Shown: positions 1 to 64,000 of the stretch, in pieces | Numbering within the stretch: position 1 is the stretch's first letter | Layout: each line of letters starts with the position of its first letter | From: Paracoccus sp. MBLB3053 | GTDB taxonomy: Bacteria; Pseudomonadota; Alphaproteobacteria; Rhodobacterales; Rhodobacteraceae | Length of the DNA: 64,000 nucleotides | Reading direction: 5' to 3' | NCBI RefSeq assembly: GCF_031822435.1 | Contig: NZ_JAVQLW010000004.1 | Location: forward strand, 124,001-188,000 | Position numbers and translations under genes: made by a program | The notes under the pieces: generated by a model | What the model saw: the letters and a program-made list of their open reading frames with translations, nothing else | What the model was told of the DNA's origin: nothing | The model's database searches: none

Positions 1-636
1 TTCTCCTCCTGGCCGCGTCGCTATGCCGGTTTCCGCTGCTCCGAGGATCTCGCCTGCCATCTCGCAGCTATCGACGCGCTTCTGGCCGAGGTGCGGGGCT
101 ATCTCGCATGTCGTCCAGAAACTTCCGCCATGGCGGAAGCCGAGCTTCCGGCAATAGGAAAGACAACTCCAAAGAATCTTGTAAGAGCGGGGTCAGATCA
201 AGCGGCAGGACGACCGCCGGTCACGCCCCGACATTCGAAGAGGGGAAATGCAGAAGAAACAAGAGACAGGGATGATCTGAACTGGCTCACGCCGGAGATG
301 GTCAGAGAGATGGCGGGATCGGATTTCCGCTTCTGTCTCGAGGCGCTTTGCCCGACCGGCGAAATCACCGGGCGCAGCTTGCGCAGCGCAGCGATCATGT
401 TGCTGCGCGATCTCGGAATTACGGAGCCTGCTTGGGAAGAAGCCCTGGACCAACTGGGATCGCTTCGCGCGTCCCTCACGGTGCTGTTGATCGAGGCGAA
501 CCGGGACCATCCCCAGGCGCCGGTTCGGGTTCCTGGTGCCATGCTGCGCGACTTTGTCGCGCGGGACCGACGGGGCGAGTTCAACCTCTCTGGCGCGCTG
601 AAAGGCTTGTGGCGGCGGAAGCGGGACGCAGCATGA
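1..636 (+). CDS. RepC-like plasmid replication protein, C-terminal part (5' truncated)
   Basis: An open frame runs in from base 1 without a start codon and ends at 634-636. The last ~85 residues resemble the C-terminal domain of RepC replication initiators of alphaproteobacterial plasmids: a helical stretch with LGITEPAWEEA, a hydrophobic helix with LTVLLIEANRD, then PGAMLRDFVARDRRGEF, which corresponds to the RepC signature SPGGYLR..t..a..GEF. The middle is low-complexity linker, as in RepC. An internal GTG at 91 is unlikely to be the start because homologous-looking sequence precedes it. If correct, the window begins at a plasmid replication locus, which fits the toxin-antitoxin genes that follow. 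The assignment rests on remembered family features. Confidence 0.6.
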   Translation, partial: FSSWPRRYAGFRCSEDLACHLAAIDALLAEVRGYLACRPETSAMAEAELPAIGKTTPKNLVRAGSDQAAGRPPVTPRHSKRGNAEETRDRDDLNWLTPEMVREMAGSDFRFCLEALCPTGEITGRSLRSAAIMLLRDLGITEPAWEEALDQLGSLRASLTVLLIEANRDHPQAPVRVPGAMLRDFVARDRRGEFNLSGALKGLWRRKRDAA

Positions 637-968
637 TCCGGACAGGTTTCCTAATGTGGGTTCTGGCCTCATGCCTCTGGTCTTTTCCGGCACTCGGGCA
701 GGGGGCTGTGGCCACAGGCGACTGCCTGCCGCCAGAAGAGCCGTTCCTACCGGGAGATGATGCGGCACTGGCGCGCTATGCCGATCTCATCGCGGCAGAT
801 TTCGAGCGCTATTTTGCGGCGAGTTCGGATTATTTCGCCTGCATGGACGCCACCCGCCAGATCGAGTTCGCGCGGGCGCAGCAGGTCTCGGACCGGCACC
901 GGCAATTTCTTGATCGGCTGGATCTGTTGGGGCTCAGTGCCAGGGCAGCACTGGGGCAGAAACCGTGA
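633..968 (+). CDS. small secreted protein of unknown function
   Basis: 111 residues. The ATG at 633 overlaps the stop region of the preceding RepC-like gene, which suggests translational coupling. The first ~24 residues form a signal peptide: MIRTGF, a hydrophobic core LMWVLASCLW, then ALGQG before the likely cleavage site. The mature part is about 85 residues, acidic and helical, with two cysteines (DCLPPEEP and DYFACMDA). I do not recognise a family. Its stop overlaps the GTG of the next gene, so the two form a coupled pair, perhaps plasmid backbone genes. Confidence 0.6.
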   Translation: MIRTGFLMWVLASCLWSFPALGQGAVATGDCLPPEEPFLPGDDAALARYADLIAADFERYFAASSDYFACMDATRQIEFARAQQVSDRHRQFLDRLDLLGLSARAALGQKP

Positions 969-1207
969 GCGACAGGCGCCACCCGACCGGTTTCTTCGTC
1001 AAGCCAGCCTATCGGACGAAATCCGGAAAGGTGCAGCTCGCGATCTATGTTCAGGCGTTGCCGCGGCGCGGCGAGAACGGCGAATTGCTGACCGTGCGCG
1101 CCATGCCGCTGCTCCTGGCCAGCAATGCCCTCGACGATCCAGAGCACTTTCTCGGCATCGTGGCGGAAATCCTGAATACGGTGATTTCGGAGGAGGGCGG
1201 GTGCTGA
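965..1207 (+). CDS. small hypothetical protein
   Basis: 80 residues from a GTG at 965, which overlaps the TGA of the upstream secreted-protein gene by 4 nt (GTGA). It has a basic N-terminus (SDRRHPTGFFVKPAYRTKSGK) and an acidic C-terminus, without signal peptide or membrane segment. No family recognised. The tight coupling to the upstream genes is the main support for it being real. It ends 7 nt before the stop codon of the convergent Fic gene. Confidence 0.5.
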   Translation: MSDRRHPTGFFVKPAYRTKSGKVQLAIYVQALPRRGENGELLTVRAMPLLLASNALDDPEHFLGIVAEILNTVISEEGGC

Positions 1208-1214
1208 CCGATTC

Positions 1215-2336
1215 TTATGCCAGTTTGGTCATGTCGGGGAGGTTCAGCCAATAGCGTGTATGCCGACGTTCGCCGGTTCGAAACAAAGCGCCTTGTTCGA
1301 CCAGATCATGGAGGTCGCGGGTGGCGGTGGCACGAGAGGTCCCGGTGATCGAAAGGTATTTTTCGGCGCTGAGCCCCCCTTGAAACCCGGACGGGCCTTC
1401 GCGGAACATGCGCTCGATCGCTTTGCTTTGGCGATCATTCAACTGGTTCCGATGCAAGTCGTAGAAACGGGCTTTCGCAATATAGAAGTCGACACGATCG
1501 AGGGTGACCTTTTGGGCATCGAGAACCGTCTGCCCGAACCAGACCAGCCAGTCGGTGACCTGCAGCGTCTTTTGATGGGTTTCCAGTTGTCCGTAATAGT
1601 TCTTCCTGTCTCTTTCTATCGTATAGGCGAGTGCAATCAGGCTTGGCTGGCCAATGCTTTGCGCCAGCGATTTTTCCGCCAGAGCTCGGCCGATACGCCC
1701 ATTACCATCCTCTAAGGGATGGACGCTTTCGAAATAGAGGTGCGCAAGACCCGCGCGTGTCAGTGCGGGCAGGGGTCTCTTCCCCTCTGGGCCCGTCTGA
1801 TTGAACCATTCGATGAGGGTTTCCATTTCGCCGGCCATCTGACGCGAAGGCGGGGCCTCGAAATGAATGATCGGGCGCTCGGCGCGGCCAGAGACGATCT
1901 GCATCGCCTCGTCATGCCAGCGATAGGCACCGATCTTGTCCAGACCACGATCATGCGACAATAGCATGCCGTGCCAGCGCCAGAGAGTTTCGTGATCGAG
2001 GGGAGTTGCGAACTCGGAATAAACGTCCACCATCATTTCGGCGATGCCTTGCTCACGAGGTCTTGGCCGATAATTATCAGGTGCGAGTCCGAAGTGCCGA
2101 CGTAGCGACGACTGAACGCTCGAACGATCCAAGACCTCGCCTTCGATCGCGCTCGTCCGCATCGCCTCTTCGCTCAAAAGCTCGATCCGTAGTCGGCTGC
2201 GGTCATCGCCCGCGACATGCTTGACTGCGCCCAGGATCTCGCCGGAGGCCAGCAGGAACTGCCTTTCGAGAGCTTCCATCGCGGGCGCATCATAGGCAAA
2301 ATGAGGCCATCCGGGCTGGGCCCAGTTCCAAGGCAT
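1215..2336 (-). CDS. Fic family protein, class II (AMP-transferase type)
   Basis: 373 residues. Fic proteins transfer AMP or other nucleotide-derived groups onto hydroxyl side chains of target proteins. The catalytic motif HPLEDGNGRIGR is at residues 206-217 and agrees with HPFx(D/E)GNGRxxR apart from Phe to Leu. An inhibitory helix motif (S/T)xxxE(G/N) is visible as TSAIEG at 61-66, which makes it class II, with self-inhibition in cis. The N-terminus (WNW...WPHFAYD) is of the DUF4172 type, and the C-terminal ~70 residues resemble a winged helix. The ATG at 2336 is preferred over the TTG at 2342 because GGAG lies about 11 nt upstream. The gene converges on the RepC-linked pair and is divergent from hipBA. 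Confidence 0.9.
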   Translation of the reverse strand: MPWNWAQPGWPHFAYDAPAMEALERQFLLASGEILGAVKHVAGDDRSRLRIELLSEEAMRTSAIEGEVLDRSSVQSSLRRHFGLAPDNYRPRPREQGIAEMMVDVYSEFATPLDHETLWRWHGMLLSHDRGLDKIGAYRWHDEAMQIVSGRAERPIIHFEAPPSRQMAGEMETLIEWFNQTGPEGKRPLPALTRAGLAHLYFESVHPLEDGNGRIGRALAEKSLAQSIGQPSLIALAYTIERDRKNYYGQLETHQKTLQVTDWLVWFGQTVLDAQKVTLDRVDFYIAKARFYDLHRNQLNDRQSKAIERMFREGPSGFQGGLSAEKYLSITGTSRATATRDLHDLVEQGALFRTGERRHTRYWLNLPDMTKLA

Positions 2337-2592
2337 GACCAATAGAACTCCATTCTATAGCTCAAAATATCCATAAATCATGATTTATGGAAGATCTTCC
2401 TATCGCTCAGGAACGCGCCAGAAGCTGTCTCAGGCAGTTCGCCAGTGTGCGGCATCTTTCTCGGATCGGGAGATCGTCCATGCAGTTCCGCGCCTTGATT
2501 GTAAGGGCATACCCGGTCGGTGTCAGCTTCTGCATGGCTTGGCAAAGGCAAAAGGCATCTCGGTCGCAATTTGTTTCGATTCAATGAGGTTT

Positions 2593-2606
2593 TCAACGAT
2601 CGTTGA
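2593..2606. promoter_or_regulatory. probable HipB operator O1
   Basis: TCAACGATCGTTGA is a perfect 14-bp palindrome 60 bp upstream of the hipB start. A near-identical copy lies 51 bp further on. HipB-type antitoxins bind pairs of palindromes in their own promoter region, so autoregulation is the natural reading. Inferred from position and symmetry. Confidence 0.65.
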
Positions 2607-2643
2607 CGCCAAGCTGTATTCGTGCTCAAACTGCGCACCAACT

Positions 2644-2657
2644 TCAACGATCATTGA
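2644..2657. promoter_or_regulatory. probable HipB operator O2
   Basis: TCAACGATCATTGA differs from the upstream palindrome at one position and ends 9 bp before the hipB ATG. The centre-to-centre distance of 51 bp is close to five helical turns, which places both sites on the same DNA face. Confidence 0.65.
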
Positions 2658-2666
2658 TGACGCGCC

Positions 2667-2891
2667 ATGGCGAGCACCTCACAAACCACGATTGCCTCTC
2701 CGTCAGATTTGGGGAGAGCGATCCGCGCAAGACGGTTACTGCTCGGCCTGACGCAAGCCGAAGTTGCGATGCAGAGTGGCGTCTCGATCCCCACTGTCAG
2801 CGCAATTGAAAATGGCAAGGAAACGGCTCACATCGGGCTGGTCATGCAAATCTGCCGGGATCTGGGTCTTCACCTCATGGCCGAGGGTTGA
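2667..2891 (+). CDS. hipB: HipB-like antitoxin, XRE-family HTH protein
   Basis: 74 residues forming a single XRE/Cro-type helix-turn-helix: DLGRAIRARRLLLGLTQ, AEVAMQSGVS, then IPTVSAIENGKE and MQICRDLGL. This is the layout of HipB antitoxins, which bind the kinase HipA and repress the operon. The stop is 3 nt from the hipA start. A pair of palindromes lies upstream. The 2343-2666 gap between this gene and the divergent fic gene holds these operators and no other gene that I can support. Confidence 0.85.
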   Translation: MASTSQTTIASPSDLGRAIRARRLLLGLTQAEVAMQSGVSIPTVSAIENGKETAHIGLVMQICRDLGLHLMAEG

Positions 2892-2894
2892 TCC

Positions 2895-4199
2895 ATGCCC
2901 CAGCTTGATCTTGCTGTCTTTCTGGAGACCCTGCCCGCGCCAATCGGAAGGCTGACGCGTTTCGATGACGGCTCGACTTCGTTTCGCTATCTCACGGACG
3001 CGCTCCCGCACCCTCTCTCGCTGTCCCTGCCTTTGCGCGAGGAGCCTTTCGATGACAGCGTGACGCGGGCCTTCTTCGCAAATCTCCTCTTCGAGAATGC
3101 ACAGCGCGAGCAGATCATGCAGCGCTATGGCCTCGATTTCGGTGATGTAGTGGGACTGCTCGAACATCTGGGCAGCGACTGCCCCGGCTCGATTTCATGC
3201 GTCCCCCTCGGCGCTGGTCCGGCCAAGATGCCAGGAGACCTGCTGAGCGACTATGACGCCCTAGATGAGCAGGAATTGCAGCGCATTATGGCCTCGCTGC
3301 GCGATCGGCGGCGTCTCCCGGACGATGCCCGAGACCCCTCGCCCTTGGCCGGTGTTCAGGGAAAGGTCGCCTTGGCCAAGCTTCCCGATGGACGTTTTGC
3401 CATGCCAAAGCGCGGCCTCAACGTGCCCACCACGCATATCCTGAAAGTGCCGCGTCCGGCTGATATGGTCACGGTGGATCAGGAGCACATCCTGATGGGC
3501 ATCATGGCCCAGGTCCAGCGCCACCCGGTCGCAACCACCGCCATCCTTGGGGAAGGACCGCTGCGGGGCCTGCTCATCACGCGCTTTGATCGCACCGTCG
3601 AGAGCACCTCCGTCCGACGCCTGCACCAGGAGGACTTCGCCCAGGCTCTCGGCCTCGGCCCCCACCTGAAATACGAGCGAAATGGGGTGGGGGAGCGACG
3701 CTTCTCAGCCGCGGCAATCCGCCGGATCTTGGCGCAAACCGCAAATCCTGGTCAATCACGCCAGGCCTTCCTTGAGGTGACTCTGACAAATATCCTGCTC
3801 GGCAATACGGATAATCACGCCAAGAACCATGCGCTGCTCTATGAGGGTTCTCGCCCGCAATTTGCACCAATCTACGACGTCGCCCCGATCCTGTTGGACG
3901 ACCAAGTGACCCATCAACTGTCCTTCGACATCGGAAAGGCGCGCATTGCCGACGAGATCACGACCGAAGACCTGGCCACATTCATCACGGCTCTCGGCTT
4001 CCCACGCGTGACGCCGGGGCAGAGAAAGCGTCTGCGAGAGCTGGTGATCGGCGTGGCCGCCAAAATTCCAGAGATGTCCGGACCGATCCGGAAACGAATT
4101 GGCGACGCCATCGCAGAACAAGCACATGCACTGGCCGAAGCACTGGGTTTGGAGATGGACATTCCTGAGCGCGACGCCATCATCATCAATCGCCCCTGA
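2895..4199 (+). CDS. hipA: HipA-like serine/threonine kinase toxin
   Basis: 434 residues, the usual HipA length. HipA kinases phosphorylate translation targets (glutamyl-tRNA synthetase in E. coli) and induce growth arrest. Visible features are an N-terminal couple_hipA-type region (IGRLTRFDDGSTSFRY), the activation segment SPLAGVQGKVAL equivalent to the S/PLAGxQxK motif, the catalytic loop NTDNHAKNHAL (NxDxHxKN) and the metal-binding YDVAPI segment. All key kinase elements look intact, so the module is probably functional. It is coupled to hipB with a 3-nt gap. Confidence 0.9.
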   Translation: MPQLDLAVFLETLPAPIGRLTRFDDGSTSFRYLTDALPHPLSLSLPLREEPFDDSVTRAFFANLLFENAQREQIMQRYGLDFGDVVGLLEHLGSDCPGSISCVPLGAGPAKMPGDLLSDYDALDEQELQRIMASLRDRRRLPDDARDPSPLAGVQGKVALAKLPDGRFAMPKRGLNVPTTHILKVPRPADMVTVDQEHILMGIMAQVQRHPVATTAILGEGPLRGLLITRFDRTVESTSVRRLHQEDFAQALGLGPHLKYERNGVGERRFSAAAIRRILAQTANPGQSRQAFLEVTLTNILLGNTDNHAKNHALLYEGSRPQFAPIYDVAPILLDDQVTHQLSFDIGKARIADEITTEDLATFITALGFPRVTPGQRKRLRELVIGVAAKIPEMSGPIRKRIGDAIAEQAHALAEALGLEMDIPERDAIIINRP

Positions 4200-4354
4200 C
4201 CACGGTCATCGAAAATCTCAGCATCGTGTGAATGCGGCAGAGAACGACACGGCGGGTTGCCGCGCCGTGAACGACAGAAATTCAGGCTCGACCGGCATGG
4301 TTGGACCCGACGCCACTTTGCGCTACGTTCACCATGAATCGTAGACGAAGTGCG

Positions 4355-4480
4355 GGCCATTTGATCAGGGCGGCCCTTAGCCGCCTGTCGAGCACAGTGC
4401 ATTCTTCGCGGCGGCGTTAGCCGAAGCGGCCCGTCAAACTTGGCGCAGCGAAAGCCGCGCAGCCGATAGGCACGCGCATT
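4355..4480 (+). repeat. dispersed decayed intergenic repeat, copy A
   Basis: Within the 318-bp gap 4200-4517, which has no gene that I can support, this stretch shares ordered landmarks with intergenic DNA elsewhere in the window: a GCCGCCTGTCGAGCA-like block, CGAAGCGGCCCGTCA and GCGCAGCGAAAGCC. Related copies are near 17.4, 31.3, 32.8, 34.6, 35.7 and 54.7 kb. The copies are diverged and carry no conserved open frame. Confidence 0.45.
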
Positions 4481-4517
4481 TGCAGTGAAGTCGGCCAATC
4501 ACGCCATGGAGCAGACA

Positions 4518-4808
4518 TTATAGTCCGGCCGCTGACCTTAGCGCCTCGTTCATTCGGCTCTGCCAACCAGGGCCCTGTGCCTTGAAGCGCGCCACCACCT
4601 CCTGATCAAGTCGAAGAGATACGGCCACCTTGGGATTTTCGGACCTTGGACGACCACCGAGATTCTTGCGCAGGTTACTTGCCAACTCGGGAAACACTTC
4701 CTGAAAAGGCTTCGCCTGGGCAATTTGGTCGTCCGTGGCTTCCGGAGCGTCAGGATCACTCGCGATCATGCGCTGGATCTGCTCTTCGGTCAGGTGCTTT
4801 TTCGTCAT
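4518..4808 (-). CDS. brnA: BrnA-like antitoxin
   Basis: 96 residues. BrnA (DUF4415) antitoxins have an N-terminal toxin-binding part and a C-terminal ribbon-helix-helix DNA-binding domain. Here the C-terminal half shows GGRPRSENPKVAVSLRLDQEVVARFKAQGPGWQSRMN, the typical RHH signature (VSLRLDxEVxxxFKxxGxGWQxRMN). It lies downstream of brnT and overlaps it by 4 nt, the normal brnTA order. The complex is expected to repress its own promoter. Confidence 0.9.
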   Translation of the reverse strand: MTKKHLTEEQIQRMIASDPDAPEATDDQIAQAKPFQEVFPELASNLRKNLGGRPRSENPKVAVSLRLDQEVVARFKAQGPGWQSRMNEALRSAAGL

Positions 4809-5053
4809 AGCAGGCTCCTTTCCTTTTTGCTCGCCGGGCGCATCGAAATCACTGAGACCCCCTCGCTACCCAATGTGGCAAAGACCACTGCGATCGTGCC
4901 ATCAGAAAGTCGGCCAATTGCCATGTGCCGACCTTCCTTGCTTGGGACTACCATGGACGACAGAAAGAATTCTTCGTTCAAATCGGCAAAGTCCAACCCA
5001 TGCTTTGCTAGGTTGATCTGCCGCTTTGGTTCATCCCAAACGATCATCAGCAT
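4805..5053 (-). CDS. brnT: BrnT-like ribonuclease toxin
   Basis: 82 residues. BrnT is a RelE-fold ribonuclease that inhibits translation. The family pattern is visible: WDEPKRQINLAKHGLDFADLNEEFF at residues 6-30, then GRLSDGTIAVVFATLG and the closing ISMRPASKKER (family: R(x)ISxRxASKxER). The antitoxin gene overlaps its 3' end by 4 nt. The first ATG is at 5053 and a second in-frame ATG is two codons later. No good ribosome-binding site precedes either one. Confidence 0.9.
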   Translation of the reverse strand: MLMIVWDEPKRQINLAKHGLDFADLNEEFFLSSMVVPSKEGRHMAIGRLSDGTIAVVFATLGSEGVSVISMRPASKKERSLL

Positions 5054-5058
5054 ATGTT

Positions 5059-5088
5059 TATGTATGTACGAAAACCTGAAACTGTCAA
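5059..5088 (-). promoter_or_regulatory. putative brnTA promoter
   Basis: On the minus strand a perfect TTGACA (5088-5083) is followed after 18 bp by TACATA (5064-5059). Transcription would begin within a few bases of the brnT ATG at 5053, giving a leaderless or nearly leaderless message. This agrees with the absence of a Shine-Dalgarno sequence. Seen by eye only. Confidence 0.45.
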
Positions 5089-5214
5089 GGCATTGATGGG
5101 GGTCGTTCCAGACATAGCGCGCAAAATGAGGCGAAAGACTCGGAAGCTTGGTGGTACCTTCTTCCCTGTCGGATTAGCCGAAGCAGGGAGGGCAGGTGGT
5201 CAGGAGGTAACACC

Positions 5215-5847
5215 ATGTCCACCGATTCACTTCCTGCTCTCCGTCCGGAGCGCCCGCCATGGAACAAGGGACGCATCATCGGTCAGAAGCGCCCTCTGCT
5301 GCCAAAGCACGTCTGGTCGATCCGCGTCCGTCTGGAGATGGCGGGCAACCAGCGGGATCTGGCACTGTTCAACCTGGCCGTAGATAGCAAATTGCGCGGC
5401 TGTGACCTTGTCTGTCTGAAAGTCCGCGATGTCTTCGCCGCGGGACGGGTGAAGGAGCGCGCCTCGGTGACCCAGAGCAAGACTGGTAAGCCGGTACGCT
5501 TCGAAATCACCGAGACGACGCGTCAGTCCCTTGAGCGCTGGATTGCCGACCCTGAGATGATTGGCCTCGAGTATTTGTGGCCCAGTCGCCTGCACCACAG
5601 CCCGCACCTGTCGACACGGCAATACGCGCGGATCTTGCGTGAATGGGTGATGTCGATAGGGCTGGAACCAAGTGCCTATGGCACCCACTCAATGCGACGC
5701 ACGAAGGTGGCGCAGATCTACAAGAACACGGGAAATTTGCGAGCGGTGCAGCTTCTGCTTGGTCACGCAAAAATGGACAGCACCGTCCGCTATCTTGGCG
5801 TTGATCTTGATGACGCGCTCACCCTGTCGGAGGGGATTGATCTCTGA
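5215..5847 (+). CDS. short tyrosine recombinase (phage-integrase family)
   Basis: 210 residues, covering essentially the catalytic domain only; the usual N-terminal SAM-like DNA-binding domain is absent. Catalytic residues can be followed in order: Arg in SKLRGCDLVCLKV, Lys in TQSKTGKPV, the HxxR box in THSMRRTK, His in LLGHAKM and the nucleophilic Tyr in STVRYLGV. GGAGG lies 6-7 nt before the ATG. Stand-alone recombinases of this size are common on alphaproteobacterial plasmids, where they may resolve dimers or act on cassettes. No attachment site is evident nearby. Confidence 0.85.
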   Translation: MSTDSLPALRPERPPWNKGRIIGQKRPLLPKHVWSIRVRLEMAGNQRDLALFNLAVDSKLRGCDLVCLKVRDVFAAGRVKERASVTQSKTGKPVRFEITETTRQSLERWIADPEMIGLEYLWPSRLHHSPHLSTRQYARILREWVMSIGLEPSAYGTHSMRRTKVAQIYKNTGNLRAVQLLLGHAKMDSTVRYLGVDLDDALTLSEGIDL

Positions 5848-5863
5848 ACCACAATACCGGCCG

Positions 5864-5888
5864 GCTGGCCGGACGCTTGTCGGCCGGC
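5864..5888 (+). terminator. GC-rich hairpin after the recombinase gene
   Basis: GCTGGCCG (5864-5871) pairs with CGGCCGGC (5881-5888), an 8-bp stem with one G-U pair and a 9-nt loop, starting 16 nt after the stop codon. There is no T-run, so it may only be a weak terminator or a 3'-end stabiliser. Confidence 0.4.
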
Positions 5889-6090
5889 CCATGGACGAAG
5901 CCGCTCGCGCGGCAATCACTAGTCTTGCTGCATAACCTCATCTCCCCTAGCCGCCGTTCGGCCAGTGCGCGACGAACCCCTCGGTAGGATTGCATTGACG
6001 CTGCGCTAAGCGACCACCAATCTGTCATTCTGGAAGACCTGGACCGACTCCTATGTCAAAGTACACTGCGGAAACCTCCGAGGCGGCGGC

Positions 6091-6486
6091 ATGGACCATA
6101 AGCGACGTCTGATTTCGAACGGCAACCCGATGGAGACAATCGTCGGCTTCAGCCGCGCGGTTAGGGTTGGCAATTTCATCGCGGTCGGTGGGACAGCGCC
6201 GGTTGATGCAAATGGTAAAACGGTCGGCGTGGGCGATGTTTTCGAGCAGACCAAACAGTGCTTCGAGATCATCAAGTCCGCACTGGAAAATGCCGGTTCG
6301 GGCCTTCAGGATATCGTACGGACGCGGGTCATTTTGACCGACATCGACAATTGGAAGCCCGCCATCGAGGCGAGGAAGCTCTATTGCCTGGATGCACGGC
6401 CCGTCGATACGATCATGGCAATAAACCGGTTCGTCAATCCGGAGTGGCTGGTCGAGATCGAGGTCGATGCTGTCGTTGCCGATTGA
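6091..6486 (+). CDS. RidA (YjgF/YER057c/UK114) family protein
   Basis: 131 residues. RidA proteins hydrolyse reactive enamine/imine intermediates released by PLP enzymes. Matching features are RAVRVGNFIAVGGTAPVDANG near the start, the helix TKQCFEIIKSALENAGSG, the DIVRTRVILTDI strand and the C-terminal INRFVNPEWLVEIEVDAVV. The catalytic Arg of true RidA corresponds to the Arg in AINRF, but the flanking sequence differs from archetypal RidA, so this may be another RidA subfamily. GAGG lies 8-11 nt before the ATG. It converges on a methyltransferase gene. Confidence 0.85.
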   Translation: MDHKRRLISNGNPMETIVGFSRAVRVGNFIAVGGTAPVDANGKTVGVGDVFEQTKQCFEIIKSALENAGSGLQDIVRTRVILTDIDNWKPAIEARKLYCLDARPVDTIMAINRFVNPEWLVEIEVDAVVAD

Positions 6487-6540
6487 GTGCGACGGCGTCG
6501 TAGAACTTCCGAAGCTCACGCTCAACTGCGTGTCTGACCT

Positions 6541-7353
6541 TCATCTGTCTGCCCGGCGGGCGACGACCATCATCGGCACGAGTCGTCCTGCCTGCACCGA
6601 TTGTGCGGCATTTGCGGTTCGGGCGGGCATATCATCCCCCATCGCCGGCGCCGCACCAATTGTGCCTGGCTGGGGCCCTCCGCCGGGTTTTGAGCGTGCT
6701 CGTCCGGCCCGGTCTTCGATGTCGGTAAAGCCAACCCGCGAAAGTGTTTCGAGCAGGTCTTGCGGCGTTCCAAGGAAGCTCGCCTCGGCCGTGAGCGCCC
6801 AAGGGAGCGGATAAACAGGCGGTCCATTCGGCCCCTCGGCAAGATGGGAGAGTGTATAGATACCGCCGGGTTTCAGAACGCGCAAGGCTTCCTTGGCCAT
6901 GCGATCCTTGTCTGCAATGTTCATGCTGACGTTCTGGCAGAGTACGGCGTCGAAAAGTTCGGTTTCATACGGCAGATCCGTAACGCTTCCCACGGTCAGG
7001 GTGATCTTGCCGCTCAGGCCGGTCATTTCGTTCAGCCGACCGGCGACGTCAATGTATCCCGGAGTCAGATCTATGCCGTTCACTGTGCAGCCGTGGACTC
7101 CCGCGAGATAACGGCTTGGCCCGCCAATGCCGCAACCCGCGTCAAGAACTTGGCATCCGCGCGGAATTTCGGCCAGCTCGATCTGCGCCTCGGTGGTCGC
7201 GAACCCGCCGCCATGCAGATGATCCAGCTCACTGAGCATCTCGATAGAAGGCTTGTCCGGATCGTATCCGCGACGCATCAACGCCGCACGAATTCGCTCC
7301 ATCAGATCGTCGCGCGTGTAGTGATCGATGACCGACGCTGCTTCACGTTTCAT
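6541..7353 (-). CDS. class I SAM-dependent methyltransferase
   Basis: 270 residues. The SAM-binding motif I is VLDAGCGIGGPSRYLA (about residues 69-84), followed by the acidic motif NGIDLTPGYIDVA, motif VGSVTDLPYETELFDAVLCQNVSMNI and ALRVLKPGG. This is the UbiE/sarcosine-dimethylglycine/MPBQ type of small-molecule methyltransferase (Methyltransf_11/25). The substrate cannot be deduced. The conserved GGPSRYLA is frequent in glycine/sarcosine and sterol-type methyltransferases. It is separate from neighbours, with its 5' gap ending at the IS66 element. Confidence 0.85.
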   Translation of the reverse strand: MKREAASVIDHYTRDDLMERIRAALMRRGYDPDKPSIEMLSELDHLHGGGFATTEAQIELAEIPRGCQVLDAGCGIGGPSRYLAGVHGCTVNGIDLTPGYIDVAGRLNEMTGLSGKITLTVGSVTDLPYETELFDAVLCQNVSMNIADKDRMAKEALRVLKPGGIYTLSHLAEGPNGPPVYPLPWALTAEASFLGTPQDLLETLSRVGFTDIEDRAGRARSKPGGGPQPGTIGAAPAMGDDMPARTANAAQSVQAGRLVPMMVVARRADR

Positions 7354-7682
7354 GCTGGAGCCCTCGCGCTTCCTCGGAGTTTAACATGGCGGTCGTCCTG
7401 TCGTATAGTTTGCGACGAGCAAGATACGCTCTGGGAATGGCTCGGCCCATTAGCCGTCATTCAAATCTGGCTGATCCCGCGAGGCGACAACCCCAAAACG
7501 GCTCTTCGGGCAGTTCGCAGCAAACCCAAACGTTCTGCAACAGAACCTTGCAATAGCAACTCACCCGCACAGCCGTGAGTCCCGGTATTCGTGGCGCTCT
7601 GTGCGCCGGGCGAGGCAAGCATTGCGCATGCCGCTTGAAAAATAGACGCGACTCTGGGGTTTGATCGAGTTGTTCCCTGTGG
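7354..7682. other. intergenic gap without recognised gene
   Basis: Upstream region of the methyltransferase gene and, before the IS66-type insertion, probably of the SDR gene at 10285. I see no credible coding frame, repeat or RNA gene here. Confidence 0.4.
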
Positions 7683-7690
7683 GAAGAGTG
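7683..7690. repeat. IS66 target-site duplication, left copy
   Basis: GAAGAGTG directly before the GTAAGCGC terminus; identical to 10218-10225. Confidence 0.93.
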
Positions 7691-7794
7691 GTAAGCGCTA
7701 CGCCGATCACCTCCTGCCGCATCGGCTCTGATCGATCCATTCTCCTTATGCATTTTACGCGTTGGAGGTGTTTGATTTGGGAAGAGACGGCAAA

Positions 7795-8211
7795 ATGGAC
7801 GCCCATTTGGACGCCTCATCCGGTGGCCTGGCGACCCGGCTGGATGTTCTCATGGGGCCCAGTGGTCGGCTTCAACGCTCGGAGCCGGAACGTGCTCGGA
7901 TTGCCGCGGAAAGCCTGATGCCCGGTGTGAGAGTCGTCGACCTCGCCCGTAAGCATGGCACGACGCGCTGGCAAATCTACAATTGGCGCAAGAAGCTGCA
8001 GTCGGGTGAGTTGGCCTTGCCCGAGAGCGTGGCGGCCTTGCCGGTATTCGCCGAACTCCTGGTCGAGATGGCCCCAGCGGAGGCATCGGTGCCGCTCGCG
8101 CCCGCGGAAATCGAGATAGTCGTTGGCGATGTCGTGATCCGCTCCGGCGTCAGAACTGATGAGCAGCATCTGACACTGGTCATTCGTGCCGCGCGGGCCT
8201 CGGCACCATGA
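7795..8211 (+). CDS. tnpA: IS66 accessory protein TnpA (HTH)
   Basis: 138 residues from the ATG at 7795; a TTG 33 nt earlier is possible but less likely. It has the IS66 Orf1 pattern: a helix-turn-helix DLARKHGTTRWQIYNWRKKLQSGEL in the middle and a conserved C-terminal part ending HLTLVIRAARAS. It is needed for IS66 transposition, probably for DNA binding. It overlaps tnpB by 4 nt (ATGA). Confidence 0.9.
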   Translation: MDAHLDASSGGLATRLDVLMGPSGRLQRSEPERARIAAESLMPGVRVVDLARKHGTTRWQIYNWRKKLQSGELALPESVAALPVFAELLVEMAPAEASVPLAPAEIEIVVGDVVIRSGVRTDEQHLTLVIRAARASAP

Positions 8212-8564
8212 TGCTCGGCCAAGGGGGCTCGCTGAAGGTCTTTGTCGCAACGCGACCGATCGATTTTCGCAAAGGCATTGATGGCTTGGCACTGGCGGTC
8301 CAGGAGATGTTTGGGCTGGATCCGTTCTGCGGCGCCATCTTCGTCTTCCGCTCAAAACGGGCGGATCGGATCAAGCTGCTGGTTTGGGACCAGACCGGTA
8401 TGGTCCTGGTCCACAAGCGTCTGGAGGCGGGCAAGTTCGTGTGGCCGCAGGTGCGAGACGGGGTGATGAGAATATCGTCCGCGCAGTTGGCGGCTCTGTT
8501 CGAAGGGGTGGACTGGCGATTGGTCCGCCCCGAGCGGACACGCCGTCCTCTGGCGGCAGGATGA
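8208..8564 (+). CDS. tnpB: IS66 accessory protein TnpB
   Basis: 118 residues. Matches the IS66 Orf2 family: VFVATRPIDFRKGIDGLA near the start, then FCGAIFVFRSKRADRIKLLVWD, GMVLVHKRLEAGKF and the C-terminal LFEGVDWRLV. The family has no known enzymatic role but is required for transposition. It overlaps tnpA and is followed after 67 nt by tnpC. Confidence 0.93.
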   Translation: MMLGQGGSLKVFVATRPIDFRKGIDGLALAVQEMFGLDPFCGAIFVFRSKRADRIKLLVWDQTGMVLVHKRLEAGKFVWPQVRDGVMRISSAQLAALFEGVDWRLVRPERTRRPLAAG

Positions 8565-8631
8565 TCGCGGCGAACAATGGAAATACCTGTTTTTGCTGGC
8601 AGGAAATGGTGATCCATGATTCAATTCGAGC

Positions 8632-10197
8632 ATGGAATCCAAGGCGGCCGAGATCGAGAATGCCATTCTGAAAGCTCGCTTGGCGGATGTCGAAGCGGTG
8701 TTGGCAGAGATGCAGGAGGCCTATCGTCGGCTGGAAGACATCCTGCGCACTGTGCAACGCGAACAATTCGGCAAGCGCTCCGAGAAGCTGTCCCCCGACC
8801 AGTTCAACCTTCCGTTGGAAGATGCCGAACTGGCTCAGGGCGTATTTGACGCCGCACAGGACAAGGCCGAGGCGGCAATGCGAGAGCTGGGCAAGGAAAT
8901 GCCGCGCCGGGCGCAACGCAATCGCGGTCATTTGCCGCTGCATTTCCCCCGGGTCGAGCGGATCATCGAGCCGGCAAGCATCCTGTGCCCCTGCGGCTGT
9001 GGCGAGATGGCCCGGATCGGAGAGGATCTCTCCGAGCGCCTGGACGTGATCCCCGCGCAATTCCGGGTGCTGCTGACGCGGCGGCCCAAATACGCGTGTC
9101 GTCGCTGCTCTCAAATCGTGGCGCAGGCGCCTGCTCCCGAGCATGTGGTGCCGGGTGGGCTGCCCACCGAATTGCTGATCGCCTCGATCATCGTTTCGAA
9201 GTTCGGTGACCACCTTCCGTTCTATCGACAGGCCGAGATCTTCCAACGGCAAGGGATCAAGCTGGATCGTGGCACGCTCGGCAACTGGGTCGGGCGCGCG
9301 TGTTTCCACCTGATACCTGTCATCGATCACATGCGGGCTCATCTGCGAAAGGCGGATCGCATCTTCGTTGACGAGACACGTGCGCCGGTGCTGGACCCGG
9401 GCCGCAAAACCACGAAAAGCGGCTATTTCTGGGCCGTCGTGTCTGACGACCGCGGACATGGAGGTGTGGGTCCGCCCATCGTGCTGTTCCATTACGCGCC
9501 AGGCCGGGGCCAAGAGCATCCGCTGAAATTCCTCGCCGGATACCGCGGTCGGTTCCTGCAATGCGATGCCTATCAGGCTTACAACGCGATGCCCGAGATC
9601 CCGCGTGACAGCGGCCCGTGGCAGTTGGTCTATTGCTGGACCCACGTCCGCCGTCGCTTCGTGAAGCGCTTCGAGAACGACCGCTCACCCATTGCCCAGG
9701 AGATGCTGCGCCAGATTGCGCTGCTCTATCAGGTCGAAAAGATGGTTCGGGGCAAGGAGCCTGCGCTACGTCTGACCGCGCGGCGTGAGCACGCCGCCCC
9801 GATCATCGCAGCACTCAAACCGTGGCTGGAGGCCAAGCTCTCCCACATTCCGCAGAAGTCCCAACTCGCCGAGGATATTCGCTACACGCTGGCACATTGG
9901 TCCGGCCTGATCCGCTTCCTCGACGATGGCACGCTCGAACTGGACACCAACCCTGTTGAAAATCAGATCCGCCCCATAGCCCTTACCAGAAAGAACGCAC
10001 TTTTTGCCGGCAATGAGATCGGCGCCGAAAACTGGGCGATGCTGGCCTCGCTGATCGCCACCTGCAAGATGTCCGGCGTGAACCCGGTCGACTATATCGC
10101 CAACACGCTTCGCTCTATCCTCGACGGCCATCCAAAGTCCCGGATCGAGGACCTCATGCCTTGGCGTTTCAATCAGCCGTCAAGCCTCGCAGCGTAG
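8632..10197 (+). CDS. tnpC: IS66 transposase TnpC (DDE)
   Basis: 521 residues, full length for the family. In order: a coiled-coil N-terminus with the leucine-rich LEDILRTVQREQFGKRSEKL box; a zinc-finger-like region with CPCGCGEM and CRRC; the DDE catalytic core with Asp in IFVDETRAP, Asp in LQCDAYQAYN, and Glu in the NPVENQIRPIALTRKN box; and the C-terminal IS66_C segment MLASLIATCKMSGVNPVDYI. No frameshift or stop is visible. The right terminus follows 14 nt after the stop. Confidence 0.95.
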   Translation: MESKAAEIENAILKARLADVEAVLAEMQEAYRRLEDILRTVQREQFGKRSEKLSPDQFNLPLEDAELAQGVFDAAQDKAEAAMRELGKEMPRRAQRNRGHLPLHFPRVERIIEPASILCPCGCGEMARIGEDLSERLDVIPAQFRVLLTRRPKYACRRCSQIVAQAPAPEHVVPGGLPTELLIASIIVSKFGDHLPFYRQAEIFQRQGIKLDRGTLGNWVGRACFHLIPVIDHMRAHLRKADRIFVDETRAPVLDPGRKTTKSGYFWAVVSDDRGHGGVGPPIVLFHYAPGRGQEHPLKFLAGYRGRFLQCDAYQAYNAMPEIPRDSGPWQLVYCWTHVRRRFVKRFENDRSPIAQEMLRQIALLYQVEKMVRGKEPALRLTARREHAAPIIAALKPWLEAKLSHIPQKSQLAEDIRYTLAHWSGLIRFLDDGTLELDTNPVENQIRPIALTRKNALFAGNEIGAENWAMLASLIATCKMSGVNPVDYIANTLRSILDGHPKSRIEDLMPWRFNQPSSLAA

Positions 10198-10217
10198 GGT
10201 AACGAGGTCGCGCTTAC

Positions 10218-10225
10218 GAAGAGTG
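10218..10225. repeat. IS66 target-site duplication, right copy
   Basis: GAAGAGTG immediately after the right terminus; identical to 7683-7690. Confidence 0.93.
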
Positions 10226-10284
10226 CCCGGATGCAATCTGATCAACGCTCCGATAGGCAGCGTTCTCGCGTTTGGGAAAGTGAC

Positions 10285-11109
10285 ATGGCGAATTGGTTCA
10301 TAACTGGCATTTCTCGCGGTCTGGGCTTGGCATTGGCAAAGGCGCTCTTGGCCGAGGGGCATCATGTCGTTGGAACTGTGAGAACTGGCCTACCGCAAGT
10401 TGGGCCATCCGCCGGAACGCTCCGCGTTCTGACTGCAGATATGGCTGATGGAACCAGTGTCGAAGCTGCCGTTCATGCGGCTTTTCGCGAGTTGGGCCGG
10501 ATTGATGTCGTCGTCAATAATGCCGGATACGGGCTTCTAGGTGCCGTCGAAACCTCGACCGAGGACGAGTTGCGCAACCTCTTCGAGGTGGATGTGTTCG
10601 CGCCAATCCGTGTCGCACGCGTGGCTCTACCCTATTTGCGCGCGCAGAGCTCCGGCCATATCATCAACATCACTTCAATCGCGGGGCGCGCACCTGGACC
10701 GGGCATCGCGCTTTACGCCGCCGCGAAGCATGCGATGGAAGGGTTTTCGATTTCGCTGGCTCAGGAGGTTGCGCCGCTTGGCATTCGGGTAACCGCTGTG
10801 GCCCCGGGCCAGTTCAGAACCGATTTCCTGGCAGATAGCTCGATCAGTATCAGCGCTAAGGAGGATCCCGCCTATGGCCCGAGTGTCGGTGCGACACTTT
10901 CGGCCTTGTCGCAGATCAACCAGAATCAATTGGGCGACCCGGAACTGGCCGCAGCCGCAATCCTCGCGATGGCCAATGCCGAGATCCCGCCCGTGCGCCT
11001 TTTGCTCGGTAGCGATGCGGCGAAACGCGCCCGCGCCAGAACTGACGCGGACACTAAGGACATGGATCTATGGTCCGATCTCACGGCCAGCACGGATTTT
11101 GCGTCGTAA
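10285..11109 (+). CDS. classical SDR family oxidoreductase
   Basis: 274 residues from the ATG at 10285 (GGGAAAG about 7 nt upstream; an upstream ATG at 10231 would add an unrelated N-terminus). The nucleotide-binding motif is TGISRGLG (residues 6-13), the structural motif NNAGYG near 80 and the catalytic YxxxK is YAAAKHAMEGF near 148. The Arg just after the glycine motif and VRTG after strand 2 suggest NADP preference. The substrate is unknown. The IS66 insertion ends 59 bp upstream, so its original promoter may be disrupted or replaced. Confidence 0.88.
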   Translation: MANWFITGISRGLGLALAKALLAEGHHVVGTVRTGLPQVGPSAGTLRVLTADMADGTSVEAAVHAAFRELGRIDVVVNNAGYGLLGAVETSTEDELRNLFEVDVFAPIRVARVALPYLRAQSSGHIINITSIAGRAPGPGIALYAAAKHAMEGFSISLAQEVAPLGIRVTAVAPGQFRTDFLADSSISISAKEDPAYGPSVGATLSALSQINQNQLGDPELAAAAILAMANAEIPPVRLLLGSDAAKRARARTDADTKDMDLWSDLTASTDFAS

Positions 11110-11134
11110 CGCCAACTCGCGGATATCGGCTCGA

Positions 11135-11460
11135 TCAGAGCCACTCGTCGGGCAGGCCACGCACAACCTCCGCGATCTCTTGTTTTGCCGCGTCGCAGAC
11201 CGGCAGGATCGGGCGCGGCGGCAGGACGTGACAAAGGTCCAGTCGCGCCGCCATTTCATGGACGACGCGGTAGCTGGTATATTTGCGGAACAGATCCCAG
11301 ATCGGCTGTAGATCGTGGTTGATCCTGAGGGCTTCTCCCATATCGCCACTTTGCGCCGCTCGGACGAGTTGCAGGCAAGGCTTAGGCATCGTGCCGCCAA
11401 GAACGCTATACCAAGCACTTGCGCCCGCGATCATGGCCTCGGTGTTTTTGCGTGGCAGCG
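11135..11460 (-). pseudogene. remnant of a DapA/NanA-family (dihydrodipicolinate synthase-like) gene
   Basis: The translated minus strand matches only the C-terminal third of DHDPS-family aldolases/hydratases: AMIAGASAWYSVLGGTMPKP, then LVRAAQSGDMGEAL..., and the closing helix PVCDAAKQEIAEVVRGLPDEW. The N-terminal barrel, including the catalytic Lys and Tyr, is absent. The sequence upstream of about 11460 is unrelated and leads into the RTX gene promoter. It looks like the surviving 3' end of a deleted gene. Confidence 0.55.
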
Positions 11461-11620
11461 CAGCGCCGATCCCTTGCGAAGGCGATACCGGTGGGATGGC
11501 CCGATTGAGGATGCTCCCGCGGAACCCTGACATTTATTTTGAACCGTTTTTCCTCCCGAGCCGACTACGCCATGAACCCGACGCCTGTCGGGGGATGAAA
11601 CCAGTTTTGGAGGATTTGAC

Positions 11621-14600
11621 ATGGCAACCGACCCGAACAATCCGACTCTCGTGCCCCTGACCGAAGTCTTGGCATTGGCGGCGCCCGAAGTTTTATTCAA
11701 CGGCATCAGGATCGACGGCACGCGGCGCGCTGACCAGATCGAAGGCACATTGCTCAATGACGTGCTTTCAGGCGCTGCCGGAAATGACCAGATCACTGGC
11801 GGCGCGGGCGATGACATCATCAATGGCGGTAATGGCAAGGACACACTGCGCGGCGGCGATGGCAATGATTTCGTCGATGGCGGCGCCGGCGATGACGCGA
11901 TCTTTGGGGGCAATGGCAATGACTTGCTGACCGGAGGCCTCGGCGCGGACACGATCCTGGGCGATGGCGGCGACGACTTGATCGAAGGCGGTGCCGGTGC
12001 CGACAGCCTGAATGGCGGCGACGGTATCGACACGCTCGTCTATGCCGGGTCTGGGGCCGGGGTGTCGGTGAATCTTGCGCTTTCCACTGCCAGCGGCGGC
12101 GATGCCACGGGCGACCGGTTCGAGCGGTTCGAGAACATTGTGGGTTCCGGCTTTGCCGACACATTGATCGGCAATTCCGGCGCCAACGAGATCCACGGCG
12201 AGGCGGGCGATGACGTCATCCAACGGGGCGGCGGGCGGGATCGCCTGTTTGGCGAGGCGGGCGACGACCTGTTCGAGGTCGATACCAACCAAAACGATGC
12301 CGGTGTGGTCTATGACGGTGGCGAGGGGGTGGACACGATCCGCGTCTCGGGGGTCGGCAATACCGAGACATTCAGCGACGACCAGATCACCGGGATAGAA
12401 CGGCTGGAGGTAGATGCGTCAGTCAATCGCACCCTCCGCTTCCTTGCCGATCAGGTACAGTTCGACAGCATCGAGATCTCATCCGTCGCGGAATTTCGCC
12501 CGACCGCGATCACCTTCGAGGTCACCATGGGGACAGCCAACCTGCTGGACATGTCCGACATCGATATCACCGGCGCATTGCCCTCGGACTCATTCCTGGT
12601 GCTGGGCGACAATGACGCCGAAACGATCATCGGATCAAAGATCGCGGACCGGATCGGCGGTCGCGGCGCCAATGATACGATCCTGGGCGGGACGGGCAAC
12701 GACACCATCTTTGGCGATGACGGCAACGACTTCATCGAAGGCGGCATGGGGGCCGATGACCTCTATGGCGGCAACGGAAACGACATCGTGTCCTATGCCG
12801 GATCGGCCAGCGCGGTCACCGTGAACCTTGCCACCGGCTTTGCCGCTGGCGGCGACGCCACCGGCGACCGGTTCCAGAGCATCGAGAACCTGACCGGCTC
12901 GCAGCATGACGACCTGCTGGCGGGGACGCGGGGGGTCAACCTGATCCGTGGCGGTGCAGGCAATGACGTCATCGCCGGAACGGGCGGGGCCGACCAGCTC
13001 TTCGGCGAAGCCGGGGCCGATGTCTTCGAGGTTGACGACGGCCTCGACAATCGCGGTACCAGTTTTGACGGCGGCACTGGGCTGGACACGATCCGGCTGG
13101 CCGGGGCCGGCGGTTTCGAGGGGTTCGACCAGACCCGGATCACTTCAGTCGAGCAATTCGTGGTCGATGCCTCACAATCGCGGACCATGCGTTTCCTTGC
13201 CGAGCAGTTCACCTTCGACGAGGTTGTGTTCGAGGGGTCGGAAACCCGCTCGACCGGGATCAGAACCGAGGTCATCATGGGCGCGGCCACCAGCCTGGAT
13301 CTGGATCGGGTCGAATTCAGCGGCATCACGTCCGCGGATGTGATCCAAGTCATCGGCGATGGCGATGCCGAAACCGTGCTGGGTTCAGGCCATGCCGACC
13401 GCGTCGCGGGCAATGACGGGGCCGATCGCGTCAATACGCGCGGCGGCGATGACATCATCTCGGGCGGGAACGGCAATGACACGCTGAACGGCGGCGATGG
13501 CAATGACCAGATCAATGGCGACAATGGCAATGACAGCCTGATCGGCGGCAAGGGCGCAGATGTCTTGCGCGGTGGCGACGGCAATGACCTGCTTGAGGGA
13601 GGTGCCGGCGCGGATGTGATCGACGGGGCGAACGGCAATGACGTGGTCAGCTACAGCGCCTCGAATGCCGGTGTCCAGGTCAACCTTTCGGCGCGGACTG
13701 CAAGCGGCGGCCATGCCACGGGTGATACGCTGAGTGGCATCGACGGGATCATCGGCTCGCGCCATGGCGACATGCTGACAGGCTACAATGGCGCAAACCT
13801 GATCGAGGGCGGCAGGGGCAACGACACCATCGCCGGAAACGATGGCAGCGACATCCTGCGCGGAGGAGACGGGCAGGATCTGTTTCTGGTCAATACGCAG
13901 CACGGCAATGCGGGCGTCACATTTGACGGCGGTGCCGGATTGGACAGTATCCGGCTTTCCGGGAACGGCAATATCGAGAACTTCACCAATGACACGCTGA
14001 TCTCGGTCGAAACCATAGAATATGACAGCACGCTGGACCGCCGGGTCCAGTTCAGCGCAAGCCAGTTCGACACGATCCAGACCATCTCGGTGGACACGAG
14101 TGACCGGACGACGACCATGCGGACCGAGGTTTTCCTTGGCAATGCCGCAGAGGCCGATCTGTCGGACATTGCCTTCGTCAACACCGCGACGAACGACCAC
14201 GTGGTCATCGTCGGAAATGGCCAGTCCAACACGATCACCGGCTCGAACATCGCGGACGAGATCCGTGGCGGCAATGGCCACGATATCCTGAAGGGGGGCG
14301 ATGGCAATGACACGATCCTTGGCGGCGACGGCGGCGACGTGATCGAGGGCGGCGCGGGCGCGGATCTCCTGGATGGCGGCAATAACGAGGATATCGTCAG
14401 CTACGCCTCGTCGGACGCGGCAGTCAGCGTCAATCTGAGCACCCGCGTGGTCAGCGGCGGCCATGCCGAGGGCGACATCATCCGCAACCTGGACGGGGTG
14501 TACGGTTCGGTCCACGACGATGTTCTGGTCGGCGATGGGCGGGGCAACGTCTTTGACGGCGGTGCGGGCGATGACACGATCAACTCCGGGGTTGGGGGTG

Positions 14601-14923
14601 ATCGCGTGACGGGCGGCACTGGCAATGACGTCATCGATCTGGGCTTGGATGGCGACCGCGATGTCTTTGTCTTCAACCTCGGCGACGCGGCCGATCTGGT
14701 CACCGGGTTTCAGGACGGGCGAGACCGGGTCGAATTGGACACAGACCTGTTCGCAGGCAATGCGGATATCCAGGACGGGCGCGACGTGGTCGAAACCTTC
14801 GGAACCTTCAGCGCGGATGGCACGACGCTGGTGCTGGATTTCGGCGCGGAAGATGTTTTAACGCTGGTCGATGCAGGTGGCTTCAACACCGCCGGTTTCG
14901 GTGCAGATCTGCTGTTGGTCTAA
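11621..14923 (+). CDS. large secreted RTX calcium-binding repeat protein
   Basis: 1100 residues, acidic and rich in Gly, Asp and Asn. Hemolysin-type nonapeptides (GGxGxDxxx) occur in clusters around residues 50-135, 335-390, 580-675 and 875-925. Between clusters there is a long repeated unit: a YAGSxxxVxVNL strand at about 140, 391, 678 and 928, then ATGDxFxxxENixGS, more RTX turns, FDGGxGLDTIRLSG and an RxxRFxAxQF segment at 269, 520 and 806. There is no N-terminal signal peptide, and the C-terminus is uncharged and hydrophobic (FGADLLLV), as in type I secretion substrates. GGAGG lies 7 nt before the ATG. No enzymatic domain is seen, so it may be a surface or biofilm protein. No type I exporter genes are in the window. 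Confidence 0.88.
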   Translation: MATDPNNPTLVPLTEVLALAAPEVLFNGIRIDGTRRADQIEGTLLNDVLSGAAGNDQITGGAGDDIINGGNGKDTLRGGDGNDFVDGGAGDDAIFGGNGNDLLTGGLGADTILGDGGDDLIEGGAGADSLNGGDGIDTLVYAGSGAGVSVNLALSTASGGDATGDRFERFENIVGSGFADTLIGNSGANEIHGEAGDDVIQRGGGRDRLFGEAGDDLFEVDTNQNDAGVVYDGGEGVDTIRVSGVGNTETFSDDQITGIERLEVDASVNRTLRFLADQVQFDSIEISSVAEFRPTAITFEVTMGTANLLDMSDIDITGALPSDSFLVLGDNDAETIIGSKIADRIGGRGANDTILGGTGNDTIFGDDGNDFIEGGMGADDLYGGNGNDIVSYAGSASAVTVNLATGFAAGGDATGDRFQSIENLTGSQHDDLLAGTRGVNLIRGGAGNDVIAGTGGADQLFGEAGADVFEVDDGLDNRGTSFDGGTGLDTIRLAGAGGFEGFDQTRITSVEQFVVDASQSRTMRFLAEQFTFDEVVFEGSETRSTGIRTEVIMGAATSLDLDRVEFSGITSADVIQVIGDGDAETVLGSGHADRVAGNDGADRVNTRGGDDIISGGNGNDTLNGGDGNDQINGDNGNDSLIGGKGADVLRGGDGNDLLEGGAGADVIDGANGNDVVSYSASNAGVQVNLSARTASGGHATGDTLSGIDGIIGSRHGDMLTGYNGANLIEGGRGNDTIAGNDGSDILRGGDGQDLFLVNTQHGNAGVTFDGGAGLDSIRLSGNGNIENFTNDTLISVETIEYDSTLDRRVQFSASQFDTIQTISVDTSDRTTTMRTEVFLGNAAEADLSDIAFVNTATNDHVVIVGNGQSNTITGSNIADEIRGGNGHDILKGGDGNDTILGGDGGDVIEGGAGADLLDGGNNEDIVSYASSDAAVSVNLSTRVVSGGHAEGDIIRNLDGVYGSVHDDVLVGDGRGNVFDGGAGDDTINSGVGGDRVTGGTGNDVIDLGLDGDRDVFVFNLGDAADLVTGFQDGRDRVELDTDLFAGNADIQDGRDVVETFGTFSADGTTLVLDFGAEDVLTLVDAGGFNTAGFGADLLLV

Positions 14924-14941
14924 GCGCGAAGACATGAGACA

Positions 14942-14963
14942 CGGCGGCCTATTCCGGCCGCCG
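14942..14963 (+). terminator. hairpin terminator of the RTX gene
   Basis: CGGCGGCC (14942-14949) and GGCCGCCG (14956-14963) form a perfect 8-bp stem with loop TATTCC, 19 nt after the stop codon, followed by CGTTT. Confidence 0.7.
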
Positions 14964-15461
14964 CGTTTGCGGTCTCAGTCCAACCGTAATCCGAAGCGAC
15001 AAGTTAACCCTTTCAACTTGTCATAGGTTGTTGGACCGGCCCTGCGGGCTTCAAGGCGAGGTTGGCCCCATTTGATGAGCAGGCCACCGGCTTTTCGAGG
15101 CCGGTTCGCGTTTGAGCCTCGACATTGCCGTCAGGCTGGTGGCCGTCCTGATCCAAGACATACGCGAAGGGCTAGTCGGCTGAGGCCACCTGTCTGCAAC
15201 ATAGTTAGAATTTCCGAGCCCGTTGTCGAAGCTCAGACCAAACGCCGCGAAAACAGCTAAATCAGGTCGCAAAAGCGCGGCCGGGACAGTGCAGACATTC
15301 GCTGCCGCAGCATACGAGTCCGTCCTTTTCTTACGGCTCACTCCTCCGTGTTTCGAGCCGTGTCGAATAAATCAGACAAGGCTCGAAATGCAGACGATAA
15401 GAGGGGGCGCTCATTTTGGGGGCAGGTTAGGAACCTTCGTCCTGTCCAGAACGGTGGTTAG
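14964..15461. other. intergenic gap
   Basis: About 500 bp between the RTX terminator and the 3' end of a LysR gene. It has one small GC hairpin (ACCGGC..GCCGGT near 15088-15106) and no coding frame that I can support. Confidence 0.4.
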
Positions 15462-16352
15462 TCATCCCCTAGCAAGCACCGAAAAATCGTAACCGCTGAT
15501 ATGGGCGCGGAACGCGGCCTGCGCGCTGGATTGGTTCTTCAGATTGGGGAACAGCAGCATCATTTCGTGGGGCGGAATCGTCCAGTCGGCCAGCAGGTTC
15601 ACAAGGCAGTTGGCCGCGAGGGCAGGCTGGCAGACATAGGCAGGCAAAAGGGCAATGCCGTTGCCGGCCACCGCGGATTGCAGCAGGAAGCCCATCGAAT
15701 CCGATATTGTCGCGGCAGGCGGGCGCACTGAGCAGCGCAAATCGCCGGCCTGAAAGACCCATTCCGGTTGGGCTTGCTGCAGCATGCACCGGTGCTGCAA
15801 CAGATCGTCGGGCTCGCGCAGCGGCGGCGCGGTTTCCAGATAACCGGGCGCTGCGACCAGCACCCGCCGGATCGAGGAGAGCCGTCGCAGGATCAGGTCC
15901 TGCCCCGTGACGGTCCCGACGCGAAAGGCAAAATCGATCCGCTCCCGGATGATGTCCAAAGGCTGGTTGGTGGCGATCAGCTCGACGTTGATCCGGGCAT
16001 AGCTCTGCGCGAAGTTCCGCAGGAAAACCGGCATGAAATGGCTGGCCGTCACTTCGGGACAGGTTATTCGCAGCACGCCCATCGGCTGCTCCTTGAGATG
16101 GCCCATGGCGATCGAGGCGGCCATGGCCTCAGCCCGAATGCGGCGGCAATGGTCCAGGTAGACCTGCCCGGCACTGGTCAGGCTGACATGTCGGGTCGAG
16201 CGGTTCAGCAGCCGCAAGCCCAGCCGCGCTTCCAACTGAGAGATGCGCTGGCTCACAGTGGATTTCGGCATTCCGAGGCGCAGTCCGGCTCGCGTGAAGC
16301 TGCCGGCCTCGGCGACCTCAGCCATCAAGATCATGTCGTCCGCACTGTCCAT
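15462..16352 (-). CDS. LysR-type transcriptional regulator
   Basis: 296 residues. N-terminal winged HTH: MILMAEVAEAGSFTRAGLRLGMPKSTVSQRISQLEARLGLRLLNR is the standard LTTR DNA-binding pattern (residues about 5-50), followed by a substrate-binding domain of the CrgA/AaeR-like type (LRITCPEVTASHFMPVFLRNFAQSYARINVEL). It is divergent from an EamA-family permease gene with a palindrome between them, so it probably controls that gene in response to an unknown ligand. Confidence 0.9.
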   Translation of the reverse strand: MDSADDMILMAEVAEAGSFTRAGLRLGMPKSTVSQRISQLEARLGLRLLNRSTRHVSLTSAGQVYLDHCRRIRAEAMAASIAMGHLKEQPMGVLRITCPEVTASHFMPVFLRNFAQSYARINVELIATNQPLDIIRERIDFAFRVGTVTGQDLILRRLSSIRRVLVAAPGYLETAPPLREPDDLLQHRCMLQQAQPEWVFQAGDLRCSVRPPAATISDSMGFLLQSAVAGNGIALLPAYVCQPALAANCLVNLLADWTIPPHEMMLLFPNLKNQSSAQAAFRAHISGYDFSVLARG

Positions 16353-16385
16353 CGCACCTCTCTGTCCGGAATATGGAACAGTATG

Positions 16386-16400
16386 TCCAGATTGTCTGGA
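16386..16400. promoter_or_regulatory. palindrome in LysR/EamA intergenic region
   Basis: TCCAGATTGTCTGGA has 6-bp inverted arms around TTG and lies between the divergent starts at 16352 and 16456. It is a plausible LysR operator by position and symmetry. Confidence 0.5.
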
Positions 16401-16455
16401 TTATAACAGACCCAGCCGCAATCTAATCTTTGCCTCGAATGACATGGAGGCAGAC

Positions 16456-17352
16456 ATGACGGTTGGGGCAAAGGCGCGGGCAGACCGGACAGAGCTTGCG
16501 GTTGCGGTAATGGTGCTCACCGACCTGACGCTTTCGGTCGCCGATGCGATGATCAAGGCCACACTCGCCGAGATGCCACTGTCGCAATTTGTCTTTCTGC
16601 GATCTTGCATCACGCTGCCCTTGCTGATCCTGATCCTGAAGTTATGGTTCCCCCAGGTGAGTTTGCGTCCCGCCCGCCCCGGCTGGGCGCTACTGCGCAG
16701 CGGCCTTCTTCTGGCGAGCCTGCTTCTTTACTATGCCTCGCTAAATAGGCTCGACCTGTCGATGGCCGCAGCGATCTATTACACGATCCCGCTGTTCATC
16801 ACCCTGTTCAGTGCCGTTCTGATCCGCGAAGCGGTGGGTCCTCGGGGTTGGACGGGGGTGGTACTTGGTTTTGGCGGCGTGCTGCTGATGCTCAGACCCG
16901 AGGCGAGGGATCTGAACCTGTCCGCCCTGATGCCTTTGGCATCGGCAACCCTTTACGCGTTGGCCATGGTCCTGACGCGCTCGCGGGCACGGACGGAGAA
17001 CCCGTTCGTGCTGGCGCTGGTCTTCAACCTGCTCGCGATTGCGCTAAGCGGTATGGCCAGCCCTTCGGGTGCCGGAAACGCTCCAGACCAATCGACGGGC
17101 ACCTGGCTGCAGCTCGACCCCGAGGACTGGGTACTTTTGGTGCTGCTGAGCGGCATGATGCTGATCGGAAGCGTTGGCACAGCCATTGCGTATCAGTCGG
17201 GGCCACCTGCGATTGTCTCGACCTGGGATTTCTCCTATCTTGCCTTTGCAGTTCTATGGGGAGTGGTGCTGTTCTCCGAGCAGCTCGATCTGGCATCCAT
17301 ACTGGGCATCAGCTTGATCGCACTCGCCGGGATCGCGGTCATCCGACGTTAG
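16456..17352 (+). CDS. EamA/DMT-family membrane transporter
   Basis: 298 residues, about ten transmembrane helices in two EamA halves. The first half contains VADAMIKATLAEMPLSQFVFLRSCITLPLLILILKL and the second LMPLASATLYALAMVLTRSRA. Typical DMT features are the AAIYYTIPLFITLFSAVLIREAVGPRGWTGVVLGFGGVLLM block and the terminal LGISLIALAGIAVIRR. The start at 16456 is favoured by GGAGG 6 nt upstream; an ATG at 16444 is an alternative. Substrate unknown, usually metabolite or amino-acid efflux. Divergent LysR upstream. Confidence 0.88.
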   Translation: MTVGAKARADRTELAVAVMVLTDLTLSVADAMIKATLAEMPLSQFVFLRSCITLPLLILILKLWFPQVSLRPARPGWALLRSGLLLASLLLYYASLNRLDLSMAAAIYYTIPLFITLFSAVLIREAVGPRGWTGVVLGFGGVLLMLRPEARDLNLSALMPLASATLYALAMVLTRSRARTENPFVLALVFNLLAIALSGMASPSGAGNAPDQSTGTWLQLDPEDWVLLVLLSGMMLIGSVGTAIAYQSGPPAIVSTWDFSYLAFAVLWGVVLFSEQLDLASILGISLIALAGIAVIRR

Positions 17353-17371
17353 GTCTTCCCGAGGTAAACCG

Positions 17372-17470
17372 TATGGCAAGGGCCGGCCGTCACCGCCCCT
17401 TGACCACCAGCTTGCTGCTGGCCTGCATGCTTGGCCGCCGTTCAGGCATCGCGCAGCGAAGTCCTTGATG
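17372..17470 (+). repeat. dispersed decayed intergenic repeat, copy B
   Basis: In the 380-bp gap 17353-17732. It contains GCCGCCGTTCAGGCA, CGCGCAGCGAA and TGATGAGATG in the same order as copy C near 31.3 kb. No coding frame. The rest of the gap contains the arsR promoter region. Confidence 0.5.
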
Positions 17471-17705
17471 AGATGCAAGCAATGCGATTTCGCTGAGGTC
17501 TAATGAATGAAAAAGTCCGAACCACCGGCCCATTACAGCCGCTCAGCCATGACAAATGCCGCATCGCTGCATGCGTCGAAGCGGTCGCTCGGTGATACCG
17601 CAACGAACTCCTCGACGAGGTCGCAGCGAAGTGGGACAAAGCTGCCGGTCGCAGGTGCAGCACTGTTCATCTTGGCTTGACTGATGGGAGATGACAAATA
17701 AATAT

Positions 17706-17729
17706 ATCAACTTCTATTGAGGTGTTGAT
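17706..17729. promoter_or_regulatory. putative ArsR operator
   Basis: ATCAAC (17706-17711) and GTTGAT (17724-17729) are inverted arms separated by 12 bp, ending 3 bp before the arsR ATG. ArsR-family repressors bind such AT-rich inverted repeats at their own promoter. Confidence 0.5.
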
Positions 17730-17732
17730 TCG

Positions 17733-18083
17733 ATGGACGAACCACAGGCTCTGGCGGCCTTTGCGGCCATGTCTCAGGAAACGCGGCTGCGTGTTGTTCG
17801 GCTGCTGGTTCAGGCCGGCCCGGAGGGGATGGCGGCGGGTGCGATCGGCGAGGCGTTGGGGGATGCGACGACCTCGCGGCTGTCGTTCCATTTAACCCAT
17901 TTGGAACATGCCGGGCTCATCCGGTCGCGGCGCAACGGACGTTTCATCATCTACAGCGCAGTATATCCCGCCTTGGGCGGGCTGATTGGCTTTCTGATGA
18001 AAGACTGCTGCCAAGGTCACCCCGAGATTTGCGCTCCGGCGCTGGCATGCGCCTGCGACCCCGCCGCGACCCGAAAGGCCTGA
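17733..18083 (+). CDS. arsR: ArsR-family arsenic-responsive repressor
   Basis: 116 residues. Winged HTH: AAFAAMSQETRLRVVRLLVQAGPEGMAAGAIGEAL, then the recognition region TSRLSFHLTHLEHAGLIRSRRNGRFIIYSA. C-terminal cysteines (KDCCQGHPEIC and ACACD) are plausible arsenite ligands, as in C-terminal-site ArsR proteins, and there is no ELCVC-type site in the recognition helix. It is the first gene of arsR-arsC-acr3-arsH, 2 nt from the next start. Arsenite would relieve repression of the operon. Confidence 0.92.
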   Translation: MDEPQALAAFAAMSQETRLRVVRLLVQAGPEGMAAGAIGEALGDATTSRLSFHLTHLEHAGLIRSRRNGRFIIYSAVYPALGGLIGFLMKDCCQGHPEICAPALACACDPAATRKA

Positions 18084-18085
18084 AC

Positions 18086-18511
18086 ATGGACATCGTCATT
18101 TATCACAACCCCGACTGCGGCACCTCGCGCAATACGCTGGCGATGATCCGCAATGCCGGTGTCGAGCCGCATGTCGTCGAGTATCTTAAATCCCCACCCT
18201 CCCGGCTGCTGCTCGAAAGGCTCATTGCCCGCATGGGCATTGCAGCGCGCGATCTGCTGCGCGAGAAGGGCACGCCTTATGCCAAATTGGGGCTGGATGA
18301 TCCGAGCCTGAGCGATGCCGCGCTGATCGAAGCGATGATGGCACATCCGATCCTGATCAACCGTCCCATCGTTGTCAGCCCGCAGGGCGTCCGGCTTTGT
18401 CGTCCGTCGGAGCTGGTCTTGGATCTGCTGCCACCGCAGCAAGCCGCTTTCAGCAAGGAAGACGGCGAACAGGTCGTGGATGCCGACGGCAACCGCAGCC
18501 GTTCCGCCTGA
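18086..18511 (+). CDS. arsC: arsenate reductase, glutaredoxin-coupled (ArsC)
   Basis: 141 residues, the usual length. Reduces arsenate to arsenite using glutathione/glutaredoxin. The N-terminal active site is [13 protein letters not shown] with the catalytic Cys at residue 11. Three family arginines are visible, in the DLLREKG region and in [16 protein letters not shown]. The ATG at 18086 starts 2 nt after the arsR stop. The cytosolic product would hand arsenite to the Acr3 exporter encoded next. Confidence 0.95.
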
Positions 18512-18527
18512 TCGGAAGAGAATTGTC

Positions 18528-19604
18528 ATGACTGCCCTTCGCCCGGTCAAGCGGCTTTCGTTTCTCGACCGCTATCTGACGCTCTGGATCTTCGCGGCCA
18601 TGACGCTTGGCATTCTGCTTGGCTGGACTTTCACCGGTCTGCCGGATGCTCTGAACGCCCTGTCCATTGGATCGACCAACATACCCATCGCGATCGGACT
18701 GGTCCTGATGATGTATCCGCCGCTGGCCAAAGTCCGCTACGAGGAACTGCATCAGGTCTTTGCCGACAAGCGTGTGCTTGTGCTGTCGCTGGTCCAGAAC
18801 TGGCTGATCGGGCCCGTTCTCATGTTCGCCTTGGCCGTGATCTTCCTGCGCGACCAGCCGGAATACATGACTGGCTTGATCCTGATCGGGTTAGCCCGCT
18901 GCATCGCCATGGTGCTGGTCTGGAACCAGCTTGCGCGGGGCGACAACCAGTATGTCGCGGGGTTGGTGGCGTTCAACTCGATCTTCCAGATCCTGATCTT
19001 CTCAACCTATGCATGGCTGTTCCTGACAGTCCTGCCGCCCTTCTTCGGACTGGAGGGCAGCGTGATCGATGTAGGCTTTTGGACCGTCACCGAGGCGGTG
19101 TTGATCTATCTGGGCATTCCCTTTGCGGCCGGTTTTCTGACACGGCGTCTGCTGATCGCGCGCAAGGGCGAAGTCTGGTATCGCGAGGTGTTCCTGCCGA
19201 AAATCAGCCCGATCACCCTGCTGGCACTGCTCTTGACCATCGTCGCCATGTTCAGCCTGAAAGGCGGCGACGTGCTGCGCCTGCCGCTGGATGCAGTCCG
19301 GATTGCCATCCCGCTGGTGAGCTACTTTGGCATCCAGTTTCTCGTCAGCTTCGCACTGGGTCGGCTGGTCGCCCGCGACTATCCGCGCACCACAGCCATC
19401 GCCTTCACGGCGGCTGGCAACAATTTCGAACTGGCGATCGCCGTCGCAATCGCCGCTTACGGCCTCGCCTCGCCGGTGGCATTTGCCGCCGTCATCGGTC
19501 CCTTGGTCGAGGTTCCCGTCCTGATTCTGCTGGTGAATGTCGCCCTGCGTCTTGGCGCAAGCTGGTTTCCCGAAGACGTCGCGCCGAAGGAGGCCCGCGC
19601 ATGA
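18528..19604 (+). CDS. acr3: Acr3-family arsenite efflux transporter
   Basis: 358 residues with about ten membrane segments. Diagnostic features are the conserved cysteine in [19 protein letters not shown] (helix 4) and the downstream [15 protein letters not shown] segment. It exports As(III) across the inner membrane using the proton-motive force. The ATG at 18528 is chosen from the family N-terminus ([12 protein letters not shown]). It is 16 nt after arsC and overlaps arsH by 4 nt. Confidence 0.95.
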
Positions 19605-20311
19605 TCCCCGACCTGCCGAACCTGTCGCCCGGTACAGACCAGATACCGGAGCTGCCCACTGTGGCCCACTCCAGTCATCCGCCACGCATGCTGCTGCTTT
19701 ACGGCTCGCTCAGGGAGCGCTCCTACAGCCGCTTCGCCACGCTGGAGGCGGAACGTCTGTTGCGCCATTTCGGCTGCGAGACACGGGTCTTTCATGCCAA
19801 TGGCCTGCCGCTGCCCGATGATACGGCGGCGGATCACCCAAAGGTGCGAGAGTTGCGTGACCTCTGCCTCTGGTCCGAGGGACAGGTCTGGACCAGCCCC
19901 GAGCGGCATGGCGCGATGACCGGGGTAATGAAGTCGCAGATCGACTGGATTCCGCTGGCCATGGGTGCGATCCGCCCGACGCAGGGCCGCACGCTGGCCG
20001 TGATGCAGGTCTCGGGCGGTTCGCAATCGTTCAACGCCGTGAACCAGATGCGCGTGCTTGGCCGTTGGATGCGCATGTTCACGATCCCCAACCATCCCTC
20101 GGTCGCCAAGGTCTATGACGAGTTCGATGAGGCCGGACGGATGCGCCCGTCGAGCTATTACGACCGCATCGTCGACGTGATGGAGGAGTTGGTGCGGTTC
20201 ACGCTGCTGACCCGCGATGTCTCGGGAGTCCTGACCGACCGCTACTGTGATGCAATGAAGGCTGCGAGACACCCGCCCGCTTATGATAGCCGCTCTTTGA
20301 GCGCCTCATAA
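19601..20311 (+). CDS. arsH: ArsH, NADPH-dependent FMN reductase/organoarsenical oxidase
   Basis: 236 residues. ArsH oxidises trivalent organoarsenicals and reduces flavins or quinones. The flavodoxin-like FMN loop is [14 protein letters not shown] (residues ~30-43), followed by [20 protein letters not shown] and [21 protein letters not shown], all typical. It starts within the acr3 stop (ATGA). The last ~12 residues (after MKAARHP) are not family-like: here the frame runs into the end of an IS481-type element and uses its stop region. The conserved core is complete, so activity may be retained. Confidence 0.92.
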
Positions 20312-20655
20312 GGCGTTTTTCCTTTGAAAGCCCCGTGAGGTCTGGCGAGGTTATAGAAACGCTGCCACTCGCCCAACTTGGCTTCGAGATCCACGTCGTC
20401 CTTGTAGATGAGGAGTTGGTAGAACTCTTCCTGGTCGGAGCGATGTGATCGCTCGACCTTTCCGTTCAGCTAGGGTGACGCTGGTTTGATGTAGGCATGG
20501 CGGATGCCCTTGTCCTCAACATGCCAATGGAATTTGGCTTGGAACTCGTGCCCGTTATCGGTCCGCACCTCGCGGATGCGGAAGGGAAACTTGTCGATGA
20601 CATGGTCGATGAAGTCGATGGCGTTGGCCTGGGTATGCCGCGCATAGGTAATCCT
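20281..20655 (-). pseudogene. IS481-family transposase remnant (3' part)
   Basis: The minus-strand translation gives the C-terminal integrase core of an IS481-type transposase: YARHTQANAIDFIDHV, VRTDNGHEFQAKFHWH, GIRHAYIKPASP, an in-frame TAG at 20471-20473, then LNGKVERSHRSDQEEFYQLL and [16 protein letters not shown] to a TAA at 20283. The 5' half is missing; an IS3 element joins at about 20647. The fragment is therefore truncated and interrupted. It directly follows arsH and replaces its normal 3' end. Confidence 0.8.
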
Positions 20656-20716
20656 CCCCATGGTTAACGGGATGAGATTGTAGAATTTTCTCGTGGCGAG
20701 AGCCGAGGAGATTCGA

Positions 20717-20980
20717 ATGAGGAAGAGCCGTTTCACTGAACCGCAGATCATGGCGGTGTTGCGCCAGGCCGAGAACGGGGTGTCTGTGCCGGAACTATGC
20801 CGGGAGCACGGGATCAGCACCGCCAGTTTTTACAAGTGGCGCGCCAAGTATGGCGGCATGGACGCGTCGATGATGAGCCAGATGAAGGCGCTGGAGGATG
20901 AGAACCGGCGACTGAAACGCATGTTTGCGGATCTCTGCATGCAGGCAGATCTGCTGAAGGAGGCTCTGGGAAAAAAATGA
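20717..20980 (+). CDS. IS3-family OrfA (HTH protein)
   Basis: 87 residues. [19 protein letters not shown], then the [27 protein letters not shown], and a leucine-zipper-like tail [27 protein letters not shown] run of seven A at the end, before TGA, is a typical slippery site for -1 frameshifting into orfB. Intact on its own, but useless for transposition if OrfB is dead. Confidence 0.9.
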
Positions 20981-21804
20981 CCCGTCCAGCTCAACGCCGC
21001 GAGTTGGCCGAGAAGGCTTTGGGGACAAGAGGGGTCAGCATCGCGCTGGCCTGTCGGGCATTTGGCGTCAGCGAGACCTGTTTCCGCTACAGCCCGAAGC
21101 GCGACGAAGAGAACGAGACGATCGCTGACCTGCTGCTCGGGCTGACCACGACACACAAGACCTGGGGTTTCGGCCTATGTTTCCTGCACCTGCGGAACGT
21201 GAAGGGGCATGTCTGGAACCACAAGCGCGTGCGCCGGATCTATTGCGACTTGGAGCTGAACCTGCGGATCAAGCCGCGACGTCGGCTGAGACGCGAAAAG
21301 CCCGATGAGCTCGCCGTGCCGGGAGCACCTAACATGGTCTGGTCAATGGACTTCATGGCCGACCGCCTGTCCGACGGGAGGCAGTTCCGGCTGCTGAACA
21401 TTCTGGACGACTTCAACCGCGAGGGCCTGGGGATTGAGATAGACTTCTCACTACCCTCCGAGCGTGTCGTTCGGGCCTTGAACCAGATCATCGCCTAGCG
21501 TGGCAAACCTCTGGCAATTCGGGTCGATAACGGCCCGGAATATGTCAGTTCCACCCTGATGAATTGGGCCGAGAAGCGGGGCATCGCCCTGACCTACATC
21601 CAGCCCGGAAAGCCACAGCAGAACGCCTATGTCGAGCGCTACAACCGGACGGTCCGGAACGAATGGCTGGACCTCTACATCTTTGACACCATCGAGGAGG
21701 TGCAGCAGATCGCAACCGAATGGCTATGGACCTACAACAACGAGCGTCCCAACATGGGGATCGGCGGGATCACCCCTGCCATGAAACTGAAAACGGCCGC
21801 GTGA
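20977..21804 (+). pseudogene. IS3-family OrfB transposase with internal amber stop
   Basis: The rve integrase core is read as [15 protein letters not shown]..., HTWGF-like [31 protein letters not shown] (first Asp), a TAG at 21496-21498 after RALNQIIA, then RGKPLAIRVDNGPEYVS (second Asp) and QQNAYVERYNRTVRNEWLD (Glu). The TAG stands where relatives have Trp (IAWRGKP), a single G-to-A change. All three catalytic acidic residues remain, so only readthrough would give a functional enzyme. Confidence 0.88.
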
Positions 21805-21838
21805 ATTCTACGAAACCACCCCGCTAAAACGGGGAGGA

Positions 21839-21979
21839 TTACCCTTGGTCAGCCATTAGCCCGTCGAAATACTCATATGACTTGGTGATCTTTGGCGACG
21901 CTCCGGCCGACGAGGCGGCGGCTAGGCACAAAAAGATTCCGACAGATACAGCGACGCGCAGTAACCGCCCGATTTCCAC
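21839..21979 (-). pseudogene. possible 5' fragment of a secreted-protein gene cut by the IS3 element
   Basis: From a GTG at 21979 the minus strand encodes a basic start, a hydrophobic core RVAVSVGIFLCLAAASSAGAS like a signal peptide, then PKITKSYEYFDGL before reaching the IS3 terminus, where a TAA in the terminal repeat closes the frame. The post-signal segment recalls DUF922-type secreted proteins, but this is a weak impression. The remainder of the gap 21980-22185 holds nothing that I recognise. Confidence 0.3.
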
Positions 21980-22185
21980 CGCCTGCCTGAGCGTGGGGGT
22001 GATCGGCTAAGACACGTGCATAGCGACGTCGTTAACGACGTGCACCGAGCACCAAGCAGGGGGGCAGCATTTGGCAGGCGTGGGCGAAATGGGCGTCGTT
22101 GGCGCGGGTTCGGGAGTAGAGGGGCCAATGTTTCAGCCCAGTCGATCAAGGCGCGCGCCTTGGAAGAGAGATTTGGTTGTTGGGG

Positions 22186-22821
22186 TCAGATGCCGCTCAT
22201 ACTCAGATTGCGCAGCCAATCCATGACTTCGTTCGCGTCTGTCACATCCGCGTATTTCTGGTTCATGTCATAGAGGTTTGCCTCATGCGGCGCCTGCGCG
22301 CGATCGGCGCAGCAATCGGCAGGGACCAGCACGTTGAAACCGGCTTGAACCGCGTCGACCACGGTTGCCCGCACGCAACCAGATGTCGTGGCCCCGGTCA
22401 CGACCAGCGTATCGACCTTTGCTCCTGTCAGCAGGGCGGAAAGGGTCGAGCCGAAAAAGGACGATGCTCCCTTCTTGGTCACGATGGCATCTTCTGGCTG
22501 GATGCCGGTTGCCGCATTGATCTCGACAAGACGCGTGCCCTCGGTCAGGGCGGCCATGCCGGTGGCCTTCTTCAGCCAGGGCAGCTTGTCCACTTCGCCG
22601 GGGTGATAGGCTATGGTGGTAAAGATGACGGGAAATCCTTTGTCGCGTGCCAGATCGCAGATCGCCCGGGTGCGCCTCATCTGCTCGTGTGCATCTGACG
22701 CGGTGGGATATTGCGGGTCGGTAAAGCCGTAGCTGAAGTCGACAACGACAATGGCGGGACTGCTGCCGCGCGGGACGGTGCGTCCGAAACCCGCGCTTTC
22801 ATAAATCTGTTCCTGGGACAT
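22186..22821 (-). CDS. nicF: maleamate amidohydrolase (NicF-like, isochorismatase family)
   Basis: 211 residues from the ATG at 22821. Cysteine hydrolase fold: Asp in AIVVVDFSYGFTDP, Lys in VTKKGASSFFGS and nucleophilic Cys in VTGATTSGCVRATVVDA. The C-terminal PHEANLYDMNQKYADV agrees with the PHEANLFDI..KYGDV segment of Pseudomonas NicF. Predicted reaction: maleamate to maleate and ammonia. It is the last gene of nicE-nicD-nicX-nicF. The NicF assignment rests on this context; N-carbamoylsarcosine amidase and nicotinamidase are related alternatives. Confidence 0.85.
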   Translation of the reverse strand: MSQEQIYESAGFGRTVPRGSSPAIVVVDFSYGFTDPQYPTASDAHEQMRRTRAICDLARDKGFPVIFTTIAYHPGEVDKLPWLKKATGMAALTEGTRLVEINAATGIQPEDAIVTKKGASSFFGSTLSALLTGAKVDTLVVTGATTSGCVRATVVDAVQAGFNVLVPADCCADRAQAPHEANLYDMNQKYADVTDANEVMDWLRNLSMSGI

Positions 22822-22876
22822 CCGTGTTCCTTTGAAGAGGGGGCGATCGCGGACGCACCGCCCGTCATGATGCGCT

Positions 22877-22896
22877 GGAGGCACAGAAGCGCCTCC
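22877..22896 (-). promoter_or_regulatory. intercistronic hairpin nicX-nicF
   Basis: GGAGGC (22877-22882) and GCCTCC (22891-22896) can pair across an 8-nt loop in the 100-nt gap between nicX and nicF. Possible mRNA-stabilising or attenuating element. Confidence 0.35.
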
Positions 22897-22921
22897 GGCA
22901 ATGACCACGAGGTGGGGCGCG

Positions 22922-23953
22922 TCAGGCGCGCGCCATCTGGATTTCCTTCACCACCACGTCACCATCAATGACGATCGCCTCGTCATCCAGAAAGAGCGAG
23001 CAGTTGCGCATTGGAATGTCCAGGTGGCAGGCAGTGTCGTTCGGTCCGCCCAACTCGTTATTTGGGCCGGTCGAGAACATGACGTTGCCGTAGAAGCTGC
23101 GGGGCTCCATCCCCATGCCGCCGGGGAACTCTCCCGGCACGAAATTGTGCCACTTGGCGTTCGGGTTCATCCCCCAGCCGACATGGCTCATGCCGTAGCC
23201 GCGCCTGTCATTGAAGGCGTCCATGTATTCCCTGACGATCTGCGCCTCCAGTCCGCCCCGGATATCGGTGATCCAGCCCTTCTCAATGGTGTAGGTGATC
23301 GGCTCGCGCACCATCAGGTTCTGTGGCAGCAGGATGTCGCCCGGCGCCACGATGATGGTTCCGTCGACGCCGTCATCATCGCCCCCCGTGAAGACGAAGC
23401 CGGAGGGCCAGTGATCCCAACGGCCCGGCGTGTCGTTGCAGGCATATTCCGGCACAGTAGGATAGGTATTCAGCCTGTAGGTGACATCCGTTCCATGCGG
23501 GGAGGTGATGCGCATGACCTTGGCCCGCTCGAGAATGGCGGCGGCGATCTCGACCTTCTCGCGCAGTTCCGGATAGGGCAGCATCCTCGCCAGCAACTCG
23601 GGCGGCTCGACGGCGGTCAGGATGCGCGTGCCGGCGGCCTGGATCGCGAATTGCTCGGGGCTGAACAGCAAGAAGATGCAGTCGATCAGCATGTCGCAGT
23701 TTTTCAGCGCCTCGACCGCGTCGGGCATCGCGGCAAGGCCGGTCTGGCCGACTGCCCAGCCGGCGGTCGGTAGCGGTGCGGGCAGGCGCATGTGATACAT
23801 CCTGGCGCCAAGGCGCTGGCCTGCAGCCATGAAGGCATCCGCATAGTCCAGCCGATCATTGCCCTGGGTCAGCACGATCAGCTTTTCACCCTCGTGCACG
23901 CCTGACATTTTCAACTGGTGCAGGCAAATTTCGGTGAAGCTCGTATGGTCCAT
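22922..23953 (-). CDS. nicX: 2,5-dihydroxypyridine 5,6-dioxygenase (NicX-like)
   Basis: 343 residues from the ATG at 23953 (AAAGGAAAA upstream). It opens the ring of 2,5-dihydroxypyridine to N-formylmaleamate in an Fe(II)-dependent reaction. Distinctive blocks agree with Pseudomonas NicX: SPEQ.AIQAAGTRILTAVEPPELLARMLP, PGRWDHWPSGFVFT, YGMSHVGWGMNPNAKW, FYGNVMFSTGPN and CHLDIPMRNCSLFLDD. The conserved Glu, His and Asp metal-ligand candidates lie in these blocks. A small M29-peptidase-like fold is typical of the family. It lies between nicD and nicF and is co-directional with both. Confidence 0.92.
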   Translation of the reverse strand: MDHTSFTEICLHQLKMSGVHEGEKLIVLTQGNDRLDYADAFMAAGQRLGARMYHMRLPAPLPTAGWAVGQTGLAAMPDAVEALKNCDMLIDCIFLLFSPEQFAIQAAGTRILTAVEPPELLARMLPYPELREKVEIAAAILERAKVMRITSPHGTDVTYRLNTYPTVPEYACNDTPGRWDHWPSGFVFTGGDDDGVDGTIIVAPGDILLPQNLMVREPITYTIEKGWITDIRGGLEAQIVREYMDAFNDRRGYGMSHVGWGMNPNAKWHNFVPGEFPGGMGMEPRSFYGNVMFSTGPNNELGGPNDTACHLDIPMRNCSLFLDDEAIVIDGDVVVKEIQMARA

Positions 23954-23964
23954 CGTCTTTTCCT

Positions 23965-24741
23965 TTAAGCCTTGAAGTCCATGACGGCTGCCAGAAACCC
24001 GTCGAGGTCGTCCCACGGGATCATGTGACCGGCACCATTGACGGTGCGGATCTCGATCGCCGGGGATAGTTGGCGGATCTCGGCCACGTCCTCGGCTGCG
24101 ATGACCGGAGCGCCGCCGGCTACGACCAGCCGCATCGGCAGGCCCAAATGAGGCAGGTCCGCGTGGATGTCGTCGGTGTGAAAGCCGTCGAAGGCGGTCT
24201 TGATCGCCGTATACTGGCAGGTGTGCAGCCATTCGGCGCGGAGCGCGACCTGTTCATCGGTCCAAGTGGGGCAGAACCCGCGCATCTCGGCGACAGAGAT
24301 GCCCGTCTGCGCCAGCCGGATCGAGTCACCATACCAAGGCCATGCCGAGGGGTAGGGCCTCCGTCCGGGACCGCTGACCGGCGGATCGACAAGCACCAGA
24401 CCGCCGAATGCGCCTTGGTTCCTTCGCGCCGCCCGGATGGCGATGCGCGCACCCATCGAATGACCCAACACCAAGGGCTTGTTCAGGCCCTGCGCAAGCG
24501 CCACCGCGTCATCGGCCATCGCGTCCAGCGAATAGTCCAGATCGCCCGCCTGACTGAGGCCGCGCCCGCGCACGTCAAGAACATGCACGTCAAAACGCTC
24601 GGCGAGGCGCTCAGCGACGAAGCCCCAGGTGATCGCAGGTGAGGTGATACCGGGGATCAGCAACAATTCCGGACCTGGGCCGGCATGATGCAGAAGGTGC
24701 TGGCGAATGCCATTCGCGCGGACGTGATACCCCCGTGCCAT
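23965..24741 (-). CDS. nicD: N-formylmaleamate deformylase (NicD-like alpha/beta hydrolase)
   Basis: 258 residues. It deformylates N-formylmaleamate to maleamate and formate. The region RANGIRQHLLHHAGPG..LLLIPGITSPAITWGFVAERL is close to Pseudomonas NicD. The nucleophile elbow is LGHSMGAR with the catalytic Ser, and the catalytic His is in GAGHMIPWDDLDGF. The ATG at 24741 shares one base with the nicE stop (TGATG), so the genes are translationally coupled. Confidence 0.92.
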   Translation of the reverse strand: MARGYHVRANGIRQHLLHHAGPGPELLLIPGITSPAITWGFVAERLAERFDVHVLDVRGRGLSQAGDLDYSLDAMADDAVALAQGLNKPLVLGHSMGARIAIRAARRNQGAFGGLVLVDPPVSGPGRRPYPSAWPWYGDSIRLAQTGISVAEMRGFCPTWTDEQVALRAEWLHTCQYTAIKTAFDGFHTDDIHADLPHLGLPMRLVVAGGAPVIAAEDVAEIRQLSPAIEIRTVNGAGHMIPWDDLDGFLAAVMDFKA

Positions 24742-25493
24742 CAATAGGCCCCAGACAGAAGCGCACCGCCCCCCGGCACGCGGGTCGGCAACTCCAATGC
24801 GTTCAGCATCTGCCAGGTCGTTGCGATGGCCGCGGTAACAACGGGCTTGCCGGTCTGGGCCTCGACCGTCTGGACAGCCGCAAGCGAGGGCATCTGCACG
24901 CAGGCCGAAAGCACGATAACATCGGCGTCGGCGACTTCCATGCCCGCGACGATCGCGGGCAGGTCCATCGGATCATGCGCGGCGACCGCTAGGTTGTCCT
25001 GTATCTCAAGCGCACGGCAGTCGACGACCTCAAACCCCTCGTTGGCAATATAGTCGAAGACCATCTGCGCCAGCGGCTTCATGTAGGGGACAACGACCGC
25101 GATCTTTCTGGCCTTCATCGCATGAAGCGCGTCAATCAGAGCCCCCGCCGAGTTGACGACCGCGCCTTGGGAGCCGTTCCCGCGCACTACCTCCGCCAAC
25201 CGCTCCTTCGAGCTGCGGTGATAACCCAGCCCCATCGACATGATGGCGACAAGGCAGGCATATCCCATCACGTCCACCTTGGCGTCCGACAGTTCCAGCG
25301 CACAGCGATCGGAAGCTGCGTCCATCGAAGAAAGCTCCTCCTTCGTGACATGTTTCATCCGCATCCGCGCGGAGTGAAAGGTGAAGCGCTCCGGTGCCAC
25401 CATTTCCCGCGCCTTCAGCAAAGCCGGAATCTCGGTCTCCATGGTGATGTTGGAACTGGGGACGATCTGACCGATCCGGATCGACTTATTCAT
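24741..25493 (-). CDS. nicE: maleate cis-trans isomerase (NicE-like)
   Basis: 250 residues, the same length as I recall for Pseudomonas NicE. It converts maleate to fumarate, the end of the nicotinate lower pathway. The signature RIGQIVPSSNITMETEIP, the first catalytic Cys in GYACLVAIMSMGLGYH and the second in VIVLSACVQMPSL are present. The ATG at 25493 is preferred over 25505 because GGAG lies at a good distance. Its upstream gap to nicC holds an AT-rich palindrome that is also found at the regulator gene, so nicE probably heads its own transcript. Confidence 0.93.
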   Translation of the reverse strand: MNKSIRIGQIVPSSNITMETEIPALLKAREMVAPERFTFHSARMRMKHVTKEELSSMDAASDRCALELSDAKVDVMGYACLVAIMSMGLGYHRSSKERLAEVVRGNGSQGAVVNSAGALIDALHAMKARKIAVVVPYMKPLAQMVFDYIANEGFEVVDCRALEIQDNLAVAAHDPMDLPAIVAGMEVADADVIVLSACVQMPSLAAVQTVEAQTGKPVVTAAIATTWQMLNALELPTRVPGGGALLSGAY

Positions 25494-25520
25494 GGAATGC
25501 TCCATATTATCTATTCGAGT

Positions 25521-25532
25521 GATTAATTAATT
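25521..25532. promoter_or_regulatory. putative operator upstream of nicE
   Basis: GATTAATTAATT, preceded by TCGAGT, lies 28 bp before the nicE start. The same 12-mer occurs inverted at 30219-30230 between the importer operon and the TetR gene. A shared operator is the likely explanation. Confidence 0.65.
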
Positions 25533-25562
25533 GCTCAGGAGAACGCATGACCGCACATGGTG

Positions 25563-26759
25563 TCAGGCCGCTGCCAGACGGTCGGCGAAGCCGCGCGGGT
25601 CGTAGTCATAGACCCAATCGGTATTGATTCCCGTGGTCCGCGGGTCTTCCTTGGCGCGGCGGGCATATTCGGCATCACGCGCTGCCATCTGCTCCTCGGT
25701 GGGCAGGTGGTAGGTGCGGCCGCGCTCGCGCGCCTCAAGCTGGACGCGACTCGTGCGGGGCAGGCGTTCCGCCTCGTAGCCGGCCAGCGCGGCGCCCAGA
25801 TCCTTGGGGTTCAGCGCCAGAGACTCGGCCAGCACATAGGCGTCCTCGATCGCCATCGCCGCGCCTTGCGACAGGAATGGCAGCATGGGGTGGCAGGCGT
25901 CGCCCAGCAGAGTGACCGCGCCCTTTGACCATGTGGCCATGGGATCGCGATCGAACAGGCCCCAGTTGTAGACATCGGTAACGCCCGAGAAGAGCTTCTG
26001 CAGATCGGGATGCCAGCCCTCGAAATCCGCCAGCATCTCGGCGCGGGTCACGCGGGTGCTCCAGCTTTCGGTGACCCATTCGGCGGCCTCGGTGACGGCA
26101 ACGATGTTCACGGCCTCGCCGCCCTTGACGTAATAGGTCACAACATGCGCCTTGGGACCCATCCAGAACGAGCTTGCTGGCGCGACGTAATCAACCACGC
26201 CTCCGGTCGGAACCAGCGCGCGATAGCATTGATGTCCGGTCCAGCGCAGGTCACCCGCCCCGAACATCGCCTCGCGCACGACAGATCGGACACCATCGGC
26301 ACCGATGATCAGGTCGGCCTCGAAGGTCGATCCGTCCTGAAAGCGCGCTTGGGCGCCGGTCGGGGTATTGGAGATTCCCGTGCATTTCTGGCCGAAGCGG
26401 CAGATCTCGCGCGGAATGTTCGATACGAAGACGTCCAGCAGGTCGGCGCGATGGACATGCACGAAGGGGGCCTGGTAATGGGCGCGGAAATCACCGCCAA
26501 GGTCGATGCGGAAATTCTCGCGCCCGGTCTTCCAATGCCGCCCCGTTACCGCACGGGGATAAAAGGCCGTCCTCATCAGGTCGCTTTCCAGACCCATTCC
26601 GATGATGGACTTTACCGCGTTGGGCGTCATCTGGACGCCCGCCCCGACTTCGCCAAAGGCTGGGGCCTGTTCGAAGATCGTGACATCGAACCCTTTCCGC
26701 AGCAGGGCGCATGCGGTCGCGGTTCCACCGATGCCACCGCCAATAATGCCAATTTTCAT
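25563..26759 (-). CDS. nicC: FAD-dependent monooxygenase, 6-hydroxynicotinate 3-monooxygenase type (NicC-like)
   Basis: 398 residues. Group A flavoprotein hydroxylase: Rossmann motif IIGGGIGGTATACALL (residues 4-19), a DG motif IIGADGVRSVVREAMFG and a GD motif VTLLGDACHPMLPFLSQGAAMAIEDAYVLA. NicC turns 6-hydroxynicotinate into 2,5-dihydroxypyridine by decarboxylative hydroxylation, which then feeds NicX. The context makes this likely, but 6-hydroxy-3-succinoylpyridine hydroxylase, an enzyme with the same product, is an alternative. It starts 22 nt after the ABC permease gene, so it belongs to the importer operon. Confidence 0.82.
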   Translation of the reverse strand: MKIGIIGGGIGGTATACALLRKGFDVTIFEQAPAFGEVGAGVQMTPNAVKSIIGMGLESDLMRTAFYPRAVTGRHWKTGRENFRIDLGGDFRAHYQAPFVHVHRADLLDVFVSNIPREICRFGQKCTGISNTPTGAQARFQDGSTFEADLIIGADGVRSVVREAMFGAGDLRWTGHQCYRALVPTGGVVDYVAPASSFWMGPKAHVVTYYVKGGEAVNIVAVTEAAEWVTESWSTRVTRAEMLADFEGWHPDLQKLFSGVTDVYNWGLFDRDPMATWSKGAVTLLGDACHPMLPFLSQGAAMAIEDAYVLAESLALNPKDLGAALAGYEAERLPRTSRVQLEARERGRTYHLPTEEQMAARDAEYARRAKEDPRTTGINTDWVYDYDPRGFADRLAAA

Positions 26760-26781
26760 GTCGGTATCCTTGTCGTTCTTG

Positions 26782-27543
26782 TCAGTCGCGCCAACGCAGC
26801 AGACGCTTTTCGACCCGGCCGAGAACGCCGCGTTCCAAAAGCTGCATGGCGATGATGAAGAGGATCGCGACGGCCGCTACTTCGCGCATCCGAAGCTGCC
26901 GGAAGCTGTGAAAGATGGAGGCGCCGATACCCTCGGGTTGGCCGATGGCCTCGACCACGACCACAAGCTTCCACGACAGCGCAAAGGAGAAGCGCATAGC
27001 GGTCAGCAGGGCCGGGACCAGTTGCGGGATCAGGACGGCCATGATCCGGACAGGGGCGGGCAGGTGATATATCTGCGCCATTTCGTCCAGCGACCTGTCG
27101 CGGGCCTGTACGTTTGACCGCACGATATTTGCGACGAAGGGCAGGACGGCGATGGTCAGTGCGACAAAGCCCGCAGTCTCTCCAGTGCCCAAAGCGAGGA
27201 TCGCGAAGATGATGTAGACCGGGTCCGGGACCGCCAAGGCAAGCGCCAGCAGAGGCTGGAAAAACGCTTCGGTTCGGGCGTTGAGGCCAATGATCAGTCC
27301 CAAGATGGTGCCCGCGACCGAGGCGGCGGCGAAGGATGCCAGCACACGGCCCAACGTCAGGACAAAATCGTTCCAGAATGCCTGCGATCCAAGCGCCGCC
27401 TGCATGGCCTGAAGCGTCGGAACGATGCCTGGCACCCAGGGGCGAAAGTTCAGCGCCATGAAATGCCAGATCAGCAGCATCAGTCCGATGGCGACGATCC
27501 CGGCCCCCGGCTTGCCCAGCGAGAGGTTCTTCACAAGCTGCAT
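26782..27543 (-). CDS. ABC transporter permease (SsuC/TauC type), second of two
   Basis: 253 residues from the ATG at 27543, with about six membrane helices and the EAA loop RDRSLDEMAQIYHLPAPVRIMAVLIPQLVPAL. A TTG at 27588 with GGAG just upstream, overlapping the ATPase stop, is a credible alternative start. With the permease at 28415-29158 it would make a heterodimeric channel for the substrate of the adjacent pyridine pathway, for example 6-hydroxynicotinate or nicotinate. Close 3' linkage to nicC supports this. Confidence 0.85.
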   Translation of the reverse strand: MQLVKNLSLGKPGAGIVAIGLMLLIWHFMALNFRPWVPGIVPTLQAMQAALGSQAFWNDFVLTLGRVLASFAAASVAGTILGLIIGLNARTEAFFQPLLALALAVPDPVYIIFAILALGTGETAGFVALTIAVLPFVANIVRSNVQARDRSLDEMAQIYHLPAPVRIMAVLIPQLVPALLTAMRFSFALSWKLVVVVEAIGQPEGIGASIFHSFRQLRMREVAAVAILFIIAMQLLERGVLGRVEKRLLRWRD

Positions 27544-27580
27544 CAGCGTAGGAAGGACGGAACGGTTTCCAAAGTCGGGA

Positions 27581-28378
27581 TTATGCAACGGCCTGCTCCG
27601 TGGTCGCGGACAGGCCCCACGGCGCCTGCACCCGGCGGATGATGTCGCCCTCGATCTCCGAGATGCGCGGGTCGTCATAGTCCCGCGGACGCTCCAGCGG
27701 GACTATGTAGTCCTCGTGGATTCGTGCCGGGCCCCGGGTCAGGATCAGGATCCGGTCTGCCAGATAGACCGCCTCGCGGATCGAATGGGTGACGAAGACA
27801 ACGGTGGCGTTCGTCCGCTGGCAGATGCCGGTCAGTTCTTGCCGCAGCGCGCGCGCGGTGACTTCGTCCAGGGTCGAGAGCGGCTCGTCCATCAGGATGT
27901 AGGACGGGTTGACGATCAGAGACCGCGCGATCGAGACACGCTGCCGCTGGCCACCCGACAGGCGCATCGGCCAGGAATCCTTGAATTGCGAGATATGCAG
28001 GATCGAGAGCAACTCGTCGATCCGCCTTTCCCATTCGTCGCGCGGCACGCTGGACGCAGCCAGCGTCATCTCGAGGTTCTGCCGCACACTGCGCCAGGGC
28101 AGCAGGCGATGGGACTGGAAGACATAGCCAAGCCGTGGCGGCTTTGACTTGGGCCCAAACAGTTCCTGATCCTCTACGAACACCTTGCCCCGGCTTGGGG
28201 GATTCAGTCCCGATATGACATTGAGCATGGATGACTTGCCGCAGCCCGAAGGGCCGAGGATTGCCACGAATTCGCCACGGCGAATGTCGAAATCTAGTTT
28301 TCTGACGGCCTCGTACTTGCCGTAGGACACGCCAAGATCTTCGACACGCAAGACCGATGAACGAGCGTCTGTGGTCAT
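27581..28378 (-). CDS. ABC transporter ATP-binding protein (SsuB/TauB type)
   Basis: 265 residues. Walker A GPSGCGKSS, Q-loop in VFQSHRLLPW, signature LSGGQRQR, Walker B YILMDEPLSTLDE and H-loop VFVTHSIREAVYL are all intact. It energises the importer formed with the two flanking permeases and the periplasmic protein. Operon order on this strand: binding protein, permease, ATPase, permease, nicC. Confidence 0.93.
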   Translation of the reverse strand: MTTDARSSVLRVEDLGVSYGKYEAVRKLDFDIRRGEFVAILGPSGCGKSSMLNVISGLNPPSRGKVFVEDQELFGPKSKPPRLGYVFQSHRLLPWRSVRQNLEMTLAASSVPRDEWERRIDELLSILHISQFKDSWPMRLSGGQRQRVSIARSLIVNPSYILMDEPLSTLDEVTARALRQELTGICQRTNATVVFVTHSIREAVYLADRILILTRGPARIHEDYIVPLERPRDYDDPRISEIEGDIIRRVQAPWGLSATTEQAVA

Positions 28379-28414
28379 TCGGATCTTCCTTTCTGGGATG
28401 GTTCGCGGCAGCCC

Positions 28415-29158
28415 TCAGCGCCAGCGGAACGTGTATTTCTCAAGATTGCGGATGAGGCCGTATTCGGCGAGCAGCACGATCACCATGAACACGAGCAGCC
28501 AAAGATGAACCTCGATCATCAGCATGTATTCCCACGCGTGATCGAATTTCGCACCGAACCCCATGCGCGCGGCCCCGAAGATTTCGGCCACGACGATGAC
28601 CTTCCATGCAAGCGCATGGGCGTTCCTCAAGGCCGCGAAGACATAGGGGGCGACGAAAGGCACCCAGATATGGCGCACCTTGGCGAGCAGTCCCAGATGG
28701 TAAATCTGGGCCATCTCATCCAGTTCGCGGTCGGCGCTTTTCAGGCCGTCGCGCATCCCCACCGCCATGTAGGGAAAGGTGATGAACGCCACGACCAGAA
28801 CATATCCCGCCTCGGAGCCCTTGAAGATGGCGAGTGCGAGGATCGCGGCAATCGCGCTGGGAGTGCGCAACGCTGCAGTGACGTAATAGCCCAGAACCTC
28901 ACCCAGGAAGGCCGAGCGGGCCATGATGAAAGCCGCGACAAATCCGGCAGCTATGCCCAGTGCCAGCCCGCCCAGAACACGCGCGAGCGTGATGCCGATA
29001 TTGGACCAGGTATCTGCACTGGACAGGAAATGCGGTAGCGCCTTCAGCACCGTGCCCGGAGATTCGATGAATGTCGCCTGAGCTGCCGCCAGATACCAGA
29101 GTGGTATCAGCAGCAGCAGCGCCAGCACCGACCAGGCCGATTTCTCGATCCTGCTCAT
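28415..29158 (-). CDS. ABC transporter permease (SsuC/TauC type), first of two
   Basis: 247 residues with about six membrane spans. EAA loop ADRELDEMAQIYHLGLLAKVRHIWVPFVAPYVFAAL near residue 150. It begins 5 nt after the binding-protein stop. It shares the EMAQIYHL core with the other permease in the operon but is otherwise clearly different, which suggests a heterodimer instead of the usual homodimer of this class. Confidence 0.88.
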   Translation of the reverse strand: MSRIEKSAWSVLALLLLIPLWYLAAAQATFIESPGTVLKALPHFLSSADTWSNIGITLARVLGGLALGIAAGFVAAFIMARSAFLGEVLGYYVTAALRTPSAIAAILALAIFKGSEAGYVLVVAFITFPYMAVGMRDGLKSADRELDEMAQIYHLGLLAKVRHIWVPFVAPYVFAALRNAHALAWKVIVVAEIFGAARMGFGAKFDHAWEYMLMIEVHLWLLVFMVIVLLAEYGLIRNLEKYTFRWR

Positions 29159-29163
29159 GTCGA

Positions 29164-30165
29164 TCAGCTCCGCGGTCCTGCGACTTCTTCCAGCGTGACC
29201 AGCGTGCCCTCGGGAACGCTTTCAATGACCGTTCCATCCTCCGCCAATTTGTCCAGGAATCGGGTGGCGGCCTCTCGCTTCTCGGCTGACCAGTCGTTCG
29301 AGAAATAGTCATAGCTGCGACCATTCTCGATGATCTTGTCCAGCACGGCCGGATCCGTCAGCCCCAGTTTTTCGGTGACATAGGGCTTGCGCATGATCTC
29401 ATAGTCACTGTCGCGAAGCAGGGCGATGGCCTCGTCATAGGCGTCGCGCACGGCATAGGCCAGTTCCGGGTTCTCGCGCAGCCAATCGCCATGAGCCGCC
29501 ATGTTGGTGATCCAGGGGGCGAACCCATCATTGAATTTCGCATAATCCGCATGAGCCTGCAGCAGATAGCGCCCGTCCGTCTTGACCATGGCCTCGGAGG
29601 CGAAGGATTCGAAGTTAAAGATCGCGTCCACCTCGCCCTGAGCGAGCAGGGGAACAAGTGCGCCCGGCCCGACCTGCGACAGTTCGTATTCCTTCAGAAC
29701 GTCGAAGCCGTACATTTCCTGGACGATGAGGCGGATGAAGGAGGTGGTGCCGGACTCGGCCCCGAAATGCCCGACTTTATGGCCTTTCAGGTCTGCAGGG
29801 GTCTTGGCCTCCGACGAGCCGGGCACGATGATGCCGAGATAAAGGTTTCCGACGGGATAGAAGGCAGACACGTCGAACCCCTCGGCGCGGGCAAGCGCGA
29901 TGCCCAGCAGATCGTTGTCCATCGCGATGTCGGCATTGCCGATCAGGAAGTTCTGGAACAGGCCAGCATCAGGCAGGTATTCGAACTTGCCGTCGAATCC
30001 GTGTTTCTTGTCCAGTCCCTCACCCTGGATGATCATCATCGGCAGGCCGCCGATGCTCCCGGCAACGGCTTGCATGGTCACATTCGGCAGATCATCGGCA
30101 GACGCAGAGAGCGCAGTCGAAATCAGCGTCGCGGCAAGCATGCCGCGAAATACGGTCTTGTTCAT
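29164..30165 (-). CDS. ABC transporter substrate-binding protein (NMT1/SsuA-like)
   Basis: 333 residues. Signal peptide MNKTVFRGMLAATLISTALSASADD, cleaved near residue 24. The mature part is an NMT1/THI5-like periplasmic binding fold: VAGSIGGLPMMIIQGEGLDKKHG, FLIGNADIAMDND and LKGHKVGHFGAESGT. Proteins of this group bind sulfonates, pyrimidine precursors and aromatic or heterocyclic acids. First gene of the importer-nicC operon, so it probably binds the pyridine carboxylate degraded by the nic enzymes. Confidence 0.88.
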   Translation of the reverse strand: MNKTVFRGMLAATLISTALSASADDLPNVTMQAVAGSIGGLPMMIIQGEGLDKKHGFDGKFEYLPDAGLFQNFLIGNADIAMDNDLLGIALARAEGFDVSAFYPVGNLYLGIIVPGSSEAKTPADLKGHKVGHFGAESGTTSFIRLIVQEMYGFDVLKEYELSQVGPGALVPLLAQGEVDAIFNFESFASEAMVKTDGRYLLQAHADYAKFNDGFAPWITNMAAHGDWLRENPELAYAVRDAYDEAIALLRDSDYEIMRKPYVTEKLGLTDPAVLDKIIENGRSYDYFSNDWSAEKREAATRFLDKLAEDGTVIESVPEGTLVTLEEVAGPRS

Positions 30166-30218
30166 GGGTCATCCTGTTGGGTTGTTTTCTCGCGATTGAG
30201 GATGACGATATCGAGTCG

Positions 30219-30250
30219 AATTAATTAATCAAGCACATAATTAATTAACT
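30219..30250. promoter_or_regulatory. tandem TTAATTAA operators between importer operon and TetR gene
   Basis: AATTAATTAATC (30219-30230) is the exact reverse complement of the site before nicE, and a second AATTAATTAA follows at 30239-30248. TCGAGT precedes the first copy, as at nicE. The pair lies between the divergent starts at 30165 and 30382, 20 bp apart from start to start (about two helical turns). Likely TetR binding sites. Confidence 0.65.
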
Positions 30251-30381
30251 TTGACCTCGGTGCTCTTACTGTGAAATATGCTCGGCATAGACGCTTCGTC
30301 AGGCGAGAATTGTGGACATATGCTCAATCGTGAAGCATCCGGTCGCGAGGCTCGGCTCAAGATCAAGGAACAAAGACTGTC

Positions 30382-31068
30382 ATGTCCAACTCTCAGACTA
30401 CTGCCAGCGACAAGCCTGCCCGGAGGACACGCCGCCCCGGCAGACCCGAAGGGCAGACGAACCTGGCCGACGAGATTCTGGATGCGGCCGAAATCATGTT
30501 CGCCGAACTTGGCTATTCAGGCACCACGCTACGTCAGGTTGCCGAAAAGCTGGGCGTGACGCCCGCCATGATCGCCTATTACTTCCAGAGCAAAGACAAC
30601 CTGTTTCGCGCCGTTTTCTTGCGGCGTGGCCAAGGAATATCGGACAGCCGGATGGAACGGCTCTCCGAGCTTGAGGGAAAGCCGGGCAAGATTGTCGAGG
30701 ATCTCGTCCGTGCCTTCATCGAACCTTCGGCCAGGCTTTATGGCGATCAACAGGGCAGGGCATTCCTGCGCCTTCATGCACGCCTGCATATGGAGCCGGA
30801 GGCGCTGTCATTCGAGTTGCGAAGGACCGTCTATAACGAGTCGACGCGCGCCTATGCCCGCGCTTTCGCCGAGCTTCTGCCGCAACTATCCGAGCGCGAG
30901 ATATACCAGCGGATGTCGCTGCTGATCGGCGCCTATCTCTACGCATTCTCGGGAACAAGCCGGTTGGGCGAGTTTCTGGTAACGGACGAGGGCGAATCGA
31001 CCCGAGGTCTGACTGAAAATATTATAGCTTTCGGAACCGCAGGCATGATGAGCAGGTCCAACGTTTAG
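30382..31068 (+). CDS. TetR/AcrR-family transcriptional regulator
   Basis: 228 residues. The N-terminal HTH reads LADEILDAAEIMFAELGYSGTTLRQVAEKLGVTPAMIAYYFQSKDNLFRAVF (about residues 27-80), with a basic, Pro-rich lead RRTRRPGRPEG. The C-terminal domain resembles the TetR_C group common in pyridine and pyrimidine catabolism repressors. It is divergent from the importer operon and is the obvious candidate to regulate both nic transcripts through the shared AT-rich palindromes. Known Pseudomonas nic clusters use a MarR-type NicR, so regulation here differs. Confidence 0.88.
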   Translation: MSNSQTTASDKPARRTRRPGRPEGQTNLADEILDAAEIMFAELGYSGTTLRQVAEKLGVTPAMIAYYFQSKDNLFRAVFLRRGQGISDSRMERLSELEGKPGKIVEDLVRAFIEPSARLYGDQQGRAFLRLHARLHMEPEALSFELRRTVYNESTRAYARAFAELLPQLSEREIYQRMSLLIGAYLYAFSGTSRLGEFLVTDEGESTRGLTENIIAFGTAGMMSRSNV

Positions 31069-31214
31069 GTGTTTGATCCCACGTTCGCGTAGTAAAATTT
31101 ATGGCCAGATAACGTCAGTTGCCGGTCGCCCGCGGCCTAGAGTGGAAGACCTGATGTGGGACGCCCGAACGGAAGCTAATGCGCTCCGAGCAGCATGTTG
31201 CGGAGTACAAATTG

Positions 31215-31385
31215 GAAGGCTTGGCTGAGGCGGGCGACCTGACCCTCGGGTATGGCGGGTCGGCCCTTACCTGCCGCTCGGCCTGCCACCATGCTGCGCG
31301 ACAGCACCCGCCGAAGCAGCCCCTCAGGCACCGCGCAGCGAAACCCGTGATGAGATGGCAACGATGCGGACGAAGCGGACGTGCG
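31215..31385 (+). repeat. dispersed decayed intergenic repeat, copy C
   Basis: In the 359-bp gap 31069-31427, where no gene is supported. It starts TTGGCTGAGGCGGGCG, identical to the start of copy D, and carries CCGCGCAGCGAA and TGATGAGATGG like copy B. Confidence 0.55.
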
Positions 31386-31427
31386 CTGCTTGCAGGGACG
31401 CTGCCGCTTCGCGCCCGCCCTCCGGCT

Positions 31428-32447
31428 TCAGTCCTTAACTATGGCCGTGGGAAACACCCAAGTTCCGTCCAGTATCTCCTCGTGAGGCCGATACATCCGC
31501 ACCAGATAGTTCCACCCTGCTGAGATTGGAAGGCAGTTCGGCACGCCCTCCTTACAGTCTCCGAACTGCACCGTGACGGAGCCATCTTCCGACTTTGAAG
31601 CTGTTACATTGTTCAGAGAATAACGGTTGAGGTCATTCTTCTGAAAATAGCCGTCAGCGTTATAAACACTGATCGACCAAAAGCCGTCGACTGGCACCTT
31701 GCCCACAGTCAGGCGATACGTTGTCTTCCCGTCGTTATGCTCCGGCGTGACACCGGCATAGTAGGCGTCCGTGAGTGGGTTGCCCCCCCAGCCGCTGGCT
31801 GTTCCGATCAGGTGCTGAACCTCATCGACCTTCTCTTTTGGACCAAACATGCGGGCTGAGTCGATTCCGCCGTTAGCCGCGGCCAATGCGTTCAAGGCGT
31901 TTCTCAACCCCGTCGCCTGCTCCCGGTTCCAGTCCGGGATTTCGAACACGGCTCCCTGTCCTTGCTCGATCTGCATCGCGTCCTGAGCCCGATGAACCGC
32001 AGCCAGATCATCCGGATTTTCCGGATCAACAAAGGTGCGGATGAGGAACAGCACATAGCGGGTTCCGACCTGATCCTGCGTGAAGTGGTGAACTCCGGAA
32101 TCGTAGATGACTGCGGGCGTATAATGATCCTCGTTGATCACTTGCAGACTGCGAAAACGGCTGTCAGCCGCAGGCAGCGTCACGGTGGCAGGACCGGCCC
32201 CAAGGTCAGCGATGGCATAGGAATAGAGCGTGTCCCGGTTCATTCGGATGACATCCTGCTTTTCCACCGGCACAGGCTCGCGAGCGTGAAGGAAACTGCC
32301 GAAAGCGCCCGAGGCGACGAATTTGGCGAAGTAAAGATCACTCTCCACGCGGGTGAAGTTGTCGACGGTCACGCGATCCGCAGCAGATGCGGGGATGCCC
32401 ACGCCGATGCAAGCCGCACACAGAAATCCGAAGCAAAGCTTAATCAT
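31428..32447 (-). CDS. periplasmic DUF1254/DUF1214-domain protein
   Basis: 339 residues. The ATG at 32447 has GGAG 7 nt upstream. Signal peptide MIKLCFGFLCAACIGVGIPASAAD. The N-terminal domain is of DUF1254 type (NFTRVESDLYFAKFV...EKQDVIRMNRDTLYSYAIADL) and the C-terminal domain of DUF1214 type (GGNPLTDAYYAG..., KVPVDGFWSISVYNADGYFQ, ending NYLVRMYRPHEEILDGTW). Function is not known; these domains usually occur together in secreted proteins. No operon partner. Confidence 0.85.
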   Translation of the reverse strand: MIKLCFGFLCAACIGVGIPASAADRVTVDNFTRVESDLYFAKFVASGAFGSFLHAREPVPVEKQDVIRMNRDTLYSYAIADLGAGPATVTLPAADSRFRSLQVINEDHYTPAVIYDSGVHHFTQDQVGTRYVLFLIRTFVDPENPDDLAAVHRAQDAMQIEQGQGAVFEIPDWNREQATGLRNALNALAAANGGIDSARMFGPKEKVDEVQHLIGTASGWGGNPLTDAYYAGVTPEHNDGKTTYRLTVGKVPVDGFWSISVYNADGYFQKNDLNRYSLNNVTASKSEDGSVTVQFGDCKEGVPNCLPISAGWNYLVRMYRPHEEILDGTWVFPTAIVKD

Positions 32448-32704
32448 GGGAGAACTCCGAAACATCGACGGAATGGATCGCTCGAACGGTATCTCTAGTC
32501 GTGTCTATTCCGCATCATTAAAATCCCCTCGGTCAGAAGGGGCAAGGAATGATTTTCCTTTCGACATGGTTGCTGGTCTTCCAGTCGTATCAAAACGTGC
32601 GGCCTGCCCAAGGCCGCACAAAAATAAACGGCCCCGGCCAAGGCTGCCGCACCGCAAGTGAGTGGCAGCTAAGGGCTCCGAGTATCAAGCTGTGGTGCGG
32701 AAAT

Positions 32705-32860
32705 TAGCAGATTTGGCTGAGGCGGGCGTCCCGCCGTTCGGATAGGAATGGCCGGCCCATTGCTGCCGGTCGAGCATCGCCGTTGCCCGCACCGCGGTGC
32801 TCGCGGAAGCCGCCGCTCAGACGCCGCGCAGCGAAAGCCTCGATGGAATTTCGGCGATGC
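32705..32860 (+). repeat. dispersed decayed intergenic repeat, copy D
   Basis: Contains TTGGCTGAGGCGGGCG (shared with copy C), GGCCCATTGCTGCCGGTCG, GAAGCCGCCGCTCAGACG and GCCGCGCAGCGAAAGCC. It is the best-preserved copy and lies in the gene-poor stretch 32448-33138. Confidence 0.55.
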
Positions 32861-32966
32861 GGGAAAAAGCATACACCCAATTATCACCGAGATCTTTCAG
32901 AACGGCTGCAGCCAGAATCTCGATGCGCTCCTCCCGCTGTTGTCTGGCCTCAGGGACTGATTTCAT
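32817..32966 (-). CDS. possible small protein or truncated gene
   Basis: 49 codons on the minus strand from the ATG at 32966. The first ~36 residues (MKSVPEARQQREERIEILAA..., VLKDLGDNWVYAFSR) look like natural helical protein, while the last dozen are encoded by repeat copy D. It may be the 5' end of a lost gene. No family is recognised, and the frame could be accidental. Confidence 0.25.
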   Translation of the reverse strand: MKSVPEARQQREERIEILAAAVLKDLGDNWVYAFSRIAEIPSRLSLRGV

Positions 32967-33138
32967 GGGACCCCCGAGGTCAAAGCGGCGAGCGGTGTGC
33001 TCTTCTCATATGGAATTCAGTCCTCCCTCGTTCCCCAAGGAACAGTGACCGGGCAACCTACCGCCAGCAGGCACCTGGAGTTTTCCGGCAAGCGGGTTTC
33101 ATCTCGGTGTAAATGGCATCAATCGTTCAGGGCGGACC

Positions 33139-34332
33139 TCACCTCTCAGGGAAAAGCCCGGGCATCCAGCTGGAAGCCAAACTAGCGGGGAAATGCACCC
33201 TGAGCGGAGCGCGCGGGCTATCTGACTTAATCGCTTCTAGCTCCAAAAGGCGCGAGGTAACTTTCCGAGCCTGCCGGTCGCTCACCCCCAACATGTTCGG
33301 AATGACACCGCGATCGATCTCGCCCTCCATCAGCAATGCGCCAAGGATACGGTCGCTGCCTTTGAGCACTTCGCCACGGCGTTCCTCCCGGACGGCCCAC
33401 TCCATTACCCTGCCGCGCAGTTCGGCTGGCCGCATCAGGGCGTGCATGAACTCCACCTGGTCGATGCATTTCTCCAGGAAGAAGCTCGCGAATTCTGCCA
33501 GTCGCGCCTCCGAAAGCGCGCCACGCCCATCGGCCCCACCCGGCCGGGGTGCGTCTGCGGCTGCAAGCCGGCGTTTGTATTCCTCGGCGTTGCGCCCGAG
33601 GCCCCGCGACGCCGACCAGAGGCCCGCGGAACTCACGCTCTCGGCCAGCATGGCATGGGCGACCATGCGGGAGACACGACCGTTCAGATCCGGGAAGGGA
33701 TGGATCCAAACCAGGCGGTGATGCGCACATGCCGCATAGATTATCTTCCCCGTTTTTCCTTGGAAACCGAACATCCGGTGCAGGTGATCGAGCAGGCGTG
33801 GCACAGCACCCGGGCTTGGCGGGATATGCGCACCAACTTGGACAAAGCCGTCTCTAAAGGCGCCGGGAATAATCGGGATCAGCTTCCCGTCAAGGCCCTC
33901 CTGAACCAGCAACTCTTCCGGCAGCCCCTCGCAGAAACGTGCATGGATCTCCTTCAAGCTTTCAGGGTGCAGCGGGCTTTCGGTGAGCCCGCCGCCATCG
34001 ATCCAGCTTTGCACCAAGATATGGGAGACTGCTTCTCGCTGAAGGTTGCGTTTCTCGGGGTCAGCGCTGAAATCTTGCCGTAAGGCGCGTTCGATATCGA
34101 TCGGATGAGTGTTATGCCCCTCGATCAGGTTGGAATAGTAGCAGTTCATCGAGCGGACCAGACCAGCCAAGGCAGGTCGCATCCCCTCCGGAAGGCTTGC
34201 CGAAAGGGCCGTGGACTTCATCGCGAGGTCGAGCGAAAGATCGGTCAGCACCGACCGATGGCGCGAAGCTTCCTCCGAAATGAGCGGCTCCATACTGGCA
34301 CCGGTCTCTCCTCTGTCCTCTAGCTTCGCCAT
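33139..34332 (-). CDS. Fic family protein with variant HPFxDLNGR motif
   Basis: 397 residues from the ATG at 34332 (GGAGG 5 nt upstream). The Fic core motif is HPFPDLNGRVSR at 211-222: the usual Gly before Asn is Leu, which alters the anion-binding nest for the nucleotide phosphates. The N-terminal inhibitory motif SNLIEG (67-72) fits class II. The C-terminal ~90 residues include an HTH-like segment (GVIPNMLGVSDRQARKVTSRLLEL). It may be an adenylyltransferase with altered chemistry or a relaxed/inactive version. It differs clearly from the Fic protein at 1215-2336. Confidence 0.85.
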   Translation of the reverse strand: MAKLEDRGETGASMEPLISEEASRHRSVLTDLSLDLAMKSTALSASLPEGMRPALAGLVRSMNCYYSNLIEGHNTHPIDIERALRQDFSADPEKRNLQREAVSHILVQSWIDGGGLTESPLHPESLKEIHARFCEGLPEELLVQEGLDGKLIPIIPGAFRDGFVQVGAHIPPSPGAVPRLLDHLHRMFGFQGKTGKIIYAACAHHRLVWIHPFPDLNGRVSRMVAHAMLAESVSSAGLWSASRGLGRNAEEYKRRLAAADAPRPGGADGRGALSEARLAEFASFFLEKCIDQVEFMHALMRPAELRGRVMEWAVREERRGEVLKGSDRILGALLMEGEIDRGVIPNMLGVSDRQARKVTSRLLELEAIKSDSPRAPLRVHFPASLASSWMPGLFPER

Positions 34333-34594
34333 CAGGCCTCCACTTCCTCGCAAAATTCCGCACTGAGTTCCGCTTATGGTTCCGACACGTGCTTCTTCGG
34401 AAGTTCGCCGGGAGCAATTTTAAACTTATTGCTGATGTTGACGCAATCTGGAAAAATAGGAGCCAATTTTTAGGAACATTGGGCTCCAGAATTCCTCATT
34501 TAGTTCCGCTTTGTGTTCCGCTTTCTATGCCGCTTCTCGGATCTCCATGTTCAACAAATGGTGGGCTTTCTACTGCGCAACTGGTGGGAGTTGC

Positions 34595-34708
34595 TTAATC
34601 GCCCTGAGCCGCTCCAACTGGTCGGTCGAGCACCGCCGATGCTGCGCGGCGTCGTTCCCCTGACCAGCCGTTCAACCAGCCTCGCAGCGACCCCCCGCTA
34701 GCGCGGGG
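34595..34708 (+). repeat. dispersed decayed intergenic repeat, copy E
   Basis: In the 554-bp gap 34333-34886. It includes GGTCGGTCGAGCACCG, GATGCTGCGCGGCG and CTCGCAGCGA and ends in a hairpin CCCCGC-TAGC-GCGGGG (34693-34708). No gene in the rest of the gap. Confidence 0.45.
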
Positions 34709-34886
34709 CGCGATGCGGGGCATTGCTGCGACGGCTTATTTTCGCCTCCTTCTCTACCGGTGTCTGGTTGTCTGGCCTAATTGATGGGCGTTGTCCCCGT
34801 CGGCGGTAGTCTTACCCAGGCCAGTTGCTCTACTAACGACGCACCAGAGTGACCACATGCATTGGGGCCATATGTGGAGGCATCAG

Positions 34887-35192
34887 ATGTTCAGGAAACT
34901 CTCTCTCGTCGCATTGGTTTTCTCTGTTGCGACGGGATCGGCTCTTGCAGATAGCAAACCGCTGTCTCCGGGCCATGTCCAAGAGGCTGCGATCATGGGT
35001 CTCAACCCGCATGTCTTCAGTCGCATGGATATCGCTCAGATCGCAGCTGAAACGACCTGCCGCGACCAGCGCGAACGGGTGCGCTATATTCTTGAGAAGA
35101 AGGAGAAGGCTGGAGAGGAGATCTCTAATCCTTTCACCTCGAGCCGATGGCTAACGCCTGGTGGATGCAGAGTAACGGGCGAAGACCGGTGA
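34887..35192 (+). CDS. small secreted protein of unknown function
   Basis: 101 residues from the ATG at 34887 with GGAGG 7 nt upstream. Signal peptide MFRKLSLVALVFSVATGSALADS. The mature part (~79 residues) is charged, with two cysteines (ETTCRDQRERV and PGGCRVTGED) that could form a disulfide. The pattern ALADSKPLSPGHVQEAAIMG does not match a family I know. Confidence 0.55.
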   Translation: MFRKLSLVALVFSVATGSALADSKPLSPGHVQEAAIMGLNPHVFSRMDIAQIAAETTCRDQRERVRYILEKKEKAGEEISNPFTSSRWLTPGGCRVTGEDR

Positions 35193-35982
35193 TGGCCTGA
35201 AGGGTGTTATCCCGCCACGATACCTGCGCAAGACGAAATCGGTCGAGGAACTGCTGCCCTGACTTTACCTCAATGGCGTCAGCACCGGCGATTTCAGCGA
35301 GGCGCTGGCAGCGCTTCTCGGTAAGGGGCAGCCTCGGAAACTGGCGCAGTTGGCTAGGGCTGACCGCCAGTTGAGGCGTTTCTGAATTCGCAGCAACCAC
35401 ATTGGCTGCGCCTCGCATCAATGGCCGCAATGGAGAATACCGCCGAGCCGCATTAGGCAAGTCCGAGCGGCCGCTTCGGATCACGCGCGATGCTGCACCT
35501 GCGAACAGCCGAGTGTCGTCGCCCCCGCTCTGAATGGCGGCGAAGGGCTCCCGCCCAACATGCTGTGGGACAGGAAATGGCGGCCGTAGCTGGTCCGGAC
35601 CTCAACCTCCCGCGCCGGATAGAGCGGCCCATTGCGGCCGGTCGGCTTCGCCCAATACTACGCGGCAGCATTCCCCGAAGCCGCCGTTCAGGTTACCCGC
35701 AGTGGGTTTCGTATGAGACAGCGAGTTTGCCGGGCCTTTTTGTCATGAGCTACACCACCATTTATGGAGATCCGGAACGGCTGTGCTTGGCGTATGCTCT
35801 GGGCGCTACTGGTATCAGGCCAGATCCAAATGCGGAAGATCGACGGCTAGGAAACCATCTCTTAGCCTCTCGAGCCGATGACGATTGACCTCGCAGCTTA
35901 ACTGGAGCCAATTTCACACGCCCGGAGCGGGCCGCCAAGGAATTTCCACAGCATTCGCGACACGACCCAGGGTCTCGATCGT
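35193..35982. other. gene-poor gap with decayed repeat copy F
   Basis: About 790 bp. The part 35610-35720 contains GCGGCCCATTGCGGCCGGTCG and GAAGCCGCCGTTCAGG, matching the dispersed repeat family. The remainder has frames on both strands, but none with recognisable protein character. Confidence 0.4.
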
Positions 35983-36885
35983 TCATTCTCTACCCAAACC
36001 GTATGTTCCAGCAATTTCGACAAAATCCCTAACCTGTCTTGAGCGATTTGATCGTTTCCAGACTAAGACTGTTCGGTTCCGAAACAATGGATGCATTATT
36101 TGACGTACCTCAACGTTGCGGCCGAGAAAACCGATCAGACTTTCGGGATAGACCGTCACTCCCAGCCCGGCAGCGACAAGGCCAAGCAGCGCAAGGGTGC
36201 TGGACGCCTCCAACGTCACTTTCAGCGTCACGCCCTCGGCGCTGAACAGGTCATTCAGTCGCCAGCGATATTCGTCCCACTCGCGCATGTCGCCAAGGAT
36301 GACATCCTGTCCGGACAGATCGCCAGGAGTTACCATAGGCAGGCGCAGCAATGGGTGATTGCGCGGCGTCACGACATAGAGCGGCTCGGCCGAAAGCGTC
36401 AGCGTGTGGTAGTCGGAGTGATCAAACGGTCCGATCAGGTAGCCAAGGTCGATCTCGTCATTGGCGAGCGCGATCTTTTGGCCCTGCGTGCGGATATAGC
36501 TGATCTTCAGGTCGACATCCGGATGCCTCCGGCGAAAGCGCGACACGGCCGAGGGCATCAGTTCGGTCGCGGCAAAGGCCATGTAGCCGACGGAAAGCGC
36601 GCCCGCCTTGCCCTCGGCGATGCGCCGCGCGGCCTGCACCGCATCGCCGTAGCGGCGCATTAGATGGGCGTTCTCGTCATAGAAGCTACGGCCGGCCTGC
36701 GTCAGCGCCACCTCACGCGTGGTGCGCTCCAGCAGGCGGAATCCCACCGCCGATTCCAGTTTCTGGATGCGGCGGCTCAGCGCCGACTGGTCAAGGTTCA
36801 GGCGCTCAGCCGCGCGACGAAAGTTGAGTTCTTCGGCAAGCGTGATGAAGGATTGCACATTCTCGATCCCCAAAAGGTCATTCAT
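35983..36885 (-). CDS. LysR-type regulator of the N-methylhydantoin operon (predicted)
   Basis: 300 residues. HTH: FITLAEELNFRRAAERLNLDQSALSRRIQKLESAVGFRLLERTTR (residues ~13-57). The effector domain starts GALSVGYMAFAATELMPSAV and resembles the BenM/CatM-like branch. It is divergent from the carbamoylsarcosine amidase gene, with an imperfect palindrome between them, so it probably activates that operon in response to a creatinine-derived ligand. Confidence 0.88.
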   Translation of the reverse strand: MNDLLGIENVQSFITLAEELNFRRAAERLNLDQSALSRRIQKLESAVGFRLLERTTREVALTQAGRSFYDENAHLMRRYGDAVQAARRIAEGKAGALSVGYMAFAATELMPSAVSRFRRRHPDVDLKISYIRTQGQKIALANDEIDLGYLIGPFDHSDYHTLTLSAEPLYVVTPRNHPLLRLPMVTPGDLSGQDVILGDMREWDEYRWRLNDLFSAEGVTLKVTLEASSTLALLGLVAAGLGVTVYPESLIGFLGRNVEVRQIMHPLFRNRTVLVWKRSNRSRQVRDFVEIAGTYGLGRE

Positions 36886-36899
36886 CGGATCGCCTCGCC

Positions 36900-36926
36900 T
36901 TATTGATGCAGATTGCGCATTAATAA
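36900..36926. promoter_or_regulatory. inverted repeat between LysR and amidase operon
   Basis: TTATTGATGC (36900-36909) faces GCATTAATAA (36917-36926) across 7 bp; nine of ten positions pair. It lies 14 bp upstream of the LysR start codon and contains LTTR-like T-N11-A spacing. Confidence 0.6.
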
Positions 36927-37074
36927 ATGTTGAATCGCCATTTCCCCTTCGTCAAGCCCACGTTGATCATGAGGACAGAGCTGTGGATCGTAAGGCTTTG
37001 CTGGCTTTTCGAGCGGCTCGACAGAAAAGGTGAGCCGCCGGCAGCCTGCATCAATGAGACAAGGAAACGCGAAG

Positions 37075-37797
37075 ATGAGCGACGTTGACACCAAGGAACT
37101 GGACCGCCTGCTGCAAGAGGCCTTCGACACCGCGACAAAGCTGTACAAAGAGCGCGGCTTCCAGCGCCGCGTCGGCTTTGGCAAACGTCCGGCGCTGGTC
37201 AGCGTCGATCTGGCCAATGCCTGGACCCGGCCCGGAAACCCCTTCACCTGCGATCAGGAGAAGATGGACAATGAGATCATACCGGGGATGCAGAAGCTTC
37301 TGACGGCCTTCCGCGCCGCTGGGCTGCCGGTCATCCATGTCACCACTGCCTATGAGATCACCGACCGCAATGCCGATTTCACCGATATGGGCCTGTGGCA
37401 CAACAAGATCCCGGTCGATGTCGTCGACATCAAGGATACCGAGCTTTGGGCCATCGACAGCCGCATCGCCCCGGTCGAGGGCGAATATACCCTGTTGAAG
37501 AAACGCGCCTCATCCTTCCACGGCACGGAACTGGCGGGCATCCTGCGCGCGAATAACGTGGACACGATCCTTGTGACGGGCGTAACCGCCTGCGCTTGCG
37601 TGCGTCAGACCGTTTGCGACGGCATCGCCGACGGCTTCCGTACCATCGCGGTCAAGGAATGCATCGGCGATCGCGTACCGGGGGCGGTGGCGTGGAACCT
37701 GTTCGATATCGACGCAAAATTCGGTGACGTGCACACCGTCGACGAATGCGTTGCCTATATCGACAGCCTCGCGGCGCAAAAGATCGCGGCCGAATAA
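37075..37797 (+). CDS. N-carbamoylsarcosine amidohydrolase (isochorismatase family)
   Basis: 240 residues from the ATG at 37075. Predicted reaction: N-carbamoylsarcosine to sarcosine, CO2 and ammonia. Catalytic triad candidates are Asp in ALVSVDLANAWT, Lys in LLKKRASSFHGTEL and Cys in VTGVTACACVRQTVCDG. The N-terminal extension and GFGKRPALVSVDLANAWT agree with known carbamoylsarcosine amidases. The following hydantoinase genes and the creatinase downstream support this substrate. First gene of the operon. Confidence 0.87.
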   Translation: MSDVDTKELDRLLQEAFDTATKLYKERGFQRRVGFGKRPALVSVDLANAWTRPGNPFTCDQEKMDNEIIPGMQKLLTAFRAAGLPVIHVTTAYEITDRNADFTDMGLWHNKIPVDVVDIKDTELWAIDSRIAPVEGEYTLLKKRASSFHGTELAGILRANNVDTILVTGVTACACVRQTVCDGIADGFRTIAVKECIGDRVPGAVAWNLFDIDAKFGDVHTVDECVAYIDSLAAQKIAAE

Positions 37798-37806
37798 GGC
37801 CGCTCT

Positions 37807-37833
37807 GCCTTGCCCGCCAAAGGCGGGCGAGGC
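37807..37833 (+). promoter_or_regulatory. strong intercistronic hairpin after the amidase gene
   Basis: A 12-bp stem with one G-U pair (37807-37818 with 37822-37833) and an AAA loop lies in the 88-nt gap between the amidase and hyuA. It has no T-run, so partial termination or mRNA stabilisation of the first cistron is more likely than full termination. Confidence 0.55.
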
Positions 37834-37885
37834 CTTGGAATAAAGAGGGCCGACAGATAGGGCCGCCAGCAACAGGAGAGACGAC

Positions 37886-39964
37886 ATGGCCAGAATTGGC
37901 GTCGATGTGGGCGGGACGAATACCGATCTCGTTCTGGAATGCAGCCACGGGGTCTTTTACCACAAGGTGCCGACTACGCTGAAGAACCAGTCCATCGGTG
38001 TGGTCGATGGCGTTCAGGGCATCTGCCGCAAGGCCGGGATCGCGCCGTCCGAGGTTCAGATGATCGTCCACGGCACCACCACCGCGACCAACATCACCAT
38101 CGAGCATAACGGCTCGGAATGCGGGATGATCACCACGCAGGGTTTCCGCGACATCCTGCATATCGGTCGGCACAAGCGGCCCTATAACTTCTCGCTGCAT
38201 TTCGACGTGCCGTGGCAAAGCCAGCCGCTGGTCAAGCGTCGCAACCGCATCGCCGTGCGCGAGCGTATCCTGCCCCCTTCCGGCGAAGTTGCCGAGCCGC
38301 TGGACGAACAAGCGGTGCGCGAGGCCTGCGCGCTGTTTCGCAAGCGGGGTATCAACTCCGTCGTCATCGGCTTCATGTTCGCCTTCCTGAACGACAGCCA
38401 CGAACGCCGCGCCAAGGAGATCGTGCTGGAGGAAATGCCCGACGCCTATGTCACGCTCTCCTCCGAGGTCGCCAATGTCATGCGCGAGTACGAGCGGTTC
38501 TCGACCGCCGCGATGAACTCCTATGTCGGGCCGAAGACGGCCTATTATCTGCGCGACCTCGACGCCCGCCTGCGCGAGGCGGGGGTCCTGTCCAAGCTGC
38601 GCATCATGCAGTCGAATGGCGGGGTCTCGACCGTCGATGCCTGCGCGAGAAAGCCGATCCGTATCCTGATGTCCGGCCCGGCCGGGGGTGTGATCGGCGG
38701 GGCCTCGGAGGGGGAAATGGCGGGCACGCCCAATATCATCACCGTCGATATCGGTGGCACCTCTGCCGATGTGTCCACCATCCCGGGCGGAACGGTCAAG
38801 ATCATGAACCCGCGCGATACCTATGTCTCGGGCCATCCGGTGCTGACGCCGATGATCGACCTGATCACCATTGGCGCGGGCGGTGGATCGGTCGCCCATA
38901 TCGACGCGGCGGGGGCGTTCCATGTCGGCCCACGCTCGGCCGGGTCGGAGCCCGGTCCCGCCTGCTATGGCCGGGGCGGGACCGAACCCACGGTGACCGA
39001 TGCCCAGATCGTCCTTGGCAGACTCGACCCCGACATGGCGCTGGGGGGTGACCTGAAACTTGACCCGGCTTTGTCCTTCGCGGCGGTCGAGACGATGATC
39101 GCAGAGCCCCTGGGTATGACCGTGATCGAAGCGGCGCTGGGGATTATCAGGATCGTCAACAACAACATGGCGCTGGCGATCCGGTCGAACTCGGTCGCGC
39201 GCGGCATCGACCCGCGCGAATTCTCAATCATGCCCTTCGGCGGCGCGGGTCCCCTGCATGGGGTGGCGCTGGCCGAGGCGATCTCGGCCCGGGACGTGAT
39301 CGTGCCTGTTGCCCCCGGCATCACCGCCGCTGTCGGCCTGCTGAAGACCGACCTGCAATATGAACATACCGAGGCGGTGATCGTGGAACTGACCAAGGCT
39401 GGTGTCGCGGAAATTGACCGCATCAATATGGCACTCGAAAGCCTGCGCGCCGCAGTCCGGGCGGAACTGGACGGGGACGGTATCCCACGCGAGCAGCAGC
39501 AGATCACTGTGCTGGCCGAATGCCGCTATCACGGTCAGGGCTTCGAGCTTCGCGCAACCATGCCAGATGGTCCGGTAACAGAGGCGAACCGCGCCACCAT
39601 CCTCGACAGCTTCCATGACCAGCACCAGCAGGATTACGGCTACAGCTATCGTCAGGCCGAGGTGGAATTGATTACCTTGCGCGCCATCGGCTCGGCCTCG
39701 GTCCCAAGGATCGTGATCCCGAAGATCGCACCGACGGACGGTTCATCCATCGACCAGGCGCTGATGTTCGTGCGCCCCACCACCTTCGATGACGGTCGCA
39801 CGCTCGAAACGCCGCGTTATGACCGGGACAAGCTGCTTGCAGGCGACCATGTGCCGGGTCCCGCGATCCTGCATCAGCACAATGCGACCACATTGGTCCC
39901 GCCGGGCTATGTCGCCGAAACGCTGGACCACGGCAATACCCGCATCCGCGCCATTAGCGCCTGA
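37886..39964 (+). CDS. hyuA: N-methylhydantoinase (ATP-dependent) A subunit, HyuA/oxoprolinase family
   Basis: 692 residues. Hydantoinase/oxoprolinase A subunit: N-terminal ATPase-like motif RIGVDVGGTNTDLVL (residues 3-17), VHGTTTATNITIEHNG, the second phosphate motif ITVDIGGTSADVS (~286-298), GAGGGSVAHID and MPFGGAGPLHGVALAE. In the creatinine route the AB enzyme hydrolyses N-methylhydantoin to N-carbamoylsarcosine at the cost of ATP. GGAGA lies 7-11 nt before the ATG. hyuB follows after 12 nt. Other hydantoins or 5-oxoproline are alternative substrates, but the neighbours favour N-methylhydantoin. Confidence 0.9.
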   Translation: MARIGVDVGGTNTDLVLECSHGVFYHKVPTTLKNQSIGVVDGVQGICRKAGIAPSEVQMIVHGTTTATNITIEHNGSECGMITTQGFRDILHIGRHKRPYNFSLHFDVPWQSQPLVKRRNRIAVRERILPPSGEVAEPLDEQAVREACALFRKRGINSVVIGFMFAFLNDSHERRAKEIVLEEMPDAYVTLSSEVANVMREYERFSTAAMNSYVGPKTAYYLRDLDARLREAGVLSKLRIMQSNGGVSTVDACARKPIRILMSGPAGGVIGGASEGEMAGTPNIITVDIGGTSADVSTIPGGTVKIMNPRDTYVSGHPVLTPMIDLITIGAGGGSVAHIDAAGAFHVGPRSAGSEPGPACYGRGGTEPTVTDAQIVLGRLDPDMALGGDLKLDPALSFAAVETMIAEPLGMTVIEAALGIIRIVNNNMALAIRSNSVARGIDPREFSIMPFGGAGPLHGVALAEAISARDVIVPVAPGITAAVGLLKTDLQYEHTEAVIVELTKAGVAEIDRINMALESLRAAVRAELDGDGIPREQQQITVLAECRYHGQGFELRATMPDGPVTEANRATILDSFHDQHQQDYGYSYRQAEVELITLRAIGSASVPRIVIPKIAPTDGSSIDQALMFVRPTTFDDGRTLETPRYDRDKLLAGDHVPGPAILHQHNATTLVPPGYVAETLDHGNTRIRAISA

Positions 39965-39976
39965 GAGGACATAACG

Positions 39977-41761
39977 ATGAACCAGATGTCCAAGATGAAA
40001 CCCACTGTAGATCCGATCACCCTGCAAGTCATCCGTGGCAGCTTCGAGACAATCGCAGAGGAAATGGGCCATGTGCTTTACCGCATGTCGTTTTCCTCGA
40101 TCATCCGCGAAAGTCAGGATCTGGGCGCGGGGCTGTTCGACCTCGATTTCAACACGCTTTGCGAGTCGGAATCGACACCCATGCATATCGGCTCGATCCC
40201 CGGCTATCTGCGCGGCATTGCCGAAACGCTGGAGGATGGCGAGTGGTATGAGGGCGATGTAGTCGTTCACAACCACCCCTATCACGGTGCCAGCCACACG
40301 CCCGACCTCGCGATCGTGGTGCCGGTCTTTTACCGCGACCGTCTGGTCGGCTTTGCCGGAAATACCGCCCACCACGTCGATATCGGCGCGGCAACGCCCG
40401 GCCTGATCATCGACGTTCCCGATGTCTATGCCGAGGGGATGCTGTTTGCGGGCACCAAGCTTTACCGCAAGGGCGAGCCGAACAATGCGATGTGGAACTA
40501 TATCCGCCGCAATTCGCGTGCCGCACAGCAGCTTGTCTCGGATATCGAGGCGCAGATCGCTTCGGCCCGGCTGGGCGCGCGGCGCTTTGCCGAGTTGCTG
40601 GAAAAATACGGCGAGGAGACGGTCTTCGCCGCCGCCAATCAACTGATGGACTATGCCGAGCGAATGACCCGCCAGCGCATCAGCGAGATTCCGGATGGCG
40701 ATTATACCGCCGAGGGTTGGCTGGACGATGATGGCCGCAACCGTGACCAGCGCCTGAAGATCAAGGTGACGATCCGCGTGCGCGGCGACGAGGTCGAGGT
40801 CGACCTGACCGGCTCGGCCGACCAGACGCCCACCGCTTATAATGTGCCCTTCGAGGGCTCGACCAAGGTTGCGGCCTATGCGGGTTTTCGCAAGCTGCTG
40901 CTGGACGCCGCGACATCGGACACGCGGGCTCCCTCGAATGAGGGATCGTTCCGTCCGATCACAGTGACGGCGCCGCTGGGTTCGATCTTCAATCCGCGCC
41001 CGCCTGCCTCGGCCGAGGCGCGTTTTACCCAATGCAACCGCATGATCGACCTGATCATCCGCGCCCTGGCCCCGGTCATGCCCGAAAAGGTGATCGCGGG
41101 TTCCTCGGCTTCAATCAGCTTCGCGGCCTATTCCGGGTTACGGCCCTCCGGCGATTACTGGGTGTTTCTTGAGGTGAACGAGGGTGCCTATGGCGGGCGG
41201 CCACGCTCGGACGGGCCGGACAGTATCGACAACCTGATGGCCAATACCCGCAACAACCCGCTGGAAGATCTGGCGATGCATATCCCGATGATCTGCGACC
41301 GCTATGAGCTACGCGACGACGCCATGCCCGGTGCGGGCGAGTACCGGGGCGGTATCGGGGTGGTCAAGGCGCAACGGGTGCTGACGCCCGCCTTCATCAC
41401 CCACGAATCCGAACGCCACAGCGAATCGCCATGGGGCATCTTTGGCGGGACGGATGGAACCGTCGGGCGCTGCACGATCAGCAATCCGAACCGGCCGGGA
41501 GAGGAACTCGAGATGTATTCGAAGTTCTCGGGCCTCGCGGTCGGGCCGAATGATGTGATGACCTATTACAGTCCGAATGGTGGTGGTTACGGTGATCCGC
41601 TAAACCGCCCCGCAACGAAGGTGCTGGAGGATGTGCTGGACGGCTATTGTTCGGTCGGGCATGCGCGTGAGGTCTATGGCGTGGTGATTGACGCCGAGAC
41701 CGAGACTGTCGATCTGGCCGCAACCGAGCGGCTACGGCTGGCAATGCGGAAACATTCCTAA
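39977..41761 (+). CDS. hyuB: N-methylhydantoinase B subunit, HyuB/oxoprolinase family
   Basis: 594 residues. The family pattern is visible: DPITLQVIRGSFETIAEEMGHVLYRMSFSSIIRESQDLGAGLFD at the start, HNHPYHGASHTPDLAIVVPVF, GRHVDIGAATPG-like NTAHHVDIGAATPG, and the C-terminal GGIGVVKAQRVLTPAF and SPNGGGYGDPLNRP. It pairs with HyuA to form the ATP-dependent amidohydrolase; this subunit is thought to carry the hydrolysis of the phosphorylated intermediate. Same operon, 12 nt after hyuA. Confidence 0.9.
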   Translation: MNQMSKMKPTVDPITLQVIRGSFETIAEEMGHVLYRMSFSSIIRESQDLGAGLFDLDFNTLCESESTPMHIGSIPGYLRGIAETLEDGEWYEGDVVVHNHPYHGASHTPDLAIVVPVFYRDRLVGFAGNTAHHVDIGAATPGLIIDVPDVYAEGMLFAGTKLYRKGEPNNAMWNYIRRNSRAAQQLVSDIEAQIASARLGARRFAELLEKYGEETVFAAANQLMDYAERMTRQRISEIPDGDYTAEGWLDDDGRNRDQRLKIKVTIRVRGDEVEVDLTGSADQTPTAYNVPFEGSTKVAAYAGFRKLLLDAATSDTRAPSNEGSFRPITVTAPLGSIFNPRPPASAEARFTQCNRMIDLIIRALAPVMPEKVIAGSSASISFAAYSGLRPSGDYWVFLEVNEGAYGGRPRSDGPDSIDNLMANTRNNPLEDLAMHIPMICDRYELRDDAMPGAGEYRGGIGVVKAQRVLTPAFITHESERHSESPWGIFGGTDGTVGRCTISNPNRPGEELEMYSKFSGLAVGPNDVMTYYSPNGGGYGDPLNRPATKVLEDVLDGYCSVGHAREVYGVVIDAETETVDLAATERLRLAMRKHS

Positions 41762-41767
41762 TATTGG

Positions 41768-41789
41768 GGGGCCGCGTCACAGCGGCCCC
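41768..41789 (+). promoter_or_regulatory. intercistronic hairpin after hyuB
   Basis: GGGGCCGC (41768-41775) and GCGGCCCC (41782-41789) form a perfect 8-bp stem with loop GTCACA, 6 nt after the hyuB stop and about 80 nt before the permease start. Confidence 0.55.
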
Positions 41790-41870
41790 TGCCATCTCGG
41801 CAAGAAGACCGCGCGCGAGCCGCAAGGCCGCGTGCCGGTTTCGTTCAGTCAAACGACAGGGAATTTCAAC

Positions 41871-43373
41871 ATGACCACAACCGAAGACGCTGCGGCGGCT
41901 TGTCACCAGCGCACCGGCCTGATCGAGGAGAGCATCCTGCCCACAAGAGCAGCCGAGCGTCCGATCGGCGCGCTTGGCTATGCCTGGATCTGGGTCGGTA
42001 TCGCCGTCATTATTGCCACCTATTCGCTTGGCGCGACCGGGGTTCAGGGCGGCTTCAGCCTGACCGCCACCGTGCTGACGATCATGCTGGCGAACCTTGC
42101 CATCGGAACGCTGATGTTGCTGACCGCCGATATCGGCACCGAGCACGGCCTCTCCTTTGCGGTCTATCTGCGCGCGCCCTTCGGCCTCCGTGGCACGCAT
42201 CTGCCCGCCGTGTCGCGTGGCGTGGTCGCGGCCATGTGGTTCGGCATCCAGACCTATCTGGGGGCTTTGGCGCTGAACGGGATCGGCGAGTATTTCCTCG
42301 GCTTCTCGAATTGGTTCCTGTGGTATGCGCTGTTTGCCGTACTTCAGGTCGGCAATACCATGCTGGGCATCCGATCGGTCGAACGGCTGGCGGCACTGGC
42401 CGCGCCCGCGATCATCGCGATTTCGGTCTGGATGTATTTCACGCTGGACGGCATCGCCCAAACCAAGGGTATGAACATCTGGACCTTCCAAGCTGAGGGT
42501 CAGGCCTCGCTGCTGGTGTTGTTCATCGCGAATATGAGCTTCTGGTCCACGATGGCGATCGACATTCCGAACCTGACCCGCTTTGTCCGCACCACGACCG
42601 GAACGCGCAGCTATTTCGCGCGCAACCGCGCCATCTTTGTCGCCCAGCTTCTCGCCCTGCCGCTGACACAGGCAATGATCGCGGGGATCGGGGCGGTTTC
42701 TTTTATCGCGACCGGCAACTGGAACCCGATCGAGGTTATTCAGGGTGACGCGCAGGGCATTGCGCTGCTTGTCCTGCTGCTGCTGATCGTCATGGCGCAA
42801 TGGTCCACCAACAACTCGGCGAACCTGATCCCGGCGGCGCTGACCTTCGTGAACCTCGCGCCGCGCCTGATCTCGTATCGCAGCGGCGTCGCGCTGGCGG
42901 GCATCGTCGGCACGCTTTGCTTTCCGTGGCTGATCCTCGACAACCTGTTTGCCTTCCTTGGCTATTACGGCGCCTTCCTCTCGGCGATCGGCGGCATCAT
43001 GGTGGCGGATTACTATGTGATCCGGCGTCGCCGCGTGAACGTGCCGGCTTTGTTCGACCCCGAGGGGCAGTATCGCTATGCCGGAGGCTTCAACCCCGCA
43101 GGTCTGCTCGCTTGGCTCGCGGCCGGAGGGATCGCGGCTTGGTGGTCGGCCTATGCCTTTGTGATCGGCTTCCCGCTGGGGCTCGTCCTCTACCTCGCGC
43201 TGACGCGGATGCTGGTCCTGTCGCGATACCCGCAGGCCGAGCTGGCTGGGCGGAATGACGAGCACTATCTGGCGGCCTCGGTCGGCTTGGACTGGGTGTA
43301 TGTCGGGCAGGGCCGTTTCGCCCGCGTCCCCGTCGAGACCCCGATTGCGGGCGGGCCGCGCGAAGACCTCTAG
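41871..43373 (+). CDS. NCS1-family nucleobase/hydantoin-type permease
   Basis: 500 residues, about twelve membrane helices. NCS1 (CodB/Mhp1/PucI) features are RPIGALGYAWIWVGIAVIIATYSLGATGVQGGFS at the start, ARAPFGLRG-like YLRAPFGLRGTHLPAVSRGVVAAMWFGIQTYLG, and NIPNLTRF (IDIPNLTRFVR). The C-terminus is soluble and unusually long (~60 residues). Substrate predicted to be N-methylhydantoin, creatinine or a related ring compound because it closes the hydantoinase operon. The stop TAG coincides with the IS5-type target duplication. Confidence 0.87.
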   Translation: MTTTEDAAAACHQRTGLIEESILPTRAAERPIGALGYAWIWVGIAVIIATYSLGATGVQGGFSLTATVLTIMLANLAIGTLMLLTADIGTEHGLSFAVYLRAPFGLRGTHLPAVSRGVVAAMWFGIQTYLGALALNGIGEYFLGFSNWFLWYALFAVLQVGNTMLGIRSVERLAALAAPAIIAISVWMYFTLDGIAQTKGMNIWTFQAEGQASLLVLFIANMSFWSTMAIDIPNLTRFVRTTTGTRSYFARNRAIFVAQLLALPLTQAMIAGIGAVSFIATGNWNPIEVIQGDAQGIALLVLLLLIVMAQWSTNNSANLIPAALTFVNLAPRLISYRSGVALAGIVGTLCFPWLILDNLFAFLGYYGAFLSAIGGIMVADYYVIRRRRVNVPALFDPEGQYRYAGGFNPAGLLAWLAAGGIAAWWSAYAFVIGFPLGLVLYLALTRMLVLSRYPQAELAGRNDEHYLAASVGLDWVYVGQGRFARVPVETPIAGGPREDL

Positions 43374-44734
43374 CAGGCCGCTGAATTAGTCGGGGCGTGA
43401 GAACGTCCTTCCTGGCTCGGTGGGGATGCTGGCTGCGTGGTCGCTTTTCCCGTCGCCACATACCTGCCCAGAGCAGCTCCTCCTTTATGCCGCCAGCAAA
43501 CGAGGCAATCGGGCGAGATTTCCAGCAGCCAAGGTCAGAATGAAGCGGGATCTCACGCGCTCGACGCCTCGATAGACAGTCTGGGCCATGCCACCAACGG
43601 TCTTGGCCCAGCCGAAAGGCTCCTCGATCCGCTTCCGAAGCTTGATCGACAGCGCGTAGCCCTTGTGTCGCGTGGTGCGTCCGTCGATCGCCGAATGCCG
43701 AGATTTTTGGGCGACGTGAGGCGTAACGCAGGCCTGACGTAGATCGGCCACGAAGCCCGCGACATCATAGGCCTTGTCGGTGCCCAGCGTCAGCTTCCGG
43801 GTCGAACCGGGAGAGTGACGATGCAGCATGTCGAGCGCGGCCTTGCGTTCGGCATGGCCATCGGCCTGGGTCAGGTCGCCCTGAACGATCAGCCCGTTCC
43901 GGTTCTCCATCAAGGCATGACCCATGAAGCAAAGCACGGCGCCAGGGCCGGCGGATTTCTTGTAGAGCCGTGCCTCCGCGTCGCTTGTCGAGGCGTGGGT
44001 CTTGTTCGAGCGCTTCTCGCCCTTGAAGTCGACCTCCGCATTACGGTTTCTGTGGTTGGGTTGGGGCATCGGGGTCGTCTCGGGCTTGGTCTCGGCGGTT
44101 TGCATATCGGGGGCGTTATCCTGGGCGGGGGGACCCCCGGGACCCTCATCCTCGGGCGGCGTGCTTTCCGCCTTCGGCTTGAAGCTCTTCATCGACGCCC
44201 AGGCCTTGATCAGCGTACCATCGACCGAAAAATGATCATCCGACAAGAGCGGCGCGACCTCGCGATGGGCCAGGATCGCCGACATCACCTTGCGCGACAT
44301 CTCGGTCGTCAGCAGCCGGTCGCGGTTCTTGGTGAAAACCGTCGGCACCCAAACGGGATCATCGATGCCAAGGCCGACAAACCAGCGGAATAGCAGGTTA
44401 TACTGCATCTGTTCCATCAACTGCCGCTTGGATCGGACCGAGAACAGGATCTGGAGCAGGCTGGCCCGGATCAACCGCTCCGGCGCGATCGAAGGGCGAC
44501 CGAAATCGACATAGAGATGATCGAAATCCCCATCAAGGCTGGCCAGCGCGTCGGTCACGACCTGCCGGATCTTCCGCAGAGGATGCCGCGCGGGGATGCA
44601 CTCCTCAAGGTCGACATAACTGAACAGCGACCCGCTCTTCTCGTCCGTTCCCCGCATGATCACCCCCGACAAAGTCCTGTCGGCGATGAATCACGTTCTG
44701 CAATCCGCGTCGAGGGCCGACTATTTCTAGGCTG
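43374..44734 (-). mobile_element. IS5/IS1182-like insertion sequence
   Basis: 1361 bp between two CTAG tetranucleotides (43370-43373 and 44735-44738), the likely target duplication. The ends are related inverted repeats: CAGGCCGCTGAATTAGTCGG at the left and, read on the other strand, CAGCCTAGAAATAGTCGG at the right. One transposase gene fills it. It separates two convergent catabolic operons and sits exactly at the permease stop codon. Confidence 0.82.
43485..44672 (-). CDS. IS5-type DDE transposase
   Basis: 395 residues. N-terminal DUF772-like region: YVDLEECIPARHPLRKIRQVV, PSIAPERLIRASLLQILFSVRSKRQLMEQMQYNLLFRWFVGL. The DDE core is FSVDGTLIKAWAS (Asp), TLGTDKAYDV (Asp) and KRIEEPFGWAKTVGGM (Glu). 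A Pro/Glu-rich insert follows the first Asp. The frame is intact and spans nearly the whole element. Confidence 0.92.
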   Translation of the reverse strand: MSGVIMRGTDEKSGSLFSYVDLEECIPARHPLRKIRQVVTDALASLDGDFDHLYVDFGRPSIAPERLIRASLLQILFSVRSKRQLMEQMQYNLLFRWFVGLGIDDPVWVPTVFTKNRDRLLTTEMSRKVMSAILAHREVAPLLSDDHFSVDGTLIKAWASMKSFKPKAESTPPEDEGPGGPPAQDNAPDMQTAETKPETTPMPQPNHRNRNAEVDFKGEKRSNKTHASTSDAEARLYKKSAGPGAVLCFMGHALMENRNGLIVQGDLTQADGHAERKAALDMLHRHSPGSTRKLTLGTDKAYDVAGFVADLRQACVTPHVAQKSRHSAIDGRTTRHKGYALSIKLRKRIEEPFGWAKTVGGMAQTVYRGVERVRSRFILTLAAGNLARLPRLLAA

Positions 44735-44748
44735 CTAGGAGTGCAAAC

Positions 44749-44774
44749 GGCCCCCGCCGGGAAAGGAGGGGGCC
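44749..44774. terminator. bidirectional hairpin between convergent operons
   Basis: GGCCCCC (44749-44755) and GGGGGCC (44768-44774) pair across a 12-nt loop, 22 nt beyond the stop codon of the M19-family gene. Before the IS insertion it would also have served the permease operon on the plus strand. Confidence 0.6.
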
Positions 44775-44795
44775 TGGACCTTGCTAGACGATGGC

Positions 44796-45800
44796 TTATT
44801 CGCCCCAGACCTCGGCCAGCAGATTGACCCAGTTCTCGCCCATGATCTTCTCGATGCGGCTTTCCGACCAGCCGCGCCGCAACATGGTCGCCGTCAGCGC
44901 CGAACTATGTCCGATCGTGTCGATACCGGCAGGATTCTGGATGGTGCCGAAATCGGTCAGGCGACGCGCATAACCCTTGTCGTGCGTGATCCAGTCGAAG
45001 AACGGCTTCTCATGGCCTTGGGTGAAATCGGTCCCATATCCGACCCGATCCTCGCCGCAGAGGTTGATGACATATTCCATCGCCTCGACATAATCGTCGA
45101 CCGTCGCTTCGGTCCCACGGGCAAGGAAAGGGGTGAACATGGTGACGCCGACGAAACCGCCGTGATTAATGATGAAACGCAGTTCCTCATCGGTCTTGTT
45201 GCGCGGATGCGCCTTGAGGCCCGCAGGCAGGCAATGCGAGTAGGCCACCGGCTGGCGAGAGGCGAGGATGACATCGCGGCTGCTGTTGCCCCCGACATGG
45301 GACAGATCGCAAAGGATGCCCAGCCGGTTCATCTCGGCCACCACCTCGCGGCCGAAGTCCGAAAGGCCACCGTCGCGCCCCTCATAGCAGCCGGTCGCGA
45401 CGAGGTTCTGGGTATTGTAGGCCATCTGGATAATGCCGACGCCGAGTTCCTTGAACAGCGACAGATAGCCGATCTGATCCTCCATCCCCGAGACGTTCTG
45501 CCAGCCAAGGATGATGCCGGTTTTTCCCTCGGCCTTGGCGCGGCCGATGTCGGCGGTGGTCTTGACCTGCATGATCAGGTCGGGATGATCGCGGAACCAT
45601 GCTTTCCACTGCATGATGTTCTGCATGGTGGCGGTGAAACCTTCCCAGATGCAGCAGGTGCAATTGGCGGCGGTGATGCCACCCTTCTGCATGTCGCGAA
45701 AGATATCGGGGCCGAAATCGGACACGATCAGCCCGTCAATCACGGTCAGTCGGGCATGCAGGGACTGGGCCTCGGAAAGAGGCGCTTTCTGGTTCATCAT
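44796..45800 (-). CDS. peptidase M19 (membrane dipeptidase)-family protein with altered metal site
   Basis: 334 residues, no signal peptide or membrane anchor. The C-terminal half keeps M19 motifs: DLSHVGGNSS, PVAYSHCLPAGLKAHPRNKTDEEL and GYGTDFTQG. The N-terminal HxD zinc motif (IDGHNDLP in typical dipeptidases) is replaced by IDGLIVSDFG, and the bridging-Glu region reads LGWQNVSGMED. I recall the same pattern in the M19 protein of Pseudomonas glycine-betaine/sarcosine gene clusters. It is the last gene of a PotABCD-like operon and close to creatinase, so a methylglycine-type substrate is an inference. A true dipeptidase role is doubtful. Confidence 0.82.
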   Translation of the reverse strand: MMNQKAPLSEAQSLHARLTVIDGLIVSDFGPDIFRDMQKGGITAANCTCCIWEGFTATMQNIMQWKAWFRDHPDLIMQVKTTADIGRAKAEGKTGIILGWQNVSGMEDQIGYLSLFKELGVGIIQMAYNTQNLVATGCYEGRDGGLSDFGREVVAEMNRLGILCDLSHVGGNSSRDVILASRQPVAYSHCLPAGLKAHPRNKTDEELRFIINHGGFVGVTMFTPFLARGTEATVDDYVEAMEYVINLCGEDRVGYGTDFTQGHEKPFFDWITHDKGYARRLTDFGTIQNPAGIDTIGHSSALTATMLRRGWSESRIEKIMGENWVNLLAEVWGE

Positions 45801-45818
45801 GTTCTCCGTAGGTTTGGA

Positions 45819-46889
45819 TCAGTTCTCGCTGACGATCGCGCCTGCCGAAGGCGCCCAGTGCAGCCAGACCCGCGCGCCGACCGGCAGCACATTGGGACCG
45901 CCTAGTCCGGGTGCCGTTGCGCGGGCGGTCAGCATCGGGCCTGCCTCGGTCTGGACCTGATATTCGACCGCCGCGCCGTGATAGGTCATGACCTCGACCC
46001 GACCGGGCAGGATGTTGGCCACCCCCTCTGGTGCCTCAGCAGCGATGCCCACGACCTCGGGACGCAACGCAAGGAAGGACTTGCCCATCTGCGCCTCTTG
46101 CCTGCCGAGGCGAAGGACCGGCCCCGCTTCCATCCGAAAGCCGTCCTGCGTCGCGGTCATACGTCCGGGCAGCAGGTTAGGGATGCCGAGGAAGCCTGCG
46201 GCAAAGGCCGAGCGCGGACGACCATAAACCTCGTCCGGCGGGCCGACCTGCTCGACCTTGCCGTTATACATCAGAACCATCCGGTCGGCGGTGCTCATCG
46301 CCTCGTCCTGATCGTGGGTGACGAAAACCGTGGTCAGGCCGAGGGATTGCTGAAGCTGGCGGATCTCGATCTTCATCTCGTGGCGCAGCGCGGCGTCAAG
46401 GTTCGAGAGCGGCTCGTCAAGCAGCAGCACATCAGGTTCGATCACCAGCGCACGGGCCAGCGCCACACGCTGTTGCTGGCCGCCCGACATCTGGCGCGGC
46501 AGGCGATCGGCCAGATGACCCAGCCGCACCCGCGCCAGCGCCTCGCGCACCTTGCGTTCAGTGTCGGCCTTGTTGAGACCGCGCATCTCAAGACCGAAGG
46601 CCACGTTCTGCGCTGCCGTCATATGTGGAAACAGGGCATAATTCTGGAACACGAAGCCCATATTGCGACGGTTCGGCGGCAGATGGGTCACGTCGCGCCC
46701 GCCGACCGTGATCTGGCCGCTGGTCGCGTCGACAAATCCGCCGATCATGCGCAGGGTCGTGGTCTTGCCACAGCCCGAGGGCCCCAGCAACGCGACCAGT
46801 TCGCCGTCGCCGATGCGCAGGCTCATGTTCTCGACCGCGACCGAATTGCCGTAATGCTTGGCGACATCCTGAAGAACGACTTCGGGCAT
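45819..46889 (-). CDS. PotA-like ABC transporter ATP-binding protein
   Basis: 356 residues. Walker [10 protein letters not shown], signature MSGGQQQR, Walker [15 protein letters not shown]-loop [11 protein letters not shown], followed by a TOBE-type C-terminal domain ([12 protein letters not shown]..., [16 protein letters not shown]). This is the spermidine/putrescine/Fe3+-type importer ATPase. It lies between the second permease and the M19-family gene. Confidence 0.93.
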
Positions 46890-46900
46890 GGTTTATCCTT

Positions 46901-47716
46901 TCAGAAAGCGCGACTGAGTTTGGCGTAACGGTCGGAGATCAGCAGAAGCAGGGTGATCAGGCCGATCTGGACCGTCGCCACCGCGCCGATGGTCGAGTCG
47001 AAGTTCCATTCGAGATAGTTGATCAGCGCGATCTGCAGTGTCGTGCTGTCGGGCCCGACCAGAAAGATCGACTTCTCAAGGTCGATGAACGAATTGACGA
47101 AGGCGAAAAGCGATCCCGCAATCACGCCCGAGCGGATCACCGGCAGCGTCACGCGGAAGAACACGGTCAGCGGGCCAGCGCCAAGGCTACGCGCGGCTTC
47201 CTCGACAGAGGGAGGCACACTGATCAGTGACGTCGTGACCAGCCGGATCATCCAAGGCAGCGCGATCAGGCTATGGGCGATGATCAACCCGATACTGGAC
47301 CCGGCGATGCGCCAGCCAGTCAGGAACTCGACCTCGAGAAAAAAGACGAACAGCGCGCTGCCGCCGACGATTCCGGGCACGATCATCGGGGACATCAGAA
47401 TGGTGTTGATCGTCTCCCGGCCCTTGAACCGTCCGCGGACCAACGCAAAACTGGCCGGCAGACCAAGACCCAATGCCACGCAGGTCGCGATCAAGCTGGT
47501 GCGCAGGCTGAGGAAGAAGCCGTTCCGGAAATCGGACATCTCCCATGCGCGGCGATACCAGTCGAGCGTATAGCCCTCAGGGGGAAAAGACAGGATCTTG
47601 TTCGAGAAGAAACTCATCCAGACGATAAAGACCAACGGCAATACGATGAAGCCGATGACGAGGATGCTGGTCCCGGTATAGGCCAAGCGAACGGATTTTT
47701 CCTGATTACTCATCAT
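46901..47716 (-). CDS. PotC-like ABC transporter permease
   Basis: 271 residues, six membrane spans. The start ATG at 47716 or 47713 overlaps the stop of the upstream permease gene (GAATGATGAG). EAA loop: PPSVEEAARSLGAGPLTVFFRVTLPVIRSGVIAGSLFAF. Pairs with the PotB-like permease at 47713-48624. Confidence 0.9.
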   Translation of the reverse strand: MMSNQEKSVRLAYTGTSILVIGFIVLPLVFIVWMSFFSNKILSFPPEGYTLDWYRRAWEMSDFRNGFFLSLRTSLIATCVALGLGLPASFALVRGRFKGRETINTILMSPMIVPGIVGGSALFVFFLEVEFLTGWRIAGSSIGLIIAHSLIALPWMIRLVTTSLISVPPSVEEAARSLGAGPLTVFFRVTLPVIRSGVIAGSLFAFVNSFIDLEKSIFLVGPDSTTLQIALINYLEWNFDSTIGAVATVQIGLITLLLLISDRYAKLSRAF

Positions 47717-48624
47717 TCGCTCCATTTCCGGTATTTGCGCTGGACCAGCACCGATACGCCGACGGTCAGGATCAGGGTCACGGCCATCAGGATGAAGGCC
47801 AGCGCCGCACCGAAGGGCCAGTTCATCACCTTGGCGATCTGCTGGTAGACGGTCGGTGCCATCATGTGAAATGTCGGGCCGCCAATCAGTACCGGCGTCG
47901 CATAGGCGTTCATCGACAGGATGAAGCACAGGACCGAGCCGGAGAGGATGCCGGGCAATGCCAGCGGCAGCACGATCCGGCGCATGATGGTCAGGTGACT
48001 GGCTCCAAGGCTCTCGCCCGCGTCCTCAAGATTGCGGTCGATCGATTCAAAGACGCTGTTGAGTGTGATGATCATGAAGGGCAACAGGACCGAGATCAGC
48101 CCGATCACCACCCCTGCCGAGGAATACATCAGCCCCAGCTGCCCCTTGTGGCCGAACAGGCCCAGAAACGCGGCCAGAACCCCCTTGTCGTTCAGGATCA
48201 GCATCCAGGCCGAGGTGCGCACGGCATTGCCGATCAGCAGCGGGACAAGGATCACGATCATCAGCATTCGCTTGGCCAGATCGCCGACATGACGGGCAAG
48301 GAAATAGGCGACGGGCACGCCCGCCGCGAGGCAGATTGCCGTCGACAGGCCCGAGATCCAGACCGTGCGCCACAGCACGCCCTGATAGAAGCTATCGCTG
48401 AAGAATTTGAGGTAGTTCTCAGCCGTGACCGCGCTCATCATCAGCTCGGTCGGGTCGTAATGGTTCAGGCTGTTGCGCAGCATTAGCGCCAGCGGGGCAA
48501 GAAGCCCGATTGCCACGAAGATGATTGCGGGCGTGGCCAGCATTGGTGTTCCCGGCCGTCGCGGTGCTCCTTTCGGGGCTCCATTTGGCGGTCGGGAGAC
48601 TGAGAAGGTTTCGGTCGTGCTCAT
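47713..48624 (-). CDS. PotB-like ABC transporter permease
   Basis: 303 residues with six membrane spans after a Pro-rich cytosolic start. EAA loop DRNLEDAGESLGASHLTIMRRIVLPLALPGI. Translationally coupled to the next permease. Inner-membrane component of the importer encoded by 44.8-49.7 kb. Confidence 0.9.
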   Translation of the reverse strand: MSTTETFSVSRPPNGAPKGAPRRPGTPMLATPAIIFVAIGLLAPLALMLRNSLNHYDPTELMMSAVTAENYLKFFSDSFYQGVLWRTVWISGLSTAICLAAGVPVAYFLARHVGDLAKRMLMIVILVPLLIGNAVRTSAWMLILNDKGVLAAFLGLFGHKGQLGLMYSSAGVVIGLISVLLPFMIITLNSVFESIDRNLEDAGESLGASHLTIMRRIVLPLALPGILSGSVLCFILSMNAYATPVLIGGPTFHMMAPTVYQQIAKVMNWPFGAALAFILMAVTLILTVGVSVLVQRKYRKWSE

Positions 48625-48651
48625 GCGCCTGCTCCGCCTGCGGTCCGGGGA

Positions 48652-49716
48652 TCAGCCAGCAAAGGACTTGTTCCACCATTCGAGCCATGTGGCAGTGTTC
48701 TCGGCCACATAGGCATAATCGAGAAAGCGCATCTTGCTGCGCTGCTCCGGGGTGAAATCGACCAATGCCCGGGTTTCGTCCGAGATTGAGGCCTTGGGAT
48801 TTGCCGGGGCATAAAGGCTTGCTTCCGCCAGTCCCGCCATTGCGGTCGGGTCCAACATCGCATCCAGATAGCTATAGCCCGCATCGCGATTTGGACCGAA
48901 CTCGGTCAGGCATGCGCCGAAGGTGACAGCGATTGCCCCTTCATCGGGATACTGGATGCCCAGAGACAAGCCGTCCTTGGCCCATTGCAGGCCGCGCGCC
49001 TTGTAGTTGATGGCAATGTCGACCTCGCCATTCGCCAGTCCCGCCTGCAATTGCTGGTGGGCTGCGTAGAGTTTGGGCTGGCTGTCACTGACAAGCTTTT
49101 CGAGCAAAGGCTTACCGTCTTCGACGCTGGTCATGTCACCCTTGGCGACAAGTCCCGCCATCATCATGTAATTGAAATACAGCTGGTTGGTCAGCCCGAT
49201 GCGTCCGGCCCATTTCGGGTCCCACAACTCGGCATAGGATTTGGGCGGTTCGCTGACCTTATCCTTGTTATAGATGATGACCACGCCGCTATAGAGCCAT
49301 GGCACGAAATAGGGTGCCTTCAGTTCTTCAACCACATCGGCGTAATTCGGGATCTTCGTCAGGTCGAGATCCGCGATGACCCCTTGCTGCTTCAACTCGA
49401 AGGCGTCCGAGCTGTTGACATGGATCAGGTCGGAGGATGCGCGACGGATGCGCTTCTCGCTCAGCAGCTTGGCCTTGCGCTCGGGCTCCATTCCCAGATC
49501 GCGGACGACGTTGAAGCCTTTGTCCTCAAGCAGCGGCTTCTCGACGAAGCGGACGGTTCGATCGTTCCAATCGCCGCCCCAGTTCGAGACGACGACAGTG
49601 TTCTGTGACGCATGAGACAGACGCGGCATCAGGGTCGGAAGCGCCGTTCCCGCCAGTGCCAGGGCGAGCATCCGGCGGCGCGTCGGGCCCGAGGATAGCG
49701 GAGATCCATTATTCAT
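48652..49716 (-). CDS. PotD-like periplasmic substrate-binding protein, Tat-type signal
   Basis: 354 residues from the ATG at 49716. The N-terminus GPTRRRMLALALAGTALPTLMPRLSHA has a twin-Arg motif and resembles a Tat signal. The mature domain is of the PotD/SBP_bac type (NTVVVSNWGGDWNDRTV..., PYFVPWLYSGVVIIYNKDKV, SYAELWDPKWAGRIG). First gene of the importer operon, divergent from a LysR regulator. The ligand may be a guanidino or methylated amino compound given the creatinase nearby, but polyamines cannot be excluded. Confidence 0.88.
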   Translation of the reverse strand: MNNGSPLSSGPTRRRMLALALAGTALPTLMPRLSHASQNTVVVSNWGGDWNDRTVRFVEKPLLEDKGFNVVRDLGMEPERKAKLLSEKRIRRASSDLIHVNSSDAFELKQQGVIADLDLTKIPNYADVVEELKAPYFVPWLYSGVVIIYNKDKVSEPPKSYAELWDPKWAGRIGLTNQLYFNYMMMAGLVAKGDMTSVEDGKPLLEKLVSDSQPKLYAAHQQLQAGLANGEVDIAINYKARGLQWAKDGLSLGIQYPDEGAIAVTFGACLTEFGPNRDAGYSYLDAMLDPTAMAGLAEASLYAPANPKASISDETRALVDFTPEQRSKMRFLDYAYVAENTATWLEWWNKSFAG

Positions 49717-49815
49717 GGTGAAATCTTCCCTGTTTTCTTTGATTTCCTGTGGCTCCGGTGGCCCGAAACCATTCGAAGGCCCCAAAACGATGAGACCGTA
49801 TTCATCGTTTGTACA

Positions 49816-49839
49816 ATATTAATTTTTACTATATTAATT
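49816..49839. promoter_or_regulatory. direct repeat in LysR/binding-protein intergenic region
   Basis: ATATTAATT occurs at 49816-49824 and again at 49831-49839, 15 bp apart, in the 152-bp region between divergent starts at 49716 and 49869. Candidate regulator or promoter elements; the region is markedly AT-rich. Confidence 0.35.
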
Positions 49840-49868
49840 CCAAACAGCTATTAATCTTGGGCGGAAAA

Positions 49869-50786
49869 ATGGGCTTGGAATTACGCCATCTGCGCGTTTT
49901 CGCAGCACTGGGAAAAGAGTTGCATTTCGGTCGAGCGGCCGACGCGCTACATCTCGCCCAACCCGCGCTTTCGAAAATTGTGCAACAGCTGGAAGCCGAA
50001 ATCGGTACGCCGCTTCTGCTAAGGACCACTCGTCGGGTCGAACTGACCGAGGCCGGAAAGGCGTTTCTAGACGAGACCTCGACCATAGAGGCGCAAATTG
50101 AACAAGCGGTGGCTAGTGCGCGGAATGCCGCTCGCGGCATCCGAGGCGAGTTGAGAATCGCCTATACCGATTTCGCCATTAATGGTCGTCTCCCGCATTT
50201 CTTGCGTGACTTCGCCGCTGCCCACCCCCAGATTCGTTTGAATTTGATCTTCATGCCAACGACCAGCCAGCACATGGCGCTATTACAGCAGACGATCGAT
50301 GTGGGGTTCATGATCGGAGAGTTCCGCCACAAGACCACAAGTTGTATTACATTTGACGAGGACGAATATGTTGCACTGCTTCCTGCCTCCCATCCGCTAT
50401 GCAGGGAGACATCTCTGACGCTGGAGCAACTGGCGGATGAAAATTTTGTGCTGGGTACCGGCGAAAACTGGGCAGCATTTCGCACGAGATTGTTCGCCGA
50501 ATGTCGCAGTCGTGGCTTTTTTCCCAACATCGTCCTTGAGGCATCCAACAGCGAAGGTATTTTTGGACTTGTTGTTGCCGGGGTCGGCGTAACGATCTAT
50601 TCGAGCTGTGTTGGAAACCTTCCACGTCAGGGAGTCGAGGTCCGTCCCTTGCGAAATGTCAGCAGTAAGCTACCTGTTACTGCAGTCTGGGGGCGTAACC
50701 ACAAATCACAGGTTCTAGATCGCTTCATAAACCTCCTTCGGCGATCTGCTTTGAATGAAACTAAGCAAAATACAGCCAACGGATAG
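49869..50786 (+). CDS. LysR-type transcriptional regulator of the PotABCD-like operon (predicted)
   Basis: 305 residues. The HTH reads LELRHLRVFAALGKELHFGRAADALHLAQPALSKIVQQLEAEIGTPLLLRTTRRVELTEAG. The effector domain (IRGELRIAYTDFAINGRLPHFL) is CbnR/BenM-like. The ATG at 49869 follows GGGCGG; upstream in-frame codons lack family character. Divergent from the importer operon, so it probably regulates uptake. Confidence 0.88.
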   Translation: MGLELRHLRVFAALGKELHFGRAADALHLAQPALSKIVQQLEAEIGTPLLLRTTRRVELTEAGKAFLDETSTIEAQIEQAVASARNAARGIRGELRIAYTDFAINGRLPHFLRDFAAAHPQIRLNLIFMPTTSQHMALLQQTIDVGFMIGEFRHKTTSCITFDEDEYVALLPASHPLCRETSLTLEQLADENFVLGTGENWAAFRTRLFAECRSRGFFPNIVLEASNSEGIFGLVVAGVGVTIYSSCVGNLPRQGVEVRPLRNVSSKLPVTAVWGRNHKSQVLDRFINLLRRSALNETKQNTANG

Positions 50787-50834
50787 CCTCGCGCACTAGC
50801 CGAGGGACTCGTCCAGCTCCACTCCTGCCTCGCG

Positions 50835-50857
50835 CTGCCTGTCGATCGAACAGGCAG
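50835..50857. terminator. hairpin between convergent LysR and binding-protein genes
   Basis: CTGCCTGT (50835-50842) and ACAGGCAG (50850-50857) form a perfect 8-bp stem with loop CGATCGA in the 102-bp convergent gap. Probably a bidirectional terminator; no T-run. Confidence 0.5.
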
Positions 50858-50888
50858 AGACGAGTGCCGTGATGCAGAGTCTCCAAGG

Positions 50889-51965
50889 TTAACTCAGACT
50901 GAGCCATGCGCTGAAGCGCTCCGCCAGTTCTGCCTCGTGATCGACCCAGAACTCGTAGGATGATCCAAGCGCATTTGTCATGTTGTCGGGGTTCGTGGGC
51001 ATATGCGAGGCCATCTCGGTCTTGCCGTCCTGATAGAGGCCGACGAGCCCGGCCGAGGATTTGCGAGCGGGTCCGTAGCTGATCCATTTCGCCTGATCCG
51101 CCAGCCGTTGCGTGTCGGTGGCGAATTTGATGAATTCCAGTGCATGTTCCTGCTTCCCGGCACCCTTCGGGATGACGAACAGGTTGTATTCATAGACCTG
51201 TCCATCCCAGACGATCTCGAAGGGCTTGCCCTCTGCGACGGCAGCGCCGAAGATCCGACCATTATAGGCCATGGTCATCGCGACCTCGCCATCGGCCAGA
51301 AGCTGCGGCGGCTGCGCGCCTGCTTCCCACCAGACGATGTCTTTCTTGATGCTGTCGAGTTTGGCAAAGGCGCGGTCGATGCCTTCCGGAGTTTCGAGCA
51401 CGGTGTAGACTTGATCCGCCGGTACCCCGTCGCCCATCAAGGCCATTTCCAGAACAGCTTTGGGGACCTTCTTGATCCCGCGCCTGCCGGGGAATTTCTG
51501 GGTGTCGAAGAAATCGGCAATGGTGTGTGGCTTAGCGTCAAGGAACTTCGTCTTGTCATAGGCAAAGATCGTCGAGAACACGATCGAACCGACCGCGCAA
51601 TCGCTGAGACCCTGAGGCAGGAAATCCTCGCTCGCCGGGGTCCCGTCGGGTGCATGCGGTAGGATCGCGGGATTGATCGGCTCCAGCAGGCCTTCGTCGC
51701 ACAAGCGGATCGCGTCGGCATATTCGACATCGGCGACATTGGTGGTGACATTGCCCGCCTCGACCTGCGCCTTGATGGGGATCGCCGGGTTGTCACTGTC
51801 GAGCGCGACCACCTTGATACCTGTTCGGACAGTAAAGGGCTTGTGATAGGCCTCGACTTGGCTTTGCCCGTAGGTGCCGCCCCAAGACATGACCGTGATT
51901 TCGTCTGCGGCGGCGGTCGCGGCAAGCAGCGTCATTGCGGTGGTAATGGCGATCTCCTTCATCAT
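50889..51965 (-). CDS. orphan PotD-like substrate-binding protein next to creatinase
   Basis: 358 residues from tandem ATGs at 51965/51962 preceded by GGAG. Signal peptide MMKEIAITTAMTLLAATAAAD. SBP fold: EITVMSWGGTYGQSQVEAYHKPF, VADVEYADAIRLCDEGLLEPIN and LLADGEVAMTMAYNGRIF. It lies downstream of creatinase on the same strand, with no ATPase or permease of its own. It could deliver creatine to the PotABC-like channel encoded 2 kb away, as an alternative receptor. Ligand inferred from position only. Confidence 0.87.
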   Translation of the reverse strand: MMKEIAITTAMTLLAATAAADEITVMSWGGTYGQSQVEAYHKPFTVRTGIKVVALDSDNPAIPIKAQVEAGNVTTNVADVEYADAIRLCDEGLLEPINPAILPHAPDGTPASEDFLPQGLSDCAVGSIVFSTIFAYDKTKFLDAKPHTIADFFDTQKFPGRRGIKKVPKAVLEMALMGDGVPADQVYTVLETPEGIDRAFAKLDSIKKDIVWWEAGAQPPQLLADGEVAMTMAYNGRIFGAAVAEGKPFEIVWDGQVYEYNLFVIPKGAGKQEHALEFIKFATDTQRLADQAKWISYGPARKSSAGLVGLYQDGKTEMASHMPTNPDNMTNALGSSYEFWVDHEAELAERFSAWLSLS

Positions 51966-52070
51966 TGCTCTCCTGTTGGATATTGTTTTCCAAGTCTCCA
52001 GCACCTGCTGTGATCTGAGCTTGGGGTTTGGCAGCCTGCTCTTGCGTCGAGACATCAGGTGGCGCGATGG

Positions 52071-52090
52071 GCGGCCGTCAAAGCGGCCGC
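52071..52090 (-). promoter_or_regulatory. intercistronic hairpin between creatinase and binding-protein genes
   Basis: GCGGCCG (52071-52077) and CGGCCGC (52084-52090) form a perfect 7-bp stem with loop TCAAAG, 15 nt after the creatinase stop. Confidence 0.5.
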
Positions 52091-52104
52091 GCATGGATGC
52101 GGAT

Positions 52105-53334
52105 TCAGGCGGCCTTGGCCGCGCCCTTCACGATCAAATGCTCGGGACCATAGGGGAAGCCGGTGATATTGCGGTTTCCGGCCTCCTCGATCACGAGAAT
52201 ATCGTGCTCGCGATAGCCACCGGCGCCGGGCTGGCCTTCGGGGATGGTGATCATCGGCTCCATCGAGACGACCATGCCGGGCTCCAGTACGGTGTCGCAG
52301 TCCTCGCGCAGCTCCAGCCCGGCTTCACGGCCGTAATAGTGCGACAACACGCCGAAACTGTGGCCATAGCCGAAGCTGCGATATTGCAGCAGGTTCTGTG
52401 CCGCATACATCTCGTTCAGTTCGGCCGCGATCTCCGAGCATTTCGCACCCGGTACCAGCAATTCCTTGCCGCGGTCATGCACCCTGCAGTTAAATTCCCA
52501 AAGGCGGAGATGTTCGTCGCTAGCGTGCTCGGCAAAGAGCGTACGCTCCAACGCGACGTAATAGCCTGCGACCATCGGGAAACAGTTCAGCGACAGGATA
52601 TCACCCGCCTCGATCCGCCGCGAGGTGACAGGGTTATGCGCGCCATCGGTGTTGATCCCTGACTGGAACCAGGTCCAGGTGTCCAGCAACTCGGCATCCG
52701 GCCAAGTTCCAGCGATCTCGCGAACCATGGTCGCGGTCGAATGCAGCGCAACTTCATGCTCGGGTACGCCGACGGCCAATGCCGCGACGCAAGCGGCACC
52801 GCCGACATCGGCGATCCGGGCCATTTCGTTGATATGGGCGATCTCCTCGGCCGACTTGATCATGCGCAGGCGCATGGCCGCAGCAGCGATATCCACGAAC
52901 TCGACGCCCGGAAACTCGGATTTCAGCAGTGCCAGCAGGTCGATGTTGACGTGGTCGAATTCGATGCCGATCCGGCTTGCGCTGCCGATGATCTGGCGGA
53001 TGGCGTGAAAGTAATTATCCTTCTGCCAGTCGGTATAGGTCAGGTTGTTGCCAAAGGTACGCCGCCAGGGCTGGCCACCATCAATCCCGGCGCTGATCGA
53101 GGTCGCATGGTCCTGATCGACAAGAAAACCGTAACGCCGCCCGAACTGGCAGAACATGAAATCGGCGTAATAGTTGATGTTGTGGTAGGACGTGAACAGC
53201 GCGGCATCGATATCGCTGGCGGCCATGTGCTTGCGGATCTCAACCAGCCTGCGCTGCATCTCGGAGGCCGAGAATGTGCCTTTGGCCTTCTCTCCGTTCC
53301 CGACAAAGCTCTGAAGTCTCTCACGTTCGGCCAT
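52105..53334 (-). CDS. creatinase (creatine amidinohydrolase)
   Basis: 409 residues, close to the ~403 of Pseudomonas creatinase. It hydrolyses creatine to sarcosine and urea in the cytosol. Segments match closely: FTSYHNINYYADFMFCQFGR, SAGIDGGQPWRR, NLTYTDWQKDNYFHAI, RMRMIKSAEE-type LRMIKSAEEIAHI, TWTWFQSGINTDGAHNPVT (with the catalytic His in GAHNP), LSLNCFPMVAGYY, FGYGHSFGVLSHYYGREAGLELRED and VSMEPM. This goes beyond the generic Xaa-Pro peptidase fold and supports creatinase itself. GGAGGG lies 5-10 nt before the ATG. Divergent from a LysR gene. Confidence 0.94.
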   Translation of the reverse strand: MAERERLQSFVGNGEKAKGTFSASEMQRRLVEIRKHMAASDIDAALFTSYHNINYYADFMFCQFGRRYGFLVDQDHATSISAGIDGGQPWRRTFGNNLTYTDWQKDNYFHAIRQIIGSASRIGIEFDHVNIDLLALLKSEFPGVEFVDIAAAAMRLRMIKSAEEIAHINEMARIADVGGAACVAALAVGVPEHEVALHSTATMVREIAGTWPDAELLDTWTWFQSGINTDGAHNPVTSRRIEAGDILSLNCFPMVAGYYVALERTLFAEHASDEHLRLWEFNCRVHDRGKELLVPGAKCSEIAAELNEMYAAQNLLQYRSFGYGHSFGVLSHYYGREAGLELREDCDTVLEPGMVVSMEPMITIPEGQPGAGGYREHDILVIEEAGNRNITGFPYGPEHLIVKGAAKAA

Positions 53335-53400
53335 CCGACCCTCCTTACGTTACATTTCGTTCAGGTTGAGGGTCGTGAGTTGCGAGCGTCAAAAGAGGTT

Positions 53401-53417
53401 TTATAATCGGTTGATAA
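53401..53417. promoter_or_regulatory. inverted repeat between creatinase and LysR genes
   Basis: TTATAATCGGTTGATAA has inverted TTAT/ATAA ends with the T-N11-A spacing common in LysR sites. It lies in the 105-bp gap between the divergent starts at 53334 and 53440. Confidence 0.4.
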
Positions 53418-53439
53418 GTTTTTCTCATGAGTGGGACGC

Positions 53440-54339
53440 ATGATCCAACCGCCGCTGAACGCACTTCGCGCCTTTGAGGCCGTCGCCCGGACCGGTAGCT
53501 TTCGGACCGCCGCCGAAAGCCTGTTCGTCACCCAGCCGGCGGTCAGTCATCAGATAAAGCATCTCGAACAATGGCTTGGAGCACCTTTGTTCGAGCGTGG
53601 CGGAAGGGTGCCGACGCTGTTGCCGCGCGGCGCTGCCTTGGCCCGAGATTTGACAATGGCACTCGACGCCATCGATGCTGCATGCCGGAGGGCACGCCCT
53701 GCCAGCTCGGACGGAGCATTGGTGGTGGCGGCTATTCCATCCGTGGCGATCTGCTGGCTGATCCCGCGATTGCCGCGTTTTCGGGCACGGCACCCAGAAA
53801 TTCAGCTGCGCGTGATCTATGCTCATCATGGGCACGACATCGACCTCATGACGACCGACCTCGCCTTCACCTTCTCCGGTTCGCGCCCCGTGAGCGACGG
53901 CATCGTGGCTGAGCCGTTCCTGTCGGGGCGTAGCGTTCCAGTGGCTAGTCCTGCGTTGGTCGGTTCTGCGCCCGCGCAACTGACATCACGATGGTTGCTC
54001 CAAGTCGGGCTTTTGCACGACAGTGACCTAGCAGGTTGGCAAACCTGGCTGAAACGGGCCGGTCAGACGGTGCCGGACCGGTTGCCTGGTGCGGTATTCG
54101 AGGATTTCAACCTGCTGCGCGCCGCCGCCCTGGCTGGACAGGGCGTCGCTCTATGCTCTTTGGCGATGATCCAGCCCGATCTGGCCGAGGGGCGATTAGT
54201 CCAGCTTTCCGAGATCTCGGTCCTCGAGGATTTCGGTTACTATCTGACGCAGTCCAGCCTGATCCCGATCGATGGCGCGCGGCGCAGGGCGCGCCAGGCC
54301 TTCCTGTCATGGATACGATCTGAACAGGGCGAGGGGTAG
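53440..54339 (+). CDS. LysR-type regulator (GcvA-like), likely controlling creatinase
   Basis: 299 residues. The HTH reads PPLNALRAFEAVARTGSFRTAAESLFVTQPAVSHQIKHLEQWLGAPLFERGG, the GcvA pattern. The effector domain includes GALVVAAIPSVAICWLIPRLPRF. ATG at 53440; a GTG three codons earlier is possible. GcvA-type regulators often respond to glycine-related metabolites, which fits creatine and sarcosine metabolism. Divergent from creatinase. Confidence 0.88.
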   Translation: MIQPPLNALRAFEAVARTGSFRTAAESLFVTQPAVSHQIKHLEQWLGAPLFERGGRVPTLLPRGAALARDLTMALDAIDAACRRARPASSDGALVVAAIPSVAICWLIPRLPRFRARHPEIQLRVIYAHHGHDIDLMTTDLAFTFSGSRPVSDGIVAEPFLSGRSVPVASPALVGSAPAQLTSRWLLQVGLLHDSDLAGWQTWLKRAGQTVPDRLPGAVFEDFNLLRAAALAGQGVALCSLAMIQPDLAEGRLVQLSEISVLEDFGYYLTQSSLIPIDGARRRARQAFLSWIRSEQGEG

Positions 54340-55015
54340 TTACGTCTAGAGGGCAAAATAAACTTCTTGCGGCATCTGGCTGGGCGAAGGGCAACCATGC
54401 TGTAGAATTGGTAGCCGATCCGTTTCCGCTTCGAGCTCGAAGCACCATGCAACAACGCGGCCTTCACATTCGGCTCGGTTGCACAATTTTTTCGCCTTGG
54501 CGAGTGCGGCTTAAACCGCCGCCTTGTATTCCGGTCTAGCCGGCAGAGATGTACCTAGCGCATCGAGTGTCGAGGCGGTGAGATGAAGGGGTAATAGCTG
54601 TCGCTGAACGACGGCTCCCGCGCTGGGACGCGCACGAATAGCTGCTATCTCAGATTGCTACGGATGAAGTGCCGCACGGCCGAAAGTCGGCTTAACCCCC
54701 GATCTGGGATGTGAGACCCAGCTTCCCGCTGCGCGCCGTCTGAGCGGTTGCTTCCACAATCATGCTGCGGCTGCTGTGCCGCAGCGCGGTGGGCAGCAAA
54801 CCGCCCTTTCTGTTGATAGCGAGCCAAGATGCATTTCGAGAGGTGAAGGGGCGACAACTCGAAAATTCGCTTTGGGGCTGAGAAACGGCCGTCAGCCGAA
54901 AGCTACCGCCCGGAATGACTTTTGATTACATAAATCCGATTATCTGCGTACGACCTGTAGAACAAAAGTAGAATAGTCGCGAACTGGCAAAGTTGATTTG
55001 TCGCCTCCGCGCTGA
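54340..55015. other. gene-poor gap with dispersed repeat copy G (minus orientation)
   Basis: No gene is supported. At about 54650-54795, read on the minus strand, the order AACCGCTCAGACGGCGCGCAGCG, then GGGAAGCTGGG, resembles copy D (GCCGCTCAGACG...CGCGCAGCGAAAGCC). The gap ends at the ISNCY-type element. Confidence 0.4.
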
Positions 55016-55909
55016 GTGCTGACGCTGGTGTTGACCACGTGGCATGAGGGCTTCGACATGGGACTTGTTCTGATGAGCGAACGCGAGCTGCAACGGATCG
55101 AGGTGCTGGCGCAGGTTCTGGATGGCAGCCTGCGCACGGCGACGGCGGCGCGGCTTCTGGAGTTGAGCCAACGCCAGATCCAGCGTCTGATCGGCAAGGT
55201 TCGCGATGAAGGCGCCATGGCCGTGCGCCATAAGCTGCGCGGTCGGCCGTCGAACAACCGCACCAGCGATTTGAAGCGCGACTACATCCTGTCGCTGATC
55301 CGCAGTGACTATCCCGATTTCGGCCCGACGCTGGCGGCCGAGAAGTTGGCGGAGCGGCATGGCATCCGGATCTCCTCCGAGAGCCTGCGGCAATGGATGC
55401 TGGCGGCCGGTCTGTGGCAGAGTCGGGCGCAGCGGCGCCATCTGCACCAGCCGCGGCTGCGGCGCGAGGCATTGGGCGAGTTGATCCAGATCGACGGCTC
55501 GGAACATCGCTGGTTCGAAGATCGCGGTCCGGCCTGCACGCTGCTGGTGTTCATCGATGACGCCACCGGCCGGCTGATGCAGATGCGTTTCGTGGCCTCG
55601 GAAACGACCGAGGCTTATTTTGCGGCGCTGCGGGATTATCTGCAGAGGCATGGTCGGCCGGTCGCCTTCTACAGCGACAAGCATTCTGTCTTCCGGGTGA
55701 ACCGGGCCGAAGCCAGATCCGGCCACGGCATGACGCAATTCGGCCGCGCGCTGTGCGAGTTGAACATCGAGATCATCTGCGCCAACAGCAGCCAGGCCAC
55801 GGATGAGATTGAAAAGATCCTTTCTGCGGCTACATGCTATTTTCTCCCATGCAGGCGACCACGGGGCAAAGGGCGGGGTGTGAGGTTCAAGCCCCGTCGC
55901 GCGGCCAAA

Positions 55910-57136
55910 TCATCGACGTTCCTCGTTTGTGGCGCCTGCACCGCGTTCCGGCCCCCGTTTTCGCCAGCCTTGGGTCATCCGCCGATAGCTGCTCTCGGCC
56001 TGGTCTGCGACAGCCCTATCTGCGCGTCTATGCTCTGGCAGGTTGTACGCGTAAGTGGCACCGCGCTGGCCTCGCCGTGCGGGAAGACCGGCTGCGAGTT
56101 CCAATGACCGCATTTTTCGAGTCATCAGCGCTGGCCGCACCCAAATGTAGTCCTCGCCTTTCGTCAGCATGTGCCAGATCAGGACGGTCAATTTCCGGGC
56201 CACAGCCACGGCCGCAATGTGGTTGCCACGGCGGGCGCAGATACGTTCATAGAATGCCCGCAAGGGACCCGGCACGCGAATGGCTTGCCATGCCGCTTCG
56301 ACCAGAAGGTGACGGGCCCCTGATCTCCCGCGCTTGGTTATCCGGCCGTGATATGCCGGCCCGTCGCCAGACTGCCGAACACTCGGGTTCAGTCCAAAAT
56401 AGGAGATCAGCTTGTCGGGATTGTCAAAGCGGTCGATCCGGCCAATGGCTGCCATTACGCCAACCGCCACAACCATATCGACGCCGGGTGCAGTCATCAT
56501 CCTTTTGACCTGCGCATCCTCTAGGGCAGCGCGCGCAATGTCCCTCTCGACGCCTTTCAGCGCCTCGGTCAATCGGTCATATTCGTCGATGTGACGCGCG
56601 ATGGCGTCGCGTTCGTCGTCCGGCAGATACTGCGCCTTGAGCCAGGCTCGACCCTTGATGCCGAAAATATCCACATGTGGGCAGCGCGGGACGAGATGCG
56701 CGTGCAGGACTGATTGCACGATCCCTTTCAGACGGACCCGGTGCTTGACGATCTGGGTCCGACGGGTGACCTGGCGTCGACGCGCCAGGGTCGCCTCATC
56801 CGGAACCCATACCTCCGGCAGGAAACCAGCGGCATAGAGCTGTGCCAATACGCGGGCATCGATTTTGTCGGTCTTTGTTTTCGCCTTGGCTATCAGATGG
56901 ACCTGCAGCGGATTGGCAACGGCCACGCGCGCGACATGTGGCGTCAGGATTTCGACCACCGCCGTGGCATTCCCTGTCGCCTCGACAATCACGTGATCGG
57001 TCTTCTTCAACGTCGCCGCAAAAGCAGCCAGATGCTCACGTGTCATCCCGATCCGCCCCAGGTTCGTGACCGTCGCACCCTCCAGTGCAACAGCTTCTGC
57101 AACGACGCGATGGATGTCTAAGCCAATGATTCTCAT
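55910..57136 (-). CDS. IS110-family DEDD transposase
   Basis: 408 residues from the ATG at 57136 (GGAGG 8 nt upstream). N-terminal RuvC-like DEDD domain: IIGLDIHRVVAEAV (Asp), VIVEATGNATAVV (Glu) and KTDKIDARVLAQL (Asp, Asp). The C-terminal Transposase_20 domain is APGVDMVVAVGVMAAIGRIDRFDNPDKLISYFGLNPSVRQSG followed by GRITKRGRSGARHLLVEAAW. Frame intact. The ~40-residue tail (QGWRKRGPERGAGATNEERR) is longer than usual. Confidence 0.92.
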   Translation of the reverse strand: MRIIGLDIHRVVAEAVALEGATVTNLGRIGMTREHLAAFAATLKKTDHVIVEATGNATAVVEILTPHVARVAVANPLQVHLIAKAKTKTDKIDARVLAQLYAAGFLPEVWVPDEATLARRRQVTRRTQIVKHRVRLKGIVQSVLHAHLVPRCPHVDIFGIKGRAWLKAQYLPDDERDAIARHIDEYDRLTEALKGVERDIARAALEDAQVKRMMTAPGVDMVVAVGVMAAIGRIDRFDNPDKLISYFGLNPSVRQSGDGPAYHGRITKRGRSGARHLLVEAAWQAIRVPGPLRAFYERICARRGNHIAAVAVARKLTVLIWHMLTKGEDYIWVRPALMTRKMRSLELAAGLPARRGQRGATYAYNLPEHRRADRAVADQAESSYRRMTQGWRKRGPERGAGATNEERR

Positions 57137-57396
57137 GCATGCTCCTCCTTCCCGAAACACAACTGTCTCAGTCAACGGGAGCGGCGGGCACGCGGCACCT
57201 ACAGATCCGCGCTCGCAGCGCATCCGGGCGGGCCGCAGGGGCGACCATTTAAAGGCTCGGGCTCGCAGCCCATGCTTGTTCGTCGGTCTGCCCGCACTCA
57301 CGTGCTCCCGGCGCCCCAGAATCCGGATGGTCTCACCATAACGCCGATCCTGAAGAACCGGCAGAGGCTCGAAGCGCCGCTCCTATCATGCCGGAT
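57137..57396 (-). ncRNA. candidate IS110 bridge-RNA region (noncoding end)
   Basis: About 260 bp upstream of the IS110 transposase without a protein-coding frame of its own. In IS110-group elements this end encodes a structured guide RNA whose loops pair with target and donor DNA. The target here would be the ISNCY-type sequence around the insertion site (CAGGCC/AAGGGCC). I have not folded it; the assignment is from position. Confidence 0.4.
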
Positions 57397-58069
57397 AAGG
57401 GCCGGGTTGAGCGCGCCAATCGAACGCTGCAAGACCGTCTGGTCAAGGAGTTGCGCCTCGCCGGCATCCGCGACATCGCCACAGCCAACCTATTCCTGCC
57501 GGGCTTCACCGCGGGCCACAACCTGCGCTTTGCCCGGGTCCCTGCCCGGCTTGATGACCTGCACCGGCCGTTGAACCTGGCGGCGTCACGACTGCAGGAC
57601 ATCCTGTGTATCCGCGACCAGCGCCAGGTCGGCACCAGCCTCCCCGTGCATTACGAGCGCCGGAAATACATTCTGGACGACAGCGCGTTGGCGCGCAGCG
57701 CGATCGGCAAATATGTCGAGACCTATGCCCATGCCGACCGGCGGCTGGAGATCCGCTGGAAAGGCGTCGCACTGCCCTACCGGGTCTTCGATCCCAGCCA
57801 GCAGCGCGTCACCCATGCCACCATCATCGAGAACAAACGGCTCAGCGAGACACTGGCCTGGATCATGGCCCAACAGCAGAATGATGCCCCGCCCGAGATC
57901 GGGCCGGGGCCGGCTCCTCGCCTGTCGCGACCGCCCTGCCCCGATGCGACATTTCTAAATGGCTGACAACACGACATTTTAACTTGGTGACAACACGACC
58001 TAAGGTTGATTTTCATTGACCAGATTCAGATCTTCGCGTTCAAGTTATGCAACATCTGGCGAATTACTC

Positions 58070-58523
58070 TCAGAGACGTGTCGGAATCCTGCGGCGTGAC
58101 CTCATCGACCGTCACGGACACCCTGCGCACCGAGACGCGTGATCAATTTTTCCAGAAAGCGCTTTACCGCCTTTGCGTTTCGGCGCAGTTGAAAAAAAGA
58201 TTGTCCCGCACGTCGCCGTTGGCATCAGTCGCACGCCCGAGCCAGTGCTTTTCAGCGTTGATCGTAACCACGACCTCATCAACGCGCCATTTGCCGTTCG
58301 GCCTTGACCGGTCGCGGCGGATGCAGGTGGCAAAATGCGCGCCCAAGCGATTGACCCAGAGCCGGAAGGCCTCTCGGCTGACAATGATACCGCGCTCGGC
58401 CGATAGATCCTCACCATTCCCCACACTCAGCGCGAGCCGAAGGTACTGCCAGAGAACGCAGGAGATGATCACATGCGGATGGCGAAAGCCTTTCGGGGGC
58501 GGCATTGAGCATGAAATCTTCAT
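58070..58523 (-). pseudogene. IS6-family transposase remnant
   Basis: The minus-strand translation gives GFRHPHVIISCVLWQYLRLALSV, DLSAERGIIVSREAFRLWV, ACIRRDRSRPNGKWRVDEVVVTI (first catalytic Asp) and NAEKHWLGRATDANGDV; then the frame shifts and resumes as AVKRFLEKLITRLGAQGVRDGR before a stop. The rest of the DDE domain is missing. The homology starts close to the 3' end of the SDR gene. Confidence 0.75.
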
Positions 58524-58623
58524 CCAGAAGCGCTATCCGAATGAGGCCCGTCCATCAATTTGGCCATGCCCGCCGGAAACAACGAGCTGGGTCGGGTCTC
58601 ATCTCGCGGCGCGCGGCCTCCCC

Positions 58624-59442
58624 CTACCAGGACGTGAACCCACCATCCAGCACGAGGTTCGCTCCGGTCATGTAGCTCGATGCGTCCGAGCCGAGGAACT
58701 GCACGATCGGACCAAACTCGTCGATTTCGGCCTGCCGTCCCATCGGCACGCGCTCGAGGAAGGCTTCGATGAATTCCTTGTCGAAACTGCCAGTCTTGAC
58801 CCCGCCGAAGGTGACGAGATTGACGCGCACGCCCTTCTTCGCCCAATAGGTCGCAAGGTAACGGGTCATGTTCAGAAGCCCCGACTTGGATGCCGCATAG
58901 GAGATCGCCTTGATGAACGGCTTGCCGTCGCGTTCCTCGCGATAGGCGTAAAGCGCCTGGTTCGGCGAAACCATGCCATACATCGAGCCGACCATGATGA
59001 TCGAGCCCCTGCCCGCCTCGGCCATGCGCGAGCCGACGACCTGCGTGGTCAGCATGACCCCGGTCAGGTTCGTGTCGATGACCTCGTCCCAGTATTTCTG
59101 CGGGTAGACCTCGAAGGGGGCATTCTGGTCGGCGTCGCCATCCGGCTTGCTGTCGATGCCCGCATTGTTGACCAGGATATGCGGCACGCCCCAATCCGCG
59201 ATCAACTGATCGGTCGCGGCCTCGAGCGCCTCCTTGTCGGTGACGCTGGCGACATAGACGCGGATGCGATCGGAAAGGCCGGGGAATTTCTCGGCGATCT
59301 GCTCGGCGCTGAAAGGGCGACGGCTGAAGATTGCGACACGGGCCCCGCCCTCGGCCAAGGTCTTGCAGAATTGCGTGCCGAGCTGGCCCAGACCGCCGGT
59401 CACGACGGCAATGCGGTCCTCGATCGAAAATGCCTTGGTCAT
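58624..59442 (-). CDS. SDR family oxidoreductase of the TctABC operon
   Basis: 272 residues. Glycine motif VVTGGLGQLGTQFC (residues 13-26), NNAGID near 93, catalytic Ser/Tyr/Lys region IIMVGSMYGMVSPN... SYAASKSGLLNMTRYLA, and C-terminal GANLVLDGGF. It starts within the tctA stop codon (TGATG), so it is the last gene of the tctC-tctB-tctA-SDR unit. It may oxidise a hydroxy acid imported by the transporter. A short insert (AYREERDGKPFIKAISYAASK) precedes the active-site Tyr. Confidence 0.88.
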   Translation of the reverse strand: MTKAFSIEDRIAVVTGGLGQLGTQFCKTLAEGGARVAIFSRRPFSAEQIAEKFPGLSDRIRVYVASVTDKEALEAATDQLIADWGVPHILVNNAGIDSKPDGDADQNAPFEVYPQKYWDEVIDTNLTGVMLTTQVVGSRMAEAGRGSIIMVGSMYGMVSPNQALYAYREERDGKPFIKAISYAASKSGLLNMTRYLATYWAKKGVRVNLVTFGGVKTGSFDKEFIEAFLERVPMGRQAEIDEFGPIVQFLGSDASSYMTGANLVLDGGFTSW

Positions 59443-60974
59443 CAGTTTGATCCTTTTTGAATGGTCGGAGTACCGGCGGGCATGGCCGGCTTGCGCCGGA
59501 GCGCACGGACAAGGGTGAATGCGATCATGAAACAGACCAGCGCGCCCAGACCCGCAGCCACCGGGCGCTGGAAGAAGCCCAGCAGGTTGCCGTGCGAGAT
59601 CTGCATCGACATGATGAAGTTGCGTTCGAGCACGGGCCCCAGCACGAGCCCCAGGATGACGGGGGCGATGGGGAACTGGTTGCGCTCCATGACATAGCCG
59701 ACAAGCCCGGCGACGATCATCGTCCCGACGCCGAACAGGCTGTTGTTGACCGCATAAGAGCCGACGAAGCAGCAGATCAGGATCATCGGAACGATCACCG
59801 ATCGGGGCACGGACAAGACGCGCCTTGACGCCTTGATCGCGAGATATCCAAGCGGAAACAGCAGAAGGTTCGCCACGAAGAAGCTGAGGATGATCGAGGT
59901 CGGCATGACCGGGTTCTCGACGAAAAGACGCGGCCCGGGCGCGACGCCCTTCATGAACAGGACGCCGACCGCGATGGCGGTGACCGCGTCGCCGGGGATG
60001 CCGAAGACCAAAGCCGGGATCCAGGCGCTGGACAGGCCCGCATTGTTCGAGGATGTGGCCTCGATCAGCCCTTCGGGGTGGCCGGTGCCGAATTTCTCGG
60101 GCGTGCGGGAAAAGCGCCGGCTCATGCCATAGGCGATCCAGGCCGCCAGATCGCCACCCACCCCCGGCAGGGCCCCGATGGCCGAGCCAAGCGCGGTGCC
60201 GCGCAGGAGGCTCATGGGATAACGCCCGACCAGCGAGAAGATGCCGCGATACGGCCGGTAGACCTCGCCCTTGGGCGGGGCGGGCAGATCGAAGGCGCTG
60301 GCGGAAAAACCGCGCAGGATCTCGGACATGGCGAACATGCCGATCATCACCGGGATGAAGCTGACGCCTCCGGACAGTTCGACGCTGCCGAAGGTAAAGC
60401 GCGGCTGGCCGGTCGTCACGTCAAGCCCCACGGTCGAGACGAGCAGCCCGAGCAAAAGCGAGACGCCGCCCTTTGCGGGCTGCGGGCTGCTGACCAGCGC
60501 GCAGGTCAGAAGGCCGAGGCAGGCCAGCCAGAAGAATTCGAAGCTGGAAAAATTCAGCGCGACCCGGGCCAGAAGCGGCCCCGAGACCAGCAGCACGAGC
60601 GCACCGATCAACCCGCCCATCGCCGAGAAGAAGAAGCCCAGCGAGAGGGCTTCGCTGGCGCGACCCTGCCGCGTCATCGCATAGGCCTCGTCGGTATAGG
60701 CGGCCGAGGCGGGTGTGCCCGGAATACGCAGCAGAATGCCCGGAATATCGCCCGCCGTGATCGCCATCGCCGTCGAGGACACGATCAGCGCAATGGCCGG
60801 CAGCGGGTCCATGTAGAAGGTCAGCGGCACCAGGAGCGCCGTGGCCATGGTCGCGGTCAGCCCCGGCAAGGCGCCGATAAACAGCCCGTAAACGGCGCCG
60901 ATCAGGATCGAGGCAAGAACCTTGAACTGCAGCACATTGGCGAGCGCCTGCGACAGAATGTCGAGATTCGTCAC
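59442..60974 (-). CDS. tctA: tripartite tricarboxylate transporter large subunit TctA
   Basis: 510 residues, about twelve membrane helices. Family features: GALPGLTATMATALLVPLTFYMDPLPAIALIVSSTAMAITAGDIPGILLRIPGTPASAA near the N-terminus, and the internal repeat GALPGVGGDLAAWIAYGMSRRFSRTPEKFGTGHPEGLIEATSSNNA. Overlaps tctB by 4 nt. It imports a carboxylate with the TctC receptor. Confidence 0.93.
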   Translation of the reverse strand: MTNLDILSQALANVLQFKVLASILIGAVYGLFIGALPGLTATMATALLVPLTFYMDPLPAIALIVSSTAMAITAGDIPGILLRIPGTPASAAYTDEAYAMTRQGRASEALSLGFFFSAMGGLIGALVLLVSGPLLARVALNFSSFEFFWLACLGLLTCALVSSPQPAKGGVSLLLGLLVSTVGLDVTTGQPRFTFGSVELSGGVSFIPVMIGMFAMSEILRGFSASAFDLPAPPKGEVYRPYRGIFSLVGRYPMSLLRGTALGSAIGALPGVGGDLAAWIAYGMSRRFSRTPEKFGTGHPEGLIEATSSNNAGLSSAWIPALVFGIPGDAVTAIAVGVLFMKGVAPGPRLFVENPVMPTSIILSFFVANLLLFPLGYLAIKASRRVLSVPRSVIVPMILICCFVGSYAVNNSLFGVGTMIVAGLVGYVMERNQFPIAPVILGLVLGPVLERNFIMSMQISHGNLLGFFQRPVAAGLGALVCFMIAFTLVRALRRKPAMPAGTPTIQKGSN

Positions 60975-61435
60975 AGGATGCCCTCCAGCGGTCCGGCCGG
61001 CAGATCAACGAACATGATACGGGAGAAGACCAGGTAAAGCGCCAGCACGAAAGACGGCGCGATGACGGCCACCGTCAGCGGTCGCGCGCCCATCAGAACC
61101 ATCAACCCCGCCATGAAAATGATGCCAAACAGCGCAAAGCCCATCGGTTCGAACAAAACGATTCCCGCGCAAAGCCCGCCCACGACCCAGATCGCCGAAA
61201 GCAGCTTGCGCGGCGCGACCCGCCAGTCGTCGAATTCGGCAAGCGGCTCGCTGTCGCGCAACCCCGATCGCGTCAGGACCGCCCCGAACAGCACGAAACC
61301 GCAGCCGCAGATCACCGGCATCAGGTCCGCGCCGAAGCGCACCCCGGGCACGTCGGGGATGCGCATGGCGGCAAGGATCACCGCCGCCCCGAGCAGGATA
61401 AGCCCGGGGCCGACAATTCTGTCGCTGAGTTTCAT
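60971..61435 (-). CDS. tctB: tripartite tricarboxylate transporter small subunit TctB
   Basis: 154 residues, four membrane helices, with the family opening RIVGPGLILLGAAVILAAMRIPDVPGVRFGADLMPVICG. Lies between tctC (9-nt gap) and tctA (4-nt overlap). The small subunit supports the large subunit in the membrane. Confidence 0.9.
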   Translation of the reverse strand: MKLSDRIVGPGLILLGAAVILAAMRIPDVPGVRFGADLMPVICGCGFVLFGAVLTRSGLRDSEPLAEFDDWRVAPRKLLSAIWVVGGLCAGIVLFEPMGFALFGIIFMAGLMVLMGARPLTVAVIAPSFVLALYLVFSRIMFVDLPAGPLEGIL

Positions 61436-61444
61436 CGTCCCGCC

Positions 61445-62428
61445 TTACTTGGCCAGTCCGGCGGCGCTCATCGCCTCGCCCAGCCCGGTTGCGGCGGTCT
61501 CGACCGTGGCCTGGAAGGTGGGTCCGTCCTGATAGGCGACCGAGAAACCGCGCGAAGCCATGAGCGCCTGGAACTCCGCATCCTCGGTGATGTCCTTGAG
61601 CGCCGCGCTGACCTTCTCGACCACTTCCGGGGGCAGGTCCTTGGGACCGGCAAGCCCACGGAATGGCAGGGGCGACCAGCTTATGTTCAGCGCCTCGTCA
61701 GCGGTGGGCAGGTCGGGATAGAGGTTGCTGCGCTCGCCCGAGATCAGCGCAAGCGTCTTGGCTTCGCCGGCTTCGACCAGCGCGCGTGCCTCGGCAGGAG
61801 AGGTCGAAACCACCTGGATTGCGCCCGCGGCAAGCTGCTGCAGCGCCGGGGCCGAGCCGTCCGAGGCGACCCAATTGGCCTTGATCGGGTCGACGCCAAC
61901 CTTGCCCAGCATGCCGACCCAGGCGAGGTGCGACAGGCCGCCACGATTCGCCCCGGATGCCGCGAGGCTTCCCGGATCGGCCTTGACTGCCTCGACGAGG
62001 CTGCCCAGGTCCGCATAGGGCGCATCGGCCCGCACGTTGACAGCGATCGGATCCGCATTGAACCGGCCAAGATAGGTGAAGCTTTCGGGCGTGACGCCCG
62101 GCAGACCCTGCGACTTGTACATCGCGCTTTCGATGGTGATGACGCCCAGCGTGTACCCGTCCGGCTTGGCCTCGACGATGGCGCTATGGCCCACCAATCC
62201 GCCCCCGCCCGTCCGGTTCACGACATTGAACGGCTGTCCGAGACGTTTTTCCAGTCCCTCGGCCACCGCCCGCGCGGTCGCATCCGTACCACCGCCCGCC
62301 GACCACGGCACGATGAGTGTCACGGCCTTTTCCGGCCAATCCGCCAATGCGGTGGTCGCCGTTAGTGCAAGCATCAATCCCGCCGCACCCAGCACGCGTC
62401 CGGCAAATGAAGCTGTCGTGAAAGCCAT
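61445..62428 (-). CDS. tctC: tripartite tricarboxylate transporter receptor TctC (Bug family)
   Basis: 327 residues. Signal peptide MAFTTASFAGRVLGAAGLMLALTATTALADWP. Bug/TctC-type binding fold: VTLIVPWSAGGGTDATARAVAEGLEKRLGQPFNVVNRTGGGGLVGHSAI and LGVITIESAMYK. Ligand unknown; carboxylic acids are typical. First gene of the operon, divergent from a GntR regulator. Confidence 0.92.
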   Translation of the reverse strand: MAFTTASFAGRVLGAAGLMLALTATTALADWPEKAVTLIVPWSAGGGTDATARAVAEGLEKRLGQPFNVVNRTGGGGLVGHSAIVEAKPDGYTLGVITIESAMYKSQGLPGVTPESFTYLGRFNADPIAVNVRADAPYADLGSLVEAVKADPGSLAASGANRGGLSHLAWVGMLGKVGVDPIKANWVASDGSAPALQQLAAGAIQVVSTSPAEARALVEAGEAKTLALISGERSNLYPDLPTADEALNISWSPLPFRGLAGPKDLPPEVVEKVSAALKDITEDAEFQALMASRGFSVAYQDGPTFQATVETAATGLGEAMSAAGLAK

Positions 62429-62492
62429 GGGTCTCTCCTCCCCCTCGCTGGTCCCGTGCCGCGCCAGCCTCCTCGCCGCGCGACACTTGACA

Positions 62493-62508
62493 TATGACTT
62501 ATGTCATA
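62493..62508. promoter_or_regulatory. probable operator for the GntR/FadR-type regulator
   Basis: TATGACTTATGTCATA: 6-bp inverted arms TATGAC/GTCATA around TTAT, in the 164-bp region between tctC and the GntR gene. TTGACA overlaps its left arm at 62488-62493. Symmetry and position fit a FadR-subfamily site. Confidence 0.65.
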
Positions 62509-62592
62509 AGTAACCTAACCTTGCCGCGCGCCTTGCGTCAACAGCGCAGTTCGCGGGCGGCGACAGGGTTTTGGACAAGGAAATCACCGCAA

Positions 62593-63342
62593 ATGAAGGC
62601 CTCGCCGCAGAGCGTACAACGGGATAGGCTCCATGCGACCGTTTCGGCGGCGCTCGAGTCGCGCATCCTTGGCGGAGAGCTGAAGATCGGGGACAAGCTG
62701 GATTCCGAAAGCGCCATTGCAAAGGAGTTCGGCGTCTCGACGCGGGCCGTGCGCGAGGCGATCCAGACGCTCGAAACCAAGGGGCTGGTCCAGCGCCGCC
62801 ACGGCGACCGCACGACCGTCGTCCGCGAGGATGTTGGCGAATTTCTCGGCACGCTTGCCGTGAGCATTCGCCAGCAGTTGTTCAGCGACCCTGCCTATCT
62901 CGAAGAGCTGATGGCGGCGCGCCGGATGATCGAGACCGAGGTTCTGGAAATCCTCTGCGCGACTCCCGGGCCGGTGGCCGCTGCCGTGACGGACGCGCTG
63001 GACCGGATGCGTCTCGCGCGTGATGCCGGAGACTTTTCCGCGTTCGTGGATGCCGACGCCGCCTTCCACCTGGCGCTGGTCCATTCGGCAAGGAATCGCA
63101 TCCTTTCCATCGTCTACGACAATTTTGCCAATCTGATCGGCGAAGTCATCCAGCTGACCAGCCGGGTGCCCACGAAATCGCTCGAGGCGGCCTATGACGA
63201 GCACGCCGAGATCTATGAATGTCTGCGCAGCGGCGACGAAATCGGGGCCAAGTCCCTGATGCGCGCGCAGATCGACAACAGCGCCCGCTATTTGCGGATC
63301 GCCATCGACAAGGCCCACGAGGAGGAGACGGGGAATGCCTGA
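62593..63342 (+). CDS. GntR family regulator, FadR subfamily
   Basis: 249 residues from the ATG at 62593. Winged HTH: LESRILGGELKIGDKLDSESAIAKEFGVSTRAVREAIQTLETKGLVQRRHGDRTTV (about residues 17-72). C-terminal FCD domain with metal-ligand candidates in VDADAAFHLALVHSARN and YDEHAEIYECLRSGD. Overlaps the RraA-family gene by 8 nt and is divergent from tctCBA-SDR. It should sense the imported carboxylate or a metabolite of it. Confidence 0.92.
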   Translation: MKASPQSVQRDRLHATVSAALESRILGGELKIGDKLDSESAIAKEFGVSTRAVREAIQTLETKGLVQRRHGDRTTVVREDVGEFLGTLAVSIRQQLFSDPAYLEELMAARRMIETEVLEILCATPGPVAAAVTDALDRMRLARDAGDFSAFVDADAAFHLALVHSARNRILSIVYDNFANLIGEVIQLTSRVPTKSLEAAYDEHAEIYECLRSGDEIGAKSLMRAQIDNSARYLRIAIDKAHEEETGNA

Positions 63343-63994
63343 TTTCGACTATTCGGATACTGATTGGAACGCGATCGGGCGTCTGTCCAAATGGTATTCC
63401 GGCGATATCCACGACAGCATGGAGGCGCTTGGCCTTTGGGGTCATCTCGACGGCATTCGCTTGCTGGGCGCGCTGTCTGACGGCGAAGTCGTATGCGGGC
63501 CGGCCGTAACCGTGCTTTTTGGTCCCTCGGATCGCAAGGGCGAACCGCAGGATGTCTATCACAATGCCATCGACAATGCCCCGAAGGGCGGCATCCTCGT
63601 ATGTGACGCATCCTGCGCGCCGGGTTCCTGCTCGGGCGAACTCATGAGCACCGGGGCCAAGACCCGCGGAGCAGCCGCGACGATCGTCAACGGGACCGTC
63701 CGCGATCTCGCGCAGGTGCGGCGACTGGACTATCCGCTCTTCGGCCTCGAACCCAGTCCCGTGGGCGTGACCGGCAAGAAGGAACCGATTGAGGCCCAGG
63801 TCCCGGTTACCATCGGCCGCGTCACGATCCGGCCTGGCGACGTGATCTTCGGCGATATCGACGGCGTGGTGTGCATCCCGAAGGAGCATCTTGCAGCGGT
63901 CGCCGACCAGGCGGACATGCTTGGCGAGCATGAGGCGGCGGCGCGCGACCGGATCCTTGCGGGCGAGAAGTTGCAATCTGTCTGGCCCGCCTGA
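63335..63994 (+). CDS. RraA/HMG-CHA aldolase-family protein
   Basis: 219 residues. The family contains RNase E regulators (RraA) and class II pyruvate aldolases such as 4-hydroxy-4-methyl-2-oxoglutarate/4-carboxy-4-hydroxy-2-oxoadipate aldolase. Visible are GDIHDSMEALGLWG, CGPAVTVLFG, GAAATIVNGTVRDLAQVRRLDYPLFG with the metal/substrate Arg-Asp pair in TVRD, and the C-terminal VIFGDIDGVVCIPKEHL. Given a carboxylate transporter and an SDR across the promoter, an aldolase-like role is more likely than RNase E control. The N-terminus is longer than in RraA. Confidence 0.85.
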   Translation: MPDFDYSDTDWNAIGRLSKWYSGDIHDSMEALGLWGHLDGIRLLGALSDGEVVCGPAVTVLFGPSDRKGEPQDVYHNAIDNAPKGGILVCDASCAPGSCSGELMSTGAKTRGAAATIVNGTVRDLAQVRRLDYPLFGLEPSPVGVTGKKEPIEAQVPVTIGRVTIRPGDVIFGDIDGVVCIPKEHLAAVADQADMLGEHEAAARDRILAGEKLQSVWPA

Positions 63995-64000
63995 CGCGTT

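Follow-up and report, generated by a model that had tools for sequence, protein, structure and literature searches.

Described M19 proteins and the nearest known relative

The described M19 enzymes renal dipeptidase (PDB 1itq) and Sco3058 (3id7) carry an HxD motif, a bridging Glu (Glu125) and a substrate-binding His (His152), whereas L-x-V, Gln and Tyr occupy these places in the M19 protein analyzed here, which is encoded in a 64,000-nucleotide stretch of Paracoccus sp. MBLB3053 DNA (the window). Compared with both enzymes, the window protein has an extra DKG...R loop, and the Sco3058 chain is longer by about 65 residues. A further M19 relative, GliJ (5lwz; mutants 5lx7, 5lx4 and 5lx1), is named a Cys-Gly dipeptidase by its entry titles. 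The substitutions of the window protein recur in a P. aeruginosa "amidohydrolase" (2i5g), from an organism of a different class, whose structure has been public since 2006 and which we take to be PA5396 of the dgc operon. An initial sequence-only reading had named the same variant for M19 proteins of Pseudomonas, and 2i5g supports this.

The reading had also placed such proteins in Pseudomonas glycine betaine/sarcosine clusters, which agrees with papers on Pseudomonas and Vibrio that report a dipeptidase gene within the dgc operon or next to it. In Vibrio natriegens, a pair named "pepD" and "hp" precedes dgcAB, with no function assigned in the passages that name it (PMC12093977), and for Pseudomonas a dipeptidase is listed with the dgc genes, again with no function assigned in the passages concerned (PMC8079746, PMC10963909). 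The dipeptidase of the P. putida KT2440 dgc cluster is tabulated as PP_0308 (PMC10963909) and, judged by its location, is a presumed homologue. No functional study of 2i5g or of a protein with this Gln/Tyr pattern (QY M19) was found in the open-licence literature; older Pseudomonas deletion work may exist. In our judgment the fold and the relatives are already known, and the literature searched does not describe the rewired site or its linkage. The term "undescribed" in the sequence-only reading thus holds for function in that literature, but not for structure, since one member, 2i5g, has been solved with no function stated for it.

Active site of the window protein and its conservation

The window protein is an M19 member, as had been proposed from its sequence, and has the M19 barrel fold; Pfam PF01244 (Peptidase_M19) matched at 278.5 bits, over the cut-off, and no NCBIfam family matched. 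A dN/dS of 0.09–0.17 against six relatives ruled out a pseudogene. Two further M19 genes of the window genome both encode HxD and Glu.

The canonical DGHND position reads D22-G23-L24-I25-V26, and L24-x-V26 thus stands at the end of β1, confirming the loss of HxD noticed earlier. The only H-x-[DHE] in the chain, H72-P-D, is not conserved among relatives, and the alignment assigned the Glu site to Gln101. The sequence-only reading had seen no obvious bridging Glu; the Glu is indeed absent after β3, with the correction that Gln101 occupies its place (GWQN versus canonical GAEG). After β4, Tyr128 (MAYN versus LTHN) is found at the His152-equivalent position. The second-site His residues and the late Asp are retained, as that reading had stated, namely H168 after β5 (DLSH), H189 on β6 (YSH) and D258 at β8 (GTD), together with R200 (HPRN). 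Coordinates are collected in Table 1.

Table 1. Features of the window, with positions counted from its first nucleotide.
Feature	Position	Strand	Basis or remark
QY-type M19 protein, 334 aa	44796..45800	-	ORF and Pfam PF01244
Codons 24–26 (L-I-V) replacing HxD	45723..45731	-	alignment
Gln101 replacing bridging Glu	45498..45500	-	alignment
Tyr128 replacing substrate-binding His	45417..45419	-	alignment
His168, β-site ligand kept	45297..45299	-	alignment
His189, β-site ligand kept	45234..45236	-	alignment
Arg200, kept	45201..45203	-	alignment
Asp258, β8 Asp kept	45027..45029	-	alignment
Asp274-Lys275-x-x-x-Arg279 loop	44964..44981	-	specific to 29 nearest members, 44-sequence sample
N-carbamoylsarcosine amidase	37030..37797	+	PDB 1nba, 251 bits
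HyuA/caprolactamase-alpha-like subunit	37886..39964	+	score below curated cut-off
HyuB/caprolactamase-beta-like subunit	39977..41761	+	score below curated cut-off
NCS1-type permease	41688..43373	+	score below curated cut-off
Pot-type ABC transporter ATPase	45819..46889	-	
ABC permease	46901..47929	-	ORF; true start probably further in
ABC permease	47713..48624	-	
Periplasmic binding protein	48652..49785	-	
LysR regulator, divergent	49809..50786	+	
Second binding protein	50889..52094	-	adjoining creatinase
Creatinase	52105..53334	-	PDB 1chm, 611 bits

A structure prediction, which the sequence-only reading had suggested, placed the altered and kept sites at, or just past, the C-terminal ends of the barrel strands. 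In this AF2 model (pLDDT 93.4; numbering one lower), L23 and V25 lie in strand 20–26, Q100 follows strand 93–99, Y127 follows 120–124, H167 follows 162–164, H188 lies in 185–189 and D257 lies between 252–254 and 258–260. These positions, with no conserved HxD elsewhere, ruled out misalignment as the source of the substitutions. The canonical M19 N-termini were misaligned in the residue table, and their HxD was taken from printed motifs.

The Q/Y/H/H/R/D set was common to 91 of 93 sequences (the window protein, 80 near loci and 12 plasmid loci), the other two (L048 and L066) being unreadable fragments; together with the dN/dS values, this excludes chance. Among 44 M19 proteins picked by hand, 39 have both Q and Y, two of them haloarchaeal copies carried by a single plasmid and another a Vibrio fortis protein; the Rahnella protein has Glu with Tyr, and four have Glu with His or Trp. 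The five Glu-bearing controls carry two His, two Trp and one Tyr at the His152 position, indicating that this site is variable outside the QY group too. The D274-K275-x-x-x-R279 loop marks the 29 sequences closest to the window protein, and the remaining 15 lack it. The His/His/Asp/Arg half-site was invariant in a 40-sequence alignment, as was the Y/D/K/R set in the alignment of the near clade. FastTree separated the 36 nearest QY sequences from the rest with support 0.993; the node joining V. fortis to Rahnella (0.73) and that placing the haloarchaeal pair (0.72) leave strict monophyly of all 39 QY sequences not established.

The window protein shows the L, Q, Y, H, H, R, D residues and the DKG...R loop of the 2i5g-like dgc-operon subfamily, whose members are annotated as "(membrane) dipeptidase". 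Of the 398 Pseudomonadota genomes sampled, 34 gave a match with an E value no higher than 1e-60, and in 30 of these the identity was at least 60%. The haloarchaeal plasmid (L148:737–7026) carries two QY M19 copies, the second of which is followed downstream by genes annotated as formamidase and carboxypeptidase M32.

Gene partners of the QY M19 proteins

The window M19 gene lies 18 nt downstream of that for the ABC ATPase and closes a co-directional series of binding protein, two permeases, ATPase and M19. Three full-length SoxA homologues (40–47%) are encoded elsewhere in the window genome, which can therefore probably use sarcosine. Transposases of the IS5 and IS110 families (43485–44672 and 55913–57301) flank the M19/creatinase half of the island.

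A neighborhood survey, proposed in the sequence-only reading, covered 80 near loci by tblastn with preset cut-offs and showed that the M19 gene is linked mainly to dimethylglycine, betaine and sarcosine catabolism. DUF5943 was found in 57 loci, DgcA in 45, GbcA in 15, CSHase and a Pot-type binding protein in 14 each, SoxA in 13, HyuA in 4 and creatinase in 1. The "creatine island" of that reading accordingly describes the window, with its creatinase and N-carbamoylsarcosine amidase, but not the near loci in general; creatinase is lineage-specific, the sole other locus having it nearby (L004) being about 99% identical. The repeated N-methylglycine link was upheld, as at least one of DgcA, GbcA, SoxA, CSHase and creatinase was present in 63 of the 80 loci. 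Among the 17 loci without any counted N-methylglycine gene, seven lacked every surveyed partner, three of these being contigs under 4.3 kb.

All 26 genomes with DgcA at 64% identity or more also carry the M19 gene. It is no general marker of DgcA-like demethylases, being found in 2 of 38 genomes with only DgcA paralogues (42–52%; P = 0.81). The case for a core role in the N-carbamoylsarcosine route was weakened, and N-carbamoylsarcosine amidase does not depend on the gene: this M19 was absent from four of the five genomes whose CSHase reached 70% (P = 0.33). Ten of the 14 CSHase loci had no HyuA match within the flank and one more had only a 40% match, so that the M19 protein was considered as an N-methylhydantoin hydrolase there; that function alone does not fit the dgc context.

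In all 57 loci with DUF5943, it shares the strand of the M19 gene at a distance of no more than 300 nt, and 29 of the 398 genomes have both genes (30 have DUF5943; P = 9 × 10−42), counts that are not phylogenetically independent. In one genome (G350), M19 adjoins soxBDA and DUF5943 adjoins dgcA, about 460 kb apart. DUF5943 is not adjacent to the window M19 gene, and its model found no match in the window genome, in a search whose control genomes were also without a match, although the same model matched 30 of 398 genomes.

DUF5943 is a free-standing protein of about 180 aa with the fold of the MopR/DmpR/PoxR phenol-sensor domain (XylR_N-V4R; 5kbi, 6iy8 and 5frv), from which it differs in that the zinc Cys residues are partly lost in gamma-proteobacterial copies. 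Neither Pfam V4R nor XylR_N passed its cut-off in the copies from L085 (V4R 27.5 bits versus 31 needed; XylR_N 14 versus 23), L084 (V4R 13.7) and L061 (neither found). Eight of ten XylR_N matches were used in the hhalign comparison, L164 (motif filter) and L165 (weak match) being left out. The DUF5943 profile gave one meaningless match (E 0.8) against PDB sequences. A protein beside a Sox-linked M19 gene (L090:10004–10456) had no Pfam match and was not counted as DUF5943. At L138:6306–8115, DUF5943 adjoins a PF01979 amidohydrolase without M19, and the V4R protein may serve other partners of the amidohydrolase fold; genome G071 shows this arrangement, and no M19 there passed 1e-60.

Possible functions

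The label "dipeptidase" is probably wrong for the window protein, because one half-site is lost as in its close relatives, the other half is kept and the genes usually lie in clusters for the breakdown of N-methylated glycines. We give an even chance to the reading that it belongs to a distinct QY M19 subfamily in which the α-metal site is gone and which would hydrolyze an N-blocked derivative of sarcosine or dimethylglycine, feeding N-methylglycine catabolism. With His168, His189, possibly Gln101, Arg200 and Asp258 kept, at most one metal would be bound in the usual place; since Gln rarely serves as a metal ligand, even that site may be vacant. By analogy, such a site would be somewhat like the single-metal site of E. 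coli NagA, an N-acetylglucosamine-6-phosphate deacetylase that keeps its Glu ligand where the window protein has Gln; NagA (1ymy; Z about 17) scored no higher than other amidohydrolases, indicating no special kinship. Asp258 may act as the base. The substrate would be small and carboxylate-bearing, would lack a free α-amino group, and might arise as a cyclic or N-acyl side product or from an imported precursor, the enzyme either making or clearing a derivative of sarcosine or dimethylglycine. In most near lineages the protein presumably works with DUF5943, and in the window lineage it may be coupled to the Pot-type importer instead. Identity to the window protein is 60–68% for dgc-linked and 67–99% for CSHase-linked copies; a single shared reaction is therefore probable, and this argues for a function that serves both routes, not for a core step specific to one of them.

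The fold and sequence family, the kept Arg200 and His/His/Asp half-site, and Dpp-type SBP_bac_5 binding proteins close to the gene at two loci (L025 and L041), which fit peptide-like substrates and count against an N-blocked derivative, would suit a true one-metal dipeptidase of narrow range, releasing N-methylglycine from, for example, glycyl or sarcosyl dipeptides. We consider this unlikely, given that HxD, the bridging Glu and the substrate His are replaced in 91 of 93 sequences and that neither the betaine/dimethylglycine nor the creatine route is known to require a dipeptidase. Somewhat less likely still is a non-catalytic role, in which the barrel would bind a pathway metabolite and, with the V4R protein, sense it or assemble DgcAB-like flavoenzymes; the invariant His/His/Asp/Arg and the new invariant Asp, Lys and Arg of the loop fit an active site, and 4 of the 30 M19 genomes lack a close DgcA. 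That Tyr128, Lys275 and Arg279 replace the second metal in a lyase, isomerase or decarboxylase is very doubtful: the Y/D/K/R set is invariant in the near clade and Foldseek returned amidohydrolase-superfamily decarboxylases (TM 0.40–0.43), but these matches are at the level of the general barrel and 10 of the 39 QY sequences sampled lack the D-K-R loop.

If the hydrolysis of N-blocked derivatives holds, "dipeptidase" misnames a widespread subfamily, two genes that accompany close DgcA (26/26 sampled genomes) still call for an explanation in the well-studied betaine-to-glycine route, and the amidohydrolase superfamily includes a natural site with neither the hallmark β1 motif nor the bridging acid. 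A more specific proposal, drawn from chemistry and gene company and speculative enough that we expect it to fail, is that the QY M19 protein and its V4R partner form a clean-up pair for oxidative N-demethylation, with a one-metal lactone/lactam hydrolase opening five-membered N-methylglycine rings. Oxidation of dimethylglycine or sarcosine yields an iminium that can cyclize with its own carboxylate, forming an oxazolidin-5-one, and the carbamoyl analogue closes to 1-methylhydantoin. Such ring opening would account for the company that one protein keeps with both dimethylglycine demethylase and N-carbamoylsarcosine amidase.

A strict N-methylglycine role does not cover the whole subfamily, since lower-identity QY members lie in other clusters: with an FAD oxidoreductase and ABC importer, with TRAP and ethanolamine ammonia-lyase subunits, with ALDH and BCCT or DUF3726, or with ABC and aminotransferase genes. 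At L026:10001–15127, M19, an Amidohydro_3 enzyme, a CobW-type GTPase (possible metal chaperone) and a SoxB-like oxidoreductase stand in a row. Distant QY M19 genes (L132:3669–10318, L142, L143, L144, L145 and L152) form another module with an orphan family of about 570–580 aa, of which the two copies tested (L132 and L142) matched neither Pfam nor NCBIfam. The module includes a DUF3726/Ldh-like protein where tested or annotated, together with aldehyde dehydrogenase, BCCT or ABC transport, and lies once beside a DMSP demethylase.
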